Source: Flagellatimonas centrodinii (GTDB taxonomy: Bacteria; Pseudomonadota; Gammaproteobacteria; Nevskiales; Nevskiaceae). Taken from it: 64,000 nucleotides of DNA. Every line of letters starts with the position of its first letter. Position 1 is the stretch's first letter. Positions 1 through 64,000 of the stretch are shown piece after piece. The stretch covers positions 806,001 to 870,000 of the forward strand of contig NZ_CP092104.1 in NCBI RefSeq assembly GCF_016918765.2, in the 5' to 3' direction. The position numbers and the translations under genes were made by a program. The notes under the pieces are model-generated. The model was given only the letters and a program-made list of their open reading frames with translations. It was not told the DNA's origin and searched no databases.

Positions 1-1
1 G

Positions 2-601
2 GTGCAGCGCCGCATCGTCGACAAGCATGGGCGACGCTTCACGGCCGACATGATCGGCGTCACCGCAAACGCCGCATGCAGCATCGGCTTGCGTAACGCC
101 ATTCTCAAAGGCGTTCCGAAAGCCTTCTGGTCGGATATGTACCAAGCCGCACGCAAGGTGGTGATGGGCGATGTTCGCACGCTCAACAACCGCCGGGCCG
201 AGTGCTTCGAACAGTTCCAACGCTTCGGCGTCACCGAAGCCCAGATCCTCGACGTTCTCAATGTGCGCGGCAAGGAAGACATCACCATCGAACACATGGT
301 GACCCTTGCAGGCATGTTGACCGCCATCCGTGACGGCGATAGCACGCCTGAACAGATGTTCGGCTCCGCAACCAGCGGCGAATCGCAGGCGCCATCCAAG
401 CCGCGACTCGAAAAGCCCCCGTACACCGACGCTGCGATTAAGGCGAACAGCAACGCCTGGACCGACCTCATCGCCTCCGGCCGGCGCTCAGCAGCCGACA
501 TCGTCGCAATGGTCGAGAGCAAATCCACGCTCACCGACGCCCAGCGCAAAACCATCCTCAGCCTCGGCACCCAACAGGAGCCCGAACATGCAGACGCTTG
601 A
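2..601 (+). CDS. Phage early protein, C-terminal part (recombination cluster)
   Basis: The reading frame is open at the left edge, so this is probably the C-terminal part of a longer protein; the GTG at base 2 is not a convincing start. The visible 199 residues contain a conserved-looking helical block (RNAILKGVPKAFW, then GDVRTLNNRR and GVTEAQILDVL) followed by a Pro/Lys-rich linker and a short helical tail. I associate this pattern with phage proteins encoded immediately before YqaJ-type exonucleases, in the position usually held by a single-strand annealing protein, but I cannot name the family with certainty. It overlaps the next gene by 14 bases, which suggests translational coupling. 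Confidence 0.6.
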   Translation: MQRRIVDKHGRRFTADMIGVTANAACSIGLRNAILKGVPKAFWSDMYQAARKVVMGDVRTLNNRRAECFEQFQRFGVTEAQILDVLNVRGKEDITIEHMVTLAGMLTAIRDGDSTPEQMFGSATSGESQAPSKPRLEKPPYTDAAIKANSNAWTDLIASGRRSAADIVAMVESKSTLTDAQRKTILSLGTQQEPEHADA

Positions 602-2264
602 CCTCCAGCAGGGCAGCGACGAGTGGAACGCCACTCGCGCCCGCTACAACACCGCCAGCGAGGCACCCGCCATGATGGGCGCCAGCAAGAAGACCACGCG
701 CAACGAGCTGCTGCGCATGAAGGCCACCGGCAGCGAAAAGGAATTCAGCGACTGGGTGCGCGAAGTTCTGTTCGAGCGCGGCCACGAAATCGAGGCAGCG
801 GCTCGCCCCTTCGCCGAAAGCCTGGTCGGCGAAGAGCTGTACCCCGCGACTGGCGTCAGCGACGACGGTAAGCGCCTATCCAGCTTCGACGGCATCACGA
901 TGGCCGGCATCGTCATCTGGGAGTGCAAGCAGTGGAACGAGGCCAAGGCCGACGACGTCCGCGCTGGCCAGATCCCCGAAGAAGACTACTGGCAGGTTGT
1001 GCAGCAGTTCGACGTCAGCAGCGCCGCCCGCTGTCTCTACATGGTCACCGACGGCACCGAGGCGGGAAGCGTCTATCTGTGGATCGAGCGCGCCAGCGTC
1101 GAAGCGGACATCGAACGCCTGCATGCCGGCTGGGCCCAGTTCAACAAGGACGTGGCCAGCTACCAGCCGCCCCAGCAGGAAGTGATCGTTGCCGGTACCG
1201 CCCCGGAAACCCTGCCCGCCCTGCGTGTCGAAATCTCAGGCCGGGTTGTTGCCTCCAATCTCGACAGCTTCCGCAGCCACGCAGTCGCCGTCATTGAGGC
1301 GATCAACACCGAGCTGGAAACCGACGAGGACTTTGCCAGCGCCGAGAAGACCGTCAAGTGGTGCAGCGATGTTGAGGATCGACTGGCCGCGACGAAGGAC
1401 GCTGCCCAGTCGCAGGCCGCCGACATCGACACCGTGTTCCGCACCATGGACGAGATCAGCGCCATGGTCCGCGAAAAGCGCCTGCTGCTGAACCGCCTGG
1501 TCACCGAGCAGAAGAAGCAGCGCCGCGACAACATCCTGCTGAAGGCCCGCGAAGCCAGCGATAACCACATCGCCGAAATCAACAGCACGCTCGGCCCGCG
1601 CATCCGAATGCCCGCCGTGCCGGTGGACTTTGCCGGCGTCATGAAGGGCAAACGGACCCTGTCCAGCCTGCAGAACGCCGTCGACACCGAGCTGGCCCGC
1701 TTCAAGATCGAAGCCGACCGCATCGCCAACGGCATCCGCAAGAACTTGGAGCTGCTGCGCGCCGACGCCAAGGGCTACGAAACCCTCTTCGCCGATGCCC
1801 AGGCGCTGGTCACCAGCAAAACCCCCGAGGATCTGGCCAACCTCATCCGCGTGCGGATCACCGAGCACCGAGCCGCCGAAGAGGAAAAGCGCCGGGCCGA
1901 AGAACAGGCCAAGGCCGCTGCCGAGGACCGCGCCAAGGCCGCCGCCGCGCCGCCCCCTGCACCGATGCCCACCCAGGCCGTCGAAACCGCGAGCGCACCC
2001 GCGGCGGCCGCCCAGCCCGCAAACGAGACCGGTGGTGCGCCCGCGCCGGTCGCCGATAGTGGCCAGCGCATGAAGCTCGGCGACATCAACGCCCTGATCG
2101 CCCCGCTGTCCATCAGCGCCGACGGGCTCGCCCAGCTCGGGTTCACGCACGTCGGCCAGGAGAAGGCCGCAAAGCTCTACCGCGCCAGCGACTGGCCGCG
2201 CATCGCCGCCCGGCTGGTGCAGCACATCCAGCAGGCCGGCAGCGAAATGGCGAGGGCAGCGTAA
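588..2264 (+). CDS. YqaJ-type viral exonuclease fused to a DUF1351-like coiled-coil region
   Basis: A 558-residue protein. Residues 1-200 carry the lambda-exonuclease/YqaJ fold signature: GSDEW near the N-terminus, [19 protein letters not shown] and the catalytic ECK (E-x-K) in IWECKQW. Such enzymes degrade one strand of double-stranded DNA so that an annealing protein can pair the exposed strand. Residues about 200-420 are a long charged helical region resembling phage DUF1351 proteins, which are usually separate genes. An Ala/Pro-rich linker and a C-terminal module ending near HIQQAG follow. The ATG at 588 was chosen over upstream in-frame starts because of the AGGAG at 576-580 and because the YqaJ fold begins there. 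The stop overlaps the ssb start as TAATG. Confidence 0.88.
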
Positions 2265-2722
2265 TGGCCCGCTCACTCAACCGCGCCCAGCTCATCGGCC
2301 ACCTCGGCGCAGATCCTGAAATGCGCTACATGCCCAGCGGCGAAGCCGTCGCCAACCTCCGCATCGCCACAAGCGAACAGTGGAAAGACCGCGATACCGG
2401 CGAGACCAAGGAGGCAACCGAGTGGCACACCGTCGTCGCCTTCAAGAAGCTGGCCGAGATCATCGGGCAGCACCTCAAGAAGGGCGACCGCATCTTCGTC
2501 GAAGGGCAGATCAAAACCCGAAAGTGGCAGGACAAGTCCGGACAGGACCGCTACTCCACCGAGATCCGCGCCAGCGACATCGTGATGCTCGGCAGCCCCA
2601 GCGGCAATGCCCAGGGCCAGTCAACCCAGCAGCGCCCCGCCGCCACCCACACCCCCGCGCCCGCCTACGCCGGCCGTCAGAGCGACGCGCCGTTCGAGGA
2701 TGACGACATCCCTTTTGATTAA
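2264..2722 (+). CDS. ssb: Single-stranded DNA-binding protein
   Basis: A 152-residue SSB. The N-terminal OB fold begins [19 protein letters not shown] and contains the typical [13 protein letters not shown] and [18 protein letters not shown] blocks. A Gln/Pro-rich linker leads to the acidic tail FEDDDIPFD, the usual docking tip for replication and repair proteins. It coats single-stranded DNA in the cytoplasm and presumably protects strands made by the upstream exonuclease. Its start overlaps the exonuclease stop. Prophage location makes this a phage-encoded SSB additional to the host copy. Confidence 0.95.
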
Positions 2723-2781
2723 CGCGGTGTCGGCCACCCCGGCGCCGCGAACCAAGCAACCCACCACGGAGTAGCACTGCA

Positions 2782-3186
2782 ATGAGCGACATCCCCAAAA
2801 CCGACTTTGCCGACCTGGTCGGCGACCTGAACGGAGGCGTGCTGGAAGAGCAGTTGAACCGCGCCCTGTCTGACGTCGCAGCCAACGTCTGCACCACCGG
2901 CCAACGCGGCGAAGTCGTCCTCACCATGAAGCTGAAGCAGATCGACGACAGCAGCCAGGTATCGCTGAGCCACAAGCTCAAGTACGTGCTGCCGAAGCCC
3001 CGCGGAAAGCTGATGGAAGAGCACGAATCCGCCACCCCGCTGCATGTCGGCCGCGGCGGCAAGCTGACCATCTATCCCAACGCCCAGACCCGCATGGACA
3101 TGGGCGCCGGCGCTGCTACCGGCCGGACGGATGGTGTCCGCGAGTCCGTCGACCGTACCACCGGCGAAATCACCTCCCACAAGTAA
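2782..3186 (+). CDS. Hypothetical phage protein (134 aa)
   Basis: A 134-residue soluble protein without signal or membrane segments, preceded by a GGAG-type ribosome site. It has an acidic N-terminal helix (DFADLVGDLNGGVLEEQLNRAL), a central basic strand region and a Gly/Thr-rich tail. I do not recognise a named domain. It sits between ssb and the DUF2303 gene, a common place for recombination or replication accessory genes in temperate phages. Confidence 0.75.
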   Translation: MSDIPKTDFADLVGDLNGGVLEEQLNRALSDVAANVCTTGQRGEVVLTMKLKQIDDSSQVSLSHKLKYVLPKPRGKLMEEHESATPLHVGRGGKLTIYPNAQTRMDMGAGAATGRTDGVRESVDRTTGEITSHK

Positions 3187-3196
3187 GGACACACCC

Positions 3197-3988
3197 ATGC
3201 ACATCGATACCCTCAACCGCATCGCCGAACTGGCCATCCAGGCCAGCAGGGAAAACGTGCTCGCCGAGCACACCCCCGCGCTCGTGCTCGACAACAGGAT
3301 CGTCACCATCGAGCACCTGATGGAAGGCCGTAGCCGCTTCCGCGGCACGTTCACCACCACCGTGCTGTCCGAGTACGTCAGCTATCTCAAGGCAAACCCG
3401 GGTGGTGTCGGCTTCATCGACCCCAAAAAGTGCGCGGCCAGCACTTTCATCAATCTCGGTGACAAGAAGACCCCCGGCCATGCCGATTGGGTTGCCAAGC
3501 TGGATCTCGAACCCACCGCCGCCTATGCCGCGCTGCGGGGCGTCGAGGGCGTTCCGCAGTCCCAGCGTGCGCTGGCCGAGTGGATCGAGGACTGGGCATC
3601 GGTCATCACCGCCGAGAAAGATGGCGAGGCAATGCCGCTGGCCCAGGCAACTGCCGCCATCCGCAATATCTCCATCGATGCCAAGAAATCGGTCACCAGC
3701 GAAGACCGCGACTTCGGTGCCACCAAGAGCGCGCTCGAAGAAATCGAGGCCCGTGCCAAGGGCGGCATGCCGAGCCGCCTGATCTTGCGGGCGTGCCCTT
3801 ACCCCGGCTTCCGGGAGCGGGAGTTTCAACTGCGGACGGCCATCATCACCGGCGATAAGCCGCACATCACGCTGCGCATCGTCGGCAAAGAAGCCCAGGC
3901 CGAAGACATCGCCACCGAGTTCAAGGCCCTGTTGCTCGAACACGTCGGCGACGCGGCAACCATGACCCTCGGCAACTTCCAGCCCTGA
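3197..3988 (+). CDS. DUF2303 family phage protein
   Basis: A 263-residue protein resembling the DUF2303 family: an N-terminal helix, a GTFTTTVLSEYVSYL block, a GFIDPKKCAASTFINLG block and a C-terminal region with FREREFQLR. Members are found in phage recombination/replication clusters; their biochemical role is not established as far as I know. The ATG at 3197 follows AAGGA closely. Upstream in-frame ATGs would overlap the previous gene and lack such a site. Confidence 0.8.
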   Translation: MHIDTLNRIAELAIQASRENVLAEHTPALVLDNRIVTIEHLMEGRSRFRGTFTTTVLSEYVSYLKANPGGVGFIDPKKCAASTFINLGDKKTPGHADWVAKLDLEPTAAYAALRGVEGVPQSQRALAEWIEDWASVITAEKDGEAMPLAQATAAIRNISIDAKKSVTSEDRDFGATKSALEEIEARAKGGMPSRLILRACPYPGFREREFQLRTAIITGDKPHITLRIVGKEAQAEDIATEFKALLLEHVGDAATMTLGNFQP

Positions 3989-4049
3989 TCAACGATCAGG
4001 CCATCCAGCGGGCCGGCGGTACGCCGTCGGCCCGCCACTGGACACCACG

Positions 4050-4253
4050 ATGGAACCACCCGACATCCCCATGACCCGCCAAGACGCCCTATCCATCGGC
4101 CTCCTGGCCATCTTCATCGGCTTCGCGTTCGGCGCCGGGTTCATCGGCGCCGACCACCTGATCCCCGATCCCGAACGCGCCCCGATCCGCCTTGAGCACG
4201 TCGAAGTGCGCAAGTGCGCCGCCGCGCCGCGCCCCCAACCCAACACCCTGTGA
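4050..4253 (+). CDS. Small phage membrane protein (67 aa)
   Basis: A 67-residue protein with one predicted membrane helix (about residues 15-33, IGLLAIFIGFAFGAGFIGA) between a polar N-terminus and a Pro/Arg-rich tail. Function unknown. It lies 7 bases before the KTSC-domain gene and is part of the same rightward run. An alternative start is the ATG eight codons in. Confidence 0.55.
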   Translation: MEPPDIPMTRQDALSIGLLAIFIGFAFGAGFIGADHLIPDPERAPIRLEHVEVRKCAAAPRPQPNTL

Positions 4254-4260
4254 GGTCGCC

Positions 4261-4479
4261 ATGAACCGCACCCCCATCAAGAGCAGCACCATCAAGTCGG
4301 TCGGCTATGACGCCGCGTCGAAGACGATGGAAGTCGAATTCGGATCCGGCCGGTACCGCTACGCCGACGTTCCTGCCGAAGTGCATTCCGGCCTGGTCGG
4401 TGCTGAGTCCGCCGGCAAGTTCTTCGCCGCAAACGTCCGTGGCCAGTTCCAGGGCCAGAAGCTGGAGCCGGAGCAGTGA
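4261..4479 (+). CDS. KTSC domain protein
   Basis: A 72-residue protein matching the KTSC fold: S-S-x-I-x-S-V-G-Y-D near the N-terminus, a hydrophobic FGSGRYRYADVP strand, and a C-terminal GKFFAANVRGQF helix. KTSC domains are small stand-alone or fused modules common in phages; their function is unclear. The start at 4261 has GAGG six bases upstream. The stop overlaps the next small frame by GTGA. Confidence 0.85.
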   Translation: MNRTPIKSSTIKSVGYDAASKTMEVEFGSGRYRYADVPAEVHSGLVGAESAGKFFAANVRGQFQGQKLEPEQ

Positions 4480-4565
4480 GCCGCCGCCGCAACATCCGCG
4501 TTCAGCGCCGGCTCAAGGAGCGCATGCGCTGGCCCCAGCCCGAGAAGAAGGGGCGGCGCCGGTGA
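4476..4565 (+). CDS. Possible 29-residue basic peptide coupled on both sides
   Basis: A GTG-started frame of 29 codons lies exactly between the KTSC gene and the methyltransferase, sharing GTGA overlaps with both stops and starts. The product is extremely basic (about half Arg/Lys) with one Trp. The double overlap matches the tiling style of this cluster, and this is the main support. It could instead be a chance frame or part of a methyltransferase leader. Confidence 0.4.
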   Translation: MSRRRNIRVQRRLKERMRWPQPEKKGRRR

Positions 4566-6346
4566 GCATCGTCGAGATCCGTCACGCCCACATGTGCGCC
4601 GGCGCCGGTGGTGGCGCACGCGGCTTCAACCGCGGTAGGGCCCGGGTCGGCAACATGACCGCCATCTATCGCTGCATCGGCGGCATCGATGTCGACCCTG
4701 CCGGCATCCGCGACTTTGAGCGCCTGTCAGGCGTGGCCGGCACCCTCATGGACCTGTTCGATCGCGAGCAGTACACCGCATTCCATGGCCGACCCCCGCC
4801 TGACGGTTGGCGCGAGGCGACGGCCGATGATGTCCGCCGAGCCTACAACTATGAGCGCCCGCACGTCGTCTTCATCAGCGCCCCATGCAAAGGGTTCTCC
4901 GGCCTGCTGTCGCAGCTAAAGTCCCTCACCGACAAGTACCAGGCACTCAACCGCCTCACGCTGCGCGCCGTCTGGCTCATGCTCGAGGCCTGGGCGGACG
5001 ACCCGCCCGAGCTGATCCTGTTCGAGAACGTCCCCCGTATCGCCACCCGGGGCCGCGCGCTGCTGGATCACATCCAGGTGCTGCTGCGCAGCTACGGCTA
5101 TGCCGTCGCCGAGACCACGCACGACTGTGGCGAGATCGGCGGCTTGGCCCAGAGCCGCAAGCGGTTCTTGCTGGTGGCCCGGCATGCCGAGAAGGTGCCG
5201 CCGTTCTTGTACGAGCCCGAACGCCGGCCGCTGCGGGCGGTGGGCGACGTCCTGTCCCGCCTGCCGTTGCCAGTTGGCGAGCCCGTCAACCCGATGCACC
5301 GGCTGCCAGCCTTGCAATGGAAGACCTGGGTGCGTCTGGCCTTCGTGGAAGCCGGCAGCGACTGGCGCAGCCTCAACCGTCTGGCGGTGGAAGACGGGAA
5401 GCTGCGCGACTACCTGATCGTGCCCGGGTACCACGCCGGCTACATGGGCGTGCAGAAGTGGGACGACAGCATGGGCACCGTTGCAGGCCGTAGCACGCCA
5501 ACCAATGGCGCGTTCTCAGTCGCCGACCCTCGTCACCCCGCCGGCGCCGACCAGTATCACCAGTACGGCGTCACACCCTGGGATGAAACGTCCGCCACCA
5601 TCACCAGCCAGAAGAGCCCCGGCCAGGGGCGGTTCTCGGTGGCTGATCCACGTCATGCCGGTCCTGCCAAGCACAACAACGAGTTCCGCATCGTCCGCTG
5701 GAATCGCGAGGCCGGCGCCGTCACCAGCGCCCACGGCACCGGCCAGTGCGTTGCCGACCCCCGGCCGCCGCGTGAAGACCTGTTCGGCAAGTACGCCATC
5801 ACGCGGTTCGACGAAGCGGCGGGCACCGTCATCGGCGGCAGCACCACCGGCCAGGGGGCTTTCGCAGTCTCCGACCCGCGCCCCGGCATGGCCCGCGGAA
5901 AAGGCAGCCACTACCTCACGGGCGGCCACTACGGTGTGGTGCCGTGGCAGGGCACCGCCTATGCCGTCACCGGCAGCGGGCAGCACGACAACGGCCACAA
6001 CAATGTCGCCGACCCCCGCATGCCCGAGCCGGCCGACAAACTGCAGTGCCGAATCATCGCCGAGGACGGCACCTGGCACCGGCCATTCACCACTCTGGAG
6101 CTGGCAGCCCTGCAATCGCTGCTGGATCTCGATGAGTACGAGGCATTCCAGCTCGACGGCAACAGCGACAGTGCCTGGCGCGAACGCATCGGCAACGCCG
6201 TCCCCAGCGCTGCCGCTGAGGCCATCGCCAACGTCATGGCCCGCACCCTGCTGCTGGCCTGGTCGGGCGAGACCTTCATCCTCAGCAGCGAACCAATCTG
6301 GGTGCGCCCAATCGTCGCCGCGGTGCAGTGCGGGAGCGTGGCATGA
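4562..6346 (+). CDS. Phage C5-cytosine DNA methyltransferase with internal VADPR repeats
   Basis: A 594-residue C5 methyltransferase that would methylate cytosine in DNA using S-adenosylmethionine. Visible motifs are a Gly-rich cofactor loop (AGAGGGARGF, about 13-22), GIDVDPAG (about 41-48), the catalytic loop APCKGFSG with Cys109, FENVPR (about 154-159), QSRKRFLLVA (about 197-206) and the C-terminal GNAVPSAAAEAI. The usual Gln or Glu after the PC is Lys here. Between motif VIII and the C-terminus, where target recognition usually lies, five copies of V(A/S)DPR recur every 37-46 residues. The GTG at 4562 overlaps the preceding frame. It could protect phage DNA from host restriction; the target site is not deducible. 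Confidence 0.85.
   Translation: MSIVEIRHAHMCAGAGGGARGFNRGRARVGNMTAIYRCIGGIDVDPAGIRDFERLSGVAGTLMDLFDREQYTAFHGRPPPDGWREATADDVRRAYNYERPHVVFISAPCKGFSGLLSQLKSLTDKYQALNRLTLRAVWLMLEAWADDPPELILFENVPRIATRGRALLDHIQVLLRSYGYAVAETTHDCGEIGGLAQSRKRFLLVARHAEKVPPFLYEPERRPLRAVGDVLSRLPLPVGEPVNPMHRLPALQWKTWVRLAFVEAGSDWRSLNRLAVEDGKLRDYLIVPGYHAGYMGVQKWDDSMGTVAGRSTPTNGAFSVADPRHPAGADQYHQYGVTPWDETSATITSQKSPGQGRFSVADPRHAGPAKHNNEFRIVRWNREAGAVTSAHGTGQCVADPRPPREDLFGKYAITRFDEAAGTVIGGSTTGQGAFAVSDPRPGMARGKGSHYLTGGHYGVVPWQGTAYAVTGSGQHDNGHNNVADPRMPEPADKLQCRIIAEDGTWHRPFTTLELAALQSLLDLDEYEAFQLDGNSDSAWRERIGNAVPSAAAEAIANVMARTLLLAWSGETFILSSEPIWVRPIVAAVQCGSVA
5462..6022 (+). repeat. Five degenerate 37-46 codon repeats inside the methyltransferase
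   Basis: The repeats end in V(A/S)DPR at bases 5519-5533, 5639-5653, 5750-5764, 5867-5881 and 6005-6019. Each unit also has an aromatic residue plus Asp/Asn, an Ala/Gly-Thr-Val/Ile stretch and a Gly-rich turn before the DPR. The nucleotide sequences have diverged, so the repeat is visible mainly at protein level. Confidence 0.75.
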
Positions 6347-6846
6347 CCGCCGAGTTCCCTTTCCCGGCCATGTCCGCCGCCAAGCTGCAGAAGTTCAAGC
6401 AGTGGCTGGAACAGCACGGCGCCGAACTGCTGAAGCCGACCAACGAGTGGGAGGTGCTGCGCTACCGAGCCGGGCCCGACACTCACGTCGTCTACCGCAA
6501 CAGCAAGGGCAGGACCTGGAAGGCCGTGAACGGCGCCGGTGCTGCCGTCAAAGCATTCATGTCCGGCGGCGCCTGGCGTGCGCCTATCGACCGCAAGCGC
6601 TCACGCCCCAGCCTGTCGACCAAGATGTTCCTCGCACTGGTGCAGCGGGACACGGCCGAGTGCTTCTACTGCGGGGAGGCTGTGTCGGAAGACGAGGCCA
6701 CCATCGAGCATCTGGTCCCCCTCAGCAAGGGCGGGCCGAACCACATTTCCAACTTCGCCCTCGCTCACGCGCGCTGCAATCAGGACGCCGGCAACTTGTC
6801 GGTCGTCGAGAAAGTGCGTCTGCGGGAAAGGATGCGTGCCGCATGA
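6343..6846 (+). CDS. HNH endonuclease
   Basis: A 167-residue protein. The C-terminal half is an HNH nuclease: CFYCG (zinc knuckle), then TIEHLVPLSKGGPNHISN and LAHARCN, giving the His-Asn-Asn core and the second Cys. The N-terminal half is unassigned and contains the GGAWRAPIDR segment repeated elsewhere in this element. HNH enzymes in phages act in packaging, homing or defence. Here it sits among early genes directly after the methyltransferase (ATGA overlap), so it could be a companion nuclease, but nothing proves pairing. Confidence 0.85.
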   Translation: MTAEFPFPAMSAAKLQKFKQWLEQHGAELLKPTNEWEVLRYRAGPDTHVVYRNSKGRTWKAVNGAGAAVKAFMSGGAWRAPIDRKRSRPSLSTKMFLALVQRDTAECFYCGEAVSEDEATIEHLVPLSKGGPNHISNFALAHARCNQDAGNLSVVEKVRLRERMRAA

Positions 6847-7040
6847 CCGACGAAACCAAACTCGGCCCCGTAATCCGCGAGAGCGATCGGGCGTACCTCG
6901 TTCGCGTCGAACGCCAGGGCCAGGCCGCCTATGAGCAATGGGTGCCTAAGGACCTGGCCAGCACCACCCGCGAGGGCATCCCGCCGCGGACGTTCGTGTG
7001 GGTGCCGCCGTGGTGGGCAAAGCAGAAGGCGATTTCATGA
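6843..7040 (+). CDS. Hypothetical phage protein (65 aa)
   Basis: A 65-residue soluble protein starting with the ATGA overlap from the HNH gene and ending in another ATGA overlap. It contains a strand-rich centre (YLVRVERQGQAAYEQWVPK) and a Trp-rich end. Family not recognised. The tight overlaps argue that it is translated. Confidence 0.65.
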   Translation: MTDETKLGPVIRESDRAYLVRVERQGQAAYEQWVPKDLASTTREGIPPRTFVWVPPWWAKQKAIS

Positions 7041-7423
7041 AGAAGATCACAGAGCGGTTCGCCACTTTCTACAGCCCGGGCCTGTTGTTTGCTGAGACGT
7101 CTACAGTCGCCGTCAACAGCTTGGACCCGCTGGCCGTCAAATGGCCGAACACTGCATACGCATTCACGTTGCACGAGCGTGAGGATGTTGTCGACGGGGA
7201 CAGTCGGTTCACCGGCACGGCGCGACAGATCGGCCCAACGTACTACCACCCGGACAGCAAGGTCGAAACCCTAGCCGAAGTTCGGGCGAGCCGACCCAAC
7301 GCTAATGTGCTGATCTCCAACATGGAGTCCAACCGCTGGGACAAGATCATCTGGTCTCGCTGGGGGAATTGGCCGCAGCCGTTTGAGGACGGAAAAGCCG
7401 TCGTCTTGGGGGCCTCAGCATGA
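7037..7423 (+). CDS. Hypothetical phage protein (128 aa)
   Basis: A 128-residue protein coupled by ATGA overlaps on both sides. It resembles small phage proteins with a strand-rich fold (FATFYSPG, TVAVNSLDP, AYAFTLHERE) and a C-terminal segment rich in Trp and Asn. No catalytic motif or membrane segment is visible. Function unknown. Confidence 0.7.
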   Translation: MKKITERFATFYSPGLLFAETSTVAVNSLDPLAVKWPNTAYAFTLHEREDVVDGDSRFTGTARQIGPTYYHPDSKVETLAEVRASRPNANVLISNMESNRWDKIIWSRWGNWPQPFEDGKAVVLGASA

Positions 7424-8031
7424 TCGAGTCCTACCCCCTCTACTGGCCCGAAGGCCGGCCCCGGACCAGCCGCATTTCCCGCGAGCGCTCCCGGTTCGAC
7501 ACCAGTTTTGCCCGCGCCCGGGATGAAGTCGTGCGCCAGGTCGAACTGATGACCGGCCGCTACGAGTGGATGCGCCATAAGGCCGAGCTGATCCTGTCGA
7601 CCAACGTGCCCCTGCGGCGCGACGGCCTGCCGATGGCAAGCGCACGGCCGCCGGACGATCCGGGCGTCGCCGTGTACTTCAACTACAAGGGCAACCCGGT
7701 CTGTTTCGCATGCGACCGCTGGCTGACCGTGGTCGACAACATGCAGGCCATCGCCAAGACCATCGACGCCCTGCGCGGGATCTCGCGCTGGGGCACCGGC
7801 GACATGATGGAGGCCGCGTTCAAGGGGTTCACTGCCCTGCCAGCACCGACTGAGCGCGGCTGGCGGGATGTCCTGGGCCTGCAGCCGGGCACGGCGCCAA
7901 CGCGCGCCGACATCGAATCCGCATTCCGCCGGCGCCGATCCGAATGTCACCCGGACCGAGGCGGCAGCGCCGATGAGTTCCATGCGGTGCAGGCGGCGTA
8001 TCAGCAGGCGATCAAGGAGGTGACCCTGTGA
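7420..8031 (+). CDS. J-domain protein of phage type (C-terminal HPD)
   Basis: A 203-residue protein whose last 65 residues form a J domain: GWRDVLGLQPGTAPTRADIE, then RRRRSECHPDRGGS with the HPD at about 177-179, then a final helix. J domains stimulate Hsp70 ATPases and recruit them to substrates, so this would let the phage direct host DnaK. The N-terminal 130 residues show no known domain, but they include a strand with FNYKGNPVCFACDRW. It starts with an ATGA overlap and ends 9 bases from the tail-to-tail neighbour, where the rightward tiling breaks. Confidence 0.8.
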   Translation: MIESYPLYWPEGRPRTSRISRERSRFDTSFARARDEVVRQVELMTGRYEWMRHKAELILSTNVPLRRDGLPMASARPPDDPGVAVYFNYKGNPVCFACDRWLTVVDNMQAIAKTIDALRGISRWGTGDMMEAAFKGFTALPAPTERGWRDVLGLQPGTAPTRADIESAFRRRRSECHPDRGGSADEFHAVQAAYQQAIKEVTL

Positions 8032-8039
8032 TGAACGCC

Positions 8040-8771
8040 CTACACCGCCTCACCCGAGTGCGACAGAGCAATATCATCGTCAGGGTCCAGCCCGAAGGAC
8101 CTGAGAATGGAGCGCCCCGCTTCCATGCAGTCAAGGATGGCTGCCTCAGCCGTAGGCGCCTCAGGTCCCACCTGAGCCTCGTTGTATGCCAGATTGGTTT
8201 TGGCCGCGAGCAAAAACAAGTCAATAACGGAGAGGTAAACACTCGCTCGCCCGGTCATGCGACCAAAGGATGCAGCCTCGCTTTCAGTAAGGCCCCCGAT
8301 ATCAACACGGAGGTCGGCGATCAATCGCACGGTAGTCACTCGGCTAAGGATCTGAGTGCGAAGCGCTCCTTGACGGATCGACTGCCGAATCAGCGCGCCA
8401 GATACCTTATTGCAATCAACAAGCAGTCTGGCGATCGGTCCAACAATTTGAGCTTTGGCGAGTTCACGAAGCCGCGTTCGATCCGCCTGCCTCAAATCGA
8501 CCTGCTCCTGCCGCTGACGCTCCCGCTCGATGCTTTCGTTCCAAGCGATGGCCACGACGATGAACAGAGCAAATACGGTGCCGAATGCTGTCAGGTAGCT
8601 GGCGGTTTGTTCGGGGGTGAGCGAAAGCCACCACTGCCCTGGCGAAACGAGGTTCCCCGCGGTGTCCGAGGTGTAGAACGTCCAGGCCAGATGCCCGACC
8701 CAGATCGCACAGGCAGCAGCGATCAGACCCGTAACCCATTTGAACCACTGACGCTGCTTGGCGTACTCCAC
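8040..8771 (-). CDS. Two-helix membrane protein with cytoplasmic tail (cargo gene A)
   Basis: A 243-residue protein on the opposite strand to the surrounding cluster. Predicted membrane helices lie at about 13-32 and 59-77, followed by a very charged helix (ESIERERQRQEQ) and a long helical cytoplasmic region. The second helix contains FGTVFAL, a G-[ST]-hydrophobic pattern shared with the proteins at 9490-10122 and 12863-13489. Start is GTG with GAGGA at good spacing. The gene interrupts an otherwise overlapping run of rightward genes, as phage cargo (moron) genes do. Superinfection exclusion or defence is possible but not shown. Confidence 0.75.
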   Translation of the reverse strand: MEYAKQRQWFKWVTGLIAAACAIWVGHLAWTFYTSDTAGNLVSPGQWWLSLTPEQTASYLTAFGTVFALFIVVAIAWNESIERERQRQEQVDLRQADRTRLRELAKAQIVGPIARLLVDCNKVSGALIRQSIRQGALRTQILSRVTTVRLIADLRVDIGGLTESEAASFGRMTGRASVYLSVIDLFLLAAKTNLAYNEAQVGPEAPTAEAAILDCMEAGRSILRSFGLDPDDDIALSHSGEAV

Positions 8772-8827
8772 GGGAATTCCTCGCAGGAATTGAATCTCTG
8801 TCGAAGTGTACTTGCGGAGCGGACCTC

Positions 8828-9016
8828 ATGACCGCCCCCCGCTGCCCCGTAGGCGTCATCGAGCATCAGGGCCGACGGATCACGTATGCGCCCCACATGC
8901 ACACCTACCGAATCGTCGTCGTCGGCACCGGCGAGGTGCTGGGCTGTAGCGACGAGCTGCGCGCGGCCATTGAGGCCGACATCGAGCACATCAAAGCCAA
9001 GGAGGAAGGCCGGTGA
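8828..9016 (+). CDS. Hypothetical phage protein (62 aa)
   Basis: A 62-residue soluble protein with a strand-strand-helix look (HMHTYRIVVVGTGEVLGC, then DELRAAIEADIEHIKAKEEG). It resumes the rightward cluster after cargo gene A and ends in a GTGA overlap with the DUF4326 gene. Function unknown. Confidence 0.6.
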   Translation: MTAPRCPVGVIEHQGRRITYAPHMHTYRIVVVGTGEVLGCSDELRAAIEADIEHIKAKEEGR

Positions 9017-9321
9017 AACCACAACGCATCCAACTCCGCCGAACCAAGGGCTGGCGCATGCCGCCGAATACGGTGAAAGTCGCGCGGCCCGGTGTTTTCG
9101 GCAACCCCTTCCGGGTTACAGAAGACCGCAGCCACGCGGAAGCCGTCTCTGCATTCAGGACGTGGCTGACGGTCGATGGATGCGAGGCCGGCATGCCTGA
9201 GCAAAAGGCGGCTCTGTTGACAGCACTGCCGGCGCTACGCGGCGCGAACCTCGCCTGCTGGTGCCCGCTGGACCAGCCCTGCCATGCCGATGTGTTGCTG
9301 GAGCTCAGCAATGCCGCATAA
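9013..9321 (+). CDS. DUF4326 protein
   Basis: A 102-residue protein with the DUF4326 signature: GWRMPPNTVKVARPGVFGNPF near the N-terminus and LRGANLACWCPLDQPCHADVLLEL at the end, with conserved Cys and His. The family is common in phages; its activity is unknown to me. GTG start by overlap with the preceding stop. It overlaps the next gene by 11 bases. Confidence 0.85.
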   Translation: MKPQRIQLRRTKGWRMPPNTVKVARPGVFGNPFRVTEDRSHAEAVSAFRTWLTVDGCEAGMPEQKAALLTALPALRGANLACWCPLDQPCHADVLLELSNAA

Positions 9322-9508
9322 CCCGGCCATCCCCGCCGACACCAACGCCCTGCTGAATCAGATCGAGGATGCCCGGAGCGCCCTGTTCAACACGATTCTG
9401 GGCGCCCGGCCATCACTGGCAGTACAGGCCCTGGCCATGCGTGCCGATGCCGACGTGCAGGCGGTGATGGACCGGATCATCGACGAGAGTCAGGAAGCGT
9501 CGCGGTGA
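9311..9508 (+). CDS. Hypothetical phage protein (65 aa)
   Basis: A 65-residue, mostly helical, acidic protein that starts inside the DUF4326 gene and runs 19 bases into the end of the leftward gene at 9490. No domain recognised. Its overlap with the opposite-strand gene marks a second break in the tiled rightward cluster. Confidence 0.55.
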   Translation: MPHNPAIPADTNALLNQIEDARSALFNTILGARPSLAVQALAMRADADVQAVMDRIIDESQEASR

Positions 9509-10122
9509 TCGGCCTCGCAGAAAATTTCATCCAGATGCGAATTGATTTCTTTAAGGAGATCTCGCGCCCCTCTTTGTGCCTCCTTTCTTGCGAGGCTCGC
9601 AGCAGCATCATTACGGTCCAGAGTTGGATCTTTCAGTCCAAACGATGTTTTAGAGGAATCAACAAGTACCACCAGTCGAGAAAGTGTGGAGACGAGTTCG
9701 AAGTCCATGGAGGCGGCTTCAGTAGCCGCTCTCAATCGCAAAGACCGCTTTTTCATCTCAGCAAAAGCCTGACTGGCGACTTCGCAGGTGACCGGACCAG
9801 TCTCAACTGCTCTGAGCATCGTTACGGCGGGAGCGAGAATCGCTTCAACAGCATGCCTTCTATTCTTCCGAATGCCTGCGGCCTCCTGTCGCCGCTTCTG
9901 GTGTTCCTTTTCCATATTTTCCAGCGATTGCTTTCCTTGCCTGGCCGCGATCCATACGGCAGCCAATATGGCCCCAATCGATCCGACCGCCTGAACCCAC
10001 TCCGGCTCGAGATCGAGATACTGCACCGTCGTGATAACTGGGATTCCAAGAACGAACCCTGTCATTACGCCAAGGAGTGCGCAGGTGCCGCAGTTCAACC
10101 AGTTCAGGATCTTCTCGCACAT
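9490..10122 (-). CDS. Two-helix membrane protein with cytoplasmic tail (cargo gene B)
   Basis: A 210-residue protein with membrane helices at about 12-33 and 43-60, then a strongly charged helix (ENMEKEHQKRRQEA) and a helical C-terminal region of about 130 residues. The second helix has VGSIGAIL with Gly47, the same residue number as in the protein at 12863-13489. The gene is on the minus strand, AT-richer than its neighbours by eye, and lies 12 bases after the zinc-ribbon gene on the same strand, so the two may form an operon. Function unknown. Confidence 0.75.
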   Translation of the reverse strand: MCEKILNWLNCGTCALLGVMTGFVLGIPVITTVQYLDLEPEWVQAVGSIGAILAAVWIAARQGKQSLENMEKEHQKRRQEAAGIRKNRRHAVEAILAPAVTMLRAVETGPVTCEVASQAFAEMKKRSLRLRAATEAASMDFELVSTLSRLVVLVDSSKTSFGLKDPTLDRNDAAASLARKEAQRGARDLLKEINSHLDEIFCEADHRDAS

Positions 10123-10134
10123 ACAGTGGGCTCC

Positions 10135-10374
10135 TCAGGCCGACTTGTCCCGGGGATTGTCGCACTCTCGCTGAAACGCCCGCTGCCACGGAATCCGATC
10201 TGGCGGCCGCTCATCGATCGAGCACTGACCCCGGACCCCGCACCTGGTGCAGCGCCCCCGGGCGGCCACTTGCGACAACGGCCGCTCACTGGCGCCCATC
10301 TTCTGGTAGCGCACAACCCGCCGGGACACATGCCCGCAGGCCCCACACGTCCACGTTTGAGTCCACCTCGCCAT
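10135..10374 (-). CDS. Possible zinc-ribbon protein upstream of cargo gene B
   Basis: A 79-residue frame with two CxxC knuckles (TCGACGH at residues 10-13, RCTRCG at 42-45) separated by 28 residues, plus further His and Cys, as in small zinc ribbons. It runs leftward and ends 12 bases before cargo gene B. Against it, the region is GC-rich, where minus-strand frames arise by chance. The ordered Cys pairs make it more likely real than not. It could be a DNA- or RNA-binding regulator. Confidence 0.55.
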   Translation of the reverse strand: MARWTQTWTCGACGHVSRRVVRYQKMGASERPLSQVAARGRCTRCGVRGQCSIDERPPDRIPWQRAFQRECDNPRDKSA

Positions 10375-10439
10375 GGCCGGAGCGTACCCCGCCCGCGTCT
10401 CACCCGGCGAGACATTTCACCCACGACCAGGAGGTCGAC

Positions 10440-10625
10440 ATGCTGATCCTCACCAGACGCGTCAACGAAACCATCGTCATCGCCGGCGGCATCACCATCA
10501 CCGTTCTTGAGATCAAGGGCGGCCAGGTCCGTATCGGGATCGATGCGCCGGAGACAGTGCCCATCCACCGGGGCGAGCTGATCGAGAAAGCCAGAAAGGA
10601 GGCCAAGAATGAAGACCAAAGCTGA
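10440..10625 (+). CDS. csrA: CsrA/RsmA-family RNA-binding regulator, phage-encoded
   Basis: A 61-residue CsrA homologue: MLILTRRVNETIVI, then ITITVLEIKGGQVRIGI and APETVPIHRGEL, keeping Leu4 and the His-Arg pair that contacts GGA motifs in RNA leaders. A strong AGGAGG precedes the ATG at 10440. CsrA dimers repress or activate translation by binding mRNA. A copy inside a prophage could tune phage mRNAs or interfere with the host regulator. It overlaps the next gene by 17 bases. Confidence 0.95.
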   Translation: MLILTRRVNETIVIAGGITITVLEIKGGQVRIGIDAPETVPIHRGELIEKARKEAKNEDQS

Positions 10626-11058
10626 GTTTTGGCGAGCATGGGCCATCGACGGCATGCCAGCGGACAAGCAGCGGCTCGCCGAGGCGGCCTGGCAAGCCGG
10701 CCGCGCGGATCGCGATAAGGAGCTCCGGGAGCAGGAGCCAGCGGCGTGGAACTTTCAGCACCGAGAAACAGGCCGGTGCATGGAATTGACGAACGACGGC
10801 ATCAACAACCCTGAAAACTTCATCGCCAACAACCCGCGTTTTCAGTTGATCGGCCCGCTCTACACCGCCCCCGTCCCGCCGCCTGACGTGCTGCGGCTGT
10901 CGAAGGAATTGCTCGCCGCTATGGACGAGGTAGACGCCGAGGCGCAGCGAGCCGATCAACCGAATGCGAATGCTTGGTCCAGCGCCCCAACGGTCAGAAT
11001 GCTTCACGCCCGCAAGGCCCTTGCCGCCGCGCTCGCCAAGCACCGGGGGCAGTCATGA
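10609..11058 (+). CDS. Hypothetical phage protein (149 aa)
   Basis: A 149-residue protein. The N-terminal part (FWRAWAIDGMPADKQRLAEAA) is helical. The centre contains a PLYTAPVPPP segment often seen in phage DUF551-type or related small proteins. The start lies within the csrA end, with GGAGG in front. Function unknown. Confidence 0.65.
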   Translation: MKTKAEFWRAWAIDGMPADKQRLAEAAWQAGRADRDKELREQEPAAWNFQHRETGRCMELTNDGINNPENFIANNPRFQLIGPLYTAPVPPPDVLRLSKELLAAMDEVDAEAQRADQPNANAWSSAPTVRMLHARKALAAALAKHRGQS

Positions 11059-11534
11059 GCAAGAATCCAACGCCAGCGCCTTGGAGCGCCGATACGCACG
11101 AACCAGTGATGGTGCGCGGAGCCGTTCGACACCGCGTCAGCGGCGAACACAGCGGCGACAAGATCATCGGCATGACTGAAACCGACTACCTGCACGCCGC
11201 TGAATGCGTCAACCGTTGCGCCGAACTGGCGAAGCCCGAGTTTTGCTCAGGCCCGCTGCTGGCAGACGACGAACAAACTGTTGACCGCGTTGCCGAGCTG
11301 CTTTTGGACAACGGCTGGCACGACCGTGGCGATGCTCAGTGGGGGAGGCTGCGCGATCTGTTGCCTGAACTTCGCGCCATGCTCGCCGCCCCTACGCCGC
11401 CAGTGGCAGACGACAATTCAGAACGAGAAGGGGAACTCAGTGAAATCGCGGACGGGGCGTGGGGCGATGGCCCTGCTGTTCGTGGGGCAGCCCGAGACAA
11501 ACTAGCTGCCGAGCGTAGACGGAGGAACCCATGA
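11055..11534 (+). CDS. Hypothetical phage protein (159 aa)
   Basis: A 159-residue protein coupled by ATGA on both sides. It begins with PTPAPWSADTHEP, a motif common at the start of phage Ead/Ea22-like proteins, followed by YLHAAECVNRCAEL. I take it as a small phage early protein of that general kind; function unknown. Confidence 0.65.
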   Translation: MSKNPTPAPWSADTHEPVMVRGAVRHRVSGEHSGDKIIGMTETDYLHAAECVNRCAELAKPEFCSGPLLADDEQTVDRVAELLLDNGWHDRGDAQWGRLRDLLPELRAMLAAPTPPVADDNSEREGELSEIADGAWGDGPAVRGAARDKLAAERRRRNP

Positions 11535-11902
11535 GCGACGAACTCAAGCGGGAAAGCGAGCGGATTGCGAGGCTGGCGGAGATGGCCGCATCTGGACGGT
11601 TCGCTGACGAGATGGCCTTGAGGTCACAGTGCGGTGCCATGACCGCCCACATCGCCAAGCTGCAAGCCGCGCTGGACGAGGCGCAGAAGGTCCGAACACT
11701 GGGCGATTATCACGAGGACTACGGCCCGGTTGTCTGGTGGACGAAGCCATGCAATGAGCCCGCATGGATTGGCACCCCGCTTGACGACACATGGCCCGGC
11801 TATCACACGCACTGGACGAAGCATCCCGCCGTGCCCGATGAGCTGCAGATCGACAACGTAGTGGAAGACGAACTCGCCGCCATGCGCGGGGAGGTGAAGT
11901 GA
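11531..11902 (+). CDS. Hypothetical phage protein (123 aa)
   Basis: A 123-residue protein with an N-terminal coiled-coil-like helix (LKRESERIARLAEMA) and a second module with VVWWTKPCNEPAW and GYHTHWTKHP, rich in Trp and His and reminiscent of DUF551-like phage domains. Coupled by ATGA to the previous gene and TGATG to the next. Confidence 0.65.
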   Translation: MSDELKRESERIARLAEMAASGRFADEMALRSQCGAMTAHIAKLQAALDEAQKVRTLGDYHEDYGPVVWWTKPCNEPAWIGTPLDDTWPGYHTHWTKHPAVPDELQIDNVVEDELAAMRGEVK

Positions 11903-12081
11903 TGTTCGGCAAGCTGCTATCAACCCCTATCCGATTGCTGAACGCCCCGCTACGCGCAGTCGAGAATCTGACCGGCGCCGAGACTGAGGACGACCGGCTT
12001 CTCAGCCGACCGGCCGAAGAACTTGCGAAAGAGGTCGAGCAGGCGGTGGACGGAAAGAAGCGCGGGGAGGTCCAACTGTGA
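11902..12081 (+). CDS. Hypothetical phage protein (59 aa)
   Basis: A short protein starting LLSTPIRLLNAPLRAVENLTG with an amphipathic N-terminal helix and an acidic tail. The pattern resembles small phage proteins of unknown role found near Ea22-like genes. GAGG precedes the start. A GTG three bases upstream would also serve. It overlaps the next start by GTGA. Confidence 0.6.
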   Translation: MFGKLLSTPIRLLNAPLRAVENLTGAETEDDRLLSRPAEELAKEVEQAVDGKKRGEVQL

Positions 12082-12581
12082 GCAAACGATTCGGGAGAAA
12101 CCAGAAGCGTCGACTCACTGCCGCACTCCGCCTGGCGCAACATCAGACGCGGGAATCGCAGGTTGCCGAGCGACGGGCCATCCGCAAAGCCATGGCTTGC
12201 GAGTACACGATGCGCCAGATCGAGGAGCTGGTGCCGGATCACAGCGCGCTGCTGGAGCCCCGGGAGCTGGGAACGGACCACGTGTCGGATTTCTTCCGGA
12301 TGCACCACGGTCTTCCTAGCTTGACCAAAGGATTGGCAAACCACGCTACCCACGAGAACGCTGTTGTCGAGTTGCTGCGGCTCGCCGTGTACCGATTGAA
12401 GATGCACAGAGAGGCTGTAGATCGCATGGTCCACGTAGAGCTCCGCGGCCCCGACGGGTCACTAGGCTACGCGGTATCGGAGGATCTACTGATCCAGGCG
12501 CCCGCAGCCCATGTGGCCCGCATGATCACGCGCCAGTTCGAGCCCGAGTTGGCCCGGCAGATCGGTCGGAGGCGCGCATGA
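12078..12581 (+). CDS. Hypothetical phage protein (167 aa)
   Basis: A 167-residue basic protein started at GTG by overlap. The first 35 residues are strongly basic (KRFGRNQKRRLTAAL), so nucleic-acid binding is possible; the rest is helical, with a conserved-looking YTMRQIEELVPDHSALLEP segment. Not assignable to a family by eye. Confidence 0.65.
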   Translation: MSKRFGRNQKRRLTAALRLAQHQTRESQVAERRAIRKAMACEYTMRQIEELVPDHSALLEPRELGTDHVSDFFRMHHGLPSLTKGLANHATHENAVVELLRLAVYRLKMHREAVDRMVHVELRGPDGSLGYAVSEDLLIQAPAAHVARMITRQFEPELARQIGRRRA

Positions 12582-12766
12582 ATGACAAACGCGACGTGAA
12601 AGCAGTGATCGCAGTCACTAGCCGCATCACGGATGTCGGTGACATCGAGATAGAAACGAACGTGCTGGGTGCTGTTCAGCGCGGCGTTCTCCGCATGGAG
12701 GACCAGGCCGTCCGGTCGGCGCTGATCAAACTGGGGTGGACACCGCCCGGGGAGCGCCAGCAGTGA
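12578..12766 (+). CDS. Hypothetical phage protein (62 aa)
   Basis: A 62-residue protein with strand-rich character and a final LIKLGWTPP segment, a typical ending of small phage proteins. It is coupled by ATGA to the upstream gene and by GTGA to the next short frame. Confidence 0.6.
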   Translation: MNDKRDVKAVIAVTSRITDVGDIEIETNVLGAVQRGVLRMEDQAVRSALIKLGWTPPGERQQ

Positions 12767-12933
12767 CCGACCTCCTCCCCTTCGCCATCATCGGCGGCGC
12801 CTGGCGTGCGCCTATCGACCGGCTGGCCGCCCCCATGAGTAGGGGAATCCAACTATCCGCCTCTACCGGACAAATGATGGTTGTTCGGGAAACATCTCCT
12901 TACAGTGGTCTCGAAATTCTGTCGCGCATTTAA
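12763..12933 (+). CDS. Short frame carrying the GGAWRAPIDR repeat, possibly a broken gene
   Basis: A GTG-started frame of 56 residues coupled to the preceding stop. Its first half contains GGAWRAPIDR, encoded by 30 bases identical to part of the HNH gene. The second half runs into the opposite-strand cargo gene C and looks non-genic. The most likely reading is that the original gene lost its 3' part when cargo gene C was inserted. Confidence 0.4.
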   Translation: MTDLLPFAIIGGAWRAPIDRLAAPMSRGIQLSASTGQMMVVRETSPYSGLEILSRI

Positions 12934-13489
12934 TGAATCTCTCAAAATCATCTTTTATAGAAGTTTGGACATTCTTGAACGTTGCTGTCCCGAGGATTTC
13001 CATCATGTCTATCTCATTGCGAATATTTGACAGGCAACCCAGCATTTGATCGAGGAGGCCGGCGTGAACCCACCCACTGTCAAGTGCAGCATCACCAGCT
13101 TGCTCGAGTGCGGCTGCGTGATCATGATTAACCTTGAGAATCGACATCAAGTAATCTGGAATTTCGCGCAAGTCATTTCCGACATTAAAAACGCGCACCC
13201 GAACCTGAGCAATGAATACGTTGTTATGAGACTTAAGCTTCATGAATGGCCGTCGCAGTCGATTTGCAGCCTCTATCTTTCTTTGGTGACGCATATCGAT
13301 ATTGGAAGCTACATATGTAAATGTAGAGACGAACAGGGCTAATAGCGTTCCAAGGTTCGCAAAGAATTCAAGGTCAGCATCAATGAAATCAAGCCATGCC
13401 ATAAGCAACAGCAGAACGAGTACACCGGAAAGCAGACCGAACAAAAAGGCCTCTTTTCTGCTGATCAGATTTCTGATTTTTCGACTCAT
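12863..13489 (-). CDS. Two-helix membrane protein with cytoplasmic tail (cargo gene C)
   Basis: A 208-residue protein with membrane helices at about 13-33 and 43-61, an acidic turn between them (DADLEF) and a basic helix after them (MRHQRKIEAANRLRR). The second helix has LGTLLAL with Gly47, matching the layout of the protein at 9490-10122. The remaining 130 residues are soluble and helical. The ATG at 13489 has a purine-rich site (AAGAGA) and places the first helix normally; an upstream ATG at 13540 is less likely. The gene is clearly AT-richer than its surroundings, consistent with recent acquisition. Confidence 0.78.
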   Translation of the reverse strand: MSRKIRNLISRKEAFLFGLLSGVLVLLLLMAWLDFIDADLEFFANLGTLLALFVSTFTYVASNIDMRHQRKIEAANRLRRPFMKLKSHNNVFIAQVRVRVFNVGNDLREIPDYLMSILKVNHDHAAALEQAGDAALDSGWVHAGLLDQMLGCLSNIRNEIDMMEILGTATFKNVQTSIKDDFERFIKCATEFRDHCKEMFPEQPSFVR

Positions 13490-13547
13490 AGATTCTCTTT
13501 TCCTGTAGCTATGGAACTGGTGCCCCAGCATCAATAACACTTCTTAA

Positions 13548-13748
13548 ATGGAACAGCACCCCACCTTGCTACGGCTCACCGACGTCAAGTCTCGTACAGG
13601 TCTCGGCAAAACCAAGATCTACGAACTGATGGGCGAAGGCGACTTCCCCAAGCCGGTAAAGATCGGCCCGCTATCGCTGTGGGTCGAGTCCGAGGTTGAG
13701 GCATGGATCACGGCAATCATTGAGTCTCGGGATTCGGCCGAGGCCTGA
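13548..13748 (+). CDS. AlpA-family regulator / excisionase
   Basis: A 66-residue winged helix protein of the AlpA type: LLRLTDVKSRTGLGKTKIYELM, then GDFPKPVKIGP and LWVESEVEAWI. Such proteins bind DNA next to integrase genes and act as excisionases or activators of integrase. It overlaps the end of the convergent integrase gene by 32 bases. No clear Shine-Dalgarno is visible. Confidence 0.9.
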   Translation: MEQHPTLLRLTDVKSRTGLGKTKIYELMGEGDFPKPVKIGPLSLWVESEVEAWITAIIESRDSAEA

Positions 13749-14907
13749 GCGTATCCAGGTAGTCCGCCCAAGCCTGCATCATCTCCCTGCGTTGCTGCAG
13801 GTACTTCGCATGGTCATAGGCCGCCTGCGTGCGCGACCGCGGCGCATGGGCAAGCTGCACCTCTACCCAGGCGCCATCCCATCCCATTTCCCGAAGTATC
13901 GTCGCCGCCGTAGCCCGGAAGTCGTGGCCACTCATCGGAAGGCCCATGTACTCGAGCGCCCGGTTCACCGTAGTGGCGCTTATCGGCGTTCGCGGCCGGC
14001 GCATGCTGGGGAACAGGTGCTCACCAGCGCCGGTGATGCCATGCAGCTCCCGCAGCAGCCCCACCATTTGCCGCGGCAGAGGTACCAGGTGCCGCCGGCG
14101 CTTTTTCATTGTCCCAACCGGCGGCCGCCAGAGCGCGGCATCGAGATCGATGTCCGGCCACCGCGCCTTTCGCATCTCGGCCGTGCGCGGCCACAGCATC
14201 ACCATCATCTCGATAGCGATGCACGTCGTCCGATTGCCGCCATAGCTGTCCAGGGCCGCCAGGAACTGCCGCAACCCGTCCTCGCCAATGTTCTCGGCGT
14301 GCTCGATCTCGTCCCGCTTCACGGTGCGCCGCAGCAGGGCCGCCGGATCAGCATCAGCCTTCAGCCGAGCAGCAGCGTAGCCGTAGACCGCCGAGATCCA
14401 CTGGCGGATGTTGATGGCAACCGTCTTCGCACCCCGGCCGGCCACCGCGTCCAGGATCACCAGCACCTCGGCGGAGGTCACCGACCTGATCGGCCGGCGG
14501 CCGATCCGCGGGTAAACGTCCTTCACCATGGCCGTCCGAACCTGGTTTGCGTAATAAGGGCTCCAGGTCCCTTGGTGCGCCTGCTGCCACAGTTCGGCCA
14601 GCGCCTGAAACGTGTCCGCGTTCTCCCCCACCTGCTGGGCCACTTGCCGGGCCCGCTCATGGGCCGGGTGGATGCCCTGGCGCACCAGTGCCCGGGCCTC
14701 GCCATGCTTGGCGCGCGCATCGGCCAGGGACAGCTCAGGGTAGGCACCGACTGCGAACGTGTTGCGCTTGCCGGCGATGCTGTACCCGTACCGCCACAAC
14801 TTCACGCCACTGGGACGCACCTCAAGGTACAGGCTCTGCTGGTCAGCCAGCTTGTAGGGCTTGTCCGCTGGCTTCGCCTTGCGGATCTGCACGTCGGTCA
14901 GCGGCAT
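13717..14907 (-). CDS. Tyrosine integrase (P4-like)
   Basis: A 396-residue site-specific recombinase. The N-terminal arm-binding DUF4102-like domain begins PLTDVQIRKAKPADKPYKL and includes GVKLWRYGY. The SAM-like core-binding domain follows. The catalytic domain shows PRTAEMRKARW (first Arg), HDFRATAAT (His-x-x-Arg), QLAHAPRS (His) and AAYDHAKYL (the Tyr nucleophile), then the typical RRREMMQAWADYLD end. All catalytic residues are present, so it should be active. It lies at the element edge, reading inward, beside the arm-like repeats and the trpG stub. Confidence 0.95.
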   Translation of the reverse strand: MPLTDVQIRKAKPADKPYKLADQQSLYLEVRPSGVKLWRYGYSIAGKRNTFAVGAYPELSLADARAKHGEARALVRQGIHPAHERARQVAQQVGENADTFQALAELWQQAHQGTWSPYYANQVRTAMVKDVYPRIGRRPIRSVTSAEVLVILDAVAGRGAKTVAINIRQWISAVYGYAAARLKADADPAALLRRTVKRDEIEHAENIGEDGLRQFLAALDSYGGNRTTCIAIEMMVMLWPRTAEMRKARWPDIDLDAALWRPPVGTMKKRRRHLVPLPRQMVGLLRELHGITGAGEHLFPSMRRPRTPISATTVNRALEYMGLPMSGHDFRATAATILREMGWDGAWVEVQLAHAPRSRTQAAYDHAKYLQQRREMMQAWADYLDTLRPRPNPETQ

Positions 14908-14908
14908 A

Positions 14909-14951
14909 CGGTATCGGGCTGCGGTTGGGGTCGATACCGCAGACGATACCG
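14909..14951. repeat. cggtatcg/cgataccg repeats before the integrase
   Basis: One copy of CGGTATCG (14909-14916) faces two direct copies of CGATACCG (14932-14939 and 14944-14951, 12 bases apart), making inverted and direct repeats just upstream of the integrase start. Likely an operator or recombination-accessory binding site. Confidence 0.5.
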
Positions 14952-14970
14952 CAAATCATCCCGGATAGAG

Positions 14971-15059
14971 GCGAACCTATGCGAACCGCTGCGAACACCA
15001 AAGGCCCAGAATGACCAGGTTTCGACGGGCCTTGCGAACCGCTACGAACGAGGGCGAAC
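14971..15059. repeat. Two phased GCGAAC arrays, probable integrase arm sites
   Basis: GCGAAC occurs at 14971, 14981 and 14991. A second trio at 15034, 15044 (ACGAAC) and 15054 has the same 10-base spacing. One helical turn per step puts all copies of an array on one DNA face. Position between the integrase and the element end fits arm-type binding sites. Confidence 0.6.
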
Positions 15060-15066
15060 GCGAATG

Positions 15067-15090
15067 TCAGTTATCGATCATCAACAGCAT
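15067..15090 (-). pseudogene. trpG: 5' stub of trpG at the element junction (att region)
   Basis: On the minus strand an ATG at 15090 opens a frame reading MLLMIDN and then a stop. These seven residues equal the conserved N-terminus of TrpG (anthranilate synthase glutaminase subunit), which normally continues YDSFTYN. The match ends exactly where the phage-like repeats begin. The simplest reading is that the element integrated just inside trpG; the rest of trpG should lie beyond the other end of the element, with a start supplied by the element. Confidence 0.6.
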
Positions 15091-15094
15091 GGGG

Positions 15095-15125
15095 GCGCCC
15101 GGCGAACTTTTCGGGCGCGATTCTA
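15095..15125 (-). promoter_or_regulatory. Possible trpG promoter -10 and leader hairpin
   Basis: On the minus strand TAGAAT (15125-15120) is followed by a 7-base perfect hairpin (15118-15112 with 15101-15095) and then the trpG-like ATG. No T-run follows, so it is not a convincing terminator. No Shine-Dalgarno is visible. Confidence 0.35.
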
Positions 15126-15140
15126 CCCCGCCGTGCCGCT

Positions 15141-16037
15141 TCAACCGGACTGCCGCCGCACCTCGGCAAGAAAGTCCCGCAGGTAAGGCCGCGCCGCCAG
15201 GCTCTCGGGCATGGCGGCATGCAGCTCGCAGCGCAGGCCCTTGGGCCCCAGCGGCTTGCCGATCACATAGCCGCGCGCCAGATACGGCGCCACGCTCCAC
15301 GCCGGCAGGGCGGCAATGCCGCGGCCGCTGGCCACCAGCTGCAGGATGGCCACCGTGAGTTCGGCATTGCGTCGCTTCGGTCGCAGCCCGGCCGGCGCCA
15401 GAAAGTGGCGCACCACGTCGAGCATGTCGTCCTCCACCGGATAGCTGATCAAGGTCTCCGCCGCCACGTCCTCCGGCCGCAGCCAGCGCTTGCCGGCCAG
15501 CGCATGGCCCGGCGCCAGAATCGCCAGCGTCTCGTAGTCGAACAGCGGCGCGGTGACGATGCCGGGGCGATGCGGTGGCAGATCGTGCAACACCGCAAAG
15601 TCGGCCTTGCCCTGCTCGATCAGGGTCACCGGCTCGGTATGGAAGCCACTCACCAGATCCAGCTCCACCTCCGGCCAGTGCTCTCGGAAGGCATCCATCG
15701 CCGGCATCAGCCAGTCGAAGCAGGTGTGGCACTCCACCGCCACCCGCAGTTCACCGCTGCGGCCGGACACCCATTGCGCGACATCCCGCTCGGCGGCGGC
15801 GGTCAGCGCCGTCACCTCGCGGGCCGCGCGCAGCAGTCGCTGCCCCGCCTGGGTAAAACGCAACGGCCGGGTGTTGCGCTCGAACAGGGGCACGCCGAAA
15901 TGGTCTTCCAGCACCCGGATCTGGTGGGACAGCGCCGACTGGGTGACAAACACCCGCGCCGCCGCCTTGGCCAGGGTGCCGGCCTCGTTGAGCGCGATCA
16001 GGGTGTGCAGATGGCGGAGCTCGAGCGGCGATGACAT
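15141..16037 (-). CDS. metR: LysR-type activator MetR
   Basis: A 298-residue LysR regulator. The N-terminal helix-turn-helix is LRHLHTLIALNEAGTLAKAA then VFVTQSALSHQIRVLE. The effector domain begins near residue 95 with GELRVAVECHTCFDWLMPAM, typical of MetR, which uses homocysteine as co-inducer and activates met genes. Divergent orientation to metE with a shared palindromic intergenic region supports the assignment. The 3' end lies about 50 bases before the trpG stub. Confidence 0.92.
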   Translation of the reverse strand: MSSPLELRHLHTLIALNEAGTLAKAAARVFVTQSALSHQIRVLEDHFGVPLFERNTRPLRFTQAGQRLLRAAREVTALTAAAERDVAQWVSGRSGELRVAVECHTCFDWLMPAMDAFREHWPEVELDLVSGFHTEPVTLIEQGKADFAVLHDLPPHRPGIVTAPLFDYETLAILAPGHALAGKRWLRPEDVAAETLISYPVEDDMLDVVRHFLAPAGLRPKRRNAELTVAILQLVASGRGIAALPAWSVAPYLARGYVIGKPLGPKGLRCELHAAMPESLAARPYLRDFLAEVRRQSG

Positions 16038-16040
16038 GAA

Positions 16041-16076
16041 TCAATCTCATGAAAAATGTAAAAACTTTGAGATTGA
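16041..16076. promoter_or_regulatory. Dyad operator between metR and metE
   Basis: TCAATCTCA (16041-16049) and TGAGATTGA (16068-16076) form a perfect 9-base inverted repeat in an AT-rich spacer between the divergent genes. LysR regulators bind such dyads. It begins 3 bases upstream of the metR start codon, so metR autoregulation is also likely. Confidence 0.6.
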
Positions 16077-16133
16077 ATAATATCTTTTCAGCGCTGACCA
16101 TGCCGGCCCCTGACGCAACATCCGGATCCGGCC

Positions 16134-18470
16134 ATGACCACCACCCACATCCTCGGCTTTCCCCGCATCGGCGCCCGCCGTGAACTCAAGCGCGCGCTGG
16201 AGGACCACTGGCGCGGCGCGCTCGACGCCGACGGCCTGCAGGCCGTGGGGCGCGAACTGCGCGCCCGTCACTGGGAACTGCAGCGGGCCGCCGGGCTGGA
16301 CTACGTGAGCGTCGGCGACTTCGCCTGGTACGACCACCTGCACACCGTCACCGCACTGTGCTCTGCGGCGCCGGCGCGCTTCGGTCTGGGCGAACGGGTG
16401 GATCTCGCCGGCTACTTCGCCATGGCCCGCGGCACCCCCGCGCAGCCGGCCCTGGCCATGAAGAAGTGGTTCGATACCAACTACCACTATCTGGTACCCG
16501 AGCTGGGCCCGGACAGCCGCTTCGCGCTGAACCGCGAGTGGCTGTTTCCCGAGGTCGATGAAGCGCTGGCCACCGGCCACCCGGTCAAGGTGGTGCTGCC
16601 CGGCCCGCTGACCTGGCTGTGGCTGGCCAGCGCCCCTGCCGGCTTCAACAAGCTGGACCTGCTGTCCCCACTCCTCAACGTCTACTACGCTGTCGCCGAA
16701 GCGCTGAAGGCGCGCGGCGTGGCCTGGCTGCAGCTCGATGAGCCGATCCTGTCGCTGGACCTGCCGCCCGAGTGGGTCGCCGCCCTGCCGGTGGTGTACG
16801 GCGAACTGGCGCCCGCCGCACCGCCGATCCTGCTGGCCACCTACTTCGGCGATGTCGCCGCCCATGCCGAGGTGCTGGCGGCGCTGCCGATCGCCGGCCT
16901 GCATCTCGATCTGGTGCGCGCGCCCGACCAGCTCGACACCTTCCTCGAACACGGGCCGGCGGACCGGGTGCTGTCCCTGGGTGTGGTCGACGGCCGCAAC
17001 CTGTGGCGCACCGATCTCACCCGCGCCCTAGCGCGGCTGCACCCGCTGAAGGCCCGCCTGGGGGACCGACTGTGGCTGTCCGCCTCCTGCTCGCTGCTGC
17101 ATGTGCCCCACGATCTCGACCAGGAGGACCAGCTCGATCCGCGCATCAAGGCGTGGATGGCCTTTGCCAACCAGAAGCTGACCGAGCTGAACACCCTCAA
17201 GCGCGCACTGGATGAAGGCGAGGCGGCGGTGTGGCCGGCGCTGTACGCCGCGGCCCGGGCGATCGAGGACCGTCGCTCGGCGCCCAGTACGCAGGTGGCT
17301 GCCGTACGCAACCGCGTCGCCGCGCTGACCGACGCGGATACCCGCCGTCAGTCTCCCTTCCCCACCCGCATCGCCGCCCAGCAGGCGCGGTTGAAGCTGC
17401 CGCCGCTGCCCACCACCACCATCGGCTCCTTTCCCCAGACGGCCGAGATCCGGGCAACACGCGCCGCCTTCAAGGCCGGGCGCATCGGTGAGGCCGAATA
17501 CATCACCGCCATGCAGGCGGAGATCCGCGAGGTGGTCGACCGGCAGGAAGCGCTGGGGCTGGACGTGCTGGTGCACGGCGAACCCGAGCGCAACGACATG
17601 GTCGAGTACTTCGGCGAGCAGCTCGACGGCTATGCCTTCACCCGCTTCGGCTGGGTGCAGAGCTACGGCTCGCGCTGCGTCAAGCCGCCGGTGATCCACG
17701 GCGACGTCTCCCGGCCGAAGCCGATGACGGTGGCGTGGTCACAGTACGCGCAGCGCCTCACCGACAAGCCGATGAAGGGCATGCTCAGCGGTCCGCTGAC
17801 GATGCTGTTCTGGAGTTTCGTGCGCGACGACCTGCCGCGGCACGAGGTGGCGCTGCAACTGGCTCTGGCCCTGCGCGACGAGGTGGTGGACCTGGAAGCC
17901 GCCGGCATCCGCGTCATCCAGATCGACGAACCGACCCTGCGCGAAGGCTTGCCGCTGAAGCAGGCCGACTGGCCGGCCTACCTCGACTGGGCCGTGCGCG
18001 CCTTCCGCATCACTGCCGCCGGCGTGCGCGACGACACCCAGATCCACACCCACATGTGCTACTCCGAGTTCAACGACATCCTGCCCGCCATCGCGGCGCT
18101 GGACGCCGATGTCATCACCATCGAAACCTCGCGCGGCAAGATGAAACTGCTGGAGGGCTTCGCCGATTTCCGTTACCCCAACGACATCGGCCCGGGCCTC
18201 TACGATATCCACTCGCCGCGCGTGCCCTCGGGCGAGGAGATGCAGGCACTGCTGGACCGCGCGCTGGCGGTCATCCCCGCCGAACGGCTGTGGGTGAACC
18301 CCGACTGCGGCCTCAAAACCCGCGGCTGGCCGGAAACCGAAGCGGCGCTGCGGGCGATGGTGGCGGCCGCTCATGCCGCAAGAGCCGACCGCTTCGAACA
18401 TCCGGCGGCCGTCAGTCCCCGTCGCGAAGACCGGACAGCCCCGGTGGGCTGGCGTCGTGATTGCGGCTGA
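16134..18470 (+). CDS. metE: Cobalamin-independent methionine synthase
   Basis: A 778-residue MetE, which transfers a methyl group from 5-methyltetrahydrofolate polyglutamate to homocysteine. The N-terminal barrel starts [16 protein letters not shown]. The C-terminal catalytic barrel has [14 protein letters not shown], the substrate loop [15 protein letters not shown], and zinc ligands in [16 protein letters not shown] and NPDCGLKTR. All needed residues are present. The last 25 residues (after about 755) extend beyond the usual family end into the convergent neighbour, so the original stop may have been lost. Regulated by the divergent MetR. Confidence 0.96.
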
Positions 18471-18720
18471 AGCCCAGCACCAGGCCCCAGCCGCCGACGG
18501 CGAGTCCGCCGAGCCACAGCAGCCATGCCGGCCAGGCGCCGGCCACTGCCAGCGCCGCTCCCGGCAGCAAGGCCAGCAGCGTCAGGCCCCGGCGCTCGGC
18601 CACGCCGGCCCGACCCGACCGGCCGAGACTGCGGCGGCGCTTGGGGTCACGCCAGCCCAGCCAGGCCAGTGCCAGCAGGCTGAAGGCCAGCGCGAGGCCG
18701 GCCAGCGCCTCAGTGTTCAT
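18412..18720 (-). CDS. Small membrane protein, last gene of the TonB/PepSY operon
   Basis: A 102-residue protein with two hydrophobic stretches ([43 protein letters not shown]) separated by a basic loop. It resembles DUF3325/DUF3649-type small membrane proteins found beside PepSY proteins and siderophore receptors, but I cannot be definite. The start at 18720 overlaps the PepSY gene by 11 bases. The 3' end overlaps metE by 59 bases, tail to tail. Confidence 0.65.
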
Positions 18721-20308
18721 GGGCCACCCCCGCCTGCGCGTCGGCGACCACCGCCGCCGGTGGCGGCGGCCGGCGGCGCGCCGCCCAAAGGCAGAGCAGG
18801 CCGCCCAGCGTGAGGGCGAGATCCAGCGCCAACAGGTCAAGCAATCCGCCGGTCATCGCCCGCTCCCAGCCCGGCCCACCCGACAGCAGGCGCAGCAGCG
18901 GCAAGCCCAGCAGCGCCAGCCCGTTGAGGGCCAGCAGCACCCGTCGCGCCCGGGCCGCCGGCCATCGCCAGGCCGGCCAGGCCGCCAGCGCTGCGGCGGA
19001 AAAAAAGGCGGTGAACATGGCGGTCTCCACCTCACCTCCGACCTGACGCGCCGGGAAGTAGCCCCAGGCCGCGGCGACCAACGCCAGCGGCAAGCCGTAG
19101 CCGACCCACAAGGTGGCCCGCGCCAGTGGCGCCCATCCGGGCTGGTCCTGTCGGCGCTGAGTCCACAGCCGCAGGCCGGTGAAGCTGACGTAGGCGCCGG
19201 CGAAGCCGAGCGCGAACCACAGCACCTTGGAGAACACCCCGGCAAAGTTGCCGAAATGCAGCGGTGTCATCAGCTCGAACAGCGTGCTGCCCATCGACGG
19301 CGCCTGGCCGAGGACCGGCTTGGTCCGCAGGAAGTCGCCGGTTGCCCCCCGATACAGGTAGGTCGGCCCGGTGAGGGCCCCCGGCCGGTAGTCGGCGAAA
19401 ATCGTCACCTGCGCATCGGCCCGCCCCCAGTGCGCCACCTGCACGAAGGCCGGTGCGGCGCCGCTGCGCTCACGCGCATCAGCGATCATGGCATCGAGAT
19501 CGGCCATGGCCGCCGGCCGCGGATCGTCGCCGGGCGGTTCGCCGATCACGGTTTCGATCAGGCGCTCCTGGTCGCCCTCGAAGGCAATCATCGCCATCGC
19601 CGGAATGCCGAAGGCACTGCCGAAACTGAAATAGCTGCCGGTGAAGGCCAGCAGGAAGGCGAACGGCAGATTCCAGGTCCCGGCAATGACATGCGCATCC
19701 CGCGCGGTCAGCAAGGCATCGCCACGCCGGCGCAGGGTGAACAGCTCGCGGATCAGATGACGGTGCAGCACGAAACCGGTGACCGCCGCCACCAGCATCG
19801 CCAGCCCCAGCACACCGGTCAGCAGCAGCCCCCAGGGGTGCGGCAGGTGCAGGCGCACATGCAGGTCCACCATGAACTGCGCCAGCGCGTTGTCACGGTC
19901 GCCTTCGAACAGCGTGGCCACCGACCCTTCGCGCAACGCCAGACGCTGGCGGCGCAGGGGGTCGAAGTGGGCCAGCACGCCCACTTCCTCGGGATGTCCG
20001 TCGGCGTCTTCTTCATGGGTGTGGAAGAACGCCGCCAACCGGCCTCCGGCAGACGGGAACAGGGTCAACTCATCGGCGTACCGCGGATCAATATCACTGG
20101 CCAGCGTCCGCACCAGGGCGTCGGTGCCCGGCACGAACGGATCGCCCACCGCCTGCGGCAGCGGGCTGGACCAATCGCCGATCTCGTCCGAGAACACCGA
20201 GGCGACACCGGTGACGATCACGGCGTACAGCAGCAACCCGAGCCCCACCGCACTGCCACCATGGATCGCCAACAGCGTTTTGGTACGCGCCTGTGAAAGT
20301 TTGAACAT
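18710..20308 (-). CDS. PepSY-associated TM-helix protein
   Basis: A 532-residue inner membrane protein of the PepSY_TM family: an N-terminal TM helix (IHGGSAVGLGLLLYAVIVTG), periplasmic PepSY-like segments, LHVRLHLPHPWGLLLTGVLG, then further helices. Conserved His residues in HGG, LHVRLHLPHPWG and PLHFGN suggest haem or metal coordination. Such proteins, encoded beside TonB receptors, are proposed ferric-siderophore reductases. It is translationally linked to the downstream small protein and shares an operon with the receptor. Confidence 0.88.
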   Translation of the reverse strand: MFKLSQARTKTLLAIHGGSAVGLGLLLYAVIVTGVASVFSDEIGDWSSPLPQAVGDPFVPGTDALVRTLASDIDPRYADELTLFPSAGGRLAAFFHTHEEDADGHPEEVGVLAHFDPLRRQRLALREGSVATLFEGDRDNALAQFMVDLHVRLHLPHPWGLLLTGVLGLAMLVAAVTGFVLHRHLIRELFTLRRRGDALLTARDAHVIAGTWNLPFAFLLAFTGSYFSFGSAFGIPAMAMIAFEGDQERLIETVIGEPPGDDPRPAAMADLDAMIADARERSGAAPAFVQVAHWGRADAQVTIFADYRPGALTGPTYLYRGATGDFLRTKPVLGQAPSMGSTLFELMTPLHFGNFAGVFSKVLWFALGFAGAYVSFTGLRLWTQRRQDQPGWAPLARATLWVGYGLPLALVAAAWGYFPARQVGGEVETAMFTAFFSAAALAAWPAWRWPAARARRVLLALNGLALLGLPLLRLLSGGPGWERAMTGGLLDLLALDLALTLGGLLCLWAARRRPPPPAAVVADAQAGVAHEH

Positions 20309-20317
20309 GCGCGGTCC

Positions 20318-20590
20318 TCAGGGCATCAGATGGACGGTGATCATCACGGCATGCACCAGCCCCAGGCCGAGCACGATGGCGTAGGCGCGGCCAAGGCGAC
20401 GATCCAAGCTGGCGTAGAAGAACAGCACTGCCCAGATGGCGGGAAACAACACGATGGGCAGCACGATATTGTCGATCTGCGCCGGCCCCGTCGGCACCCA
20501 CAGGGCGCCGCCCGCCATCACCAGTCCGGCCACCGCGAACACCACGGGTCCGGCCAGCAGCCAGCGCGGCCAACGACTGCCGACGGTCAC
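20318..20590 (-). CDS. Small four-helix-like membrane protein
   Basis: A 90-residue protein with three or four hydrophobic stretches (WLLAGPVVFAVAGLVMAGGA, NIVLPIVLFPAIWAVLFFY, AYAIVLGLGLVHAVMITVHL), resembling DUF3649-type partners of PepSY proteins. GTG start at 20590 overlaps the TonB receptor stop as GTGA, arguing for this start over the upstream ATG. It ends 9 bases before the PepSY start. Confidence 0.75.
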   Translation of the reverse strand: MTVGSRWPRWLLAGPVVFAVAGLVMAGGALWVPTGPAQIDNIVLPIVLFPAIWAVLFFYASLDRRLGRAYAIVLGLGLVHAVMITVHLMP

Positions 20591-22833
20591 GACCCTGCTC
20601 CGTATTGCCACTCCAGCAGCACGCCGGCGCTGCGGGGTTCGCCATAACGCGAGGCGATGCGGCTGCCGGACACCAGCGCGCCCTGCCGATTGAGATCATC
20701 GGTGAGGTTGCGGCCATACACGGCGACACTGAACCCCGACGGCAGCCGGTAGCCGAGGCGCGCATTGACGAGGGTGCGGGCGGGCGCTTCCGACTGCGGA
20801 TCATTGTCCGGGTCACTGAACAGCGCGCCGATGTGGTTGACACTGAGCTGACCGCTGAACCGACGCCATTCACGCAGGGTCAGGCCGGCACCGACGGTGT
20901 ACTCCGGCGCGTAGGGGAAGCGGTTGTCGGCGTAGTCCTCGCCGTCATTGACGAATTCATCGAACTCGGTACGCAGCAGCCCGGCACTCAGGAAGACATC
21001 AACTGGCGCATCGAAGGCCCACAGCGCCTCGGTTTCCAGCCCGAACAGATGCGAGCGGCCGGCGTTCTCGGTGACGGTTTCGAAACCGGAGGTCTCGCCG
21101 ATGGTGACCTGCTGGTCCCGCCAGTCGGTGTAGAACAGGTTGGCATTGAGCCGAAGTTGACGGTCCTGCCAGCGGCCGCGGTAGGCCAGTTCAACGGTAC
21201 GGGTGTACTCCGGCCGGTAGGGGCTGACGTTGCCGCCGAAGAACGACACGCTGGTGCCGCCCGATCGGTAGCCTTCCTGATAGGTCAGCGCCAGCGTGGT
21301 GTCGTCGCTGGGCAGCCAGCTGATCCCGAGCTTGGGCAGCAGGTCGGTATTGTTCTCGGCACCGTCGGCGACGTAGTCCGGCGGTACGAACTGCGGCAAC
21401 AGCACCGCCAGCAGATCGCTGGTGACCTCCGGCAACGGCATGCCGACGGGCAGGGTGATCGGCAGGCCGGGGATGCTGCCGGTGACGGTCAGCCCCAGCT
21501 CCGAGGCATCGTGGCGCTGCGAGCGCTCGTCATTGAACCGAACCCCCGCCGTCAGGCGCCAATGGGGGGCGACGTCCCAATCGGCCTCGGCAAACAGCGC
21601 CTGCGTGCGCACCTCGCTCCACGAATCGATGGTGCCGTTCAGCAACACCAGGCCGCCGGCGGTGGCGACATCGCGGCCGAGGGTCCCGGTGGTCTTGTCG
21701 CTGTCGGCGTAGTAGGCGCCCACCACGGTCCGCAGCCTTGGCCCCTCGTAGTGAACCCGCACTTCCTGGCTGATGATCCGCTCGCCCAGCGTGTTGTCGG
21801 AGGATCCGCCATCGTCAGCCGAACGATCGAAATCGATGGTGTACAGATTCTCGATCTGCACCCAGCCGCTCACCGCCTCGGCGCGCCAGCCGCCGCCCAG
21901 CGGCAACGTCTGCTGCAGGCTGTGCAGGGTGGTGATGTCATTCTCGTTGCCGCGCACGTTGGAGGTTTCGGTACGCTCGCCGCCGGAACTGTCGTGCAGC
22001 GGATCGCCAAATTCGTTGTCGGCGCGGGCAAACCCGTAGCGGGCGCGGTAGCCCGGCACGGCGGCCGGCGCCCACAGCAGACTGCCGCGGACACTGCGGG
22101 TGTCCTCGCGGCCGGCGTCATCCTCATTGCGGGTGGTATTGACGATGTCGCCGTTGTCGTACCGGTCCTGCGCACTGATGCGGAAGCGCAGGGTCTCGCC
22201 CAGCGGCCCGCCGCCGGCCAGCGCGTAGTCGTGGCCATCGCGGCTCATCACGCCAGCGCGCAGGCGGGCATCCCAGTAGGGCGTGGGGTCGCGCGACTGC
22301 AACACCACCGAGCCGGCCAGACTGTTGCGACCCTGGTTGGTGGACTGCGCCCCCCGCAGCACCTCGACCTGCTCCAGGTCCCAGGCACTGAGCGGCCCGG
22401 CGAAACGCGCCGCCTGCGGCGGCAGGGCAACCCCGTCGAGATAGACGCTGATGGTCTCGCCTTCGCCGCCGATGCCGGTGAGCGGAATGCCGCGGATGGC
22501 GATCTCGCGGTCGCCACCGGCCGCCACCACATTGCCGAACTGGGTGACCACACTGCGCATGTCCGCCTCGCTGCCGGCGGCCAGGTCCTCGCGGGTCACG
22601 ACACCGACACTGCTGGCGGTCTCGTTGAGGCTACGGCCCAGCTTCTCGCCGTAGACCACCAGGGTGTCGATGGCGGTCGCCGCGTCGTCGGGTGCGCCCT
22701 CGTCGACCAGCGGTGCCACCGGGATCGTGTCGTCGTAGGGGGCGGGCGTCGGCTCGGGCTGCGCCGCCAGCGGTAGGCTCCAGGCACAGGCCACCAGCCA
22801 CCACACTTCGCGCTGCCATTGCCGCTTCGCCAT
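20587..22833 (-). CDS. TonB-dependent outer membrane receptor
   Basis: A 748-residue receptor. Signal peptide at residues 1-24 (WWLVACAWSLPLAAQ). A TonB-box-like segment (DTLVVYGEK, near 55) precedes the plug (SVGVVTREDLAAGSEADM, then IAIRGIPLTGIGG, DLEQVEVLRGAQSTNQGRN). The rest is a beta-barrel ending with a hydrophobic EWQYG strand and a short tail. Downstream partners (small membrane protein, PepSY protein) indicate ferric-siderophore uptake, but the substrate cannot be read from sequence. A possible Fur site lies about 75 bases upstream. Confidence 0.93.
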   Translation of the reverse strand: MAKRQWQREVWWLVACAWSLPLAAQPEPTPAPYDDTIPVAPLVDEGAPDDAATAIDTLVVYGEKLGRSLNETASSVGVVTREDLAAGSEADMRSVVTQFGNVVAAGGDREIAIRGIPLTGIGGEGETISVYLDGVALPPQAARFAGPLSAWDLEQVEVLRGAQSTNQGRNSLAGSVVLQSRDPTPYWDARLRAGVMSRDGHDYALAGGGPLGETLRFRISAQDRYDNGDIVNTTRNEDDAGREDTRSVRGSLLWAPAAVPGYRARYGFARADNEFGDPLHDSSGGERTETSNVRGNENDITTLHSLQQTLPLGGGWRAEAVSGWVQIENLYTIDFDRSADDGGSSDNTLGERIISQEVRVHYEGPRLRTVVGAYYADSDKTTGTLGRDVATAGGLVLLNGTIDSWSEVRTQALFAEADWDVAPHWRLTAGVRFNDERSQRHDASELGLTVTGSIPGLPITLPVGMPLPEVTSDLLAVLLPQFVPPDYVADGAENNTDLLPKLGISWLPSDDTTLALTYQEGYRSGGTSVSFFGGNVSPYRPEYTRTVELAYRGRWQDRQLRLNANLFYTDWRDQQVTIGETSGFETVTENAGRSHLFGLETEALWAFDAPVDVFLSAGLLRTEFDEFVNDGEDYADNRFPYAPEYTVGAGLTLREWRRFSGQLSVNHIGALFSDPDNDPQSEAPARTLVNARLGYRLPSGFSVAVYGRNLTDDLNRQGALVSGSRIASRYGEPRSAGVLLEWQYGAGS

Positions 22834-22907
22834 TCCCGCCCCCGATGATCCGGCCGCACCTGCGGCCGTGTGTCAGATCGGGCCGGACCAACTCCCGCCC
22901 CAGAAGC

Positions 22908-22926
22908 GCAAATGTTAACGATTCGC
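22908..22926. promoter_or_regulatory. Possible Fur box upstream of the TonB receptor
   Basis: GCAAATGTTAACGATTCGC matches 12 of 19 positions of the Fur consensus by my count and is an imperfect dyad. It sits 75 bases before the receptor start, where iron control would be expected. Confidence 0.35.
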
Positions 22927-22945
22927 AACTACGGTCGGCAAGCGG

Positions 22946-23066
22946 TCAGGTCCTCTTCGACAGCGATTTCAACGGCATCCGCCACATCAGCACCGCCACC
23001 GCGGCCCATGGCCAGCGCGGCAGCCGGTATCGGTGTCGGTGTCGGTGTCGACCACGACGGCGCGGC
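22946..23066 (-). pseudogene. Decayed C-terminal fragment of an SDR gene
   Basis: On the minus strand this intergenic stretch reads PRWPWAAVAVLMWRMPLKSL, closely resembling the end of the SDR at 38949-39698 (PRWPWTAMAALMRRMPLKAL). The DNA also aligns, except that about 49 bases are missing and TCGGTG is expanded to three copies at 23030-23047. It has no start or catalytic part and is a relic. Confidence 0.6.
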
Positions 23067-23102
23067 GCAACACTGACGAACGCCCGCGTGTAGCCTGCGG
23101 GG

Positions 23103-23954
23103 GTGCCTGCCCGGACCCCCCACCCTTTGCCCTTCTTGCTGCTACCTGCCCTGCTCGCCACCCTGTTGCTGGCCGCGCCCGCCTGGGCCCAGCGTGCCGG
23201 GGACGTCCTGATCGAAGCGGGTTGGCTGCACAGCGTCCCGAACGTGGACAACGGCGCCCCTCGCAACACCCTGCGGCCGAATCCGCTGTTCCCGCTGCTG
23301 GGCGTGGCGTCGGCCTTCAGCAGCGAGGGCGTCCGCATTGACGCGGATACCGTGAACACCTTCGGGCTCGTCGGCCAGTACTTCCTCACCGACGACTGGG
23401 CAGCAAAGCTGGTGCTCGGCTACCCGCCGAAAGCGGCCATCGACGGCAGCGGCATCGTGCAGGCCACCGGCCCGCTCGGGAACCTGCTACGCATTGACCT
23501 CAGCGAACCCCGCTTCAACCCCATGGGCAGCGCCCGCCAATGGGTGCCGGTGTTGCTGCTCAGTTACCACTTTGGCCCGGCAGACGCGGTCTGGCGCCCT
23601 TACCTGAGTGCGGGCTTCACCTACGCCTTCTTCACCGAGTCCGAACTCAACGACACCCTTGAGGCGGAAACCAATGCGCGATTCGGGGTGCCGCTGGCAC
23701 TCGCCGCCGGCATTCCCGGGCCGACGCGACTTGTGTCGAAGGTCGAGTCCACGCTGGCACCGGCCGTTGGCGTCGGTGTGCGATGGCATCTGACTGAGAC
23801 GTGGAGCCTGTCCGCCGGCCTCGACTTCATTGCGCTGGAAACCGATGCCGTGGTCCGGCTGTTGGCGTCGGATGGCACCGAGCTGGGCCGCAGTCGCACG
23901 CGGCTGCGCTTTCATCCGGTGAACGTCACGCTGCTTGTGGGGTATCGGTTCTGA
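23103..23954 (+). CDS. OmpW-family outer membrane protein
   Basis: A 283-residue beta-barrel protein. Residues 1-29 are a signal peptide (LPFLLLPALLATLLLAAPAWA). The mature part shows OmpW features: AGWLHSVPN, GLVGQYFLTDDWAAKLVLGYPP, WRPYLSAGFTYAFF, and the final VTLLVGYRF with a terminal aromatic. OmpW proteins form narrow hydrophobic channels. An odd insertion between the middle strands (ETNARFGVPLALAAGIPG) is longer than usual. GTG start chosen because it gives a complete signal peptide. Confidence 0.88.
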   Translation: MPARTPHPLPFLLLPALLATLLLAAPAWAQRAGDVLIEAGWLHSVPNVDNGAPRNTLRPNPLFPLLGVASAFSSEGVRIDADTVNTFGLVGQYFLTDDWAAKLVLGYPPKAAIDGSGIVQATGPLGNLLRIDLSEPRFNPMGSARQWVPVLLLSYHFGPADAVWRPYLSAGFTYAFFTESELNDTLEAETNARFGVPLALAAGIPGPTRLVSKVESTLAPAVGVGVRWHLTETWSLSAGLDFIALETDAVVRLLASDGTELGRSRTRLRFHPVNVTLLVGYRF

Positions 23955-24205
23955 GATGGCATCGCGCCGTGCTCGCTTGGTTGTGGCCTATCGGAAGAAA
24001 GCGGGATCACGCAGTCTGCCCCACTACCGTTCGCTGACCCAACCCAAGCCGACCAGGCACTACCTGAGGACATGCGCCGCAAGGTGGAACCCCGTAACCG
24101 GGTTCGTCAATACCCACTGCTGCGCGTCCCCCTCGATGTCCATCACCATCATTCCGTAGAGAATCTGGTCATGCAGAGGGCACGCACTTTCCACCGTGGG
24201 CCGTA
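23955..24205. other. Non-coding stretch left of the IS, possible gene remnant
   Basis: No complete gene. On the minus strand a frame running out of the IS ends at 24060 and includes HDQILYGMMVMDIEG and WVLTNPVTGFHLAAHVLR, which look protein-like and may be the C-terminal remnant of a gene cut by the IS. I cannot assign a family. Confidence 0.3.
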
Positions 24206-24244
24206 TGGTAATCCCCCCATTTTTAACGGCATTCAGAAGTGGAG

Positions 24245-25072
24245 CTACGCAGCGGCAGCAAGCCGCTGCATGGGGGTAATGCCACCAAGTGCCATATTTG
24301 GCCTTTCGTGATTGTACGACCAGAGCCAGTCGGTGGCGGATTGCTGCACCTGCTCGATGCTGTGAAACAGGTGTTGACTCAGCCAGTCGTAGCGTACGGT
24401 TCGGTTGTAGCGCTCGACATAGGCATTTTGCTGCGGCTTTCCCGGCTGGATGTATTCGATGCGGATGCCTTTCTCCCTGGCCCAGGTCATGAGCGCGCCA
24501 CTGATCAGTTCCGGGCCGTTGTCGCACCTCAGGACCCGCGGTGTGCCGCGCCATTCGATGATCTGCTCCAGGCTGCGGATAACCCGTGTCGATGGCAGCG
24601 ATAGATCCACTTCGATCCCGAGCCCTTCCCGGTTGTAGTCATCCAGCACGTTGAACAACCGAAAGCTGCGGCCGTCACTGAGCTGGTCGTGCATGAAGTC
24701 CATCGACCAGACCTCGTTACATGCCAGCGGTACTGTCAGGGGCCGCGGCAGCTGTCGCAGCAGCCGCTTCTTCGGTTTGATGCGGAGATTGAGCTCCAGT
24801 TCGCGATATATCCGGTAGACGCGCTTGTGGTTCCACCCGAACCCCTTGACGTTGCGCAGGTACAGGAAGCACAGCCCAAAGCCCCAGTTGCGGTAGGTAC
24901 TGGTGAGCCGCACCAGCCAATCGGCAATGCGCACGTTTTCAGGCTCGGCTTTGGCCTGGTACCGGTAGCAGGTCTCGCTGACCTGAAAGGTCACACAGGC
25001 CTGCCGGATGCTGATCGCCTTGGAAGTTACCGCCCATCGGGCCATCTCTCGGCGCTGAGATGGCCTCACCAT
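24245..25072 (-). CDS. IS3-family transposase OrfB (DDE integrase)
   Basis: A 275-residue integrase-type catalytic subunit, normally produced as an OrfAB fusion by -1 frameshifting at the A7 run. It has an HTH_21-like region ([30 protein letters not shown]) and the rve core with [10 protein letters not shown] (first Asp), LRCDNGPEL (second Asp) and [23 protein letters not shown] (Glu). It ends with the usual [18 protein letters not shown]. Intact. Confidence 0.92.
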
Positions 25073-25332
25073 TTTTTTGACAGCGCTTCCTTCAGCAGCT
25101 CCGCGCTCATCTGGGACTCGGCGTACATCTTCTTCAGCCGCCGGTTCTCGTCCTCCAGCTCCTTCATCCGGGTGAGCTGCGAGACGTCCAAGCCGCCGAA
25201 CTTCGACCGCCACTTGTAGAACGTCGCCGAGCTGATGCCGTGCTCCCGGCACAGCTCAGGCACGGGCGCGCCACCTTCTGCCTGCTTCAACACCGCCATG
25301 ATCTGGCTGTCGGTAAATCGTGATTTCCGCAT
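25066..25332 (-). CDS. IS3-family transposase OrfA
   Basis: An 88-residue helix-turn-helix and leucine-zipper protein: [20 protein letters not shown], then [16 protein letters not shown] and a coiled coil [17 protein letters not shown]. It binds IS ends and regulates transposition. Its end, LSKKW, is encoded by the slippery run. Confidence 0.92.
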
Positions 25333-25403
25333 GGGAACCTCCTCGACTCAGGTTACGAGAAAATTCCACTCCCGGCTGCCGCTATCCTGTGGGGGGATTA
25401 CCA

Positions 25404-25473
25404 ATGGATCAGCCATAGCGGGGCTGAGGTAGTGCTCATAAGTTTCTGCCGGGCTCGGCGCGTCGTTAGTCAT
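25404..25473 (-). pseudogene. N-terminal remnant of a methyltransferase-like gene cut by the IS
   Basis: An ATG at 25473 with AGGAG seven bases upstream opens a frame reading SPAETYEHYLSPAMADPL, which enters the IS at 25403. The motif resembles the start of class I SAM-dependent methyltransferases (SPAExYExYxxPAM). The downstream body is not visible in the window. Confidence 0.45.
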
Positions 25474-25812
25474 TTACTTGCTCCTTGGTCCGTTAGTCGC
25501 CCAACCCGATCTGCGCAGACCAAACACAAATTCGTAGAGGGGAAAGCGTGCGAGATACCCTCGGTCTATCGTTTTCTCATACCTTGGCCCACGTGGTGCC
25601 GGGCAGCGGTCTGCGGCTCTAGCGCTAAGAGGAAGCTCACCATGCCAAAGCGGTGGTACAACGGCACAGCTCTATCGCCTGGCAATGGCTTGAAGACGAA
25701 GTCATGCCAACCGTTATCAACTCTGGCCGGCGCTGGCGTCCTTGCCAACTACCAATCTGGCGCTAGCAGGAATTCCTGATGTGCCTTAGCTAGTTTCAAG
25801 GTGTCGCTTTAT
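25474..25812. other. About 340 bases without a recognisable gene
   Basis: Between the cut methyltransferase start and the copper ATPase end I see no convincing coding frame, RNA gene or repeat. Short frames on both strands lack ribosome sites and family features. The region is AT-richer than the chromosome around it. Confidence 0.5.
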
Positions 25813-28143
25813 TTAGGTTGATCTGCGAAGCCGGAGGGCATTGAACACCACTGACGCCGAACTCAAGCTCATAGCCAATGCGGCAAACATCGGCGAAAGA
25901 AGAAGGCCCGCAAACGGGTACAAGACGCCTGCTGCAAGCGGTACACCCAGCGCGTTGTAAACAAATGCGAAGCCGAGGTTCTGCTTCATATTGCGGACGG
26001 TCTTCTCCGACAGGAAGCGAGCCGTGGAAATACCGCGCAGGTCCCCCCTAACCAATGTGACTTGCGCGCTGTTCATGGCCACATCAGTTCCGGTCCCCAT
26101 GGCAATGCCGACATTGGCCTTGGCCAGAGCCGGCGCATCATTGATGCCGTCGCCCGCCATCGCAACGATCCGTCCTTCGGATTGAAGCTTATTTACCAAA
26201 TCGAGCTTGTCGCTAGGGGTCACTTCACCAATAATCTCGTCGATGCCCAACCGTTCAGCAACAGCCCTCGCTGTAGAGACGCCATCTCCAGTGGCCATGA
26301 TGATGCGGATCCCCGCTGCCTTCAGGGCGTCCACGGCCTCAGGGGTGGTTTCTTTGATGGGGTCAGAAACCGCCAACAAGCCAGCGAGTTTGCCGTCCAC
26401 TGCCAGATACATAACGCTCGCACCCCTGGTTCGGAAACTTTCGGCAGTATCGCTCAGCTCGGCCACGTCGACGTTCTCCTGCTCCATGACCGCGGTGTTA
26501 CCCAGCGCGAGCGGTTTGCCATCCACCCGACCGCTCACGCCGATACCGCTGCCGGATTCAAATTCTTCCACCGGGCTTAGATTCAGCCCGCGCTCGCGAG
26601 CGGCGCTGACGATGGCATCGGCGAGGGGGTGTTCGCTACCTTGATCCAAGCTGGCTGCAATTCGTAGGACTTCATCGGCGTCCATGTTGCCAGCGGAAAC
26701 GGCTTGATCGAAGACTGGACGGCCTTCAGTCAAGGTGCCCGTCTTATCAACGATGAGCGTATCGACTTTCCGCAAATTCTCTATTGCTGCGGCGTCGCGG
26801 AACAGCACGCCCTGGGTGGCTCCCCGGCCCGTTACCACCATTACAGACATCGGCGTAGCGAGCCCCAGCGCACAAGGGCAGGCGATGATCAATACAGCCA
26901 CTGCGTTAATCAGTCCATAGACCCAACTTGGCTGCGGGCCGAAAACTCCCCAGACAAAGAATGTCGTGATTGCGATCACGACCACAGCCATCACGAAGTA
27001 GCCGGCCACGAGGTCAGCCATCCGCTGCATTGGCGCCCGAGAGCGCTGGGCTTGTGCAACAAGTTGGACAATTTGCGACAGTACCGTGGCTGAACCTACT
27101 TTTTCTGCTCGTATCACTAACGCGCCGGACGTATTCATGGTCCCGCCAATAACTTTGTCACCGGGGCGTTTGCTGACTGGAATAGGTTCTCCGGTAAGCA
27201 TGGATTCATCGAGTGAGCTGTTGCCTTCTTCGACGACCCCATCAACGGGTACTTTTTCCCCGGGTCGCACTCGCAGGCGATCACCTTCGTGAACATGCGT
27301 CAGCGGTACATCCTCTTCAGTTCCGTCTGCATTGATACGACGGGCAGTTTTGGGTGCTAAACCCAGCAATGACCTGATAGCAGCGGAGGTCTGCGATCGG
27401 GCGCGGAGTTCGAGAACCTGGCCAAAAAGGGTTAGTGAGATGATGACCACCGCAGCTTCGAAGTAAACGCCAACGCGCCCCATCGACTGGAAGGTTTCGG
27501 GGAAAATACCCGGAGCCACCGTTGCGATCGTGCTGTAGATGAATGCCGCTCCCGTACCCAAACCAATGAGCGTCCACATGTTGGGACTGCGGTTGATAAC
27601 AGACTGCCAGCCGCGTACGAAAAATGGCTGCCCTGCCCATAGCACCACCGGTAATGACAGTACGAGCTCAATCCATGTCTGCATGTCCATGTTGAACCAG
27701 CCAAGCTGAGGACCGAACATCGCCAACACGGTGACCACGATGGTGAAAGGCAGCGTCCACCAAAATCGTCGAGAAAAATCTTTTAGTTCTGGATTGTCGT
27801 CATCGAGGCTGGGCATGAGCGGCTCAAGTGCCATGCCGCACTTCGGACAGCTTCCGGGGTGGTCCTGTTGAATTTCAGGATGCATCGGGCAAGTGTAGAT
27901 TGTGCCAGGCTCTACTTGTCCGACAGGTTCTTCTTTATTTCGCGGTGCAGTGAATTTCTCAGGCTCGCTTCCGAACGTGTGCATACACTTTGCACTACAA
28001 AAATAAAAAGACTTTTCTTCATGTGCAACGTGATAGGGAGACTCTTCTGTTACATTCATCCCGCACACAGGATCGGTAAGCTGCGACCCGAAGTCCTGTT
28101 TTTTTACGGCCTGATTATGGGACCGTTCATTGTTCTCCGCCAT
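25813..28143 (-). CDS. Copper-exporting P1B-type ATPase with YHS and metal-binding N-terminus
   Basis: A 776-residue ATPase that would pump Cu+ from the cytoplasm. The N-terminus has a YHS domain (DPVCGMNV to about 65) and a heavy-metal-binding domain (YTCPMHPEI to CPKCGMAL, about 83-113) instead of a CxxC HMA domain. Membrane and catalytic motifs follow: the TGES-type actuator loop [12 protein letters not shown] in [28 protein letters not shown], and [13 protein letters not shown]. It ends about 140 bases after the copS stop on the same strand and could be co-transcribed, though the intergenic gap allows its own promoter. Confidence 0.95.
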
Positions 28144-28281
28144 GACTATAAGACCTCTTCAGGAATAAGCGATACTTCGCGACTTAATGTGCGAGCACGA
28201 ACCCATCCGCGCGTCGCGATGAATACAATATTTTTCGGGTTACCCATCGTTTAGCCTAGCTTTGGTCGCAAACAAAGGGTT

Positions 28282-29691
28282 TCAAAAAGTATGCGGTAGC
28301 GTGATGACAAAGCGCGTAAGGCTGTCATCCGACTCCGCATGGACTCTACCCTTGTGCGCCTCGACGATAGTCTTGACAATCACCAGGCCCAACCCCGCGC
28401 CTTCACCTTTGCTCTGACGTGAAGGATCAACGCGGTAGAAGCGATCGAAGACTCGAGATAATGCTTGTCGCGGAATCTTTGGTCCGGGGTTTTCGACACT
28501 GATCGTGGTAGCTCCCACATCTTGATGCAGTCGAACAGCAATGCTTGCGCCGCGCGGCGTGTAACGGATCGCATTGGAAAGGAGATTGCTGAGTGCGCGG
28601 CGAAGCATTTCTCGATCGGCCTGTATCGGTGCTGCGCGCCCCTTGAGCTGCAACGAGACACCCCGATCTTCCACCCATGCCTCGAAATACTCGAACAATC
28701 CCTGGGTCGCTTCGGTGAGATCCACGGTCTCCAGATAGAGATCGTCCGGGGCGTTCTCGGTCTGTGCCAGAAACAGCATGTCGTTGATCATCCGATTCAG
28801 GCGCCCGAATTCCTCTAGGTTCGAGTAAAGAATTTCCCGGTACTCATCAGCGGAACGGGTCTGACCCACCGCCACTTCCGTCTGAGTGGTCAGGTTGGTG
28901 ACTGGCGTGCGCAGTTCATGGGCGATGTCGGCGGAGACATTGGCGAGCTGGGCGTATCCCTCCTCGATGCGCCCGAGCATAGCGTTGAACGAGGCGATGG
29001 TCTCTTCCAGTTCGATCGGTACTTCCTTCGGGTCCAATCGCATGTACAACTTGGAAGAGGTGATCGCTCGAATCTTTTCGTTGGCCCTGCGAATCGGTTT
29101 GTGCCCCCAGCGAACCGCACTCCAGGCCACCAGAATCACGATGCACATGACGACGCAGACCGTCCACCACTGGATGCGTTTAAAACTGCTGATGAATGTG
29201 AGATGGACACCGATATCCATCGCAACGGCTATCGTGTACTTTTCACTCAGGGTGTCATCGCCGCCGATCTGTAAAACAGCGCCGCGATAGTGCGTCCCGT
29301 TTTCTTCCCATATTGACATTTCCTGCTCACTTGCGAGATCGACAGGACGCTCATTCGCGGCAAAGCGCGCCAGATCGGGACCACCTCTGGGAGCATAGAG
29401 TGCTTCTCCAGCAGCATTGGCTACATAGTAGTAGACGCCATGGTGCCCACGGACTGCACGCTGCAAGGCCTGCGCATCGCTATTGTCATGCACCTCACCT
29501 AGCGCTCGGATCACCGAACTGGCTATCACCCTCAGCTCTTCTTCATCCATCTCGGCGAAGTGCTGATCCAATGATTTGACACTGATCCAGTTAAATATCA
29601 GAAATACCAGCAGCATCGCCAGGCCGACCAACCAGGTTATCCGCAGCGCGAGTGAGGCTGGACGGCGGGCGATAGCAGGCTTATTCGTCAT
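28282..29691 (-). CDS. copS: Heavy-metal sensor histidine kinase (CopS/CusS family)
   Basis: A 469-residue membrane kinase. TM helix 1 ([21 protein letters not shown]) and TM helix 2 ([16 protein letters not shown]) enclose a periplasmic sensor. HAMP follows, then the H box [16 protein letters not shown] box [11 protein letters not shown], a degenerate G1 (VENPGPKIP) typical of CusS proteins, and [10 protein letters not shown]. It would sense periplasmic copper (or silver) and phosphorylate CopR. The ATG at 29691 overlaps the copR stop by 11 bases; longer upstream starts would lie inside copR. Confidence 0.93.
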
Positions 29692-30379
29692 CCGGAACAT
29701 CCAGCGTATAGCCCATGCCCCTGACGGTATGAATGAGCTTGGGCTCGAAGTCATCATCGATCTTCGCCCGCAGCCGACGAATCGCAACATCGATCACATT
29801 GGTGTCGCTGTCGAAGTTCATGTCCCAGACCTGGGACGCGATCAGCGAGCGCGGCAACACTTCACCCTGGCGACGCGCCAACAACTCAAGCAGCGCGAAC
29901 TCCTTGTTGGTCAGATTGATACGCCGTCCGCCGCGGATCGCGCGCCGCCGAGCCAGGTCCAGTTCTAGATCCACGATCTGCATGCGGTCGTGGTGGATAG
30001 GCATGGCGCCGCGACGCAGCAAAGTGCGCACACGGGCAAGCAGCTCGGCAAAAACGAACGGCTTAATCAGGTAATCATCGGCACCCAGCTCCAGCCCCTG
30101 CACGCGATCATCCACATTGCCACGTGCGGTCAGGAACAACACCGGAACCTGGTTGCCGGCCGCTCTGATTGATTGCAGAATGCGCCAGCCGTCTATATCA
30201 GGAAGCATGACATCAAGCATGATCAGGTCGTAGGCTTCGGTCATGGCCATGTGGTGACCATCGAGCCCGTTGCGCGCCAAGTCAACTACAAACCCTGCTT
30301 CCGTAAGGCCCTGACGAACATAGTCCGCCGTCTTGTTCTCGTCTTCGACAACCAGCAGTTTCATCGTTGTGTTACTCAT
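29681..30379 (-). CDS. copR: OmpR-family copper response regulator (CopR/CusR)
   Basis: A 232-residue regulator. The receiver domain has [14 protein letters not shown], the phospho-acceptor Asp in [14 protein letters not shown] and the Lys of IKPF. The C-terminal winged helix includes [23 protein letters not shown] and [15 protein letters not shown]. It is the first gene of the leftward copRS pair. Palindromic boxes of the CopR/CusR type lie 90-125 bases upstream and probably drive both this operon and the divergent DUF305 gene. Confidence 0.94.
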
Positions 30380-30467
30380 GCGATGCCCGGGCCTTCCAGG
30401 GGAATCGGGTCAGGTGGCTTCAACCAGCAGCTTATCTAGCTGGACCTGCCAGAATGATGACGCGGAG

Positions 30468-30526
30468 ATTACAAAAATGTAATCGCAATGTCATCAGAAT
30501 GACAGCGACAGCTCCTCAGGATGACC
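30468..30526. promoter_or_regulatory. CopR-type operator cluster between copR and the DUF305 gene
   Basis: ATTACA-N4-TGTAAT (30468-30483) is followed by TGTCAT-N4-ATGACA (30489-30504) and a further ATGACC half-site at 30521. Half-sites start at 30468, 30478, 30489 and 30499, about one helical turn apart. This matches known CopR/CusR boxes in form. Confidence 0.7.
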
Positions 30527-30552
30527 ATTGAAGCTGGAGAAAGGGATTCGAG

Positions 30553-31068
30553 ATGGAGCACACTTCACACACGACTGACGATGGTCACGGGAAGAGAACA
30601 CATCGACCCTACCTGATGTTCTGGATCAACATGGGCCTCGCCCTGATTGCCATGTATATCGTCATGTTTACGATGATCGATGGCATCCACGACTTCCGGA
30701 ACAATCTCAACATGTTCTATATGGCGGTGACGATGTGGGCGCCTATGGGAATTTTCATGCTCGCAACGATGCCGCACATGTTTTCCAAGGGAGGTCTTAA
30801 CGTCGCGCTCTATGTACTTTTTGCCGTTTTAACGGTTGGATCGTTTACCGCGACGCGTGCGCAAATACTCATCAATGATCGCCAGTTCATCGATTCGATG
30901 ATTCCGCATCACTCCGGCGCGATCCTGATGTGCCGCGAAGCCGATCTCAATGACGCCGAGCTTGTGGACCTTTGCACTGAAATCATTAGAGCGCAGCGAT
31001 CCGAAATCGATCAGATGGAGCGAATTAGAACGCGCCTAGATGGCGGATCGTCACGCTCGCCGCAGTAG
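30553..31068 (+). CDS. DUF305 membrane protein of the copper island
   Basis: A 171-residue protein with a His-rich N-terminus (EHTSHTTDDGHGKRTHR), about three membrane helices (LALIAMYIVMFTMI; MGIFMLATMPHMF; VALYVLFAVLTVGSF) and a C-terminal DUF305 ferritin-like segment (RQFIDSMIPHHSGAILMCREA). The HHSGA motif is characteristic. The family is frequent in metal-resistance islands; metal binding in the periplasm is plausible. Divergent from copRS across the operator cluster. Confidence 0.88.
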   Translation: MEHTSHTTDDGHGKRTHRPYLMFWINMGLALIAMYIVMFTMIDGIHDFRNNLNMFYMAVTMWAPMGIFMLATMPHMFSKGGLNVALYVLFAVLTVGSFTATRAQILINDRQFIDSMIPHHSGAILMCREADLNDAELVDLCTEIIRAQRSEIDQMERIRTRLDGGSSRSPQ

Positions 31069-31252
31069 GGTTCAGTCAATTCGTCTGCAGATACCGCATT
31101 CATTGACGAACATTCTCGAAACTCGTACTTCCGATGACAGACATCTTGCTTCAATCAAGCACCAGAGAAACCTAGGCAGTAGGGTTGCAATCGCTGATGC
31201 TGGTTAAAGATGACAGCTGTCGAAAAACTTCGTGAGCGTATCGTTATTCTGA

Positions 31253-32026
31253 TTACATCCATCCCATGCGCAGCGGCATCCATATGGCCATTGCAATCAT
31301 AATGAGATTCTCCGTAAGGGAGACGAAGCCTAGCGGCACATTGCTGTTGCCTCCAACGCAGGCGCATTTGAGCTTGCGCTTGTCGATGTAGACCGCCTTA
31401 ATTACCGAGACGGCACCTACTGTACCGATGAACAGAGCCAGGGGCGATGCGACCCACATCAGAGCTCCGGCTAGCATCAAAACTCCCGCCAGCGTCTCGC
31501 CAAAGGCATAGAAATACGCATAGGGTACATAGTGGCGCGCCAGAAGATCGTAGTTGAGGAACATAGTCGAGAAACTTTCCACGTCCTGGAGTTTCTGCAC
31601 ACCGAGCAAGCACATGGCGACGGCAATTGACGCTTCGACGGCATGGATGCTGAACAAGGTTCCGGCGGCGAACCAGCTCACTGCAAACCCCATCAAGAGC
31701 GCAACGCTGAATAGCGCAATAATCGGCTGGTAGGTCGTCTCGTCCTTGCCGCGCAGCCGTTTGCCGAAGTGTTTGCGTGTATCGTCATAGCCGCCGATCC
31801 GCTCGCCTCCGATGAAAACTTGCGGTGTGGTCTTGACATCATGCTCTTGCATGAAACGATCGGCTTCCTCTCGCGTCGACAATGGATGGTCTTCGACCGA
31901 GAAACCCCGTCGTTCCAAGAACGACTTCGTCTTCAAACCATACGGACATAAGTGATCGCTCGTTGCCAGGCGATAGAGCGATGCCGTCGTACCACCGCTT
32001 CGGCCCGGGACAGCCTGCTTTGTCAT
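31253..32026 (-). CDS. Glutaredoxin-MauE/DoxX-like fusion membrane protein
   Basis: A 257-residue protein. The N-terminal about 85 residues are a glutaredoxin domain (SDHLCPYGLKTKSFLERRG, VKTTPQVFIGGERIGGYDDTR) with CPYG, i.e. a monothiol active site. The remainder has four membrane helices resembling MauE/DoxX-type redox proteins, with a Cys pair in KRKLKCACVGG. It may pass reducing equivalents through the membrane for thiol or copper handling. The ATG at 32026 has GAGG upstream; it ends the leftward cop operon. Confidence 0.85.
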   Translation of the reverse strand: MTKQAVPGRSGGTTASLYRLATSDHLCPYGLKTKSFLERRGFSVEDHPLSTREEADRFMQEHDVKTTPQVFIGGERIGGYDDTRKHFGKRLRGKDETTYQPIIALFSVALLMGFAVSWFAAGTLFSIHAVEASIAVAMCLLGVQKLQDVESFSTMFLNYDLLARHYVPYAYFYAFGETLAGVLMLAGALMWVASPLALFIGTVGAVSVIKAVYIDKRKLKCACVGGNSNVPLGFVSLTENLIMIAMAIWMPLRMGWM

Positions 32027-32235
32027 GGTAAACCTCCTCTTAGAACCAGAGCCGCCGGCCGATGTGCTCGGCCCACAGCCCACGGTACCCAGGTCGGGTT
32101 GTAGACGACCATCAGCGGTAGCGCGCCTTCAGCCGGAACATCGGCGGCCGCCGGAGCCGTCCTCGACATGAGGGGTGCTGACGACCAACATAATCGAGGC
32201 CTTACGTTTCAGGAGCGACATAGCGGTGGGCTCTC
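32027..32235 (-). other. Gap with a 30-codon frame and a possible broken gene
   Basis: A small frame at 32221-32129 (MSLLKRKASIMLVVSTPHVEDG...) has AGGAG ten bases upstream and directly follows copB. Further on, another frame carries LMVVYNPTWVPWAVG and a third ends GLWAEHIGRRLWF. This patchwork suggests a short gene disrupted by frameshifts. No family assigned. Confidence 0.35.
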
Positions 32236-33189
32236 CTAGAACCAGATGCGCACGCCCGCGACAACGCGCGTGTCCTCGATGTCGCGGGACTGTTCGCGCC
32301 GGTAGTCGGCGGTGCCACCGTATGCGCGCTCCCACACCACGCCGATGTAGGGCGCGAACTGACGATGGAACTCGTAGCGTAGACGGAAGCCAGCCTCCAG
32401 CGTGCTCAGGCCGCTACCGATGCCGCGCTTCCGATCGTCTTGTCCCCATACTTCGGCCTCGACCAGCCACGTCCCGATCAGGCGGTTGGTGAACAGCGTT
32501 TCGTACTCGGCCTCAAGCCCAAGACCGGTCTGACCCGATTGGCCGAAATAGGCGGTCGCCTCGACTTCGAACATGTACGGCGCCAGACCCATCACACCGA
32601 CGGCAGCGAAGGTCTGCGACGGCCCTTCCCCAAAGTCGTGGCGAACACCGGCGACCAGGTCCCACCACCGTGCGATTGCGCGGCCATAAAGCACTTCGAC
32701 ATCGGCCGACTCGACGCTGCCGTCGATTGATTCGCCCTCGCTGCGCACCCATACGCGGTCCAGGTCGGTGCCAATCCAGCCGCTGCCTTCCCAGCCGATG
32801 GCGCTGCCTTCGTCCGCGTCCCAGGTTTCGAGCCTGTTGAGCAACGCGAACCAGTGCACGCCGTCGTCGTGAACGGTGTGTCCAGCGACATCGGGGAATG
32901 CTGCCTCGCGATCGGAATCGGTCACCGCCGGAATCGGTTCGCGCGGCGCGGCGTTCGCCGGCAGGTCTTGTCCTTGCATGCCGGCATGTTCTTCGGTCGT
33001 CATGCCTTCCATGTCGTGGCCCATAGCGGAGTGGTCCATCTCCTCCATGGATTCCGCGGGCGGCATACCGTGCCCCATCGCGGAATGGTCCATTTCCTGT
33101 GTGAAGACTGGCGCGGATACACCGCCCAGCGCGAGCGCGATCGCAACGCCGAGTAAACGCGTGCGTGTGATGGCAGGTATCGATTTCAT
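32236..33189 (-). CDS. copB: Copper resistance outer membrane protein CopB
   Basis: A 317-residue protein. Signal peptide at about 1-28 (LLGVAIALALGGVSAPVFTQ). A Met/His-rich segment (MDHSAMGHGM repeated, EEMDHSAMGHDM, EHAGM) probably binds copper. The C-terminal beta-barrel has GWEGSGWIGTDLDRVWVRSEGE and ends VVAGVRIWF. It acts with CopA in periplasmic sequestration or export across the outer membrane. The ATG at 33189 has GGAGG at good spacing; another ATG at 33198 overlaps the copA stop but sits too close to that site. Confidence 0.93.
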   Translation of the reverse strand: MKSIPAITRTRLLGVAIALALGGVSAPVFTQEMDHSAMGHGMPPAESMEEMDHSAMGHDMEGMTTEEHAGMQGQDLPANAAPREPIPAVTDSDREAAFPDVAGHTVHDDGVHWFALLNRLETWDADEGSAIGWEGSGWIGTDLDRVWVRSEGESIDGSVESADVEVLYGRAIARWWDLVAGVRHDFGEGPSQTFAAVGVMGLAPYMFEVEATAYFGQSGQTGLGLEAEYETLFTNRLIGTWLVEAEVWGQDDRKRGIGSGLSTLEAGFRLRYEFHRQFAPYIGVVWERAYGGTADYRREQSRDIEDTRVVAGVRIWF

Positions 33190-33194
33190 GAGTT

Positions 33195-35045
33195 TCATTC
33201 CTCCACCCGCACTTCGCGGAACATGCCGGCTTCCATGTGGTACAGAAGGTGGCAGTGGTAAGCCCAACGACCGAGCGCGTCGGCGCGCACGCGATAGCTG
33301 CGCTTGCTGCCCGGCGGCATGTCGATGGTGTGCTTGCGCACCTGGAAGTTGCCGTCTTCGTCCTCAAGGTCGCTCCACATGCCGTGCAGGTGGATCGGGT
33401 GGGACATCATGGTGTCGTTGACTAACACGATCCGCATGCGCTCGCCGTAGTTCAGCCGCAGCGGCTGCGCGTCGGAGAACTTCATGCCGTCGAACGACCA
33501 GGCGAAGCGTTCCATGTGGCCGGTAAGGTGCAGTTCGATTTCCCGGCCGGGCTCGCGGCCATCCGGGTCGCTGAAAGTACTGCGCAGGTCGGCATAGGTC
33601 AGCACCCTACGGCCGTTGTCGCGCAGGCCGATGCCGGGGTCATCGAGCCTGGGCGTCGGGGTCATCGTCTGCATGTCGACCAGAGGATTGCCTTCCTCGC
33701 TGGCGGGGTGTTGCTGCATGCCCGCCGCACCATGGTCCATACTCGCCATCGGGCCGGGCTGCATCGACGAGGTGCCGTGCTGGCTATGGTCCATGCCGGC
33801 GTGCTGCATCCCGGCCATTGCGCCGCCTGACATCGCGCCCATGTCATGGCCCGTGCCGCCACCCATCATCATGCCATGGCCCATATCGTCCATGGTCAGA
33901 ATCGGCTTGGGGTCCACCGACGGCACCGGAGCGCGCAGGCCTTCGCGCACGGCCAGGGTACCGCTGACGTAACCGGTACGGCCTAAGTCTTGCGCGAAAA
34001 TTGTGAACGCATCCTGGCCGCTGGGCTCGACGATCACGTCGAAGGTCTCCGCGGTGGCGATACGGAATTCATCCACGCTAACCGGATGCACGTACTGGCC
34101 GTCGGCCGCGACCACAGTCATCTTCAGGCCGGGAATGCGCACGTCGAAGTGGGTCATCGCAGAGCCGTTGACGAAGCGCAACCGCACTTTCTCGCCGGAC
34201 CGGAACAGGCCGGTCCAGTTGCCCAGCGAGGTCGTACCGTTCATCAGGAAGGTGTACGTATTGCCGTTGACGTCCGACAGGTCGGTTGGTGTCATCCGCA
34301 TCTCGCCGCTCCACATCTTGCGGTTTTGAAGCGTAGCCGATAGTCCATGCTGCTGTACGTCGTCAAAGAAGTCCCCGACTGTCTGCTTGGCGAAATTGTC
34401 GAAATCGGACATCTTCTTGAGGCGGGAAAATAAATACGTGGGGTCAAGATCAGTCCAGTCCGACAGAAACACCACATAATCCCGGTCGTAAGAAAACGGT
34501 TCGGGCTCAATGGGATCGATGATCAGCGACCCGTACATGCCACCCTGTTCCTGGAAGCCGGAATGGCTGTGATACCAGTAAGTGCCGCCCTGACGGATGT
34601 CGAATTCGTACAGGTAGCTTTCTCCGCGATTGATGCCGTCGAAGCTCAGGCCAGGCACACCGTCCATATTCGCCGGCAGCAGGATGCCATGCCAATGAAT
34701 CGACGTGGAGTCGCCATGAATCGATCCACGCGGCAGGTCATTACGGACCCGAAGCTGCACTCGTGTACCTTCCTTCCAGCGCAGGATCGGTCCGGGCACG
34801 GAGCCGTTGATGGTGATGGCCGGGCGCACCTGGCCCGTGTAGTTGACCAGAGTTTCGCCGATGCTCAGGTCGAACTGCGTGCCGGCCATTACCTCCACTT
34901 GCCCAGGCGAGCGCAGCGCCCAGCTCTGTTTGGGCCATAACCCCAAGCCAAGCATTGCGCCGCCAGCTGCCAGCCCGTGAACAAACTGCCTCCGTGATAG
35001 TGCGATTTTTTCTTCGGCTTCTGAACCGAAAGGTCTGGATGACAT
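33195..35045 (-). CDS. copA: Periplasmic multicopper oxidase CopA
   Basis: A 616-residue multicopper oxidase of the CopA/PcoA type. A Tat signal (SRRQFVHGLAAGGAMLGLGL, about 23-42) exports it folded. Copper ligands are in SIHWHGIL, WYHSHSGFQEQ, HPIHLHGMW and YHCHLLYHMEAGM. A Met/His-rich insert (MGHGMMMGGG, GMQHAGMDHSQHG) near the middle is typical and may bind additional copper or Cu+. It would oxidise Cu+ to the less toxic Cu2+. The ATG at 35045 has AGGAG upstream. It heads the leftward copA-copB-fusion operon under CopR-type boxes. Confidence 0.95.
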   Translation of the reverse strand: MSSRPFGSEAEEKIALSRRQFVHGLAAGGAMLGLGLWPKQSWALRSPGQVEVMAGTQFDLSIGETLVNYTGQVRPAITINGSVPGPILRWKEGTRVQLRVRNDLPRGSIHGDSTSIHWHGILLPANMDGVPGLSFDGINRGESYLYEFDIRQGGTYWYHSHSGFQEQGGMYGSLIIDPIEPEPFSYDRDYVVFLSDWTDLDPTYLFSRLKKMSDFDNFAKQTVGDFFDDVQQHGLSATLQNRKMWSGEMRMTPTDLSDVNGNTYTFLMNGTTSLGNWTGLFRSGEKVRLRFVNGSAMTHFDVRIPGLKMTVVAADGQYVHPVSVDEFRIATAETFDVIVEPSGQDAFTIFAQDLGRTGYVSGTLAVREGLRAPVPSVDPKPILTMDDMGHGMMMGGGTGHDMGAMSGGAMAGMQHAGMDHSQHGTSSMQPGPMASMDHGAAGMQQHPASEEGNPLVDMQTMTPTPRLDDPGIGLRDNGRRVLTYADLRSTFSDPDGREPGREIELHLTGHMERFAWSFDGMKFSDAQPLRLNYGERMRIVLVNDTMMSHPIHLHGMWSDLEDEDGNFQVRKHTIDMPPGSKRSYRVRADALGRWAYHCHLLYHMEAGMFREVRVEE

Positions 35046-35282
35046 GAATGATCTCCTATGATCGGTATGGATTGACCTAAGTGGCAGGGCACGCACATCT
35101 CTGCGACCCATGCCATGAGGCGTCTGCTGCATTCGAAGTCGCCACGGCGGAAGGATTCGATTCGGAACATGCGGATGTTCCCGACCCGCAGCGGCTTCAA
35201 TTCCCAGGGCCATTCTGGAGCAGGCGTCACATAGCGCACCGCCATAGAACCAAGTCTGTGGAACTCATGCCATTCAACTTAG

Positions 35283-35386
35283 ATGACAGTCACTGTCGCA
35301 GGGATGACTCATTCATTACATTCCTGTCATCTGATAGTCATTTCAGATGGCCCGCACAGATGACAAGTGAATGACATAAATGTAAC
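35283..35386. promoter_or_regulatory. CopR-type operators between copA and the DUF411 operon
   Basis: Two full boxes, ATTACA-N4-TGTCAT (35315-35330) and ATGACA-N4-TGTAAC (35371-35386), plus half-sites at 35283 (ATGACA), 35304 (ATGACT) and 35360 (ATGACA). Spacing again follows about 10-11 base steps. The cluster serves divergent promoters. Confidence 0.7.
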
Positions 35387-35521
35387 GCAGGGGTCATCTG
35401 TCTGACAGCGCCTGCTCTCTAGCATCGGTATGAAGAAGACGCATGGTGCATTTCGGGCCTCGAATTACGCCCGACTGCCATGAATCCCTTATACCGACAG
35501 TTGAGAGTCACGGAGTCGAGC

Positions 35522-35989
35522 ATGATGAATGTCGCTATCAAATACCGCATCTGGTTGGCGGGTCTGTTTCTATCTCCCATGCTCGGTATTAGTGTGGCGG
35601 CTGCATCTGAGTTGAGCGCGGAAGTCTGGAAAGACCCCAACTGTGGTTGCTGCAAGGAGTGGATTCAGCATCTTGAAGAAGTGGACATACAGGTGCGTAC
35701 TTCCAATACCGGCAACACCGACATACGTGAAAGGCTCGGCATTGCCAGGCAGTTTGGTTCCTGCCATACCGCCAGAATCGGTGGCTACGCTATCGAAGGC
35801 CATGTACCGGTTGCCGACATCAAGCGTCTCCTGAAAGAAAAGCCCGAGGCGATCGGCCTGGCCGTGCCCGGAATGCCGATCGGTTCACCTGGCATGGACG
35901 GCCCGCTCTATGGCGACCGCAAAGACCCCTACGACGTCTTGCTGATCCATGTCGATGGCAGCGCCAGCGTCTATCAAGCCTATCGCTGA
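35522..35989 (+). CDS. DUF411 metal-binding periplasmic protein
   Basis: A 155-residue secreted protein: signal peptide (IWLAGLFLSPMLGISVAAAS) then the DUF411 domain with VWKDPNCGCCKEWIQHLE, whose CxCC motif likely binds copper. GSCHTARIGGYAIEGHVPV follows, with another Cys and His. The family is widespread in copper and silver loci. The start at 35522 has GGAG; an upstream ATG at 35480 would lengthen the leader without a clear site. First gene of the rightward operon. Confidence 0.9.
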   Translation: MMNVAIKYRIWLAGLFLSPMLGISVAAASELSAEVWKDPNCGCCKEWIQHLEEVDIQVRTSNTGNTDIRERLGIARQFGSCHTARIGGYAIEGHVPVADIKRLLKEKPEAIGLAVPGMPIGSPGMDGPLYGDRKDPYDVLLIHVDGSASVYQAYR

Positions 35990-36050
35990 TCGATGCGATG
36001 AAACGGCCAATGTCCCCGGTGACCTTCGGGATCAAGAGGAGAACACAGTC

Positions 36051-36326
36051 ATGAACACAGTAGATCTCGACGTCCAGGGTATGAGCTGCGGCTCATGTAT
36101 CGCGAAAGTCACCGATGCGCTGAAAGCGCTGCCGGGAGTCGATGCCGTGGAAGTGCATTTGACCACCGGCCGCGTTCAAGTTCGAGGCAACTTCGATCAA
36201 GGCAACGATCCGCTGCTGTCGACGTTGCAACAGGCCGGGTATCCCGCGCGTCTGGCAAGCGGCGACACCCTGTCCAGCCAATCAACAGGAGGCGGCGGCC
36301 GAAGTTGCTGCAGCCGAAATTCTTAA
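36051..36326 (+). CDS. Heavy-metal-associated domain copper chaperone
   Basis: A 91-residue cytoplasmic protein with an HMA fold: DLDVQGMSCGSCIAKVTDAL (GMxCxxC metal site), GVDAVEVHLTTGRVQV and QAGYPA. The C-terminal tail is Ser/Gly-rich and ends with an extra Cys pair (RSCCSRN). It would carry Cu+ to partners such as the ATPase. It lies about 60 bases after the DUF411 gene in the same operon. Confidence 0.93.
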   Translation: MNTVDLDVQGMSCGSCIAKVTDALKALPGVDAVEVHLTTGRVQVRGNFDQGNDPLLSTLQQAGYPARLASGDTLSSQSTGGGGRSCCSRNS

Positions 36327-36343
36327 ACATATGAAGAGGTGTA

Positions 36344-36736
36344 ATGCACATGAACCGTACTACCCAATTTCGCTCTCTGATTGTTGGTGCCTGTCTTGCG
36401 ACCGGCTTGCTGATCACATCGGTCGCTCAGGCCCATATCTCCCTCGTCAAATCCACACCGACGGCCGATGCTGTTGTCACGACACCGCAGCAGATCGATC
36501 TCGTCTTCAGTGAACAGCTTGTACTTCGCGCCTCGCGCTTGGAGCTGAGCGTCATAAAGGACGGCGGGTTCGCAGAGAAAATCGAGCACATCGACGTTGA
36601 TCTCATCAACGACGGCAAGACGCTACGCGCTACGTTGCATAGTCCCCTCGGCGTAGGCGTTTACCAGGTGCAATGGCGCGCCGTCGGTGATGACAACCAT
36701 CCGATGACTGGCGAATACAGCTTCACCATCAAATGA
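36344..36736 (+). CDS. copC: Periplasmic copper-binding protein CopC
   Basis: A 130-residue protein: signal peptide ending AQA, with the mature protein starting HISLVKSTPTA so that His1 is the N-terminal Cu2+ ligand. The beta-sandwich continues with IDLVFSEQL and ends GDDNHPMTGEYSFTIK, containing the second conserved His. It binds and delivers copper to CopD. Starts 18 bases after the chaperone stop and ends 15 bases before copD. Start could be the second ATG, two codons in. Confidence 0.94.
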   Translation: MHMNRTTQFRSLIVGACLATGLLITSVAQAHISLVKSTPTADAVVTTPQQIDLVFSEQLVLRASRLELSVIKDGGFAEKIEHIDVDLINDGKTLRATLHSPLGVGVYQVQWRAVGDDNHPMTGEYSFTIK

Positions 36737-36751
36737 GCGGGCGCCAACATC

Positions 36752-37696
36752 ATGTCCAGTCTTCCCGACTACACGCTTCGGTTCATGCAGTACCTGGACT
36801 TGATGCTGCTGTTCGGATTACCGCTATTCGCGTGGTACGGTCCGGCTGCCTCAACGATCAGCGGCGATAAGCACCCCCCCCTGCCCAGATGGGCCTTGAC
36901 CCAGGGGCTCCTGATCTGTGGGGTGCTCGGCTTAGCGCTGGTGGGCATTGAGATTGCGCGCAGCACGGCTGGCATCATGGGGGTCGCGGTTTCCGATCTA
37001 GCACGGGACGACTTGGCCTGGTATCTGTTCGACATCCCCGCTGGGCGCGCCGGGCTGACGCGAGCATTCCTGCTGGTTCTGCTGCTTGCTGTACTGGGCT
37101 GGCAGTCGCAGCGCGCCGAGCGCCCATTCCCCATTCGGCGAGTGATCTTGCTGGCCGGCGTGGCGCTGGTCAGCCTGGCGTGGAACGGACACGCTGCCAG
37201 TGGCGAGGGTGTAAGTGGTACGGTGCGGCTGGTGGCTGGTATGGCGCACCTGCTCGCTGCCGGCGGCTGGATCGGGGCCATCTTCGCATTGCTGATTCTG
37301 TTCGTTCGACACGGCAAGCCCGCCGCGGGTGAGGGCTTGCGCATGCTGTGGCGGGCACTGCACACCTTTTCGCGCCCAGGCGCCGTCTTTGTCGGTGTCC
37401 TGGTGGTGACCGGCATCTTTCACTACGGGGGCCTGGTCGGCTGGTCCATCGCACCGCTGTTACACAGCCGGCACGGCAACCTGATGCTGCTCAAGCTGAC
37501 GCTATTCGCTGCGATGCTGGGCCTCGCCGCTCTGCATCGCTGGTGGTTGGTGCCCCGGCTCGAACGTGACATCCATACCGGCGTCCCTTCGCACTCTGCA
37601 CAGCACCTGCGACTGAGTGTGACCATCGAGGCGGCGATCGCGCTCCTGATTCTGGTAAGCGTAGCGGTACTCGGCACCCTCAGCCCTCATGGCTGA
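36752..37696 (+). CDS. copD: Inner membrane copper resistance protein CopD
   Basis: A 314-residue protein with about eight membrane helices. Conserved features are LAWNGHAASGEG, VAGMAHLLAAGGWIGAIFALL (His on a helix), and FHYGGLVGW. CopD is thought to move copper across the inner membrane with CopC. It follows copC directly and precedes a truncated outer membrane efflux gene. Confidence 0.93.
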   Translation: MSSLPDYTLRFMQYLDLMLLFGLPLFAWYGPAASTISGDKHPPLPRWALTQGLLICGVLGLALVGIEIARSTAGIMGVAVSDLARDDLAWYLFDIPAGRAGLTRAFLLVLLLAVLGWQSQRAERPFPIRRVILLAGVALVSLAWNGHAASGEGVSGTVRLVAGMAHLLAAGGWIGAIFALLILFVRHGKPAAGEGLRMLWRALHTFSRPGAVFVGVLVVTGIFHYGGLVGWSIAPLLHSRHGNLMLLKLTLFAAMLGLAALHRWWLVPRLERDIHTGVPSHSAQHLRLSVTIEAAIALLILVSVAVLGTLSPHG

Positions 37697-37765
37697 CAAC
37701 AGATGGACCAGAACCTTCGTGCGGCTGTTCAGCATGCTATGGATCATGAAGACCGGAGGCTTCCT

Positions 37766-37922
37766 ATGCGAAATCTAGCGCGCATGCAGCGGCTCGTCGC
37801 GGCCGCACTCTTCTCGCTTAGCTTTGTACCCGCTTTCGTATGGGCACAGATCGACCCGTTAGCGAGCGCAAAGACCTTGCGTCCGGAAGCCCTCGTCGAC
37901 GCAGTGCTGCAAGACAACCCAC
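37766..37922 (+). pseudogene. Truncated TolC-family efflux gene (N-terminus only)
   Basis: The frame from the ATG at 37766 (GAGG upstream) encodes a signal peptide (LVAAALFSLSFVPAFVWAQ) and then LRPEALVDAVLQDNPLE, the usual start of TolC/CusC-type outer membrane efflux proteins (helix 1). It is cut by the IS that begins at 37923. No downstream part is found on the other side of the IS. Confidence 0.65.
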
Positions 37923-38906
37923 TGGAGTTCCCAGGATTCTATGGACACCTAGCATTGGGGCATTAGCGCAGCCTCAAACTGCTCGGGACTAATGCCCGCC
38001 AAATGTTCGTGTCGTCGCGTTCGATTGTAGAAGCCTTCGACGTATTCGGCGATGTCATCGGCCGCTTGCTGGCGCGTGTTGTAGATGCGCTTCTTGATGC
38101 GCTCTTTCTTCAAGCTCGAGAAGAAGGATTCCGCGACTGCATTGTCCCAGCAGTTACCTCGTCGGCTCATGCTCGGCTTGAGACCGTTGGTTCTGCAGAA
38201 CCGGAGCCAATCATCGCTGCCGTATTGAGATCCCTGATCTGAATGCACGATTGTGTCGGTGGGGCCGCGTTCCCGGATGGCCTTCAGGAGGGCGTCTATG
38301 ACCAGTTCTCGGTGGATAGTGTGGCGGACAGCCCACCCGATGACTTTGCGCGAGAACAGATCCAGAACGACGGCCAAGTAGAGCCATCCTTCCCAAGTTC
38401 GGACATATGTGATGTCGGTGACCCAGACACGATTGGGCTGTGAGACGGTGAAATTGCGCTTTACGAGGTTCGGGATCAGCTCGGCTGGCTTGCCACCGAC
38501 AACGTATCGGCGAGTACGGTAGCCGCCTTTGGCACGCACGCCGTTCTCTCGCATCAGCCGCGCTACGCGATGCTTGCTGCACGTTTCGCCGGCCTCTCGA
38601 AGGTCGAGAAAGATTCGAGGCCCACCGTAGACGCCTTGGCTGGCCCTGAAGGAGGCGCGGATCAGACGCAGTAGGCGAGCATCTTCACGTGCCCGGTCTG
38701 ATACGGGCTTCTGCAGCCAGGCGTAATAGCCACTCGGTGAGACGTCGAGAAGACGGCACATCATCCTGACCTTGTGTTGGCTCTGACATTTCTTGATGAA
38801 CTCGTACTTGCGCCGAACACTGCTAGATTCCCTCTGTCCTGACACTTTCCACCTCCGATTTCATGGTCACCGAGATAAGAGTGTCCACCAAATCCTGGGA
38901 ACTCCA
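37923..38906 (-). mobile_element. IS3-family element, apparently without orfA
   Basis: About 980 bases flanked by imperfect 26-base inverted repeats that begin TGGAGTTCCCAGGATT (37923 onward, and the complement ending at 38906). It contains an intact orfB but only about 60 bases ahead of it, too little for orfA. Flanking triplets (CAC and TCA) differ, so no target duplication is seen. Confidence 0.8.
37949..38845 (-). CDS. IS3-family transposase OrfB
   Basis: A 298-residue DDE transposase: HTH_21 region (VRMMCRLLDVSPSGYYAWL, YGGPRIFLDLREAGETCSKHRVARLM), then the rve domain with VWVTDITYVRT (Asp), VHSDQGSQYGSDDW (Asp) and GNCWDNAVAESFFSSLKKE (Glu). It ends YNRTRRHEHLAGISPEQFEA. Catalytically complete, but the helper OrfA is missing, so self-mobility is doubtful. 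GTG start. Confidence 0.9.
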   Translation of the reverse strand: MSGQRESSSVRRKYEFIKKCQSQHKVRMMCRLLDVSPSGYYAWLQKPVSDRAREDARLLRLIRASFRASQGVYGGPRIFLDLREAGETCSKHRVARLMRENGVRAKGGYRTRRYVVGGKPAELIPNLVKRNFTVSQPNRVWVTDITYVRTWEGWLYLAVVLDLFSRKVIGWAVRHTIHRELVIDALLKAIRERGPTDTIVHSDQGSQYGSDDWLRFCRTNGLKPSMSRRGNCWDNAVAESFFSSLKKERIKKRIYNTRQQAADDIAEYVEGFYNRTRRHEHLAGISPEQFEAALMPQC

Positions 38907-38948
38907 TCAGTCCCCTATTGGTCGTTGAGGCCTTTCTGCGATCAACGG

Positions 38949-39698
38949 CTACGCCATTTTCGTGAGCGCCTTCAGGGGCATCCGCCGCATCAGCGCCGCC
39001 ATGGCGGTCCACGGCCAGCGCGGGACGAAGGCTTCGTCGGGTTCGCGTTCGATGGCGGCCACCATGGCGCGGCAGCCGGTGTCGGTGTCGACCACGAAGG
39101 GGCGATTCTTGATGCCGCGGTTGATGTCGCTGTCGATGAAGCCGGGGAACAGGGTGGTGGCCTTGATCGGCGTGCCCAGCAGGTCGATGCGGATGCCCTC
39201 GGTGAGGTTGGCAAGGCCGGCCTTGGTGGCGGCGTAGGCGGTCAGGGCACGGGGGAAGCCGCGCACGGCGCTGACTGAGGACACGGTTACCAGATGGCCG
39301 GCGTTGCGGCCGCGGAACAGTTCCAGCGCGGCCTCGCACTGGGCCAGCGCGGCGACGAAGTTGGTCATCGCCGTTTCGCGATTGGCGCGGAAATGGCCGG
39401 TGCCCAGCGAGGCGCCCTTGCCCATGCCGGCGTTGACGATGATGCGGTCGAGCCCCCCCAGGGCCTGATCGAAATCGCGGAACACGGCGAACACGGCGTC
39501 GTGGTCGTTGACGTCCAGCGACCGCACTTCGACCTGGATGCCGGGGTGCGCCGCCAGCAGTTCGGCCTTGAGGGTGTCCAGCGCCTCGGTGCGCCGTGCG
39601 CACAAGGCCAGGTTGCGGCCCATGGCGGCGAATTGGCGGGCCATGCCTTCGCCGAGGCCGGAGCTGGCGCCGGTGATGAGGATGTTCTTGCGGGTCAT
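38949..39698 (-). CDS. Short-chain dehydrogenase/reductase
   Basis: A 249-residue SDR: NILITGASSGLGEGMARQFA (cofactor-binding TGxxxGxG), NAGMGKG, VTVSSVSAVRGFP (catalytic Ser) and YAATKAGL (Tyr-x-x-x-Lys). Arg residues after the first strand (CARRTEAL) favour NADPH. Substrate unknown; it closes a leftward operon with acyl-CoA dehydrogenase and hydrolase genes, so a lipid-related substrate is plausible. A decayed homologous fragment lies at 22946-23066. Confidence 0.92.
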   Translation of the reverse strand: MTRKNILITGASSGLGEGMARQFAAMGRNLALCARRTEALDTLKAELLAAHPGIQVEVRSLDVNDHDAVFAVFRDFDQALGGLDRIIVNAGMGKGASLGTGHFRANRETAMTNFVAALAQCEAALELFRGRNAGHLVTVSSVSAVRGFPRALTAYAATKAGLANLTEGIRIDLLGTPIKATTLFPGFIDSDINRGIKNRPFVVDTDTGCRAMVAAIEREPDEAFVPRWPWTAMAALMRRMPLKALTKMA

Positions 39699-39702
39699 GA
39701 CA

Positions 39703-40500
39703 TTACCGATAGGTGATGAGGTGGGAGAGATCGCCCTCGAAGTGGGCGTGTTCGTTGAAACTGGAAAGGTGCCGGCGCTCGCCGGAGTAGAGCAGTTTGG
39801 TGACGCCGGCATTGGCCATGGTCCACTGCAGGGTGAGGGCGCCGTTGTCATCGAGCCCGAGCAGGCGCTGGACGATGGCCGAAATGGCACCACCGGAGGT
39901 GAACACCAGCCCGGTTTTCGACGGCCCCAACTGCTCGATGGCCATCTCCACGGCGTCGTTGCAGCGGTGCTGGAACTGCGGCCAGCTCTCGCGGTACTCG
40001 CTGTCATGGTCGCCCGCCATCCAGCGCCGCATGGCCTCGGTGATCAGGCCCTGGAAGGCCTTGCGCGGATTGAGGGTCTTGGCGAGGTCGGCCTTCATCA
40101 GCAGCCGGTTCGCGTACATCGGCTTGTAGCGGACGATGATCTCTTCATGGTCGTACTCGTCGAAGCCGTCGAGCACCACCGGTGTCATCACCCGGCCCAT
40201 CGCGGCCAGCGCGTTGTCGCAAGTCTCGGCGTGACGCCGCATGCTGCCGCGGAACACGCCGTCGGGTACCACCCGCGTTTTCAGTGCCGCCCCCAGCACC
40301 CGCCCCTGCTCGTGGCCGGTGTCAGACAGGGCATCGTAGTTGGCCTTGCCGAAGCTGGCCTGTCCGTGCCGGATCAGATAGAGCGCGCCCAAGACTAAGC
40401 CCGCCGCAACGCGGCACGACAACCCCTCGCCCGCATCGCGGGAGAGGGGGGGGACCCTCTGCGGATGCAGAGGGTGGGGTGAGGGTATCGCCGGCGTCAT
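39703..40500 (-). CDS. Histidine phosphatase (phosphoglycerate mutase-like) with repeat-derived N-terminus
   Basis: A histidine phosphatase superfamily protein: LYLIRHGQASFG (RHG, catalytic His), EYDHEEI and TSGGAISAIVQ near the end. The ATG at 40500 overlaps the upstream stop (ATGA), but the next about 35 codons come from a hairpin-rich repeat and are Pro/Ser/Arg-rich. The core starts at about 40386. Either the repeat inserted in frame after the original start, or translation now begins at a TTG at 40392. Substrate unknown. Confidence 0.85.
   Translation of the reverse strand: MTPAIPSPHPLHPQRVPPLSRDAGEGLSCRVAAGLVLGALYLIRHGQASFGKANYDALSDTGHEQGRVLGAALKTRVVPDGVFRGSMRRHAETCDNALAAMGRVMTPVVLDGFDEYDHEEIIVRYKPMYANRLLMKADLAKTLNPRKAFQGLITEAMRRWMAGDHDSEYRESWPQFQHRCNDAVEMAIEQLGPSKTGLVFTSGGAISAIVQRLLGLDDNGALTLQWTMANAGVTKLLYSGERRHLSSFNEHAHFEGDLSHLITYR
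40400..40490. repeat. Hairpin-rich intergenic-type repeat at the phosphatase start
   Basis: Two hairpins: CCCTCGCCCGC with GCGGGAGAGGG (40424-40448) and ACCCTCTGC with GCAGAGGGT (40454-40475, 9-base stem and 4-base loop). The sequence style matches the palindromic dispersed repeats common in high-GC gammaproteobacteria. Confidence 0.65.
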
Positions 40501-41567
40501 CGTGCGCTCCGCATCAAACGCCGCGCCCGCAGGCCGAGATAGTTGGCCATCACCCAGAAATGGCGGAACGCCGGGTTGGTGGTCTGCCGGTGGTGATAGC
40601 GGTAGTAGATCTGCTGGATGATCACCGCCAGCCGGAACAGGCCGTAGACCTCGTAGAAGGTCCAGTTGTCGCACTTCAGTCCGGTCTTGCCGAGGTAGTA
40701 GTCCACCACCTCGCGACGGCTGAACATGCCGGGCAGGTGGGTGGGCTGGCGGCGCATGAACTGGGCGATGCGGTCATCGCCGGCTTCGTTCCAGTAGGCG
40801 GTGATGCACCCCAGTTCCATCAGCGGATCGCCGAGCGTGGCCATCTCCCAGTCAAGCACGCCGATCACCTGCGTCGGGTCGTCGGGTGACAGCACCAGGT
40901 TGTCGAGCCGCCAGTCGTTGTGGATGACGCCGTTGGCGACGTCGGCCGGCATGTTCGCCTTCAGCCACTGCTGCACGTCGCGAAACTTCAGCACGTTCCA
41001 GGTCGGCACCTTGTCCCAGCGTGCGCACCAGCCGTCGATCTGCCGTTGCACGTAGCCGCTGCCCTTGCCCAGCTTTTCCAGCGGGGTGCCGCTGACATCC
41101 ACCCGATGCAGGTCGATCAGCCGGTCGAGCATGTTCTCGCAGAGACGGCGCGCCTGCGCCGGTGTCAGCGTCATGCCACGCGGCAGGTTCTTGCGCGGGA
41201 TGATGCCGGCGATGCGGTCCATGACGTAGAACTCGCTGCCGATCACCGCCTCGTCCTGGCAGAAGCCCACCATCGCCGGCACGTACGGGTAGACCGGCTT
41301 CAACGCCGACTGCACGGTGAACTCGCGCCCCATGTCATGGGCGCCCTTGGCCTTGGTGCCGGCCGGCGGGCGGCGGAGGATCAGGTCGCGGTTGGGGTAC
41401 TGCAGGCGATAGGTCCAATTGGAAGCGCCGCCGGAAAACTGGGTGACCTCGGGCGCGCCTTCCAATGCGACCCCCTGGGCCTGCAGCCAGTCGCTGACGG
41501 CCACGGCATCGAGTGTTTCGCCTTCGCGGACCGCGCCACCGCGGTCGAGTACGGATGTTCCAGTCAT
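40497..41567 (-). CDS. Phosphotransferase (APH/ACAD10-like) family protein
   Basis: A 356-residue kinase-like protein: FSGGASNWTYRL (nucleotide loop), LILRRPP, the catalytic loop GVIHNDWRLDNLVL (HxD) and the metal-binding GVLDWEMATLGDP. It resembles the ACAD10/11 kinase domain, which phosphorylates 4-hydroxyacyl-CoAs ahead of dehydrogenation. The adjacent acyl-CoA dehydrogenase fits that pathway. Start overlaps the hydrolase stop by 4 bases. Confidence 0.9.
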   Translation of the reverse strand: MTGTSVLDRGGAVREGETLDAVAVSDWLQAQGVALEGAPEVTQFSGGASNWTYRLQYPNRDLILRRPPAGTKAKGAHDMGREFTVQSALKPVYPYVPAMVGFCQDEAVIGSEFYVMDRIAGIIPRKNLPRGMTLTPAQARRLCENMLDRLIDLHRVDVSGTPLEKLGKGSGYVQRQIDGWCARWDKVPTWNVLKFRDVQQWLKANMPADVANGVIHNDWRLDNLVLSPDDPTQVIGVLDWEMATLGDPLMELGCITAYWNEAGDDRIAQFMRRQPTHLPGMFSRREVVDYYLGKTGLKCDNWTFYEVYGLFRLAVIIQQIYYRYHHRQTTNPAFRHFWVMANYLGLRARRLMRSAR

Positions 41568-42466
41568 GTCGCCTCGTCAGGGAAGAGCAGCTTCAACAGT
41601 ACCGCAGCGTAGACCTCGGCCGCCTCGAGATCGGGAAAATGGCCGGCCTGCTCGACCACCCGGATCGCCACCTCGGGCAGGTGCGCGCGCAGGCTGGAGG
41701 CGTCGGTGTGGCGGTGGCTGCGGTCCGACTCGCCCCACAGCAGGGTGGCCGGCACCGCGATCGGCCCCAGCAAGGGGTCGTCGGGCCGCGCGCGCTGCAT
41801 GCCCTGCACCACGCTGGCGAAGCAGTAGCAGCCACCGTTGGCCAGCGCATGATCGGCGGGTTGCTGGAACCGGGTGCGGTCCTCGCGGCGCCCCAGCGCC
41901 ACCTTGTACCAGCCCTCGGCCACCACCCGCCGCTGGGCGAAGTTGATCAGCTGGCCCAGCAGCGGGATGCGGATCGGCCGCGGCACGATGCGGCGGGTCC
42001 AGTCGCGCATCGCCGCCATGCCCGGGGTCTGCGCCAGCAGCAGGTGCGCCACCCGCTGCGGCGCCAGCGATGCCGCGGCGATGCCGTAGTAGCCGTTGAC
42101 GCAGGACAGCCCCAACACCGCACGCTCAATGCCCAGGCCGTCCAGCAGCGCCAGCAACACTTCGGCACCGGCCCGCAGTTGATGGTCATAGCGCGGGCCC
42201 GGGGCGCTGAAGCCGAAGCCCGGCAGGTCGGCCACCAGCACCCGGACCCGCGGCGCCAACCGCTTCACCAGATCGGCGTAATGCTCGATCACGCAGGGGC
42301 CGTCGGGCACCAGCAGCACCGCCGGGCCGCTGCCGCCGCTGTCCTGCACCCGCACCCGGCCGGCGGGGGTGTCGATCCAGCGCAGCCCGGGCAGCGGGTC
42401 GGCCGTGGCGCGTCGGGGGGCCAGCCGCGCATACAGCCGGTGGTCGAGCCGGCTGGCGAGACTCAC
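41564..42466 (-). CDS. Alpha/beta hydrolase with atypical nucleophile motif
   Basis: A 300-residue alpha/beta hydrolase: LLVPDGPCVIEHYADL in place of the usual HG loop, LVADLPGFGFSAPG, the nucleophile region LGLSCVNGYYG, LLWGESDRSHRHTDA (acid region) and EQAGHFPDLEAAE (catalytic His). The nucleophile elbow reads G-x-S-x-x rather than G-x-S-x-G, which is unusual. Coupled by ATGA overlaps to genes on both sides, so part of the acyl-CoA dehydrogenase operon. Confidence 0.85.
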   Translation of the reverse strand: MSLASRLDHRLYARLAPRRATADPLPGLRWIDTPAGRVRVQDSGGSGPAVLLVPDGPCVIEHYADLVKRLAPRVRVLVADLPGFGFSAPGPRYDHQLRAGAEVLLALLDGLGIERAVLGLSCVNGYYGIAAASLAPQRVAHLLLAQTPGMAAMRDWTRRIVPRPIRIPLLGQLINFAQRRVVAEGWYKVALGRREDRTRFQQPADHALANGGCYCFASVVQGMQRARPDDPLLGPIAVPATLLWGESDRSHRHTDASSLRAHLPEVAIRVVEQAGHFPDLEAAEVYAAVLLKLLFPDEAT

Positions 42467-43692
42467 TTGCCGAGGCCGCGCTTCGCCAGCTCGATACGGG
42501 CAATCACGCCCTTGTGCACTTCATCCGGGCCATCCGCCAGCCGCAACGAGCGGGCCTGGGCGAAGAAGGCGGTCAGCGGCACATCACGCGACACGCCCAT
42601 GCCGCCATGCAACTGGATCGCCCAGTCACAGACCTGCTGCAGCACATTGGGCGCCACCACCTTGATGGCGCTGATCTCGGTCATCGCCGGGATCGCGCCG
42701 ACCTGGTCGATCTTCCAGGCGGCGAACAGGGTCAGCAGCCGCGCCTGATCGATGGCGATGCGGGCATCGGCCACGCGTTCACGGTTGCCACCGAGGTTGA
42801 GGATGGGTTTGCCGAAGGCGGTGCGCGCCATGCCGCGGCGGATCATCAGGTCCAGCACCGATTCGGCAGCACCGAGGCAACGCATGCAATGGTGGATACG
42901 GCCGGGCCCGAGGCGGCCCTGGGCGATCTCGAAGCCACGGCCGAGCCCGGCGATGATGTTGGCCTTGGGCACCCGCACGTTGTTGAAGTGCACCTCGCCG
43001 TGGCCGTGCGGCTCATCGTATTCGCCGAACACCGGCAGCATCCGCTGGATCTCCACCCCCGGCGTGTCCAGCGGCACCAGCACCATCGAGTGCTGACCAT
43101 GACGGCTGGCATCCGGCAGCGACAGCCCCATGAAGATGCCGACCTTGCAACGCGGATCGCCGACGCCGCTGCTCCACCACTTCTTGCCGTTGAGCACCAC
43201 CTCGTCGCCGTCGAGCACGGCGGTGGCCTGCATGTTGGTGGCGTCGCTGCTGGCGACCTCCGGCTCGGTCATGAAGAACACGCTGCGGATCTCGCCGGCC
43301 AGCAGCGGCGTCAGCCATTCGGCTTTCTGCGCATCGTTGCCGTACTTCCACAGCACTTCCATGTTGCCGGTGTCGGGCGCGTTGCAGTTGAACACCTCGG
43401 GGGCGATCAGGCTGCGGCCCATCTCGGCGCAGACCGGCGCGTATTCCAGCACCGACAGGCCGGCGCCCAGTTCGGGGTCCGGCATGAACAGGTTCCACAG
43501 GCCCTCGGCCCGGGCCTTGGCCTTGAGTTCCTCCATCAGCGGCGGGATGGTCCATTTCGTCCAGTCGCCGCCGTTATGGCGCGCCAGCACCTGGTCCCAG
43601 TAGTCCTGCTCGATCGGCGCGATGTGCTGGTCGATGAAGGCGCGGACGCGCTTCTGGTAGTCCTTGGACCGGGCAGATTGTTCGAAGTCCAT
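42463..43692 (-). CDS. Acyl-CoA dehydrogenase (ACAD10/11-like)
   Basis: A 409-residue flavoenzyme that oxidises acyl-CoA to enoyl-CoA. Family motifs: MPDPELGAGLSVLEYAPVCAEMGRS, FFMTEPEVASSDATNMQ (FAD/substrate loop), GRIHHCMRCLG, and QLHGGMGVSRDVPL with LADGPDEVHKGVIARIEL at the end. It starts the leftward operon (hydrolase, kinase, phosphatase, SDR) and is divergent from a LysR regulator. Together with the kinase-like gene it suggests hydroxy-fatty acid or 4-hydroxyacyl-CoA turnover (inference). Confidence 0.93.
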   Translation of the reverse strand: MDFEQSARSKDYQKRVRAFIDQHIAPIEQDYWDQVLARHNGGDWTKWTIPPLMEELKAKARAEGLWNLFMPDPELGAGLSVLEYAPVCAEMGRSLIAPEVFNCNAPDTGNMEVLWKYGNDAQKAEWLTPLLAGEIRSVFFMTEPEVASSDATNMQATAVLDGDEVVLNGKKWWSSGVGDPRCKVGIFMGLSLPDASRHGQHSMVLVPLDTPGVEIQRMLPVFGEYDEPHGHGEVHFNNVRVPKANIIAGLGRGFEIAQGRLGPGRIHHCMRCLGAAESVLDLMIRRGMARTAFGKPILNLGGNRERVADARIAIDQARLLTLFAAWKIDQVGAIPAMTEISAIKVVAPNVLQQVCDWAIQLHGGMGVSRDVPLTAFFAQARSLRLADGPDEVHKGVIARIELAKRGLGK

Positions 43693-43739
43693 GTGTCGCT
43701 CCTGACAGGGCGGGGGGAAGAGCCCCGGATGCTAGCGCT

Positions 43740-43794
43740 GCGCGTACACTGCATAAAGTGAAGTTCATGCAGTCATATTCATGAAGAACATGCA
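43740..43794. promoter_or_regulatory. Dyad-rich control region between acyl-CoA dehydrogenase and LysR genes
   Basis: The AT-rich spacer contains TGCAT/ATGCA and TTCAT/ATGAA dyads, including TTCATGAA and TGAAGTTCA. This is the sort of site where a LysR regulator would control itself and the divergent operon. Confidence 0.4.
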
Positions 43795-44695
43795 TCATTC
43801 AAGCCTGTCGGCGCGGCTCGATCTCAATCTGTTGCGGGTGTTCGACGCCATCGCCCAGCAACGCAATCTGGCACGGGCTGCCGAGCACCTGCACCTGTCA
43901 CCATCGGCCGTGAGCCATGCCCTGTCGCGACTGCGGCAGCAGCTCGATGATCCCCTGTTCGAGCGCCATGGCCGCGGCGTGACGCCGACCGCGCTGGCGC
44001 GGCGGCTGACGCCCGAGATCCACGATGCCCTCGGCCGGCTGGAGGCCGCGCTGTATCGGGCGCACCCGTTCGATCCGGCACAGGATCTGCAGCAGCTGCG
44101 GATCGCCATGCCCGACGAGCTGGAGCCGACCCTGTTGCCGCCGCTGAGCGCACGGCTGCGGTCGGCGGCACCGCAGGCCCGGCTCGACAGCGTGCGCATC
44201 GACCGCGCCAACCTCACCGCCGACCTTGCGGCCCAGCGTCTCGATCTCGCCGTCGATGTGGTGCGCCTGAATGACCCGGAGCTGCGTCAGCAACAGATCG
44301 GCGACGACCAGTTCTGCGTGGTCAGCCGCGCCGGCCGCCGCCGCCTGACACGTCGGGATTACCTGGCGGCACGCCACGTGATCGTGTCGTCGCGGCGTTC
44401 GGGCATGGCGCTGGAGGACCTGCACCTGCAGCAGCATCGCATCAGCCGCCAGATCGCCCTGCGCTGCCAGTTGCTGGAGGCCGCCTGCGAGATTGTTGCC
44501 GGGTCCGACCTGCTGCTGACCCTGCCCCGACACCATGCCGATGCGGCACGCCAGCGCTATCCGCTGGCCTGTTTCGCGGCACCGGTGCCGCTACCGCCTG
44601 CCGCCCTGTTCTGCACCTGGCACCGGCTGCGCGATGCCGACCCGGCACTGCGCTGGTTGCGCGACCAGCTGCCGACGATGGCCGCTGCCGCCTGA
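43781..44695 (+). CDS. LysR-family regulator
   Basis: A 304-residue LysR protein: LDLNLLRVFDAIAQQRNLARAA, HLSPSAVSHALSRLRQQLDDPLFERHGRG (helix-turn-helix), then an effector domain starting LRIAMPDELEPTLL. Probably regulates the divergent acyl-CoA dehydrogenase operon. Translation could start at 43781 or at the ATG three codons in. Ends 6 bases from the convergent SnoaL-like gene; a short hairpin (44690-44707) spans both stop codons. Confidence 0.9.
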   Translation: MKNMHHSSLSARLDLNLLRVFDAIAQQRNLARAAEHLHLSPSAVSHALSRLRQQLDDPLFERHGRGVTPTALARRLTPEIHDALGRLEAALYRAHPFDPAQDLQQLRIAMPDELEPTLLPPLSARLRSAAPQARLDSVRIDRANLTADLAAQRLDLAVDVVRLNDPELRQQQIGDDQFCVVSRAGRRRLTRRDYLAARHVIVSSRRSGMALEDLHLQQHRISRQIALRCQLLEAACEIVAGSDLLLTLPRHHADAARQRYPLACFAAPVPLPPAALFCTWHRLRDADPALRWLRDQLPTMAAAA

Positions 44696-44701
44696 GCCCG
44701 A

Positions 44702-45202
44702 TCAGGCCGCTGCGGGGGGTGTGCGCCCGGCGAACAGCACCTGCACCTGGCTGCCATCGAGGTCCAGGGCCAGGGTGGAGGTCGCCACAAAGCGGGTGCG
44801 CACAATCTTCCAGGCGCCGTCGATCTTGCGATAGCCGTCCTCGTAGTACCCGGCCAACTGGGTGAGGTTCTTCTCGCGGGTGTTGATCAGCCCGTACTGC
44901 AGGCTCCAGGTGCCGCTCGCCGCATCCGGGCCCTCAACCTCGATCTGCGGATTGCTGCCGTGGTGGATCTCCACCATGTGCGGATGACAGGCGATCTGCG
45001 TGTACACCGCCACCAGCGCATCGGCATTGTCGAAACGGCCGACCGCGCCGTAGTCGATGTCCACCGTGCCATCGGCAAAGCAGGCACGGATGGCGGCCGG
45101 GTCCTTGCCGTCACAACTGGCGAGGTACCGGGCCTTGAGGGCACGGATGGCTTCGATGTCTTCCAGCGCCTGCAGGCGCTGCTCGATTGCGGCGGTGTTC
45201 AT
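44702..45202 (-). CDS. SnoaL-like (nuclear transport factor 2 fold) protein
   Basis: A 166-residue cone-fold protein: IEAIRALKARYLASCDGKDPAAIRACFADG, then IHHGSNPQIEVEG and AGYYEDGYRKIDGAWKIVRTRFVA. The family includes polyketide cyclases, isomerases and dehydratases such as scytalone dehydratase; catalytic identity cannot be read. Single leftward gene between two rightward units. Confidence 0.88.
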   Translation of the reverse strand: MNTAAIEQRLQALEDIEAIRALKARYLASCDGKDPAAIRACFADGTVDIDYGAVGRFDNADALVAVYTQIACHPHMVEIHHGSNPQIEVEGPDAASGTWSLQYGLINTREKNLTQLAGYYEDGYRKIDGAWKIVRTRFVATSTLALDLDGSQVQVLFAGRTPPAAA

Positions 45203-45380
45203 CGGGCGTCTCCTCCAATAGATGTGGGCGGCAGTTCAGCCGAGCCAGCGCCGCGGCGAATCCCCCGTTCGGGCGAGACCTTCTCATCCGAACAGATGAC
45301 GTGAGAGCGCCGGGGCTTGCCTACCGTTACCGCCATAAGCGCCCGGTTCGCCGCGGCCATACCAAGAGGGGAGCCTTACG

Positions 45381-47192
45381 ATGGGCATTCGGCAGCTTCT
45401 GAGCCTGCTGCTGGCGGCCGCCGCCATCGGCCTGCTGGTGGTTCTGGTGCGCGGCACCCTGGCCGTCGACAACGAACGGCATCAGGACCGTCTGCGAATG
45501 TTGCGCACGGTCGATGCCCTGGATGTCGGACTCAACCGGGCGGTGACCCAGGTCGGCGTCAGCTCGATGGCCAATGTCGCCGATGAACGCGCCGCCACCA
45601 CCGCCCAGCTTGGCGATGCCCTCGATGCACTCGATGAAGGGCCGATCGCCCTGCGCGGCCTCAACCCGGCCGTCGACGCGGCGCTGACCCGCTTTCTCGA
45701 CACCATCGAGGCCAAGTTCGAACTGGCCTTCGACTTCGAGGCCCGCAACATCCTGGTCAACCAGCGACTGGTGGCCGGCATGGATGCGGTGCCGCTGGCC
45801 GCCGATGACCTGCTCGCCACCGCCGCCACTGACGACGTCGAGGATGTCCGGCGCCTGCTCAGCTCGCTGCGTTCCGAGGTCACCACCTACGGGGTGGTCC
45901 AGACCCCGACCAACGGCCCCAACATCACCGGCATGATCACCGAGCTGGAAGCGTTGGCGCTGGCGCAACCGGAGGCGTTCCAGACGGCGCTGGCCCGGCT
46001 GCGCGCCCGCACCCGCGAGGTGATGGCGGACAAGGATGAACTGGTGAACCGGGTCAGCGGCTTCCTCGCCCGCCCCACCGCCGAGCACCTGCGGGACCTG
46101 GAACAGACCTACACCGCGTGGAACAACACCCGCGTCGCCACCGCCAACCAGTACCGCAGCTGGCTGGTCGCCTATGCGGCCATCCTGCTGTTGATGCTGG
46201 CCTGGTTGGGCGTGCGCCTCAATCGCTCCTACCGTGAACTGGATGCGGCCAACGATCACCTCGAAGACCAGGTCCGCGAACGCACCGGCGAGCTGCGCAC
46301 CGCGCTGCTCGACCTGCAGGCCAGCCAGGCGCAACTGGTGCAGTCGGAGAAGATGGCCTCGCTGGGGCAGATGGTCGCGGGGGTGGCACACGAGATCAAC
46401 ACGCCACTCGGCTACGTCCGCAGCAACAATGAGATCGTCCGCACCTCGCTGGCCGACCTGCGCCAGCTGGTCAGCGCCCAGAGCGCCGCGCTCGACTGCA
46501 TCGGTAGCGACACGGCCAGCGACGAGGAGGTCGCCACCCGCATGGCCACGGCGCAGGCCCTGCGGGAGTCACTGAGTGCCGACGAGCTCACCGCCGATCT
46601 CGACAACCTGCTGGGCGATGCCGAGCACGGGCTGCAGCAGATGGCGGAACTGGTCAGCAGCCTCAAGGATTTCTCGCGGGTCGACCGCTCGCGCGACGAC
46701 CTGTTCAACGTCAACGACGGCCTGGAATCGGCGCTGAAGATCGGCCAGAACCAGCTCAAGCACAAGGTCGAAGTGGTGAAGCGCTTCGGCGAACTGCCCG
46801 ACATCGAGTGTTCGCCCTCACAGCTCAACCAGGTGTTCCTCAACCTGATCACCAATGCCGCCCAGGCCATCGAGGACGAGGGCCGCATCTATCTGCATAC
46901 CCAGGCCGAAGGTGACGGCGTCGCCATCCGCATTCTCGATACCGGCAGTGGCATGACCGACGAGGTGCGCGCGCGCATCTTCGAACCGTTCTTCACCACC
47001 AAGCCGGTCGGCAAGGGCACCGGCCTCGGCCTCTCCATCGTCTACCGCATCATCGAGGACCACCACGGCCGCATCGATGTCCGCTCCAAGCCGGGCAAGG
47101 GCACCGAATTCATCATCCACCTGCCGCGTCGGCAGCCCCGTCGGGAGGCCGCGACGGCCGACGGCACCCCTGCGCTGTACGCCACCGCATGA
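45381..47192 (+). CDS. Membrane sensor histidine kinase
   Basis: A 603-residue kinase. TM helix 1 ([20 protein letters not shown]), a large periplasmic helical sensor of about 220 residues, TM helix 2 ([20 protein letters not shown]), a coiled coil ([20 protein letters not shown]), the H box [19 protein letters not shown], then N box [37 protein letters not shown]. It resembles kinases that pair with stand-alone receivers; coupled by ATGA to the two-receiver protein. Confidence 0.92.
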
Positions 47193-48136
47193 GCGACACC
47201 GACAAGCCCAAGGTGCTGTTCGTCGACGACGAACCGCGCGTGCTGACCAGCATGCGGATGCTGTTCCGCAACGCCTACCAGGTGCTGCTGGCAGAAAGCG
47301 GCGTCGCTGCGCTCGGGGTGTTGCAGGCGCAGGCGGTGGACGTGATCGTCAGTGACCAGCGGATGCCCGGCATGACCGGCATCGACCTGCTGCGACGTGC
47401 CCGCGATCTGCAGCCCAATGCGATGCGTATTCTGCTGACCGGCTACTCCGACCTCAACGCCATCATCGGCTCGATCAACGAGGGCGAGATCTTCCGCTTC
47501 GTCAACAAGCCGTGGATCAACGACGACCTCGGCGGCACCCTCGCCCGCGCGGTGGCGGCGGCGCGCGCCTCGGCCGCTGCGGACACCCCGACCAGCGGCA
47601 GCCGAGATACCGCACCCGCGGCCGCAGCCGGCGCCCCCACGGTGCTGGTGCTTGATGACGATCCCGCCGTCGCTCCGCGTCTGCAGACCATTCTCGGCAC
47701 CGAGGTGCGGGTGGTCGGCGCCGGCAGCATGGCCACCGCCATCGAACAGATGGAACAGCACGACATCGGGGTGGTGGTGTCCGACACCCGGGTGCAGTCG
47801 CATCCGGTGGTGTCGTTGCTGGGCACGCTCAAACAGCATCACCCGGAGATGGTGTCGGTGATTCTCACCGAGCGTGCCGATGCCGGCGCCGCCATCGAAC
47901 TGATCAACCAGGGGCAGATCTATCGCTTCATCACCAAGCCGCTGAACGAGAGTCAGTGCAAGATCACCGTGAGCTCCGCCCTGCGGCACCACCAGCGGCT
48001 GGCGGCGGCACCGCAACTGCATCAGCGCTACGAGGTCAGCGCCCCGGCAACACCACCCCCGGTCGGCTCGCCGGCGGTGGGGCTGCTCGACCGCATCAAG
48101 GGGCTGCGTGACCGGGTGAAGCGCTGGGGCAGTTGA
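47189..48136 (+). CDS. Two-receiver response regulator without output domain
   Basis: A 315-residue protein with receiver domain 1 at about 7-125 (VLFVDDEPRVL, phospho-acceptor in VIVSDQRMPGMTG, KPW) and receiver domain 2 at about 150-265 (VLVLDDDPAVA, VVVSDTRVQS, ITKPLN), joined by an Ala-rich linker. A basic C-terminal helix (LLDRIKGLRDRVKRW) follows. No DNA-binding or enzymatic domain, so output is likely by protein contact or phosphotransfer. Co-transcribed with the kinase. Confidence 0.9.
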   Translation: MSDTDKPKVLFVDDEPRVLTSMRMLFRNAYQVLLAESGVAALGVLQAQAVDVIVSDQRMPGMTGIDLLRRARDLQPNAMRILLTGYSDLNAIIGSINEGEIFRFVNKPWINDDLGGTLARAVAAARASAAADTPTSGSRDTAPAAAAGAPTVLVLDDDPAVAPRLQTILGTEVRVVGAGSMATAIEQMEQHDIGVVVSDTRVQSHPVVSLLGTLKQHHPEMVSVILTERADAGAAIELINQGQIYRFITKPLNESQCKITVSSALRHHQRLAAAPQLHQRYEVSAPATPPPVGSPAVGLLDRIKGLRDRVKRWGS

Positions 48137-48142
48137 GCCCGG

Positions 48143-49393
48143 TCACACCGGCGGGCAAGCGCGCGCCAACGCCCGCAGCACCGCGGCCAGGCGCAGCACA
48201 CCGCCTGGCGCGACTGATTTCCCGGTATTGAGCAGCGCCACCGACAGCGCGCGCCGGGGATCGGCCCAGGCCAGCACCGAGACGAACCCCAGGTGCCCGA
48301 AGGCTTCGCGACAATCCGGGCCGTACAGCCCGACCGGCTTCTCGCCCAGCATGAACCCGGACGAATATCGCAACGGCACTTTCAGCGTGCGGTCGAACTG
48401 CAGCCCCCCGACCGGCTCGATGGCCCGTCGCACGGTCTCCGGTTGCAGCACCTGCACGCCATCGAGGCTGCCGCCGTTGAGCAGCATCTGGAACACCCGA
48501 CTGACATCGTCGGCGGATGCACAGATATTGCCAGCGGGCACCACGGTGGACAGGAAGGCATCGTCGTTCGACGCCCCCACCCCCTCGGCAAACGGCACCC
48601 CGATGATGCTGCGGATATAGGCCGTCAGCGGCCACACCGGTTGCGGTCCGGTGACCACGTTGGGCGGCAATCGGTCCCGCCATGCCGGCTTGATGCCGTA
48701 GGTCATGTACTGCAGGCCCAGCGGCTTGGCGAGCCACTGATGCAGGGCCTCCGGCAGTTCGATCCCCCCGACCCGGCGGACGATTTCGCCGGCGATGAAG
48801 CCGGCGGTCAGCGCGTGATAGGCCTGCTTTTCGAAGCGCGGATCGAACGGCTTGGCGGCACACAGCATCGCCACCAGCAGATCCCAGTTGCGCAGCAGCT
48901 CCGGCCCCTGCGCCTCGACCGCGATGGTGGGGATACCGGCCCGGTGGGCCAGCAGCTCGCGGATGGTGACCCGGTGCTTGCCGTGGGCGGCAAACTCGGG
49001 AATGTAGGCGGCGACGCGATCATCGAGGCTGAGCTTGCCGTCTTCGGCGAGCTTGTGGATGAGCAGGGCGGAGATCGCCTTCGACGCCGAAAACAGGCAC
49101 ATCGGCGCATCCGGATGCAGCGGCACCAACGGCCCGGCCTCGCCCGGCGCATTGCCGCGCACCGCGCCGATGGCGCGTTTCAGCACCACCTGCCCGTGAC
49201 GTCGCACCACCAGGGTGATGGCCGGCTGCAAGCCGGTGCGATAGAGCTGCTCTACTGCCGCCCACACCGCCTCGACCCGGGCCGGCTGCAGTCCCAGCCG
49301 TTCCGGCGGCACCTCGGCGGCATGATCGACCGTGACCAGCGCCTGTAGATGCTTGGGTACCTGGACGCGCTGACGCCGCAGCCAGGTGGGCAT
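48143..49393 (-). CDS. Beta-lactamase-fold serine hydrolase
   Basis: A 416-residue class C beta-lactamase-like esterase: LFSASKAISALLIHKLAEDG (Ser-x-x-Lys), ELLAHRAGIP, a Tyr in KQAYHALTAGFI (Tyr-x-x) and FGHLGFV near the end in place of the KTG box. No signal peptide, so cytoplasmic and probably an esterase or hydrolase rather than an antibiotic enzyme. Starts at the stop of the FAD reductase gene, so the two are co-transcribed. Confidence 0.88.
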   Translation of the reverse strand: MPTWLRRQRVQVPKHLQALVTVDHAAEVPPERLGLQPARVEAVWAAVEQLYRTGLQPAITLVVRRHGQVVLKRAIGAVRGNAPGEAGPLVPLHPDAPMCLFSASKAISALLIHKLAEDGKLSLDDRVAAYIPEFAAHGKHRVTIRELLAHRAGIPTIAVEAQGPELLRNWDLLVAMLCAAKPFDPRFEKQAYHALTAGFIAGEIVRRVGGIELPEALHQWLAKPLGLQYMTYGIKPAWRDRLPPNVVTGPQPVWPLTAYIRSIIGVPFAEGVGASNDDAFLSTVVPAGNICASADDVSRVFQMLLNGGSLDGVQVLQPETVRRAIEPVGGLQFDRTLKVPLRYSSGFMLGEKPVGLYGPDCREAFGHLGFVSVLAWADPRRALSVALLNTGKSVAPGGVLRLAAVLRALARACPPV

Positions 49394-50628
49394 CAGGCGG
49401 CCAGTTCTTTCAGCGGCACGTCCGGATCGGCCAGCTTGGCGGCGTCAACCGGACGCCCCTCGGCCACCAGCTTCTTGGCGAACATGAATTCCTGCGGTTT
49501 GCTCACCGCATCCGCGGCGATCAACTTGCCGCCCTTGAGATAGAACGCGGCGAAACTGCGCTCGGTGGTCGGGTCGCCGCGCAGCACCAGTTGCTCGAAG
49601 CCGGTGGAGATGCCCACCATCTGCAGCTTGAGGTCGTACTGGTCGGACCAGAACCACGGCACGTTGCGGTAGGGCTCGGCCTTGCCCATCAGGTTGCGGG
49701 CCACGGCGCGCCCCTGCTCCATGGCGTTCTGCACCGATTCCAGCCGCACCCGCCGCCCCAGGAACTCACTGGGGTGATTGGTGCAGTCACCGGCGGCATA
49801 GATCAGCGGGTCGCTGGTCTGACCGAATTCGTCGACGACGATGCCGTTGTCGACCACCAGCCCGGCCTCGGCCGCCAGCTCGGTATTGGCGATCAGCCCG
49901 ATGCCGACGATGACGAGGTCGGCCGGCACGGTGCTGCCGTCGGCCAGACGCGCCGCGGTGACCTCGGGATGACCTTCGAAGCCGGCCAGCTGGGCACCGG
50001 TGCGCAGGTCGACGCCCGCTTCGCGATGCACCCGCTCGAAGAACTGCGAAACCTCCGGCGCAGTCACCCGCGCCAGCACCCGGTCCAGCCCTTCCAGCAC
50101 GGTGACCTTCAGGCCCTGTTTCAACAGCACCGCCGCCACTTCGAGGCCGATGAAGCCGCCACCGACGATCACCGCGCGCTTGCCTTCGGCACAACGCTCG
50201 CGAATGCGATTGACGTCGTCGATGCTGCGCAGCAGGAACACGTTGGCGGCATCGGCACCGTCGACCGGCAACGGCCGCGGGCGGCCACCAGTGGCCAGCA
50301 CCAGCCGGTCATAGCCCAGCGTCTCGCCGTTGGCGAGCGTGAGCTGTCGCGCCTCACGATCAATGGCCTGAACGGCGGTGCCGCCGACAAACTCGATGCG
50401 ATGCTTCTCCAGAATCGGCGGCTGCATGACGAACAGGTTGGCTTCCTGCACGCTGCCGGCCAGGTAGGCCTTGGACAGCGGCGGCCGTTTGTAGGGGGGC
50501 TGGGTTTCCTCACCGACGATGACAATGCGGCCCTCGAAGCCCTGCTTGCGCAGTTCCGAAGCGGTCTCACCGCCGGCCTGGCCGCCCCCCACGATCACCA
50601 CGGTGTGTTCTGCACCGAGTTCTGTCAT
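49393..50628 (-). CDS. FAD-dependent ferredoxin/rubredoxin reductase-type oxidoreductase
   Basis: A 411-residue flavoprotein: TVVIVGGGQAGGETASELRKQGF (FAD-binding GxGxxG), PPYKRPPLSKAYLAG, a second Rossmann fold (VIVGGGFIGLEVAAVL), YAAGDCTNH and a C-terminal reductase domain. It passes electrons from NAD(P)H to a ferredoxin, typically serving a P450 or dioxygenase; no partner is visible nearby. The ATG at 50628 was chosen because the FAD motif begins nine residues later. Confidence 0.92.
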   Translation of the reverse strand: MTELGAEHTVVIVGGGQAGGETASELRKQGFEGRIVIVGEETQPPYKRPPLSKAYLAGSVQEANLFVMQPPILEKHRIEFVGGTAVQAIDREARQLTLANGETLGYDRLVLATGGRPRPLPVDGADAANVFLLRSIDDVNRIRERCAEGKRAVIVGGGFIGLEVAAVLLKQGLKVTVLEGLDRVLARVTAPEVSQFFERVHREAGVDLRTGAQLAGFEGHPEVTAARLADGSTVPADLVIVGIGLIANTELAAEAGLVVDNGIVVDEFGQTSDPLIYAAGDCTNHPSEFLGRRVRLESVQNAMEQGRAVARNLMGKAEPYRNVPWFWSDQYDLKLQMVGISTGFEQLVLRGDPTTERSFAAFYLKGGKLIAADAVSKPQEFMFAKKLVAEGRPVDAAKLADPDVPLKELAA

Positions 50629-50710
50629 TGCCGCGTTTCCCCTTGTCGTCGTCCGTTGAAATCCGGGCAGCGCCTTGGTCGCTGCCCTCCATCGGGTCAA
50701 TTATCCCCGC

Positions 50711-51748
50711 TCAGCCGCCGTCCTGCTGTGCATAGGGCTTGAGCGGCGGCTCATCGGCCCGCAGGCGCAGCTGCGGCAGCCCGGCCTCGGCCGACTGGCG
50801 GACGATGCCCAGCAGGGCCGTCGCCGCGGCAGGCGAGACGATCTGATCGGGCACGATCGGCAGCAGGCCACACAGCGCAGCGCCGCCGGCACGCTGAAAA
50901 TCGGCCGGCCCGGGTTCGCTGATCGCATCGAGCGCCAGTTCGAAGCTGAGCCGGTCGGTGAGCCCGATGGTCACATGATCAACCAGTCGCCCGGGGCACA
51001 AGTCCTGCAACAGCAGGTTCGCCACCTTCGGGTTGCCCTGGTCGAGATCGAGCGCGGCCGTGGGTACCGGCAGCGCCGGCTGCACCAGTTCGTCGAACAC
51101 GGTGTACAGGCTGGTGTAGTCGATATCACCCGGGGTCTCATCACCGGCGTTGAGTGCCGCGATGAAGTTCGAACCCCGGGCAAACTGGAACAGCACTTCC
51201 GGCAACCCCAGCAGGCCGCCGACCACGGGCAGCACGTCCACCGGCAACAGCGCCAGCGGATTGACGTCCGCCAGGGCCGTGCCGTGATTGGGGCCGGCCT
51301 GCAGCACGAAATCCGCCACCGCATTGCGGGCCGATGACCAGTACTTGAGGGCCCAGCGCGGCATCAGCGCGCCCTGACTGTGCCCGATCATTGCCACCTT
51401 GCGGCCGCTCTCGGCATGAATGCGGCGCAGCGCGTGCACCACGTACTCGGCATCGACCTGCATGTCGCCGAAGCCGCGGTCGGGATAGGTGACCACACAG
51501 ACGTCGAAGCCGCGTTCCACCAGCAGCGGCACATAGGTCCAGTCGTACTGTTCCCAGCCGGCGGTGAAGGTGCCGTGCACCAGCAGCACCGGCGGCTTGT
51601 CAGGATGCGTGAAGGGGGTACAGGCCAACGCCTTGTCGAGCAGATCGACCGGGGTTTCCAGCGGCGGCTCGCCGAGCTGCAGGCGGTCGTCGCCACAGCC
51701 GGCCAGCATCGCCAGGGTGATGGCGCCCGCCGCAAGTCTGAGGATCAT
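50711..51748 (-). CDS. Lipoprotein lipase/esterase (alpha/beta fold)
   Basis: A 345-residue secreted lipoprotein: signal with lipobox LAMLAGC, then PPVLLVHGTFTAGWEQYDW (oxyanion loop), MIGHSQGALMPRWALKYW (GHSQG, catalytic Ser), and a His in VDHVTIGLTDR. The pattern matches the LipA/Candida lipase B-like family. It would hydrolyse triglycerides or polyesters at the outer membrane. It overlaps the HSL gene by 4 bases. Confidence 0.88.
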   Translation of the reverse strand: MILRLAAGAITLAMLAGCGDDRLQLGEPPLETPVDLLDKALACTPFTHPDKPPVLLVHGTFTAGWEQYDWTYVPLLVERGFDVCVVTYPDRGFGDMQVDAEYVVHALRRIHAESGRKVAMIGHSQGALMPRWALKYWSSARNAVADFVLQAGPNHGTALADVNPLALLPVDVLPVVGGLLGLPEVLFQFARGSNFIAALNAGDETPGDIDYTSLYTVFDELVQPALPVPTAALDLDQGNPKVANLLLQDLCPGRLVDHVTIGLTDRLSFELALDAISEPGPADFQRAGGAALCGLLPIVPDQIVSPAAATALLGIVRQSAEAGLPQLRLRADEPPLKPYAQQDGG

Positions 51749-52746
51749 GCCGCCACTCCCAGTCGGGCCTGGATGAATTCGAGCATCGCCCTGCGTGCCA
51801 CCCGCGCTTCGGGAAACAGCGCCCCGAACAAGGGGAACGCGTGCGGCAGCCGGGGCCAGATCTCGCAACAGACGTCGACACCGTCAGCGCGCGCACGGCG
51901 CGCGAACAGCACGGTGTCGTCCAGCAGCACCTCGCTGTCACTGGCCATCAGGTACAGCGGCGGAAAGCCGGTGCAGTCGGCAAACAGGGGCGACAACTCG
52001 GGGTCGCTGGCATCCCAGTCGCCGGCATACATCTCGTCCACCCGCTGCAGTGCCGCGATCGGCAGAATGGGATCACCACTGGCATTCCACGGCCGCGACG
52101 GGGGCGCGTGAATCCGCCCCAGCTCGGTGGCCGGCGACACCGGAATGGCCGCCGCCGGCATCGGCCAGCCCCGCGCACGGATGCGCTGCAGCAGCCCCAG
52201 CGTCAGATTACCCCCGGCGGAGTCGCCACCGACGATGATGCGATGGGCCGGGAAGCCGAGATCGAGCAGGCTGCGGTAGAGCATCTCGCAGTCGTCCAGC
52301 GCCGCCGGAAAACGGTTGCGTGGTGCCAGCCGATAGTCCGGCAAGACGCCGTGCATGCCCGCCCGTGCGGCCAACCCGGCCACCAGTTCCAGATGCGCCG
52401 GCGGCGAGGCCGGCAGGATGAAGGCGCCGCCGTGCAGCCACAGCAGCACCGGCTTGCCGGTGTCGCGCAGGTCGCCGAACACATGCGCCGGCACGCGTCC
52501 GATGGGGATGTAGTCCAACGGCAATCCGTGGGTGTTGGGGCAACGCATGCGCGACATGCGCAACTGCACCTTGGCGATCTGCTCGTCACTGCCGCGCACC
52601 ACCCGCGCCAGCCACGGCCGCAGGAAGGTCTTGAGCAACCAGATCAGGACGCGGCTGCGCGCGCTGATGGGAATGTCGCGGTGCTGCACCACCTCGGCGG
52701 CGGGAACCGGCAGGCGCGCCGGTACAGCGGAAGTTTGCATGTCCAT
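51745..52746 (-). CDS. Hormone-sensitive-lipase-type esterase
   Basis: A 333-residue alpha/beta hydrolase of the HSL family: VLLWLHGGAFILP (HGG oxyanion), VLPDYRLAPRNRFPAALDDC, IIVGGDSAGGNLTLGLLQR (GDSAGG, catalytic Ser) and LPHAFPLFG (catalytic His). Cytoplasmic. Two adjacent ATGs (52746 and 52740) are possible starts with no clear ribosome site. The ATGA overlap with the downstream lipase indicates a shared transcript. Confidence 0.9.
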   Translation of the reverse strand: MDMQTSAVPARLPVPAAEVVQHRDIPISARSRVLIWLLKTFLRPWLARVVRGSDEQIAKVQLRMSRMRCPNTHGLPLDYIPIGRVPAHVFGDLRDTGKPVLLWLHGGAFILPASPPAHLELVAGLAARAGMHGVLPDYRLAPRNRFPAALDDCEMLYRSLLDLGFPAHRIIVGGDSAGGNLTLGLLQRIRARGWPMPAAAIPVSPATELGRIHAPPSRPWNASGDPILPIAALQRVDEMYAGDWDASDPELSPLFADCTGFPPLYLMASDSEVLLDDTVLFARRARADGVDVCCEIWPRLPHAFPLFGALFPEARVARRAMLEFIQARLGVAA

Positions 52747-52802
52747 GGCGCAGTGTAAGCCGGTGGCCACGGCGAACGTCACCCGTTCAGCCGAGTCGGC
52801 CA

Positions 52803-54410
52803 CTACATCCGGAACACCCCGTAGCGCGGATCGCCGATCGGCGTGTTGAGCGCCGCCGAGATCGACATGCCCAGGGCATTGCGGGTGTCCACCGGGTCGA
52901 GCATGCCGTCGTCCCAGATTTCGGAGGTCGTGTAATACGCGCTCTGCTTGCGCTTGAACTCGCCCAGCACCGGGTCGCGGATGGCGTCGATGTCGGCCTG
53001 GCTGAGCTGCTTGCCCTGCTTGGCGAGCTGCCGGACCTTGACGTCCGCCAGCGTGTTCGCGGCCTGCTCGGCCCCCATCACCGAGGTCTGCGAGTGCGGC
53101 CACGAGAACAGGAAGCGCGAATCGAAGGCGCGGCCGCTCATGCCGTAGTTGCCGGCACCGAAGGAGCCGTGGCACATGACGGTGAACTTGGGCACTTCGC
53201 AATTGGACACCGCCATGATCATCTTGGCGCCGTCCTTGGTGATGCCGCGGCGTTCGTATTCCTTGCCGACCATGAAGCCGGTGATGTTCTGCAGGAAGAC
53301 GATGGGTGTCCGCGCCTGGTTGCACAGTTCGATGAAGTGCGCGCCCTTGAGCGCGCTGTCGTTGAACAGCACCCCGTTGTTGGCGAGGATGCCGATCTTG
53401 TACCCCCACAAGTGGGCATAGCCGCAGATCAGGGTCTTGCCGTAATTCGGCTGGTACTCGTGGAAACGGGAACCGTCGACCAGGCGGGCAATGACTTCAT
53501 GCATGTCGAAGCCCTGCTTGATGTCGCGCGGCAGGATGCCGTAGAGGTCGTCCGCCGGGTAATGTGGTTCCTCTGGCGGCTGCCATTCGACATGGGCCTT
53601 CTGCGGCCGCTTGAACTGCGCCACGATGTCGCGGGCGATGGCGATGGCCTCTTCTTCCGAGCCGGCCGGATAGTCGGCCGTCCCCGATACGCTGGTGTGC
53701 ATGTCGCAGCCGCCCAGCTCGTCGACGCTGACTTCCTCGCCGGTGGCCGCCTTCACCAGCGGCGGGCCGGCGAGGAAGATGGCGCCGGTGCCGCGGACGA
53801 TGACGTTGTAGTCCGACAGCCCCGGCACATAGGCGCCGCCGGCGGTGCAGTGCCCCAGCACCACCGACACCTGCTGCACGCCCATCTTCGACAACATGCA
53901 TTGATTGCGGAAGATGCGGCCGGCCATGTACTTGTCGGCGAACAGGTCGGCCTGCAGCGGCAAAAAGCCGCCAGCGGAATCGCACAGGTGGACCACCGGC
54001 AGGCGGTTCTCGATGGCGATGTCGAGCGCGCGCACGGTTTTCTTCACCGTCAACGGATACCAGGCACCGCCCTTCACCGAGGCATCGCCGGCGTTGATGA
54101 CCACTTCGCGGCCGCTGACGATACCGATGCCGGTAACACAGGCGGCGCCCGGCACGTCGCCGCCGTAGGCCTCATTGGCGGCCAGAGAGGAGAACTCAAG
54201 GAACGGTGTGCCGGGGTCCAGCAGCAGCTTCAGGCGCTCCCGTACCAGCAGCTTGTCCTGTTTGCGCAGGCGGTCGATGTCGCGTTGCGGCCGGTCGTCG
54301 CGCACGGCACGCTGCTTTTCGCGAAAGTCGGCCGCCAACTGGCGGTTGTGGGCGGCATTGGCCTGGAACTCGGCGCTGGCGGTGTTGAGTCTGGAGTCGA
54401 TACGTTTCAT
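52803..54410 (-). CDS. Acyl-CoA carboxylase carboxyltransferase (beta) subunit
   Basis: A 535-residue carboxyltransferase: DPGTPFLEFSSLAANEAYG, HLCDSAGGFLPLQADLF, GHCTAGGAYVPGLSDYN, NITGFMVGKEYERRGITKDGAKM and HGSFGAGNYGMSGRAF. These match methylcrotonyl-CoA and geranyl-CoA carboxylases; which substrate is used cannot be decided. It transfers carboxyl from biotin to the acyl-CoA. It lies 14 bases from the biotin carrier gene in one leftward operon. Confidence 0.93.
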   Translation of the reverse strand: MKRIDSRLNTASAEFQANAAHNRQLAADFREKQRAVRDDRPQRDIDRLRKQDKLLVRERLKLLLDPGTPFLEFSSLAANEAYGGDVPGAACVTGIGIVSGREVVINAGDASVKGGAWYPLTVKKTVRALDIAIENRLPVVHLCDSAGGFLPLQADLFADKYMAGRIFRNQCMLSKMGVQQVSVVLGHCTAGGAYVPGLSDYNVIVRGTGAIFLAGPPLVKAATGEEVSVDELGGCDMHTSVSGTADYPAGSEEEAIAIARDIVAQFKRPQKAHVEWQPPEEPHYPADDLYGILPRDIKQGFDMHEVIARLVDGSRFHEYQPNYGKTLICGYAHLWGYKIGILANNGVLFNDSALKGAHFIELCNQARTPIVFLQNITGFMVGKEYERRGITKDGAKMIMAVSNCEVPKFTVMCHGSFGAGNYGMSGRAFDSRFLFSWPHSQTSVMGAEQAANTLADVKVRQLAKQGKQLSQADIDAIRDPVLGEFKRKQSAYYTTSEIWDDGMLDPVDTRNALGMSISAALNTPIGDPRYGVFRM

Positions 54411-54424
54411 GGCGGTTCCCGGTC

Positions 54425-54922
54425 TCAGGCCTGCGGTTCGAAGGCAATGAGTACCGCATCGCGGTCGAAGGTCTGGCCCGGCGCGAAGCTGATCTCGGCG
54501 ATCACGCCATCGCGGGGCGCGGCCAGGGTGGTTTCCATCTTCATGCTCTCCATCACCAGCAGGGTCTGGCCCTTGGCCACGGTGTCACCGGCAGCGACCG
54601 CGACACTGACGATGCTGCCCGGCATCGGCGCCAGCATCTGGTCGTCGGCGGCGCCGCCAGCCTGGGCCGCCAGGCGATCCAGCGGATGCTGATAGCGCAG
54701 TTGGTAGGCCTCGCCATCGAGATGGATGAAGACGTCGTCGCCGCGGCTGGCGATGACCACTGGCAGGTGGCGCTTGCCCAGGGTCAGCCAGGTGCTGCGG
54801 TCGGCACCCTGACGCAGGTCGATGTCCAGCGTCTGGCCGTCGACGTGCAGCCGATAGCCGCTGCCGCTGCGCGACAGCGCCAGGCTGTGCTCGCTGTCGC
54901 CGAGTTTGAAGGCGTGTTGCAT
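54425..54922 (-). CDS. Biotin carboxyl carrier part of the carboxylase alpha subunit
   Basis: A 165-residue protein. The N-terminal half (QHAFKLGDSEHSLALSRSG, YRLHVDGQTL) resembles the beta-barrel (BT) domain joining biotin carboxylase to its carrier. The C-terminal half is the biotinyl domain with VMESMKMETTLAAP, whose Lys is biotinylated. In most relatives this is fused to the biotin carboxylase. Here it is a separate gene with its own ATG and AAGGA site. Confidence 0.9.
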   Translation of the reverse strand: MQHAFKLGDSEHSLALSRSGSGYRLHVDGQTLDIDLRQGADRSTWLTLGKRHLPVVIASRGDDVFIHLDGEAYQLRYQHPLDRLAAQAGGAADDQMLAPMPGSIVSVAVAAGDTVAKGQTLLVMESMKMETTLAAPRDGVIAEISFAPGQTFDRDAVLIAFEPQA

Positions 54923-54937
54923 GGGTGTTCCTTTCGA

Positions 54938-54964
54938 GATCCTTCGCGATGCTCGGGATGACCG
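54938..54964. repeat. Dispersed repeat between carboxylase subunit genes
   Basis: On the minus strand GTCATCCCGAGCATCGCGAAGG and the following bases match a widespread dispersed repeat form (tcatcccgagc...gcgaaggatct). It fills the 53-base gap between the biotin carboxylase stop and the carrier start. Confidence 0.5.
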
Positions 54965-54975
54965 TCTCAGGCCGG

Positions 54976-56508
54976 TCAGTTGGTCCAGCCGCCGATGGCG
55001 GCATGCAGATCGGGTATGGCGTCGGCGATATCGCGCATCGGCCGGGTGCTGAGCGCCGCGGTGGCGAGTAGCGCCTGCAGGGTGGCGACGGGCAACTCGG
55101 GTTCGGCAGCAATCTGCGGGTTGGCATCGAGAAACCCGGTGTGCACGTCGCCGCTGATGAAGGCCGGGTGCGCAATCAGCCGCCGCAGAAACGCGGTGTT
55201 GGTCTTGCAGCCCAGCAGCACCGTGTCGCGCAGGGCGCGGTCGGCGCGGGCGATCGCCTGTTCGCGGTTGTCGCCGCGGATGATCAGCTTGGCGATCATC
55301 GGGTCGAAGGCGGCGGTGACTTCGCCGCCCTGAACGATGCCGCTGTCCCAGCGCACGCCCTCGCCCTCCGGCGGTTGCAGCACCAGCACCGGGCCGGTGG
55401 TGGGGGTGTAGCCGCGCGCGGCATCCTCGGCGTAGATGCGGAACTCGATGGCATGACCCTGTGCCTGCACCGCGGTCTGGTCGTAACCCAGGGCTTCGCC
55501 GGCGGCGATGCGCAACTGTTCGGCAACCAGGTCGATGCCGGTGATCTCCTCGGTGACCGGATGCTCCACCTGCAGGCGGGTGTTCATTTCCAGGAAGTAA
55601 AACGCTGTCTTGCCGGCGTCGGCGCCGGCGCCCCCCCCTTGGCCAAAGATGAACTCCACGGTACCGGCGTTGCGGTAATCGATAGCACGGGCGATGCCGG
55701 CCGCGGTGTCGCAGATGTCATGGCGCTTGGCATCGTCCAGCGCCGGCGACGGGGTTTCCTCGACGATCTTCTGGAAGCGTCGCTGCACCGAACACTCGCG
55801 CTCGAACACGTGCACCACGCCACCCTGACCGTCGCCGAGAATCTGCACTTCGATATGGCGCGGGTTCTCGATGTAGCGCTCGGCATAGAGACGCCCGTCA
55901 CCGAAATAGCGCTGGCCTTCGGAGCGCGCACGCTCGATTTCGGATTCCAGCAGCGACAGATCGCGGACGATGCGCATGCCCTTGCCACCACCGCCGGCAC
56001 TGGGCTTGATCAACAGGGGTGCGCCGACGGCGCGGGCACGCTCGACGAAGGTGGCCGGGTCATCGTCCTCGATCGCCGACGGCGCCACCGGAAAGCCGCC
56101 TTTCTCCACCGCATTGCGCGCCCGCACCTTGTCGCCCATCAGGTCGATCTGCGCCGCAGTCGGGCCAATGAACCGCAGGCCGGCGGCTTCCACCGCTTCG
56201 CAGAAGCCCTTGTTCTCCGACAGGAAGCCATACCCGGGATGGATGGCGCCGGCGCCACTGGCCTTGGCCGCCGCCAGAATCTGGTCCGCGTCGAGGTAGG
56301 CCGCCACCGGTGTGCTGCCGGTGATCTCGATGGCGACATCGGCCATCTGCACCGCCAACGTGCCGCGATCGGCGGCGTGAAACACCACCACGCCCTTGAG
56401 GCCCAGGGCCTGCACGGTGCGCAGCACGCGCACCGCGATCTCACCGCGGTTGGCGACCAGAACGGTATCGAAGGGCCAGCGGGCAGGATCAGGCAAGGAT
56501 CGGCTCAT
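54976..56508 (-). CDS. Acyl-CoA carboxylase biotin carboxylase subunit
   Basis: A 510-residue biotin carboxylase: VLVANRGEIAVRVLRT, ILAAAKASGAGAIHPGYGFLSEN, LLIKPSAGGGGKGM (ATP loop), YIENPRHIEVQI, EMNTRLQVEHPVTEEITG and NGHAIEFRIYAED-like QGHAIEFRIYAE. It carboxylates biotin using ATP and bicarbonate. Combined length with the carrier gene equals a usual fused alpha subunit. The ATG at 56508 overlaps the TetR gene stop by 4 bases. Confidence 0.93.
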   Translation of the reverse strand: MSRSLPDPARWPFDTVLVANRGEIAVRVLRTVQALGLKGVVVFHAADRGTLAVQMADVAIEITGSTPVAAYLDADQILAAAKASGAGAIHPGYGFLSENKGFCEAVEAAGLRFIGPTAAQIDLMGDKVRARNAVEKGGFPVAPSAIEDDDPATFVERARAVGAPLLIKPSAGGGGKGMRIVRDLSLLESEIERARSEGQRYFGDGRLYAERYIENPRHIEVQILGDGQGGVVHVFERECSVQRRFQKIVEETPSPALDDAKRHDICDTAAGIARAIDYRNAGTVEFIFGQGGGAGADAGKTAFYFLEMNTRLQVEHPVTEEITGIDLVAEQLRIAAGEALGYDQTAVQAQGHAIEFRIYAEDAARGYTPTTGPVLVLQPPEGEGVRWDSGIVQGGEVTAAFDPMIAKLIIRGDNREQAIARADRALRDTVLLGCKTNTAFLRRLIAHPAFISGDVHTGFLDANPQIAAEPELPVATLQALLATAALSTRPMRDIADAIPDLHAAIGGWTN

Positions 56509-57164
56509 GAGACGGTTCCGGTGGTGCGGACGAGCCGCGGTTTGCGAACGGAGGCAGCCGCAGGTGCCAGCCCTTCGCACAGCACGGCGGTGATCTGGGT
56601 GGCAAGCTGGTCGATGTCGAAGCGACCGCGGCCGTGGATGTAATGCCAGCAGTGATGCTCGATGCCGCCGTAAATCATCGACCGCAGCAGGGTCGGCGGG
56701 ATGTCGGCACGGAACTCGCCCGCAGCCACACCCGCAGTGACCACATCAAGCAGCAACTGGGTGTAGCGACGGTTCAGCACATGCAGCTCGGTGCCGTGGT
56801 AATCGCGTTCCGACTGCACCTCGCGAAACATCAGCCGACACAGACGTGGGTCATCGCGCACCGCCCGCAGGTGGCGCCACACCAGCCGGTGCAGACGATC
56901 GCGATGCCGGGTGAGGCCCGCCAGCTCGCGGGCGTAGTCACCAAACAGGTCTTCGTACCAGTGCGCCAACACTGCCAGCAGCAGGGCACGCTTGGTGGCG
57001 AAATACTTGTAGAGCAGCCCCTCGACAACGCCGACACGGCCGGCGATCTCGCACATCGAGACGGCATCGAAGCCCTTCTCGCGAAACAGATCGCGAGCAG
57101 CCTCGAGAATCCGGTCGGTGCGCTCCTCGCGCCCCATCCGTGGCGCATGCTTGCGGGCCGTCAT
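56505..57164 (-). CDS. TetR-family regulator
   Basis: A 219-residue repressor: helix-turn-helix ILEAARDLFREKGFDAVSMCEIAGRVGVVEGLLYKYFATK, then a helical ligand domain with a TetR_C pattern (LHRLVWRHLRAV). Position between the enoyl-CoA hydratase and carboxylase genes in one orientation suggests control of this catabolic operon by an acyl-CoA or related effector (inference). Confidence 0.92.
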   Translation of the reverse strand: MTARKHAPRMGREERTDRILEAARDLFREKGFDAVSMCEIAGRVGVVEGLLYKYFATKRALLLAVLAHWYEDLFGDYARELAGLTRHRDRLHRLVWRHLRAVRDDPRLCRLMFREVQSERDYHGTELHVLNRRYTQLLLDVVTAGVAAGEFRADIPPTLLRSMIYGGIEHHCWHYIHGRGRFDIDQLATQITAVLCEGLAPAAASVRKPRLVRTTGTVS

Positions 57165-57166
57165 GT

Positions 57167-57949
57167 TCAATTGCCGCTGAACTTGGCCGGCCGCTTTTCC
57201 TGGAACGCCGCCATTCCCTCTTTCGCGTCTTCGGTGCTGGACATCACCGGCACCATCACCTTGGCGTATTCCAGCGCCTCGTTGAGTGCCATGTCGCGCA
57301 TGGCATGAAAGGCCTGCTTGCCGAGCCGCAATGCGGTAGGCGACTTGTCGGTGATGCGCGCCAGCAGCCAGTCGACCTTGGCATCGAGTTCGGCACGCGG
57401 TACCACGTAGTTCATCACCCCCCACTCCAGCGCCTCGGCGGCGCTGAACTGCTCGCCGGTGATGCACATTTCCTGCAGCCGGCGTGGCGGCAGCAGCCGC
57501 AGCATGTAGGGCAGGATCATCATCGGCGTCACGCCGATCTTGGCCTCGGTGGTGCCGATGCGGATGTCATCCGCAGCGACGGCCAGATCGCAGGCGCACA
57601 ACAGGCCGAAACCGCCGGCCATGACATGGCCGTTGACGCGCGCGATCACCGGCAGGGTGCAGGCCTCCAGCCGCTTGAAAAGCTCGACGATGTAATGCTG
57701 GGGACGGGCAAAGTCGACGGCAAAGGCGAAGCCCTGGGTGCCCTTGGCCAGGTCGGCGCCGGCACAGAACGCCTTGTCGCCGGCACCGGTGAGGACGATG
57801 GCGCGGCAGTCGCCGTCGGCCATGGCGGCAACGATCCCGGCATCGATGCGCCGCACCACGTCCTCGTTCAGCGCGTTGCGGCGCGCCTCGCGGTTGATGG
57901 TGATCCACTGCACCGCGCCGCGGCGTTCGACCTGCACCTCGTCCGACAT
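57167..57949 (-). CDS. Enoyl-CoA hydratase/isomerase
   Basis: A 260-residue crotonase: NREARRNALNEDVVRRI, VLTGAGDKAFCAGADLAKG (oxyanion loop), IARVNGHVMAGGFGLLCACDLAVAAD (oxyanion Gly) and GTTEAKIGVTP with the catalytic Glu. It hydrates or isomerises enoyl-CoA. Together with the carboxylase subunits it resembles leucine/isovalerate or acyclic terpene degradation clusters, where a hydratase follows the carboxylase. Confidence 0.93.
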   Translation of the reverse strand: MSDEVQVERRGAVQWITINREARRNALNEDVVRRIDAGIVAAMADGDCRAIVLTGAGDKAFCAGADLAKGTQGFAFAVDFARPQHYIVELFKRLEACTLPVIARVNGHVMAGGFGLLCACDLAVAADDIRIGTTEAKIGVTPMMILPYMLRLLPPRRLQEMCITGEQFSAAEALEWGVMNYVVPRAELDAKVDWLLARITDKSPTALRLGKQAFHAMRDMALNEALEYAKVMVPVMSSTEDAKEGMAAFQEKRPAKFSGN

Positions 57950-58074
57950 CCCGCACTCCCCCGAAACCTGAGGATCGCAGCTTGGCGGAAAGCTGGTGAG
58001 GATGACTCACCCATTTAGAGGATGCCGCTCGAATGGCAGGGCGCGCCCCGGTCGTGGAGCGCCCGGCATCACCG

Positions 58075-58836
58075 TCAGTGGCGGTCCGCCAGCCAGTCGG
58101 CGACCTCTGCCGCCACCCAGGCCCCGTCGTCGAGTGGCAGATCGTGACCGGCATCCGGATGCACGCGCAGCGGCACGCCCCAGGCCGCGGCCAGCCGCGC
58201 CGAGCAGCGCGGGCTGACCAACCGGTCTGCGGCGCCATTCAGCAACAGCATCGGCGGCGCCGGTGGCGCCTCGGCCGCGCGAAAGCGGGCGGCGGCCCAC
58301 AACTGTCGCAAGGCGTTGCCGCGACGCACCGGGTGCCGCTGGCGCCAGGCGATCCAGTCCGGCAAGACCTCGGCGGCCGCCGGGTTGCGGGTGGTCAAGC
58401 GCAGGATCGCCGCTTCCACGGCGGCCGGCGATGGGGCCCCCAGGGCCAGCCGCAGCAGGGTCGGCCAGGCGACCGGCTGCAGCCGTTCATGGAAGCGGCT
58501 GTAGGGCCGCAGGCTGATATTGATCAGCACCGCCGCCGCCACCTCGGCAGGATGACGCTGCGCCCAGGCCACGCTCACCATCGCCCCCAGGGACATGGCG
58601 AGCAGGTGATACGGCGGGCGCAGCCCCTGACGCCAGAGCTGGGCGCGCACATGGTCCGCCATCGCCTCGACCGTGTCGGGACTGCGCATGGCGTGCAGGG
58701 CGCCGTTGCCGGGCAGGTCGATCGGCACCACCCGCGCCGCCGGTACCGCCGCGACCAGCTGTTGCGGGAACGCACCCCAATGGCGTTGGTCCCGCATCAG
58801 GCCGCGCAGCAGGATCCACGGCGTACGGCCATTCAT
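58075..58836 (-). CDS. Alpha/beta hydrolase
   Basis: A 253-residue hydrolase: ILLRGLMRDQRHWGAFP (oxyanion region), VVPIDLPGNG, LLAMSLGAMVSVAWAQ (nucleophile elbow MSLGA), LLLNGAADRLVSPRC (acid) and DAGHDLPLDDG (His). ATGA overlap with the upstream peptidase gene. Substrate unknown. Confidence 0.85.
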   Translation of the reverse strand: MNGRTPWILLRGLMRDQRHWGAFPQQLVAAVPAARVVPIDLPGNGALHAMRSPDTVEAMADHVRAQLWRQGLRPPYHLLAMSLGAMVSVAWAQRHPAEVAAAVLINISLRPYSRFHERLQPVAWPTLLRLALGAPSPAAVEAAILRLTTRNPAAAEVLPDWIAWRQRHPVRRGNALRQLWAAARFRAAEAPPAPPMLLLNGAADRLVSPRCSARLAAAWGVPLRVHPDAGHDLPLDDGAWVAAEVADWLADRH

Positions 58837-59861
58837 GCCTGTGCATCCGAGTACCAGCGCGCCAGGGCTTCGCGATGGTGACGCTCGCGCGCAGCGCCGA
58901 CCGGCAACCAGCGCGCATGGCTGGCGGCGGCATGGGTGAAGAACTGCAGCAGCGCCAGTTGCCGCCGCATCACCCGGTGCTGGCGATGGCGGATCAGCGG
59001 ATTGAAGATGCCCATGCGCGAGAACAACTGGCGCGGATTCTTCTTGATCCACAGCCACGACCCCATCTCCAGGGTCAGCGGCAGGAACACCTCAGGGCCG
59101 CGCGCCTGTGCCTGCTGATAGAGGTGATCCCACAGGTCGCCATGGGTCAGGTACTGGCGGCTCTGCGGCTCGAACACATAGCGGTGGTGGACGTGCGCCT
59201 GCTCGAAGATGGTCCGCAGCGCATGCACCTCCGGCAGGTGCTCGATCGGCGTCACCGTGTGGGCATAGGGAAACCACAGGCGGTCGTGCATGCCGAAGCC
59301 GGAGTGACAGTCCAGCGCCAGACTGAACGGGCGCCCCAGCAGTTCCCGCTCCACCACCGCGCACAGGGCCGCGCTCTCAACTTCCATCGGTGCGCCTGCC
59401 GGACCGCGATACCAGGGCAACTCGCGACTCAGGCGCTGCCCCCCCACCATGAACGGCACCGGCTCGCGGGCCTCCACCGGTCCATTGCGCATCAGGTCGA
59501 CACCACCCGGATTGGCGCGGGTGCCCAGCCACAGGCCACCGGGATTGACCCGCGGCATGAACACCAGCCGCACCCGCTGCAGCTGGTCATGCAGCACCGT
59601 GTCCCAGGCCAGCCGCATCACCAGCGAATGCAGATAGGCGATCACCACCTCGGAGCCGATCCGCTCCAGCCCATGGACACCGCCGAAGAAGCCCACCGCC
59701 GGCACGGCCGGATCCGGGTTGCCGAGCGTCAATACCTGCAGCGGAAAACGGCGGCTGCCGACCGCGACCTCGCCGACCGTGTCGACATCGAGGTATGGCC
59801 GTCCGAGGTCGATCAGCGTCTGCAGTTCCGCGAGTTCGGGGAGGGGTGGGGTGGCGGTCAC
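58833..59861 (-). CDS. M14-type zinc carboxypeptidase-like protein
   Basis: A 342-residue protein with metallocarboxypeptidase features: FFGGVHGLERIGSE (His-x-x-Glu zinc ligands), NPGGLWLGTRANPGGVDLMRN (substrate loop with Arg), LDCHSGFGMHDRL (third His) and LTLEMGSWLW (catalytic Glu). No signal peptide, so cytoplasmic. Possibly cleaves small amide substrates, or belongs to the DUF2817/aspartoacylase side of the family. Coupled by ATGA to the hydrolase. Confidence 0.88.
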   Translation of the reverse strand: MTATPPLPELAELQTLIDLGRPYLDVDTVGEVAVGSRRFPLQVLTLGNPDPAVPAVGFFGGVHGLERIGSEVVIAYLHSLVMRLAWDTVLHDQLQRVRLVFMPRVNPGGLWLGTRANPGGVDLMRNGPVEAREPVPFMVGGQRLSRELPWYRGPAGAPMEVESAALCAVVERELLGRPFSLALDCHSGFGMHDRLWFPYAHTVTPIEHLPEVHALRTIFEQAHVHHRYVFEPQSRQYLTHGDLWDHLYQQAQARGPEVFLPLTLEMGSWLWIKKNPRQLFSRMGIFNPLIRHRQHRVMRRQLALLQFFTHAAASHARWLPVGAARERHHREALARWYSDAQA

Positions 59862-59985
59862 GGGGCAATTTCCGAAGGTCGGCGCGCAGGGTACGGCAGG
59901 CCAATGTCACATTGTTGACACCGGACCGTCATCGACCGTTGATACGGTCCACGCTCCCGATCCGATGCGATGCCCGGAGCCCGCC

Positions 59986-60120
59986 ATGCGTGATGTTCGC
60001 CAAGCGTTCAAAGCCTACCCGCCCAAGGTCGTCGGTGGCCTGCTGCTGCTGGGGGTGATGGAAATCGTCGCCCTGCGGCGCTCGCGTGCCCGCGTCCGCA
60101 GCGCACTGGCCGAGGCCTAA
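59986..60120 (+). CDS. Possible small membrane protein (44 aa)
   Basis: A 44-residue frame with one hydrophobic stretch (VVGGLLLLGVMEIVAL) flanked by basic residues. It overlaps the ABC transporter stop by 4 bases, tail to tail. Its promoter region is the 124-base spacer after the peptidase start. Could be chance. Confidence 0.4.
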   Translation: MRDVRQAFKAYPPKVVGGLLLLGVMEIVALRRSRARVRSALAEA

Positions 60121-61976
60121 TCCGACGCCGGCTGCGGCTCGACGTCGGTAGAGCCGCCGAGAAAGCCGCCGGACTGTCGGCGCCACAGCGCCGCATACAG
60201 GCCGTTCTGCCGCAGCAGTTCGTCGTGCCCGCCGCTTTCCACCACGCGGCCTCCGTCGAGGACCACCAGCCGGTCCATCGCCGCGATGGTCGACAGCCGA
60301 TGGGCGATGGCGATCACCGTCTTGCCTTCCATCAGGGTGTCGAGCTGCTCCTGAATCGCGGCCTCCACCTCGGAGTCCAGCGCTGAGGTGGCCTCGTCGA
60401 GCACCAGGATCGGCGCATTCTTCAGCAACACCCGTGCGATGGCGATGCGCTGTCGCTGGCCGCCCGACAGCTTGACGCCGCGCTCGCCGACCTGGGCGTC
60501 CAGCCCCCGGTGCCCGTGTACATCGGTGAGCGCGGCGATGAACCCGTCGGCATGCGCCCGCCGGGCCGCCTCCCGCACCTCGGCATCGCTGGCGTCCGGC
60601 CGGCCATAGCGGATGTTGTCGGCAATCGAGCGGTGCAGCAGTGAGGTGTCCTGGGTGACCATGCCGATCTGCTGGCGCAGCGATTCCTGTCCGACCCGGG
60701 CAATGTCCTGCCCGTCGATGAGAATGCGGCCCTGTTCAACATCGAAGAATCGCAGCAGCAGGTTCACCAGGGTGGACTTGCCGGCGCCCGAACGACCGAC
60801 CAAGCCCACCTTTTCACCGGGCTGAATCCGCAACGACAGATCGTCGATGACGCCACTGCCCTGGCCGTAGTGGAAGCCGACCCGGTCGAAGTGGATCTCG
60901 CCCTTCGGCACCAGCAGCGCCGGCGCCGCCGCCACGTCGGTGACCGTATGCGGCAAGGCCAGGGTGTTGATGCCGTCCTGCACCGTGCCGATGTTCTCGA
61001 ACAGGCTGGCGACCTCCCACAGGATCCAGTCGGACATGCCGCGGATCCGCATGACCAACCCGACGGCCACGGCGATGGCGCCCAGCGACATCGCCGCACT
61101 GTGCCAGGCCCAGATGGCCACCGCACCGGTGCTGACCAGCAGGCTGGCGTTGAGCGTCTGCAACGACACGGTCAACCCGGTCACCAGCCGCATCTGCCGG
61201 TAGACGGTCTGCATGAATCCGCCCATCGCCTCGCGCGCGTAATCCTGCTCGCGGTGGGTGTGCGCGAACAGCTTGAGCGTCTGGATGTTGGTATAGCTGT
61301 CGACGATCCGACCGGTCATTTGCGCTCGGGCATCCGCCTGGGCCATCGATACCGCGCGCATCCGCGGCACGAAGTGGAACAGCAGCGCCAGATAGCCCAG
61401 CAGCCAGCCGGCCAGGGGCAGCATCATCCGCACATCGGCCTGCCCCATCAGCACCACCGCGCCGCCGAAGTAAACGCCGACATAGACGAAGACATCGAGC
61501 ACTTTGAGCACCGACTCGCGGATCGCCAGGGCCGTCTGCATCACCTTCTGCGACACCCGCCCGGCAAACTCGTCCTGGAAGAACGACAGGCTCTGCCCCA
61601 GCAACCAGCGGTGGGACAGCCAGCGGATGCGCATCGGGTAGTTGCCGAACAGGGTCTGGTGCGTCAACAGCGATTGCAGCAGCACCACCAGCGGATACCC
61701 CGGCAGGATCAACAGACCCATGGCGATCAGGCGGGTGCGGTACTCGGCAAAGAAGGCGTCGCGGTCCGCCGCCGCCAGCCAGTCCACCAGCGTGCCGAGG
61801 AAGCTGAAAAAGGTGATTTCCATCACCGAGATCAGCGCCGTCAGCAAGGACATCACCACCAACCAGGGCAGCAACGGGCGGGAGTAGTGCAGCAGGAAGG
61901 CCAGCAGGCCGGTCGGCGGCTGGGTCGGCAGGTCAGCCGGAAACGGCGGGATACGGCTTTCGAAGAAACGGAACAT
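60117..61976 (-). CDS. ABC exporter (fused membrane and ATPase domains)
   Basis: A 619-residue half-transporter: six membrane helices in the first 330 residues, then the nucleotide-binding domain with GLVGRSGAGKSTLVNLLLRF (Walker A), the Q loop MVTQDT, LSGGQRQRIAIARVLL (signature), ILVLDEATSALD (Walker B) and AHRLSTIA (His switch). Family includes lipid and multidrug exporters such as MsbA; substrate not readable. It works as a dimer. Confidence 0.94.
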   Translation of the reverse strand: MFRFFESRIPPFPADLPTQPPTGLLAFLLHYSRPLLPWLVVMSLLTALISVMEITFFSFLGTLVDWLAAADRDAFFAEYRTRLIAMGLLILPGYPLVVLLQSLLTHQTLFGNYPMRIRWLSHRWLLGQSLSFFQDEFAGRVSQKVMQTALAIRESVLKVLDVFVYVGVYFGGAVVLMGQADVRMMLPLAGWLLGYLALLFHFVPRMRAVSMAQADARAQMTGRIVDSYTNIQTLKLFAHTHREQDYAREAMGGFMQTVYRQMRLVTGLTVSLQTLNASLLVSTGAVAIWAWHSAAMSLGAIAVAVGLVMRIRGMSDWILWEVASLFENIGTVQDGINTLALPHTVTDVAAAPALLVPKGEIHFDRVGFHYGQGSGVIDDLSLRIQPGEKVGLVGRSGAGKSTLVNLLLRFFDVEQGRILIDGQDIARVGQESLRQQIGMVTQDTSLLHRSIADNIRYGRPDASDAEVREAARRAHADGFIAALTDVHGHRGLDAQVGERGVKLSGGQRQRIAIARVLLKNAPILVLDEATSALDSEVEAAIQEQLDTLMEGKTVIAIAHRLSTIAAMDRLVVLDGGRVVESGGHDELLRQNGLYAALWRRQSGGFLGGSTDVEPQPASD

Positions 61977-62131
61977 GCGCGCTCGGCAATGACGGCGATC
62001 GGGGGGCAGGCCGTTGCACGTCAGCGGTCGCGTGGCATCCGTTGACGGCCGCCGGCACGTCGCCGGGCGGCCGCACGCGATGCGGAAGCGGTTCGAACCA
62101 CGCCCGGCGGATGCGGGCGCGGTCTACCCTC

Positions 62132-63412
62132 TCAGGGCTGGACGTACAACAGGCGGTTCGGCGACCCGTTGCCAATGCCCGACAGGATACCGACGGTGGC
62201 CGCGTCCAGCAGCGCCGACGTGACATCACCCGGCGTGCCGCCGGCCGCCGCGATCACCGCCGCCGCACCGGCCACATGCGGGGACGCCATCGAGGTGCCG
62301 TCAAGCCGCTGGGTCTGGGTGTCGCCGGTGTGCCAGGCACTGGTGATGGCGGAGCCCGGCGCGAACAGGTCGACGCAGGCGCCGGTGTTGGAGAAGCTGC
62401 TGCGCTGGTCTTCGCGCGTGCTGGCGCCGACGGTGATGGCTTCCGCCACCCGATTCGGCGAGCCGTTGCAGGCGTTGGTGTTGTCGTTGCCTGCCGCCAC
62501 CACCACCGTGACGCCGGCGGCAACCGCCGCACGCACCGCATCATCCAGCGCGGTCGAAGCACCGCCGCCGAGGCTGAGGTTGGCCACAGCCGGTTTGATG
62601 TGGTTGTCCGCCACCCACTGCATGCCGGCGATCACGCCCGAGGTCGCGCCGCTGCCGCGGCAATCGAGCACCCGCACACCGTAGACCCGGGCGCCCTTGG
62701 CGATGCCGTAGGTGGTCCCGACCGCGGTGCCGGCGACGTGGGTACCGTGGCCGTTGCAGTCTTCGAAATCGGCGGGGTCGGCGCTGGCACCGCCGCCGAG
62801 AAGCCCGCCCAGCAAGCCGCCGGCCAGATCGCCCAACAGCGGAATCGGCAGCGCGAGACCGCCGCTGGTGGCGACGAAATTGCGGCCACCGCCGACGCGT
62901 CCGCTGAATTCGGCATGGCTGCTGCGAAGGCCGGTATCAATGATGTACACATGGCTGCCGGCACCGGCGGCGTCCGGGTAGCGGAACTGGCCGTCAAGCG
63001 GCAGCGGGCGCTGGTCGACCCGGTCCAGCCCCCAGGTCGGACCGACCTGGACTGCGCTCGCCTGCATCCACTGGTCCGGCTCGACATAGGCCACGCCCGA
63101 CTGGCGCGCCAGCCATTCGGCGGTGGCCGCATCCATCCGCACCACCGCGCCCTGAATGATCGGCAGCCAGCCCAGCAGCTCGACCGCCGCCCCGGTGATC
63201 AGGTCAACCAGCCGCGGCACCAGCGGGACCAGGGCGTCGTCCATCACCACAATGTACTGGCCGGGAATCTCACGGCGGGCGATGACCGGCGAGTCAGCCC
63301 CATCGGAGAGTTCCGGTGCAGCGCCCTGCGGCGCCGGCGCGGTACCGCCGCCACAGGCGGCGAGCACGATGATCGCCGCCATCGCGGCGGCATTGCGGAC
63401 ATGGACCAGCAT
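62132..63412 (-). CDS. Subtilase-family serine protease lipoprotein
   Basis: A 426-residue S8 protease: lipobox LAAC after a signal peptide, an I9-type inhibitor prodomain (PGQYIVVMDDALVPLV, AYVEPDQWM), then Asp in YIIDTGLRSSH, His in NGHGTHVAGTAVGT and Ser in GTSMASPHVAGAAAV. Between Asp and His an unusually hydrophobic Gly/Leu-rich stretch (LPIPLLGDLAGGLLGG) replaces a normal loop. Proteinase K-like, probably outer membrane anchored and secreted-active. Confidence 0.92.
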   Translation of the reverse strand: MLVHVRNAAAMAAIIVLAACGGGTAPAPQGAAPELSDGADSPVIARREIPGQYIVVMDDALVPLVPRLVDLITGAAVELLGWLPIIQGAVVRMDAATAEWLARQSGVAYVEPDQWMQASAVQVGPTWGLDRVDQRPLPLDGQFRYPDAAGAGSHVYIIDTGLRSSHAEFSGRVGGGRNFVATSGGLALPIPLLGDLAGGLLGGLLGGGASADPADFEDCNGHGTHVAGTAVGTTYGIAKGARVYGVRVLDCRGSGATSGVIAGMQWVADNHIKPAVANLSLGGGASTALDDAVRAAVAAGVTVVVAAGNDNTNACNGSPNRVAEAITVGASTREDQRSSFSNTGACVDLFAPGSAITSAWHTGDTQTQRLDGTSMASPHVAGAAAVIAAAGGTPGDVTSALLDAATVGILSGIGNGSPNRLLYVQP

Positions 63413-63492
63413 GGTGACGCTCCCCGAAAAGCTGACTCAGATTTCAGGATATTAGCCCGATTCCCCGTCAAGCTTGTGACAGGCATCGCAGA

Positions 63493-64000
63493 TCACCACA
63501 GCGGCGAACCCCGCAGGCGGCGCACGTCTTCCGGCGACACCGGCGCCGCGGCATTGCCCCAGGCACCGCGCACGAAGGTCAGGACGTCGGCCACCTCCTG
63601 GTCACTGAACTGGAACCCATAGGGCGGCATGCCGAACGGCTGCGGGTTACCGGCAGTGCCCGGTGGATACCCTCCATGCAGCACCACCCGTACCGCATTG
63701 ACCGGCGATGCCAGCTGCACTGCCCGGTTGCCGGCCAGCGGAGGCGCCGCCGGTGTCCGGCCTTCCCCGCCCTCGCCATGGCAATCGGCACAATGCTGAC
63801 GGTAGAGGTTTTCACCGCGCGCCTGCATCTCCGGCACCACGCGGTTCGGTACCCGCACGCCGCCGCCATCGGCCGGCGCCACCGTCGGTGGCAGACGGCG
63901 CAGGTAGTGCGCCATCGCCTGAAGGTCGTCGTCGCGCCAGTGCTGCAGGCTCTCGAACACCACCTCGGCCATCGGCCCCAGCGTCGAGGCGGTTGGCCCC
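63493..64000 (-). CDS. Cytochrome c, N-terminus beyond the window
   Basis: The visible 169 residues end a multi-domain cytochrome c: GPMAEVVFESLQHWRDDDLQAMAHYLRRLP at the cut edge is the end of an upstream haem domain, followed by a CADCHG haem-binding motif (CxxCH) and a PPYGF-containing loop that may give the axial Met. The pattern fits di- or tri-haem cytochrome c subunits of membrane alcohol/aldehyde dehydrogenases. Partial at the right edge. Confidence 0.85.
   Translation of the reverse strand, partial: GPTASTLGPMAEVVFESLQHWRDDDLQAMAHYLRRLPPTVAPADGGGVRVPNRVVPEMQARGENLYRQHCADCHGEGGEGRTPAAPPLAGNRAVQLASPVNAVRVVLHGGYPPGTAGNPQPFGMPPYGFQFSDQEVADVLTFVRGAWGNAAAPVSPEDVRRLRGSPLW

What the first reader, a model, noticed from the sequence alone, without database searches (positions are those of the whole stretch)
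8040..13489. Three leftward two-helix membrane proteins inserted in a tiled phage cluster
Seen: the genes at 8040-8771, 9490-10122 and 12863-13489 all oppose the surrounding cluster. Each encodes two N-terminal membrane helices, then a basic charged helix and a soluble helical tail. In the second and third proteins, helix 2 begins at residue 43 and carries Gly47-Ser/Thr in the same place; the first has the same G-[ST] motif at Gly64. Inference: a recurrent cargo family occupying variable sites of one prophage type, possibly for superinfection exclusion or anti-phage defence. This layout is not one I can name, so it is my best candidate for an undescribed system.
Basis: partly seen in the sequence, partly recalled or inferred. 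Interest (0 to 1): 0.75.

Follow-up and report, generated by a model that had tools for sequence, protein, structure and literature searches.

The report
Prophage membrane anchors with varying tails
Viruses dormant in this bacterium carry extra backward-facing genes whose proteins share one membrane anchor but have different inner parts, probably to keep rival viruses out, though no experiment has tested that.

Summary
Three leftward genes (proteins P0001, P0002, P0003) interrupt the rightward early cluster of a prophage, and the stated residues are correct. A fourth leftward gene, a small zinc-ribbon protein upstream of P0002, was missed. BLASTP among the three finds nothing, but two homologues in other prophages of the same genome link them: P0004 has P0002's membrane module and P0001's tail; P0007 resembles P0003 and lies beside its own integrase. 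Profile comparison joins both groups over the membrane hairpin and stalk only (HHalign E 2.7e-6; 0 of 150 shuffles), while tails fall into separate types. The whole-genome search finds five members, all in predicted proviruses. In a fourth provirus, P0001 is replaced between conserved flanks by a DNA methyltransferase, and P0002 is missing. So this is a recurrent cargo family: one membrane anchor with different cytosolic helical tails, without a named match in Pfam, PHROGs, NCBIfam or PADLOC. Superinfection exclusion or defence is the likeliest role by position and architecture only; nothing here tests it. Relatives found elsewhere are few and share mainly the anchor.

The parts
8040..8771 (-). 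P0001, 243 aa: membrane hairpin, stalk, type-1 tail (shared with P0004 of prophage B)
9490..10122 (-). P0002, 210 aa: membrane hairpin 58% identical to P0004 over residues 1-59, then a tail with no detected relative
12863..13489 (-). P0003, 208 aa: membrane hairpin, stalk, tail weakly like that of P0007 of prophage C
10135..10374 (-). Small zinc-ribbon-like protein (79 aa, two CxxC), 12 bp upstream of P0002; copies in prophages B and D
   Evidence: no Pfam or PHROGs family at 0.01; no clear Shine-Dalgarno
8023..8823 (.). Cargo slot 1: P0001 here, N6/N4 DNA methyltransferase in prophage D
8872..10165 (.). Cargo slot 2: most of a small frame, two further small frames, P0002 and the 3' end of the zinc-ribbon gene; no blastn match in the D stretch
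12802..13489 (.). Cargo slot 3: P0003; similarity to prophage B stops at 12801
7420..8031 (+). DnaJ-like protein, left flank of slot 1 (93.5% aa identity in D)
   Evidence: PF00226, E 3e-5, below the curated cut-off
13548..13748 (+). AlpA-type regulator between P0003 and the integrase
   Evidence: PF05930, E 3.3e-15
13717..14907 (-). Integrase; the IMG/VR provirus ends at 14907
   Evidence: PF00589, E 4.5e-17; end position computed

Best explanation
These are independently oriented prophage cargo genes (morons). SHOWN by sequence: a shared N-terminal hairpin of two membrane helices plus a basic stalk, joined to different soluble tails, with members recurring at variable sites of several prophages of one genome. 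INFERRED: by charge (mainly the loop between the helices) both ends lie inside the cell, and the models make the tail a helical bundle on a long helix that rises from membrane helix 2. INFERRED and untested: the genes are expressed from the resident prophage, against the lytic early direction; the anchor holds the tail at the inner membrane, where it interferes with entry or early development of competing phages; the variable tail sets the target, so that co-resident prophages protect the lysogen against different phages. The zinc-ribbon gene before P0002 and P0004 may be a regulator or partner.
For: Bridge P0004: full-length homologue of P0001 (E 2e-38), 58% identical to P0002 in residues 1-59. 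HHalign of the {P0001,P0002,P0004} and {P0003,P0007} profiles: E 2.7e-6, residues 3-76 / 5-77 only; 0 of 150 shuffled profiles reach the score. Leave-one-out recovery of all five among 1550 ORFs; rank in the whole genome; reciprocal hit. Five members in the genome, all in predicted proviruses. Slot replacement in prophage D. GC3 0.46-0.67 against 0.64-0.86, median 0.79, for 21 other genes of the region. Position and architecture parallel known prophage membrane exclusion proteins (P22 SieA, PMC10883804, passages).
Against: No functional, expression or localisation data. No defence-library match. P0001's module taken pairwise against P0002, P0003 and P0007 is near chance (z 0.8, 1.9, 1.2). P0003 reaches only E 0.12 with the P0001/P0002/P0004 profile. 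P0001 and P0007 overlap the low end of the GC3 range. No promoter recognised. Structure models are of moderate confidence and match only generic helical bundles. DNA identity P0002/P0004 falls in steps, not at one sharp break, so tail divergence without exchange is possible.
Confidence: 0.5

Rival explanations
1. They are phage life-cycle proteins (lysis timing, spanin- or antiholin-like, or membrane attachment of replication) that happen to be transcribed leftwards.
For: A weak P0002 match to an Rz-like spanin family (E 0.021); membrane helix plus helical stalk.
Against: Provirus D has no member, and copy number is 3, 1, 1, 0 in A, B, C, D; positions differ; topology by charge puts the tail inside.
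Confidence: 0.15
2. P0002 and P0004 work with the zinc-ribbon protein as a two-gene abortive-infection or toxin-antitoxin pair, in which the membrane protein kills or depolarises the cell. Two-gene prophage defence with a membrane partner is known (Rex-like Sbash and CarolAnn pairs, Butters gp30/gp31; PMC7542560, passages).
For: The zinc-ribbon gene lies directly upstream in both A (12 bp) and B.
Against: Provirus D keeps the zinc-ribbon gene without a membrane partner, and no zinc-ribbon copy adjoins P0001, P0003 or P0007 (one search finds three copies only).
Confidence: 0.2
3. The likeness is convergent: P0003/P0007 are unrelated to P0001/P0002/P0004, and any two-helix hairpin would look alike.
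For: BLASTP between the three is insignificant; P0001/P0002 module z 0.8 and P0001/P0003 1.9; tails of the two groups unrelated.
Against: Profile results with hydropathy-preserving controls, whole-genome rank, reciprocal hit; P0002/P0003 module z 7.5, P0004/P0007 6.3.
Confidence: 0.1

Closest known systems
P22 SieA (superinfection exclusion, inner membrane; PMC10883804, passages)
   Same: Small prophage-expressed inner-membrane protein; very divergent types under 30% identical
   Different: Three predicted membrane helices, no long soluble tail; no sequence relation was found or specifically tested here
SNIPE (PMC13190303, abstract and passages)
   Same: Membrane anchor that places a soluble part at the inner membrane
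   Different: Carries DUF4041 and a nuclease domain; no such match here
HP1 orf1 (U24159 1698-2315; P51700 by name and length)
   Same: Two hydrophobic helices then a soluble tail; leftward between int and cI; structure-search hit of the P0003 model, E 0.021
   Different: Profile match to the anchor not significant (E 3.6); unknown function
Redi protein G3M5C6 (by length REDI_32, JN624851)
   Same: Helical tail behind an N-terminal hydrophobic helix; leftward, downstream of repressor and integrase
   Different: One hydrophobic helix by eye; match E 0.020 only; unknown function
G010 and G037 proteins (203 and 205 aa) and phrog_33632
   Same: Share the anchor helix W-[VI]-Q-A-[IV]-G-S (phrog_33632 E 5.7e-5 and 1.5e-5; P0002 E 4.5e-4)
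   Different: One membrane helix by eye; other tails; phrog_33632 has no known function

Membership tests
Shared-anchor family (P0001, P0002, P0003, P0004, P0007) | Homologous membrane hairpin and stalk | tested here: met
   weakest for P0001 taken pairwise
Shared-anchor family (P0001, P0002, P0003, P0004, P0007) | One common tail | tested here: not met
   Tail z 20.0 for P0001/P0004, 2.1 for P0001/P0002, 2.0 for P0003/P0007, 1.0 or less for the other seven pairs
Superinfection exclusion proteins | Blocks a superinfecting phage | not testable with these tools
   needs phage plating
Superinfection exclusion proteins | Expressed from the prophage in the lysogen | not testable with these tools
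   orientation fits; no promoter recognised
Superinfection exclusion proteins | Inner-membrane protein | tested here: inconclusive
   prediction only
Prophage cargo (moron) | Variable presence between related prophages, independent orientation, deviating composition | tested here: met
SNIPE | DUF4041 and nuclease domain | tested here: not met
   no such Pfam match at E 1 for P0001, P0002, P0003 or P0004, P0007
Known defence families (PADLOC-DB 2.0.0) | Profile match | tested here: not met
   best E 0.07, LeoBC for P0002; none for P0004, P0007
Rz-like spanin | Profile match | tested here: inconclusive
   P0002 only, E 0.021; none listed for P0001 and P0003

The most novel reading that the evidence does not exclude
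A modular exclusion family in which one membrane anchor is recombined with interchangeable cytosolic recognition tails, so that several prophages living in one cell each guard it against a different set of phages.
Probability: 0.25. Interest if true: 0.65.

Novelty: new variant of a known kind. Interest (0 to 1): 0.42.

Why it matters
Prophages are a source of anti-phage systems, and small membrane proteins of this sort are easily missed by sequence search. Here the family becomes visible only by comparing prophages of the same cell, and it comes with natural experiments: one slot with two alternative contents, and one anchor with different tails. If the proteins exclude phages, anchor and tail swaps would show directly which part sets the target.

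Tried and rejected
Family libraries gave nothing significant for the three window proteins except phrog_33632 (E 4.5e-4, anchor helix only, unknown function) for P0002; the homologues and the zinc-ribbon protein gave no named family. No match in phages, plasmids (P0004 only), PDB sequences (profile of P0001/P0004) or Rfam (window 1-16000).

Viral contigs: eight scans returned only proviruses of this genome. Genome contigs: two scans, no relative.

Genome searches for the family, own genome included in each count: 2 of 146 (the second, G098, has five stops inside and was not pursued), 1 of 85, 1 of 369, 1 of 274, 8 of 283, 1 of 58, 4 of 289. Of the seven other genomes I read the frames of G010 and G037 only. 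Of the three, G646 looks real (222 aa, two hydrophobic stretches by eye, WVQAIGS, long tail), while G677 (interior of a many-helix protein) and G222 (471 aa) look like chance. Rows from L027-L033 were pre-selected by the family model and are not independent.

Structure: no Foldseek match at E 0.001 or better in PDB (P0001 model) or BFVD (both models); VIA-align Z up to 12.4 and 13.6 fits generic helical bundles. P0002's tail was not modelled. A link to HP1 orf1 by profile was rejected (E 3.6). The idea that the zinc-ribbon gene always accompanies the family was rejected. Of six relatives with the DnaJ-like gene none shows a family member near it in the stretches fetched (the best profile row has E 0.12); in five of them the frames behind it differ, by eye (the sixth contig is short). 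One search compared GC3 with 15 genes, two of them in a wrong frame; one search replaces it with 21 checked frames, and this did not change the conclusion. Paper searches surfaced no description of this family in the rows listed; absence from print was not shown.
Full report
WHERE IT IS. The window is C1:806001-870000 of a 3.6-Mb genome. The finding lies at the right end of a 60.5-kb predicted provirus (IMG/VR 2935521123_000002, here 'A') whose end, computed, is the integrase end, 14907. Its early cluster runs rightwards; P0001, P0002 and P0003 run leftwards. A fourth leftward frame, 10135-10374, lies 12 bp upstream of P0002; its 79-aa product with two CxxC motifs is 71% and 76% identical to copies in two other proviruses of the same genome.

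THE LINK. Pairwise BLASTP of the three proteins is insignificant, and family libraries are silent apart from an anchor-helix hit of unknown function. A search with P0002 found a second prophage (B, C1 near 303 kb; IMG/VR 000001) with a 237-aa frame opposed to its early genes, P0004. P0004 matches P0001 over full length (34%, E 2e-38) but P0002 only over residues 1-59 (58%). A search with P0003 found P0007 in a third prophage (C, near 2.618 Mb; IMG/VR 000004), beside the integrase and opposed to the neighbouring early frames.

STATISTICS. Shuffles within 10-residue blocks roughly keep the hydropathy profile (400 each). Module z-scores: P0002/P0004 14.8, P0002/P0003 7.5, P0004/P0007 6.3, P0003/P0007 5.2, P0003/P0004 4.1, P0001/P0004 4.0, P0002/P0007 3.8, P0001/P0003 1.9, P0001/P0007 1.2, P0001/P0002 0.8. 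Tail z-scores: P0001/P0004 20.0; P0001/P0002 2.1; P0003/P0007 2.0; the other seven 1.0 or less. Leave-one-out profiles recover each omitted member among 1550 ORFs, E 4.8e-23 to 4.4e-7. A profile of the P0001, P0002 and P0004 modules run over the whole genome ranks P0007 (1.4e-4) and P0003 (0.12) next; the first unrelated protein is at 0.67. The P0003/P0007 profile, run over 58 genomes of the family, finds at E 0.01 besides these two only the P0004 module (0.0076). HHalign of the two groups gives Prob 88.6, E 2.7e-6 over residues 3-76 / 5-77, that is, hairpin and stalk and not tails; 0 of 150 shuffled profiles reach the score, and the reversed profile gives Prob 0.4. The kinship is real, shown only for the anchor between the groups, and weakest for P0001 taken pairwise.

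EXCHANGE. P0004 is nearest to P0002 in the module but nearest to P0001 in the tail. This incongruence is what recombination between modules predicts; faster divergence of tails is not excluded, because DNA identity between P0002 and P0004 drops in steps.

SLOTS. Provirus D (C1 near 2.55 Mb; IMG/VR 000003) shares with A the DnaJ-like gene (93.5% aa) and the zinc-ribbon gene. Between flanks of 89% (A 7410-8022) and 96% DNA identity (A 8824-8871), A has P0001 while D has an N6/N4 DNA methyltransferase (PF01555, E 3.3e-23). A 8872-10165, which holds P0002, has no blastn match in the D stretch. At P0003's site, A and B are alike up to 12801 and then part. The whole-genome search finds five members (the sixth row, E 3.06, is unrelated): three in A, one each in B and C, none in D. 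Their GC3 is 0.66, 0.55, 0.46, 0.57 and 0.67, against 0.64-0.86 (median 0.79) for 21 other frames of the region in A.

ARCHITECTURE. The loop between the helices has no Lys/Arg in four of five members (one in P0007), and 6-11 Lys/Arg fall in the 30 residues after helix 2, which suggests both ends inside, although acidic residues there are nearly as many in P0001, P0004 and P0007. AlphaFold2 with three and two sequences gives P0001 (pLDDT 70.5, pTM 0.49) and P0003 (69.3, 0.54) the same plan: helix 1; one long helix that holds membrane helix 2 and the stalk; then a helical bundle. Foldseek finds nothing at E 0.001 or better. The best viral matches of the P0003 model, E 0.020 and 0.021, are a Redi protein and HP1 orf1. 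HP1 orf1 has two hydrophobic helices and lies leftward between int and cI. The Redi gene of matching length lies leftward downstream of repressor and integrase. These are likenesses of plan and place, not shown homology (HP1 orf1: profile E 3.6; Redi not tested).

FUNCTION. Nothing here tests function. Orientation, replaceability, composition and architecture are those of lysogenic cargo. Membrane proteins of that kind with known roles include P22 SieA (PMC10883804, passages) and the membrane partners of prophage defence pairs (PMC7542560, passages); the membrane-anchored nuclease SNIPE shows that an anchor can place an effector at the site of DNA entry (PMC13190303, abstract and passages). 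I commit to membrane-anchored exclusion or defence at about 0.5, with tail-set specificity as the bolder version.

NOVELTY. The family has no named match in the libraries searched. Outside this genome the searches showed one protein with the two-helix anchor and a long tail (G646, 222 aa) and two that share one anchor helix (G010, G037). Prophage-borne membrane exclusion proteins are a known kind; a shared anchor with changing tails in co-resident prophages is a variant that I did not see in the listings of the searches made.

Noticed in passing
window 4476-4565 (+); L004 about 6975-7078; L037 about 9524-9622: A 29-aa very basic frame (VSRRRNIRVQRRLKERMRWPQPEKKGRRR) whose DNA is conserved in prophages A, B and D (B and D 99% over 98 bp) in otherwise different surroundings.
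   Followed up: partly
window 6565-6593 and 12793-12821: A perfect 29-bp direct repeat, none expected by chance; the second copy spans the point where A and B part beside P0003, so it may mark a recombination joint.
   Followed up: partly
genome C1 near 303 kb, 760-821 kb, 2.55 Mb and 2.62 Mb: Four predicted proviruses in one genome share short patches of early-region DNA in mosaic order.
   Followed up: partly
window 4478-6346 (+): An early C-5 cytosine DNA methylase-like frame (PF00145, E 1.5e-12) with repeated 'VADPR'-like segments in its middle.
   Followed up: no
window 10440-10625 (+): A CsrA-family regulator gene (PF02599, E 4.1e-23) divergent from the zinc-ribbon gene.
   Followed up: no
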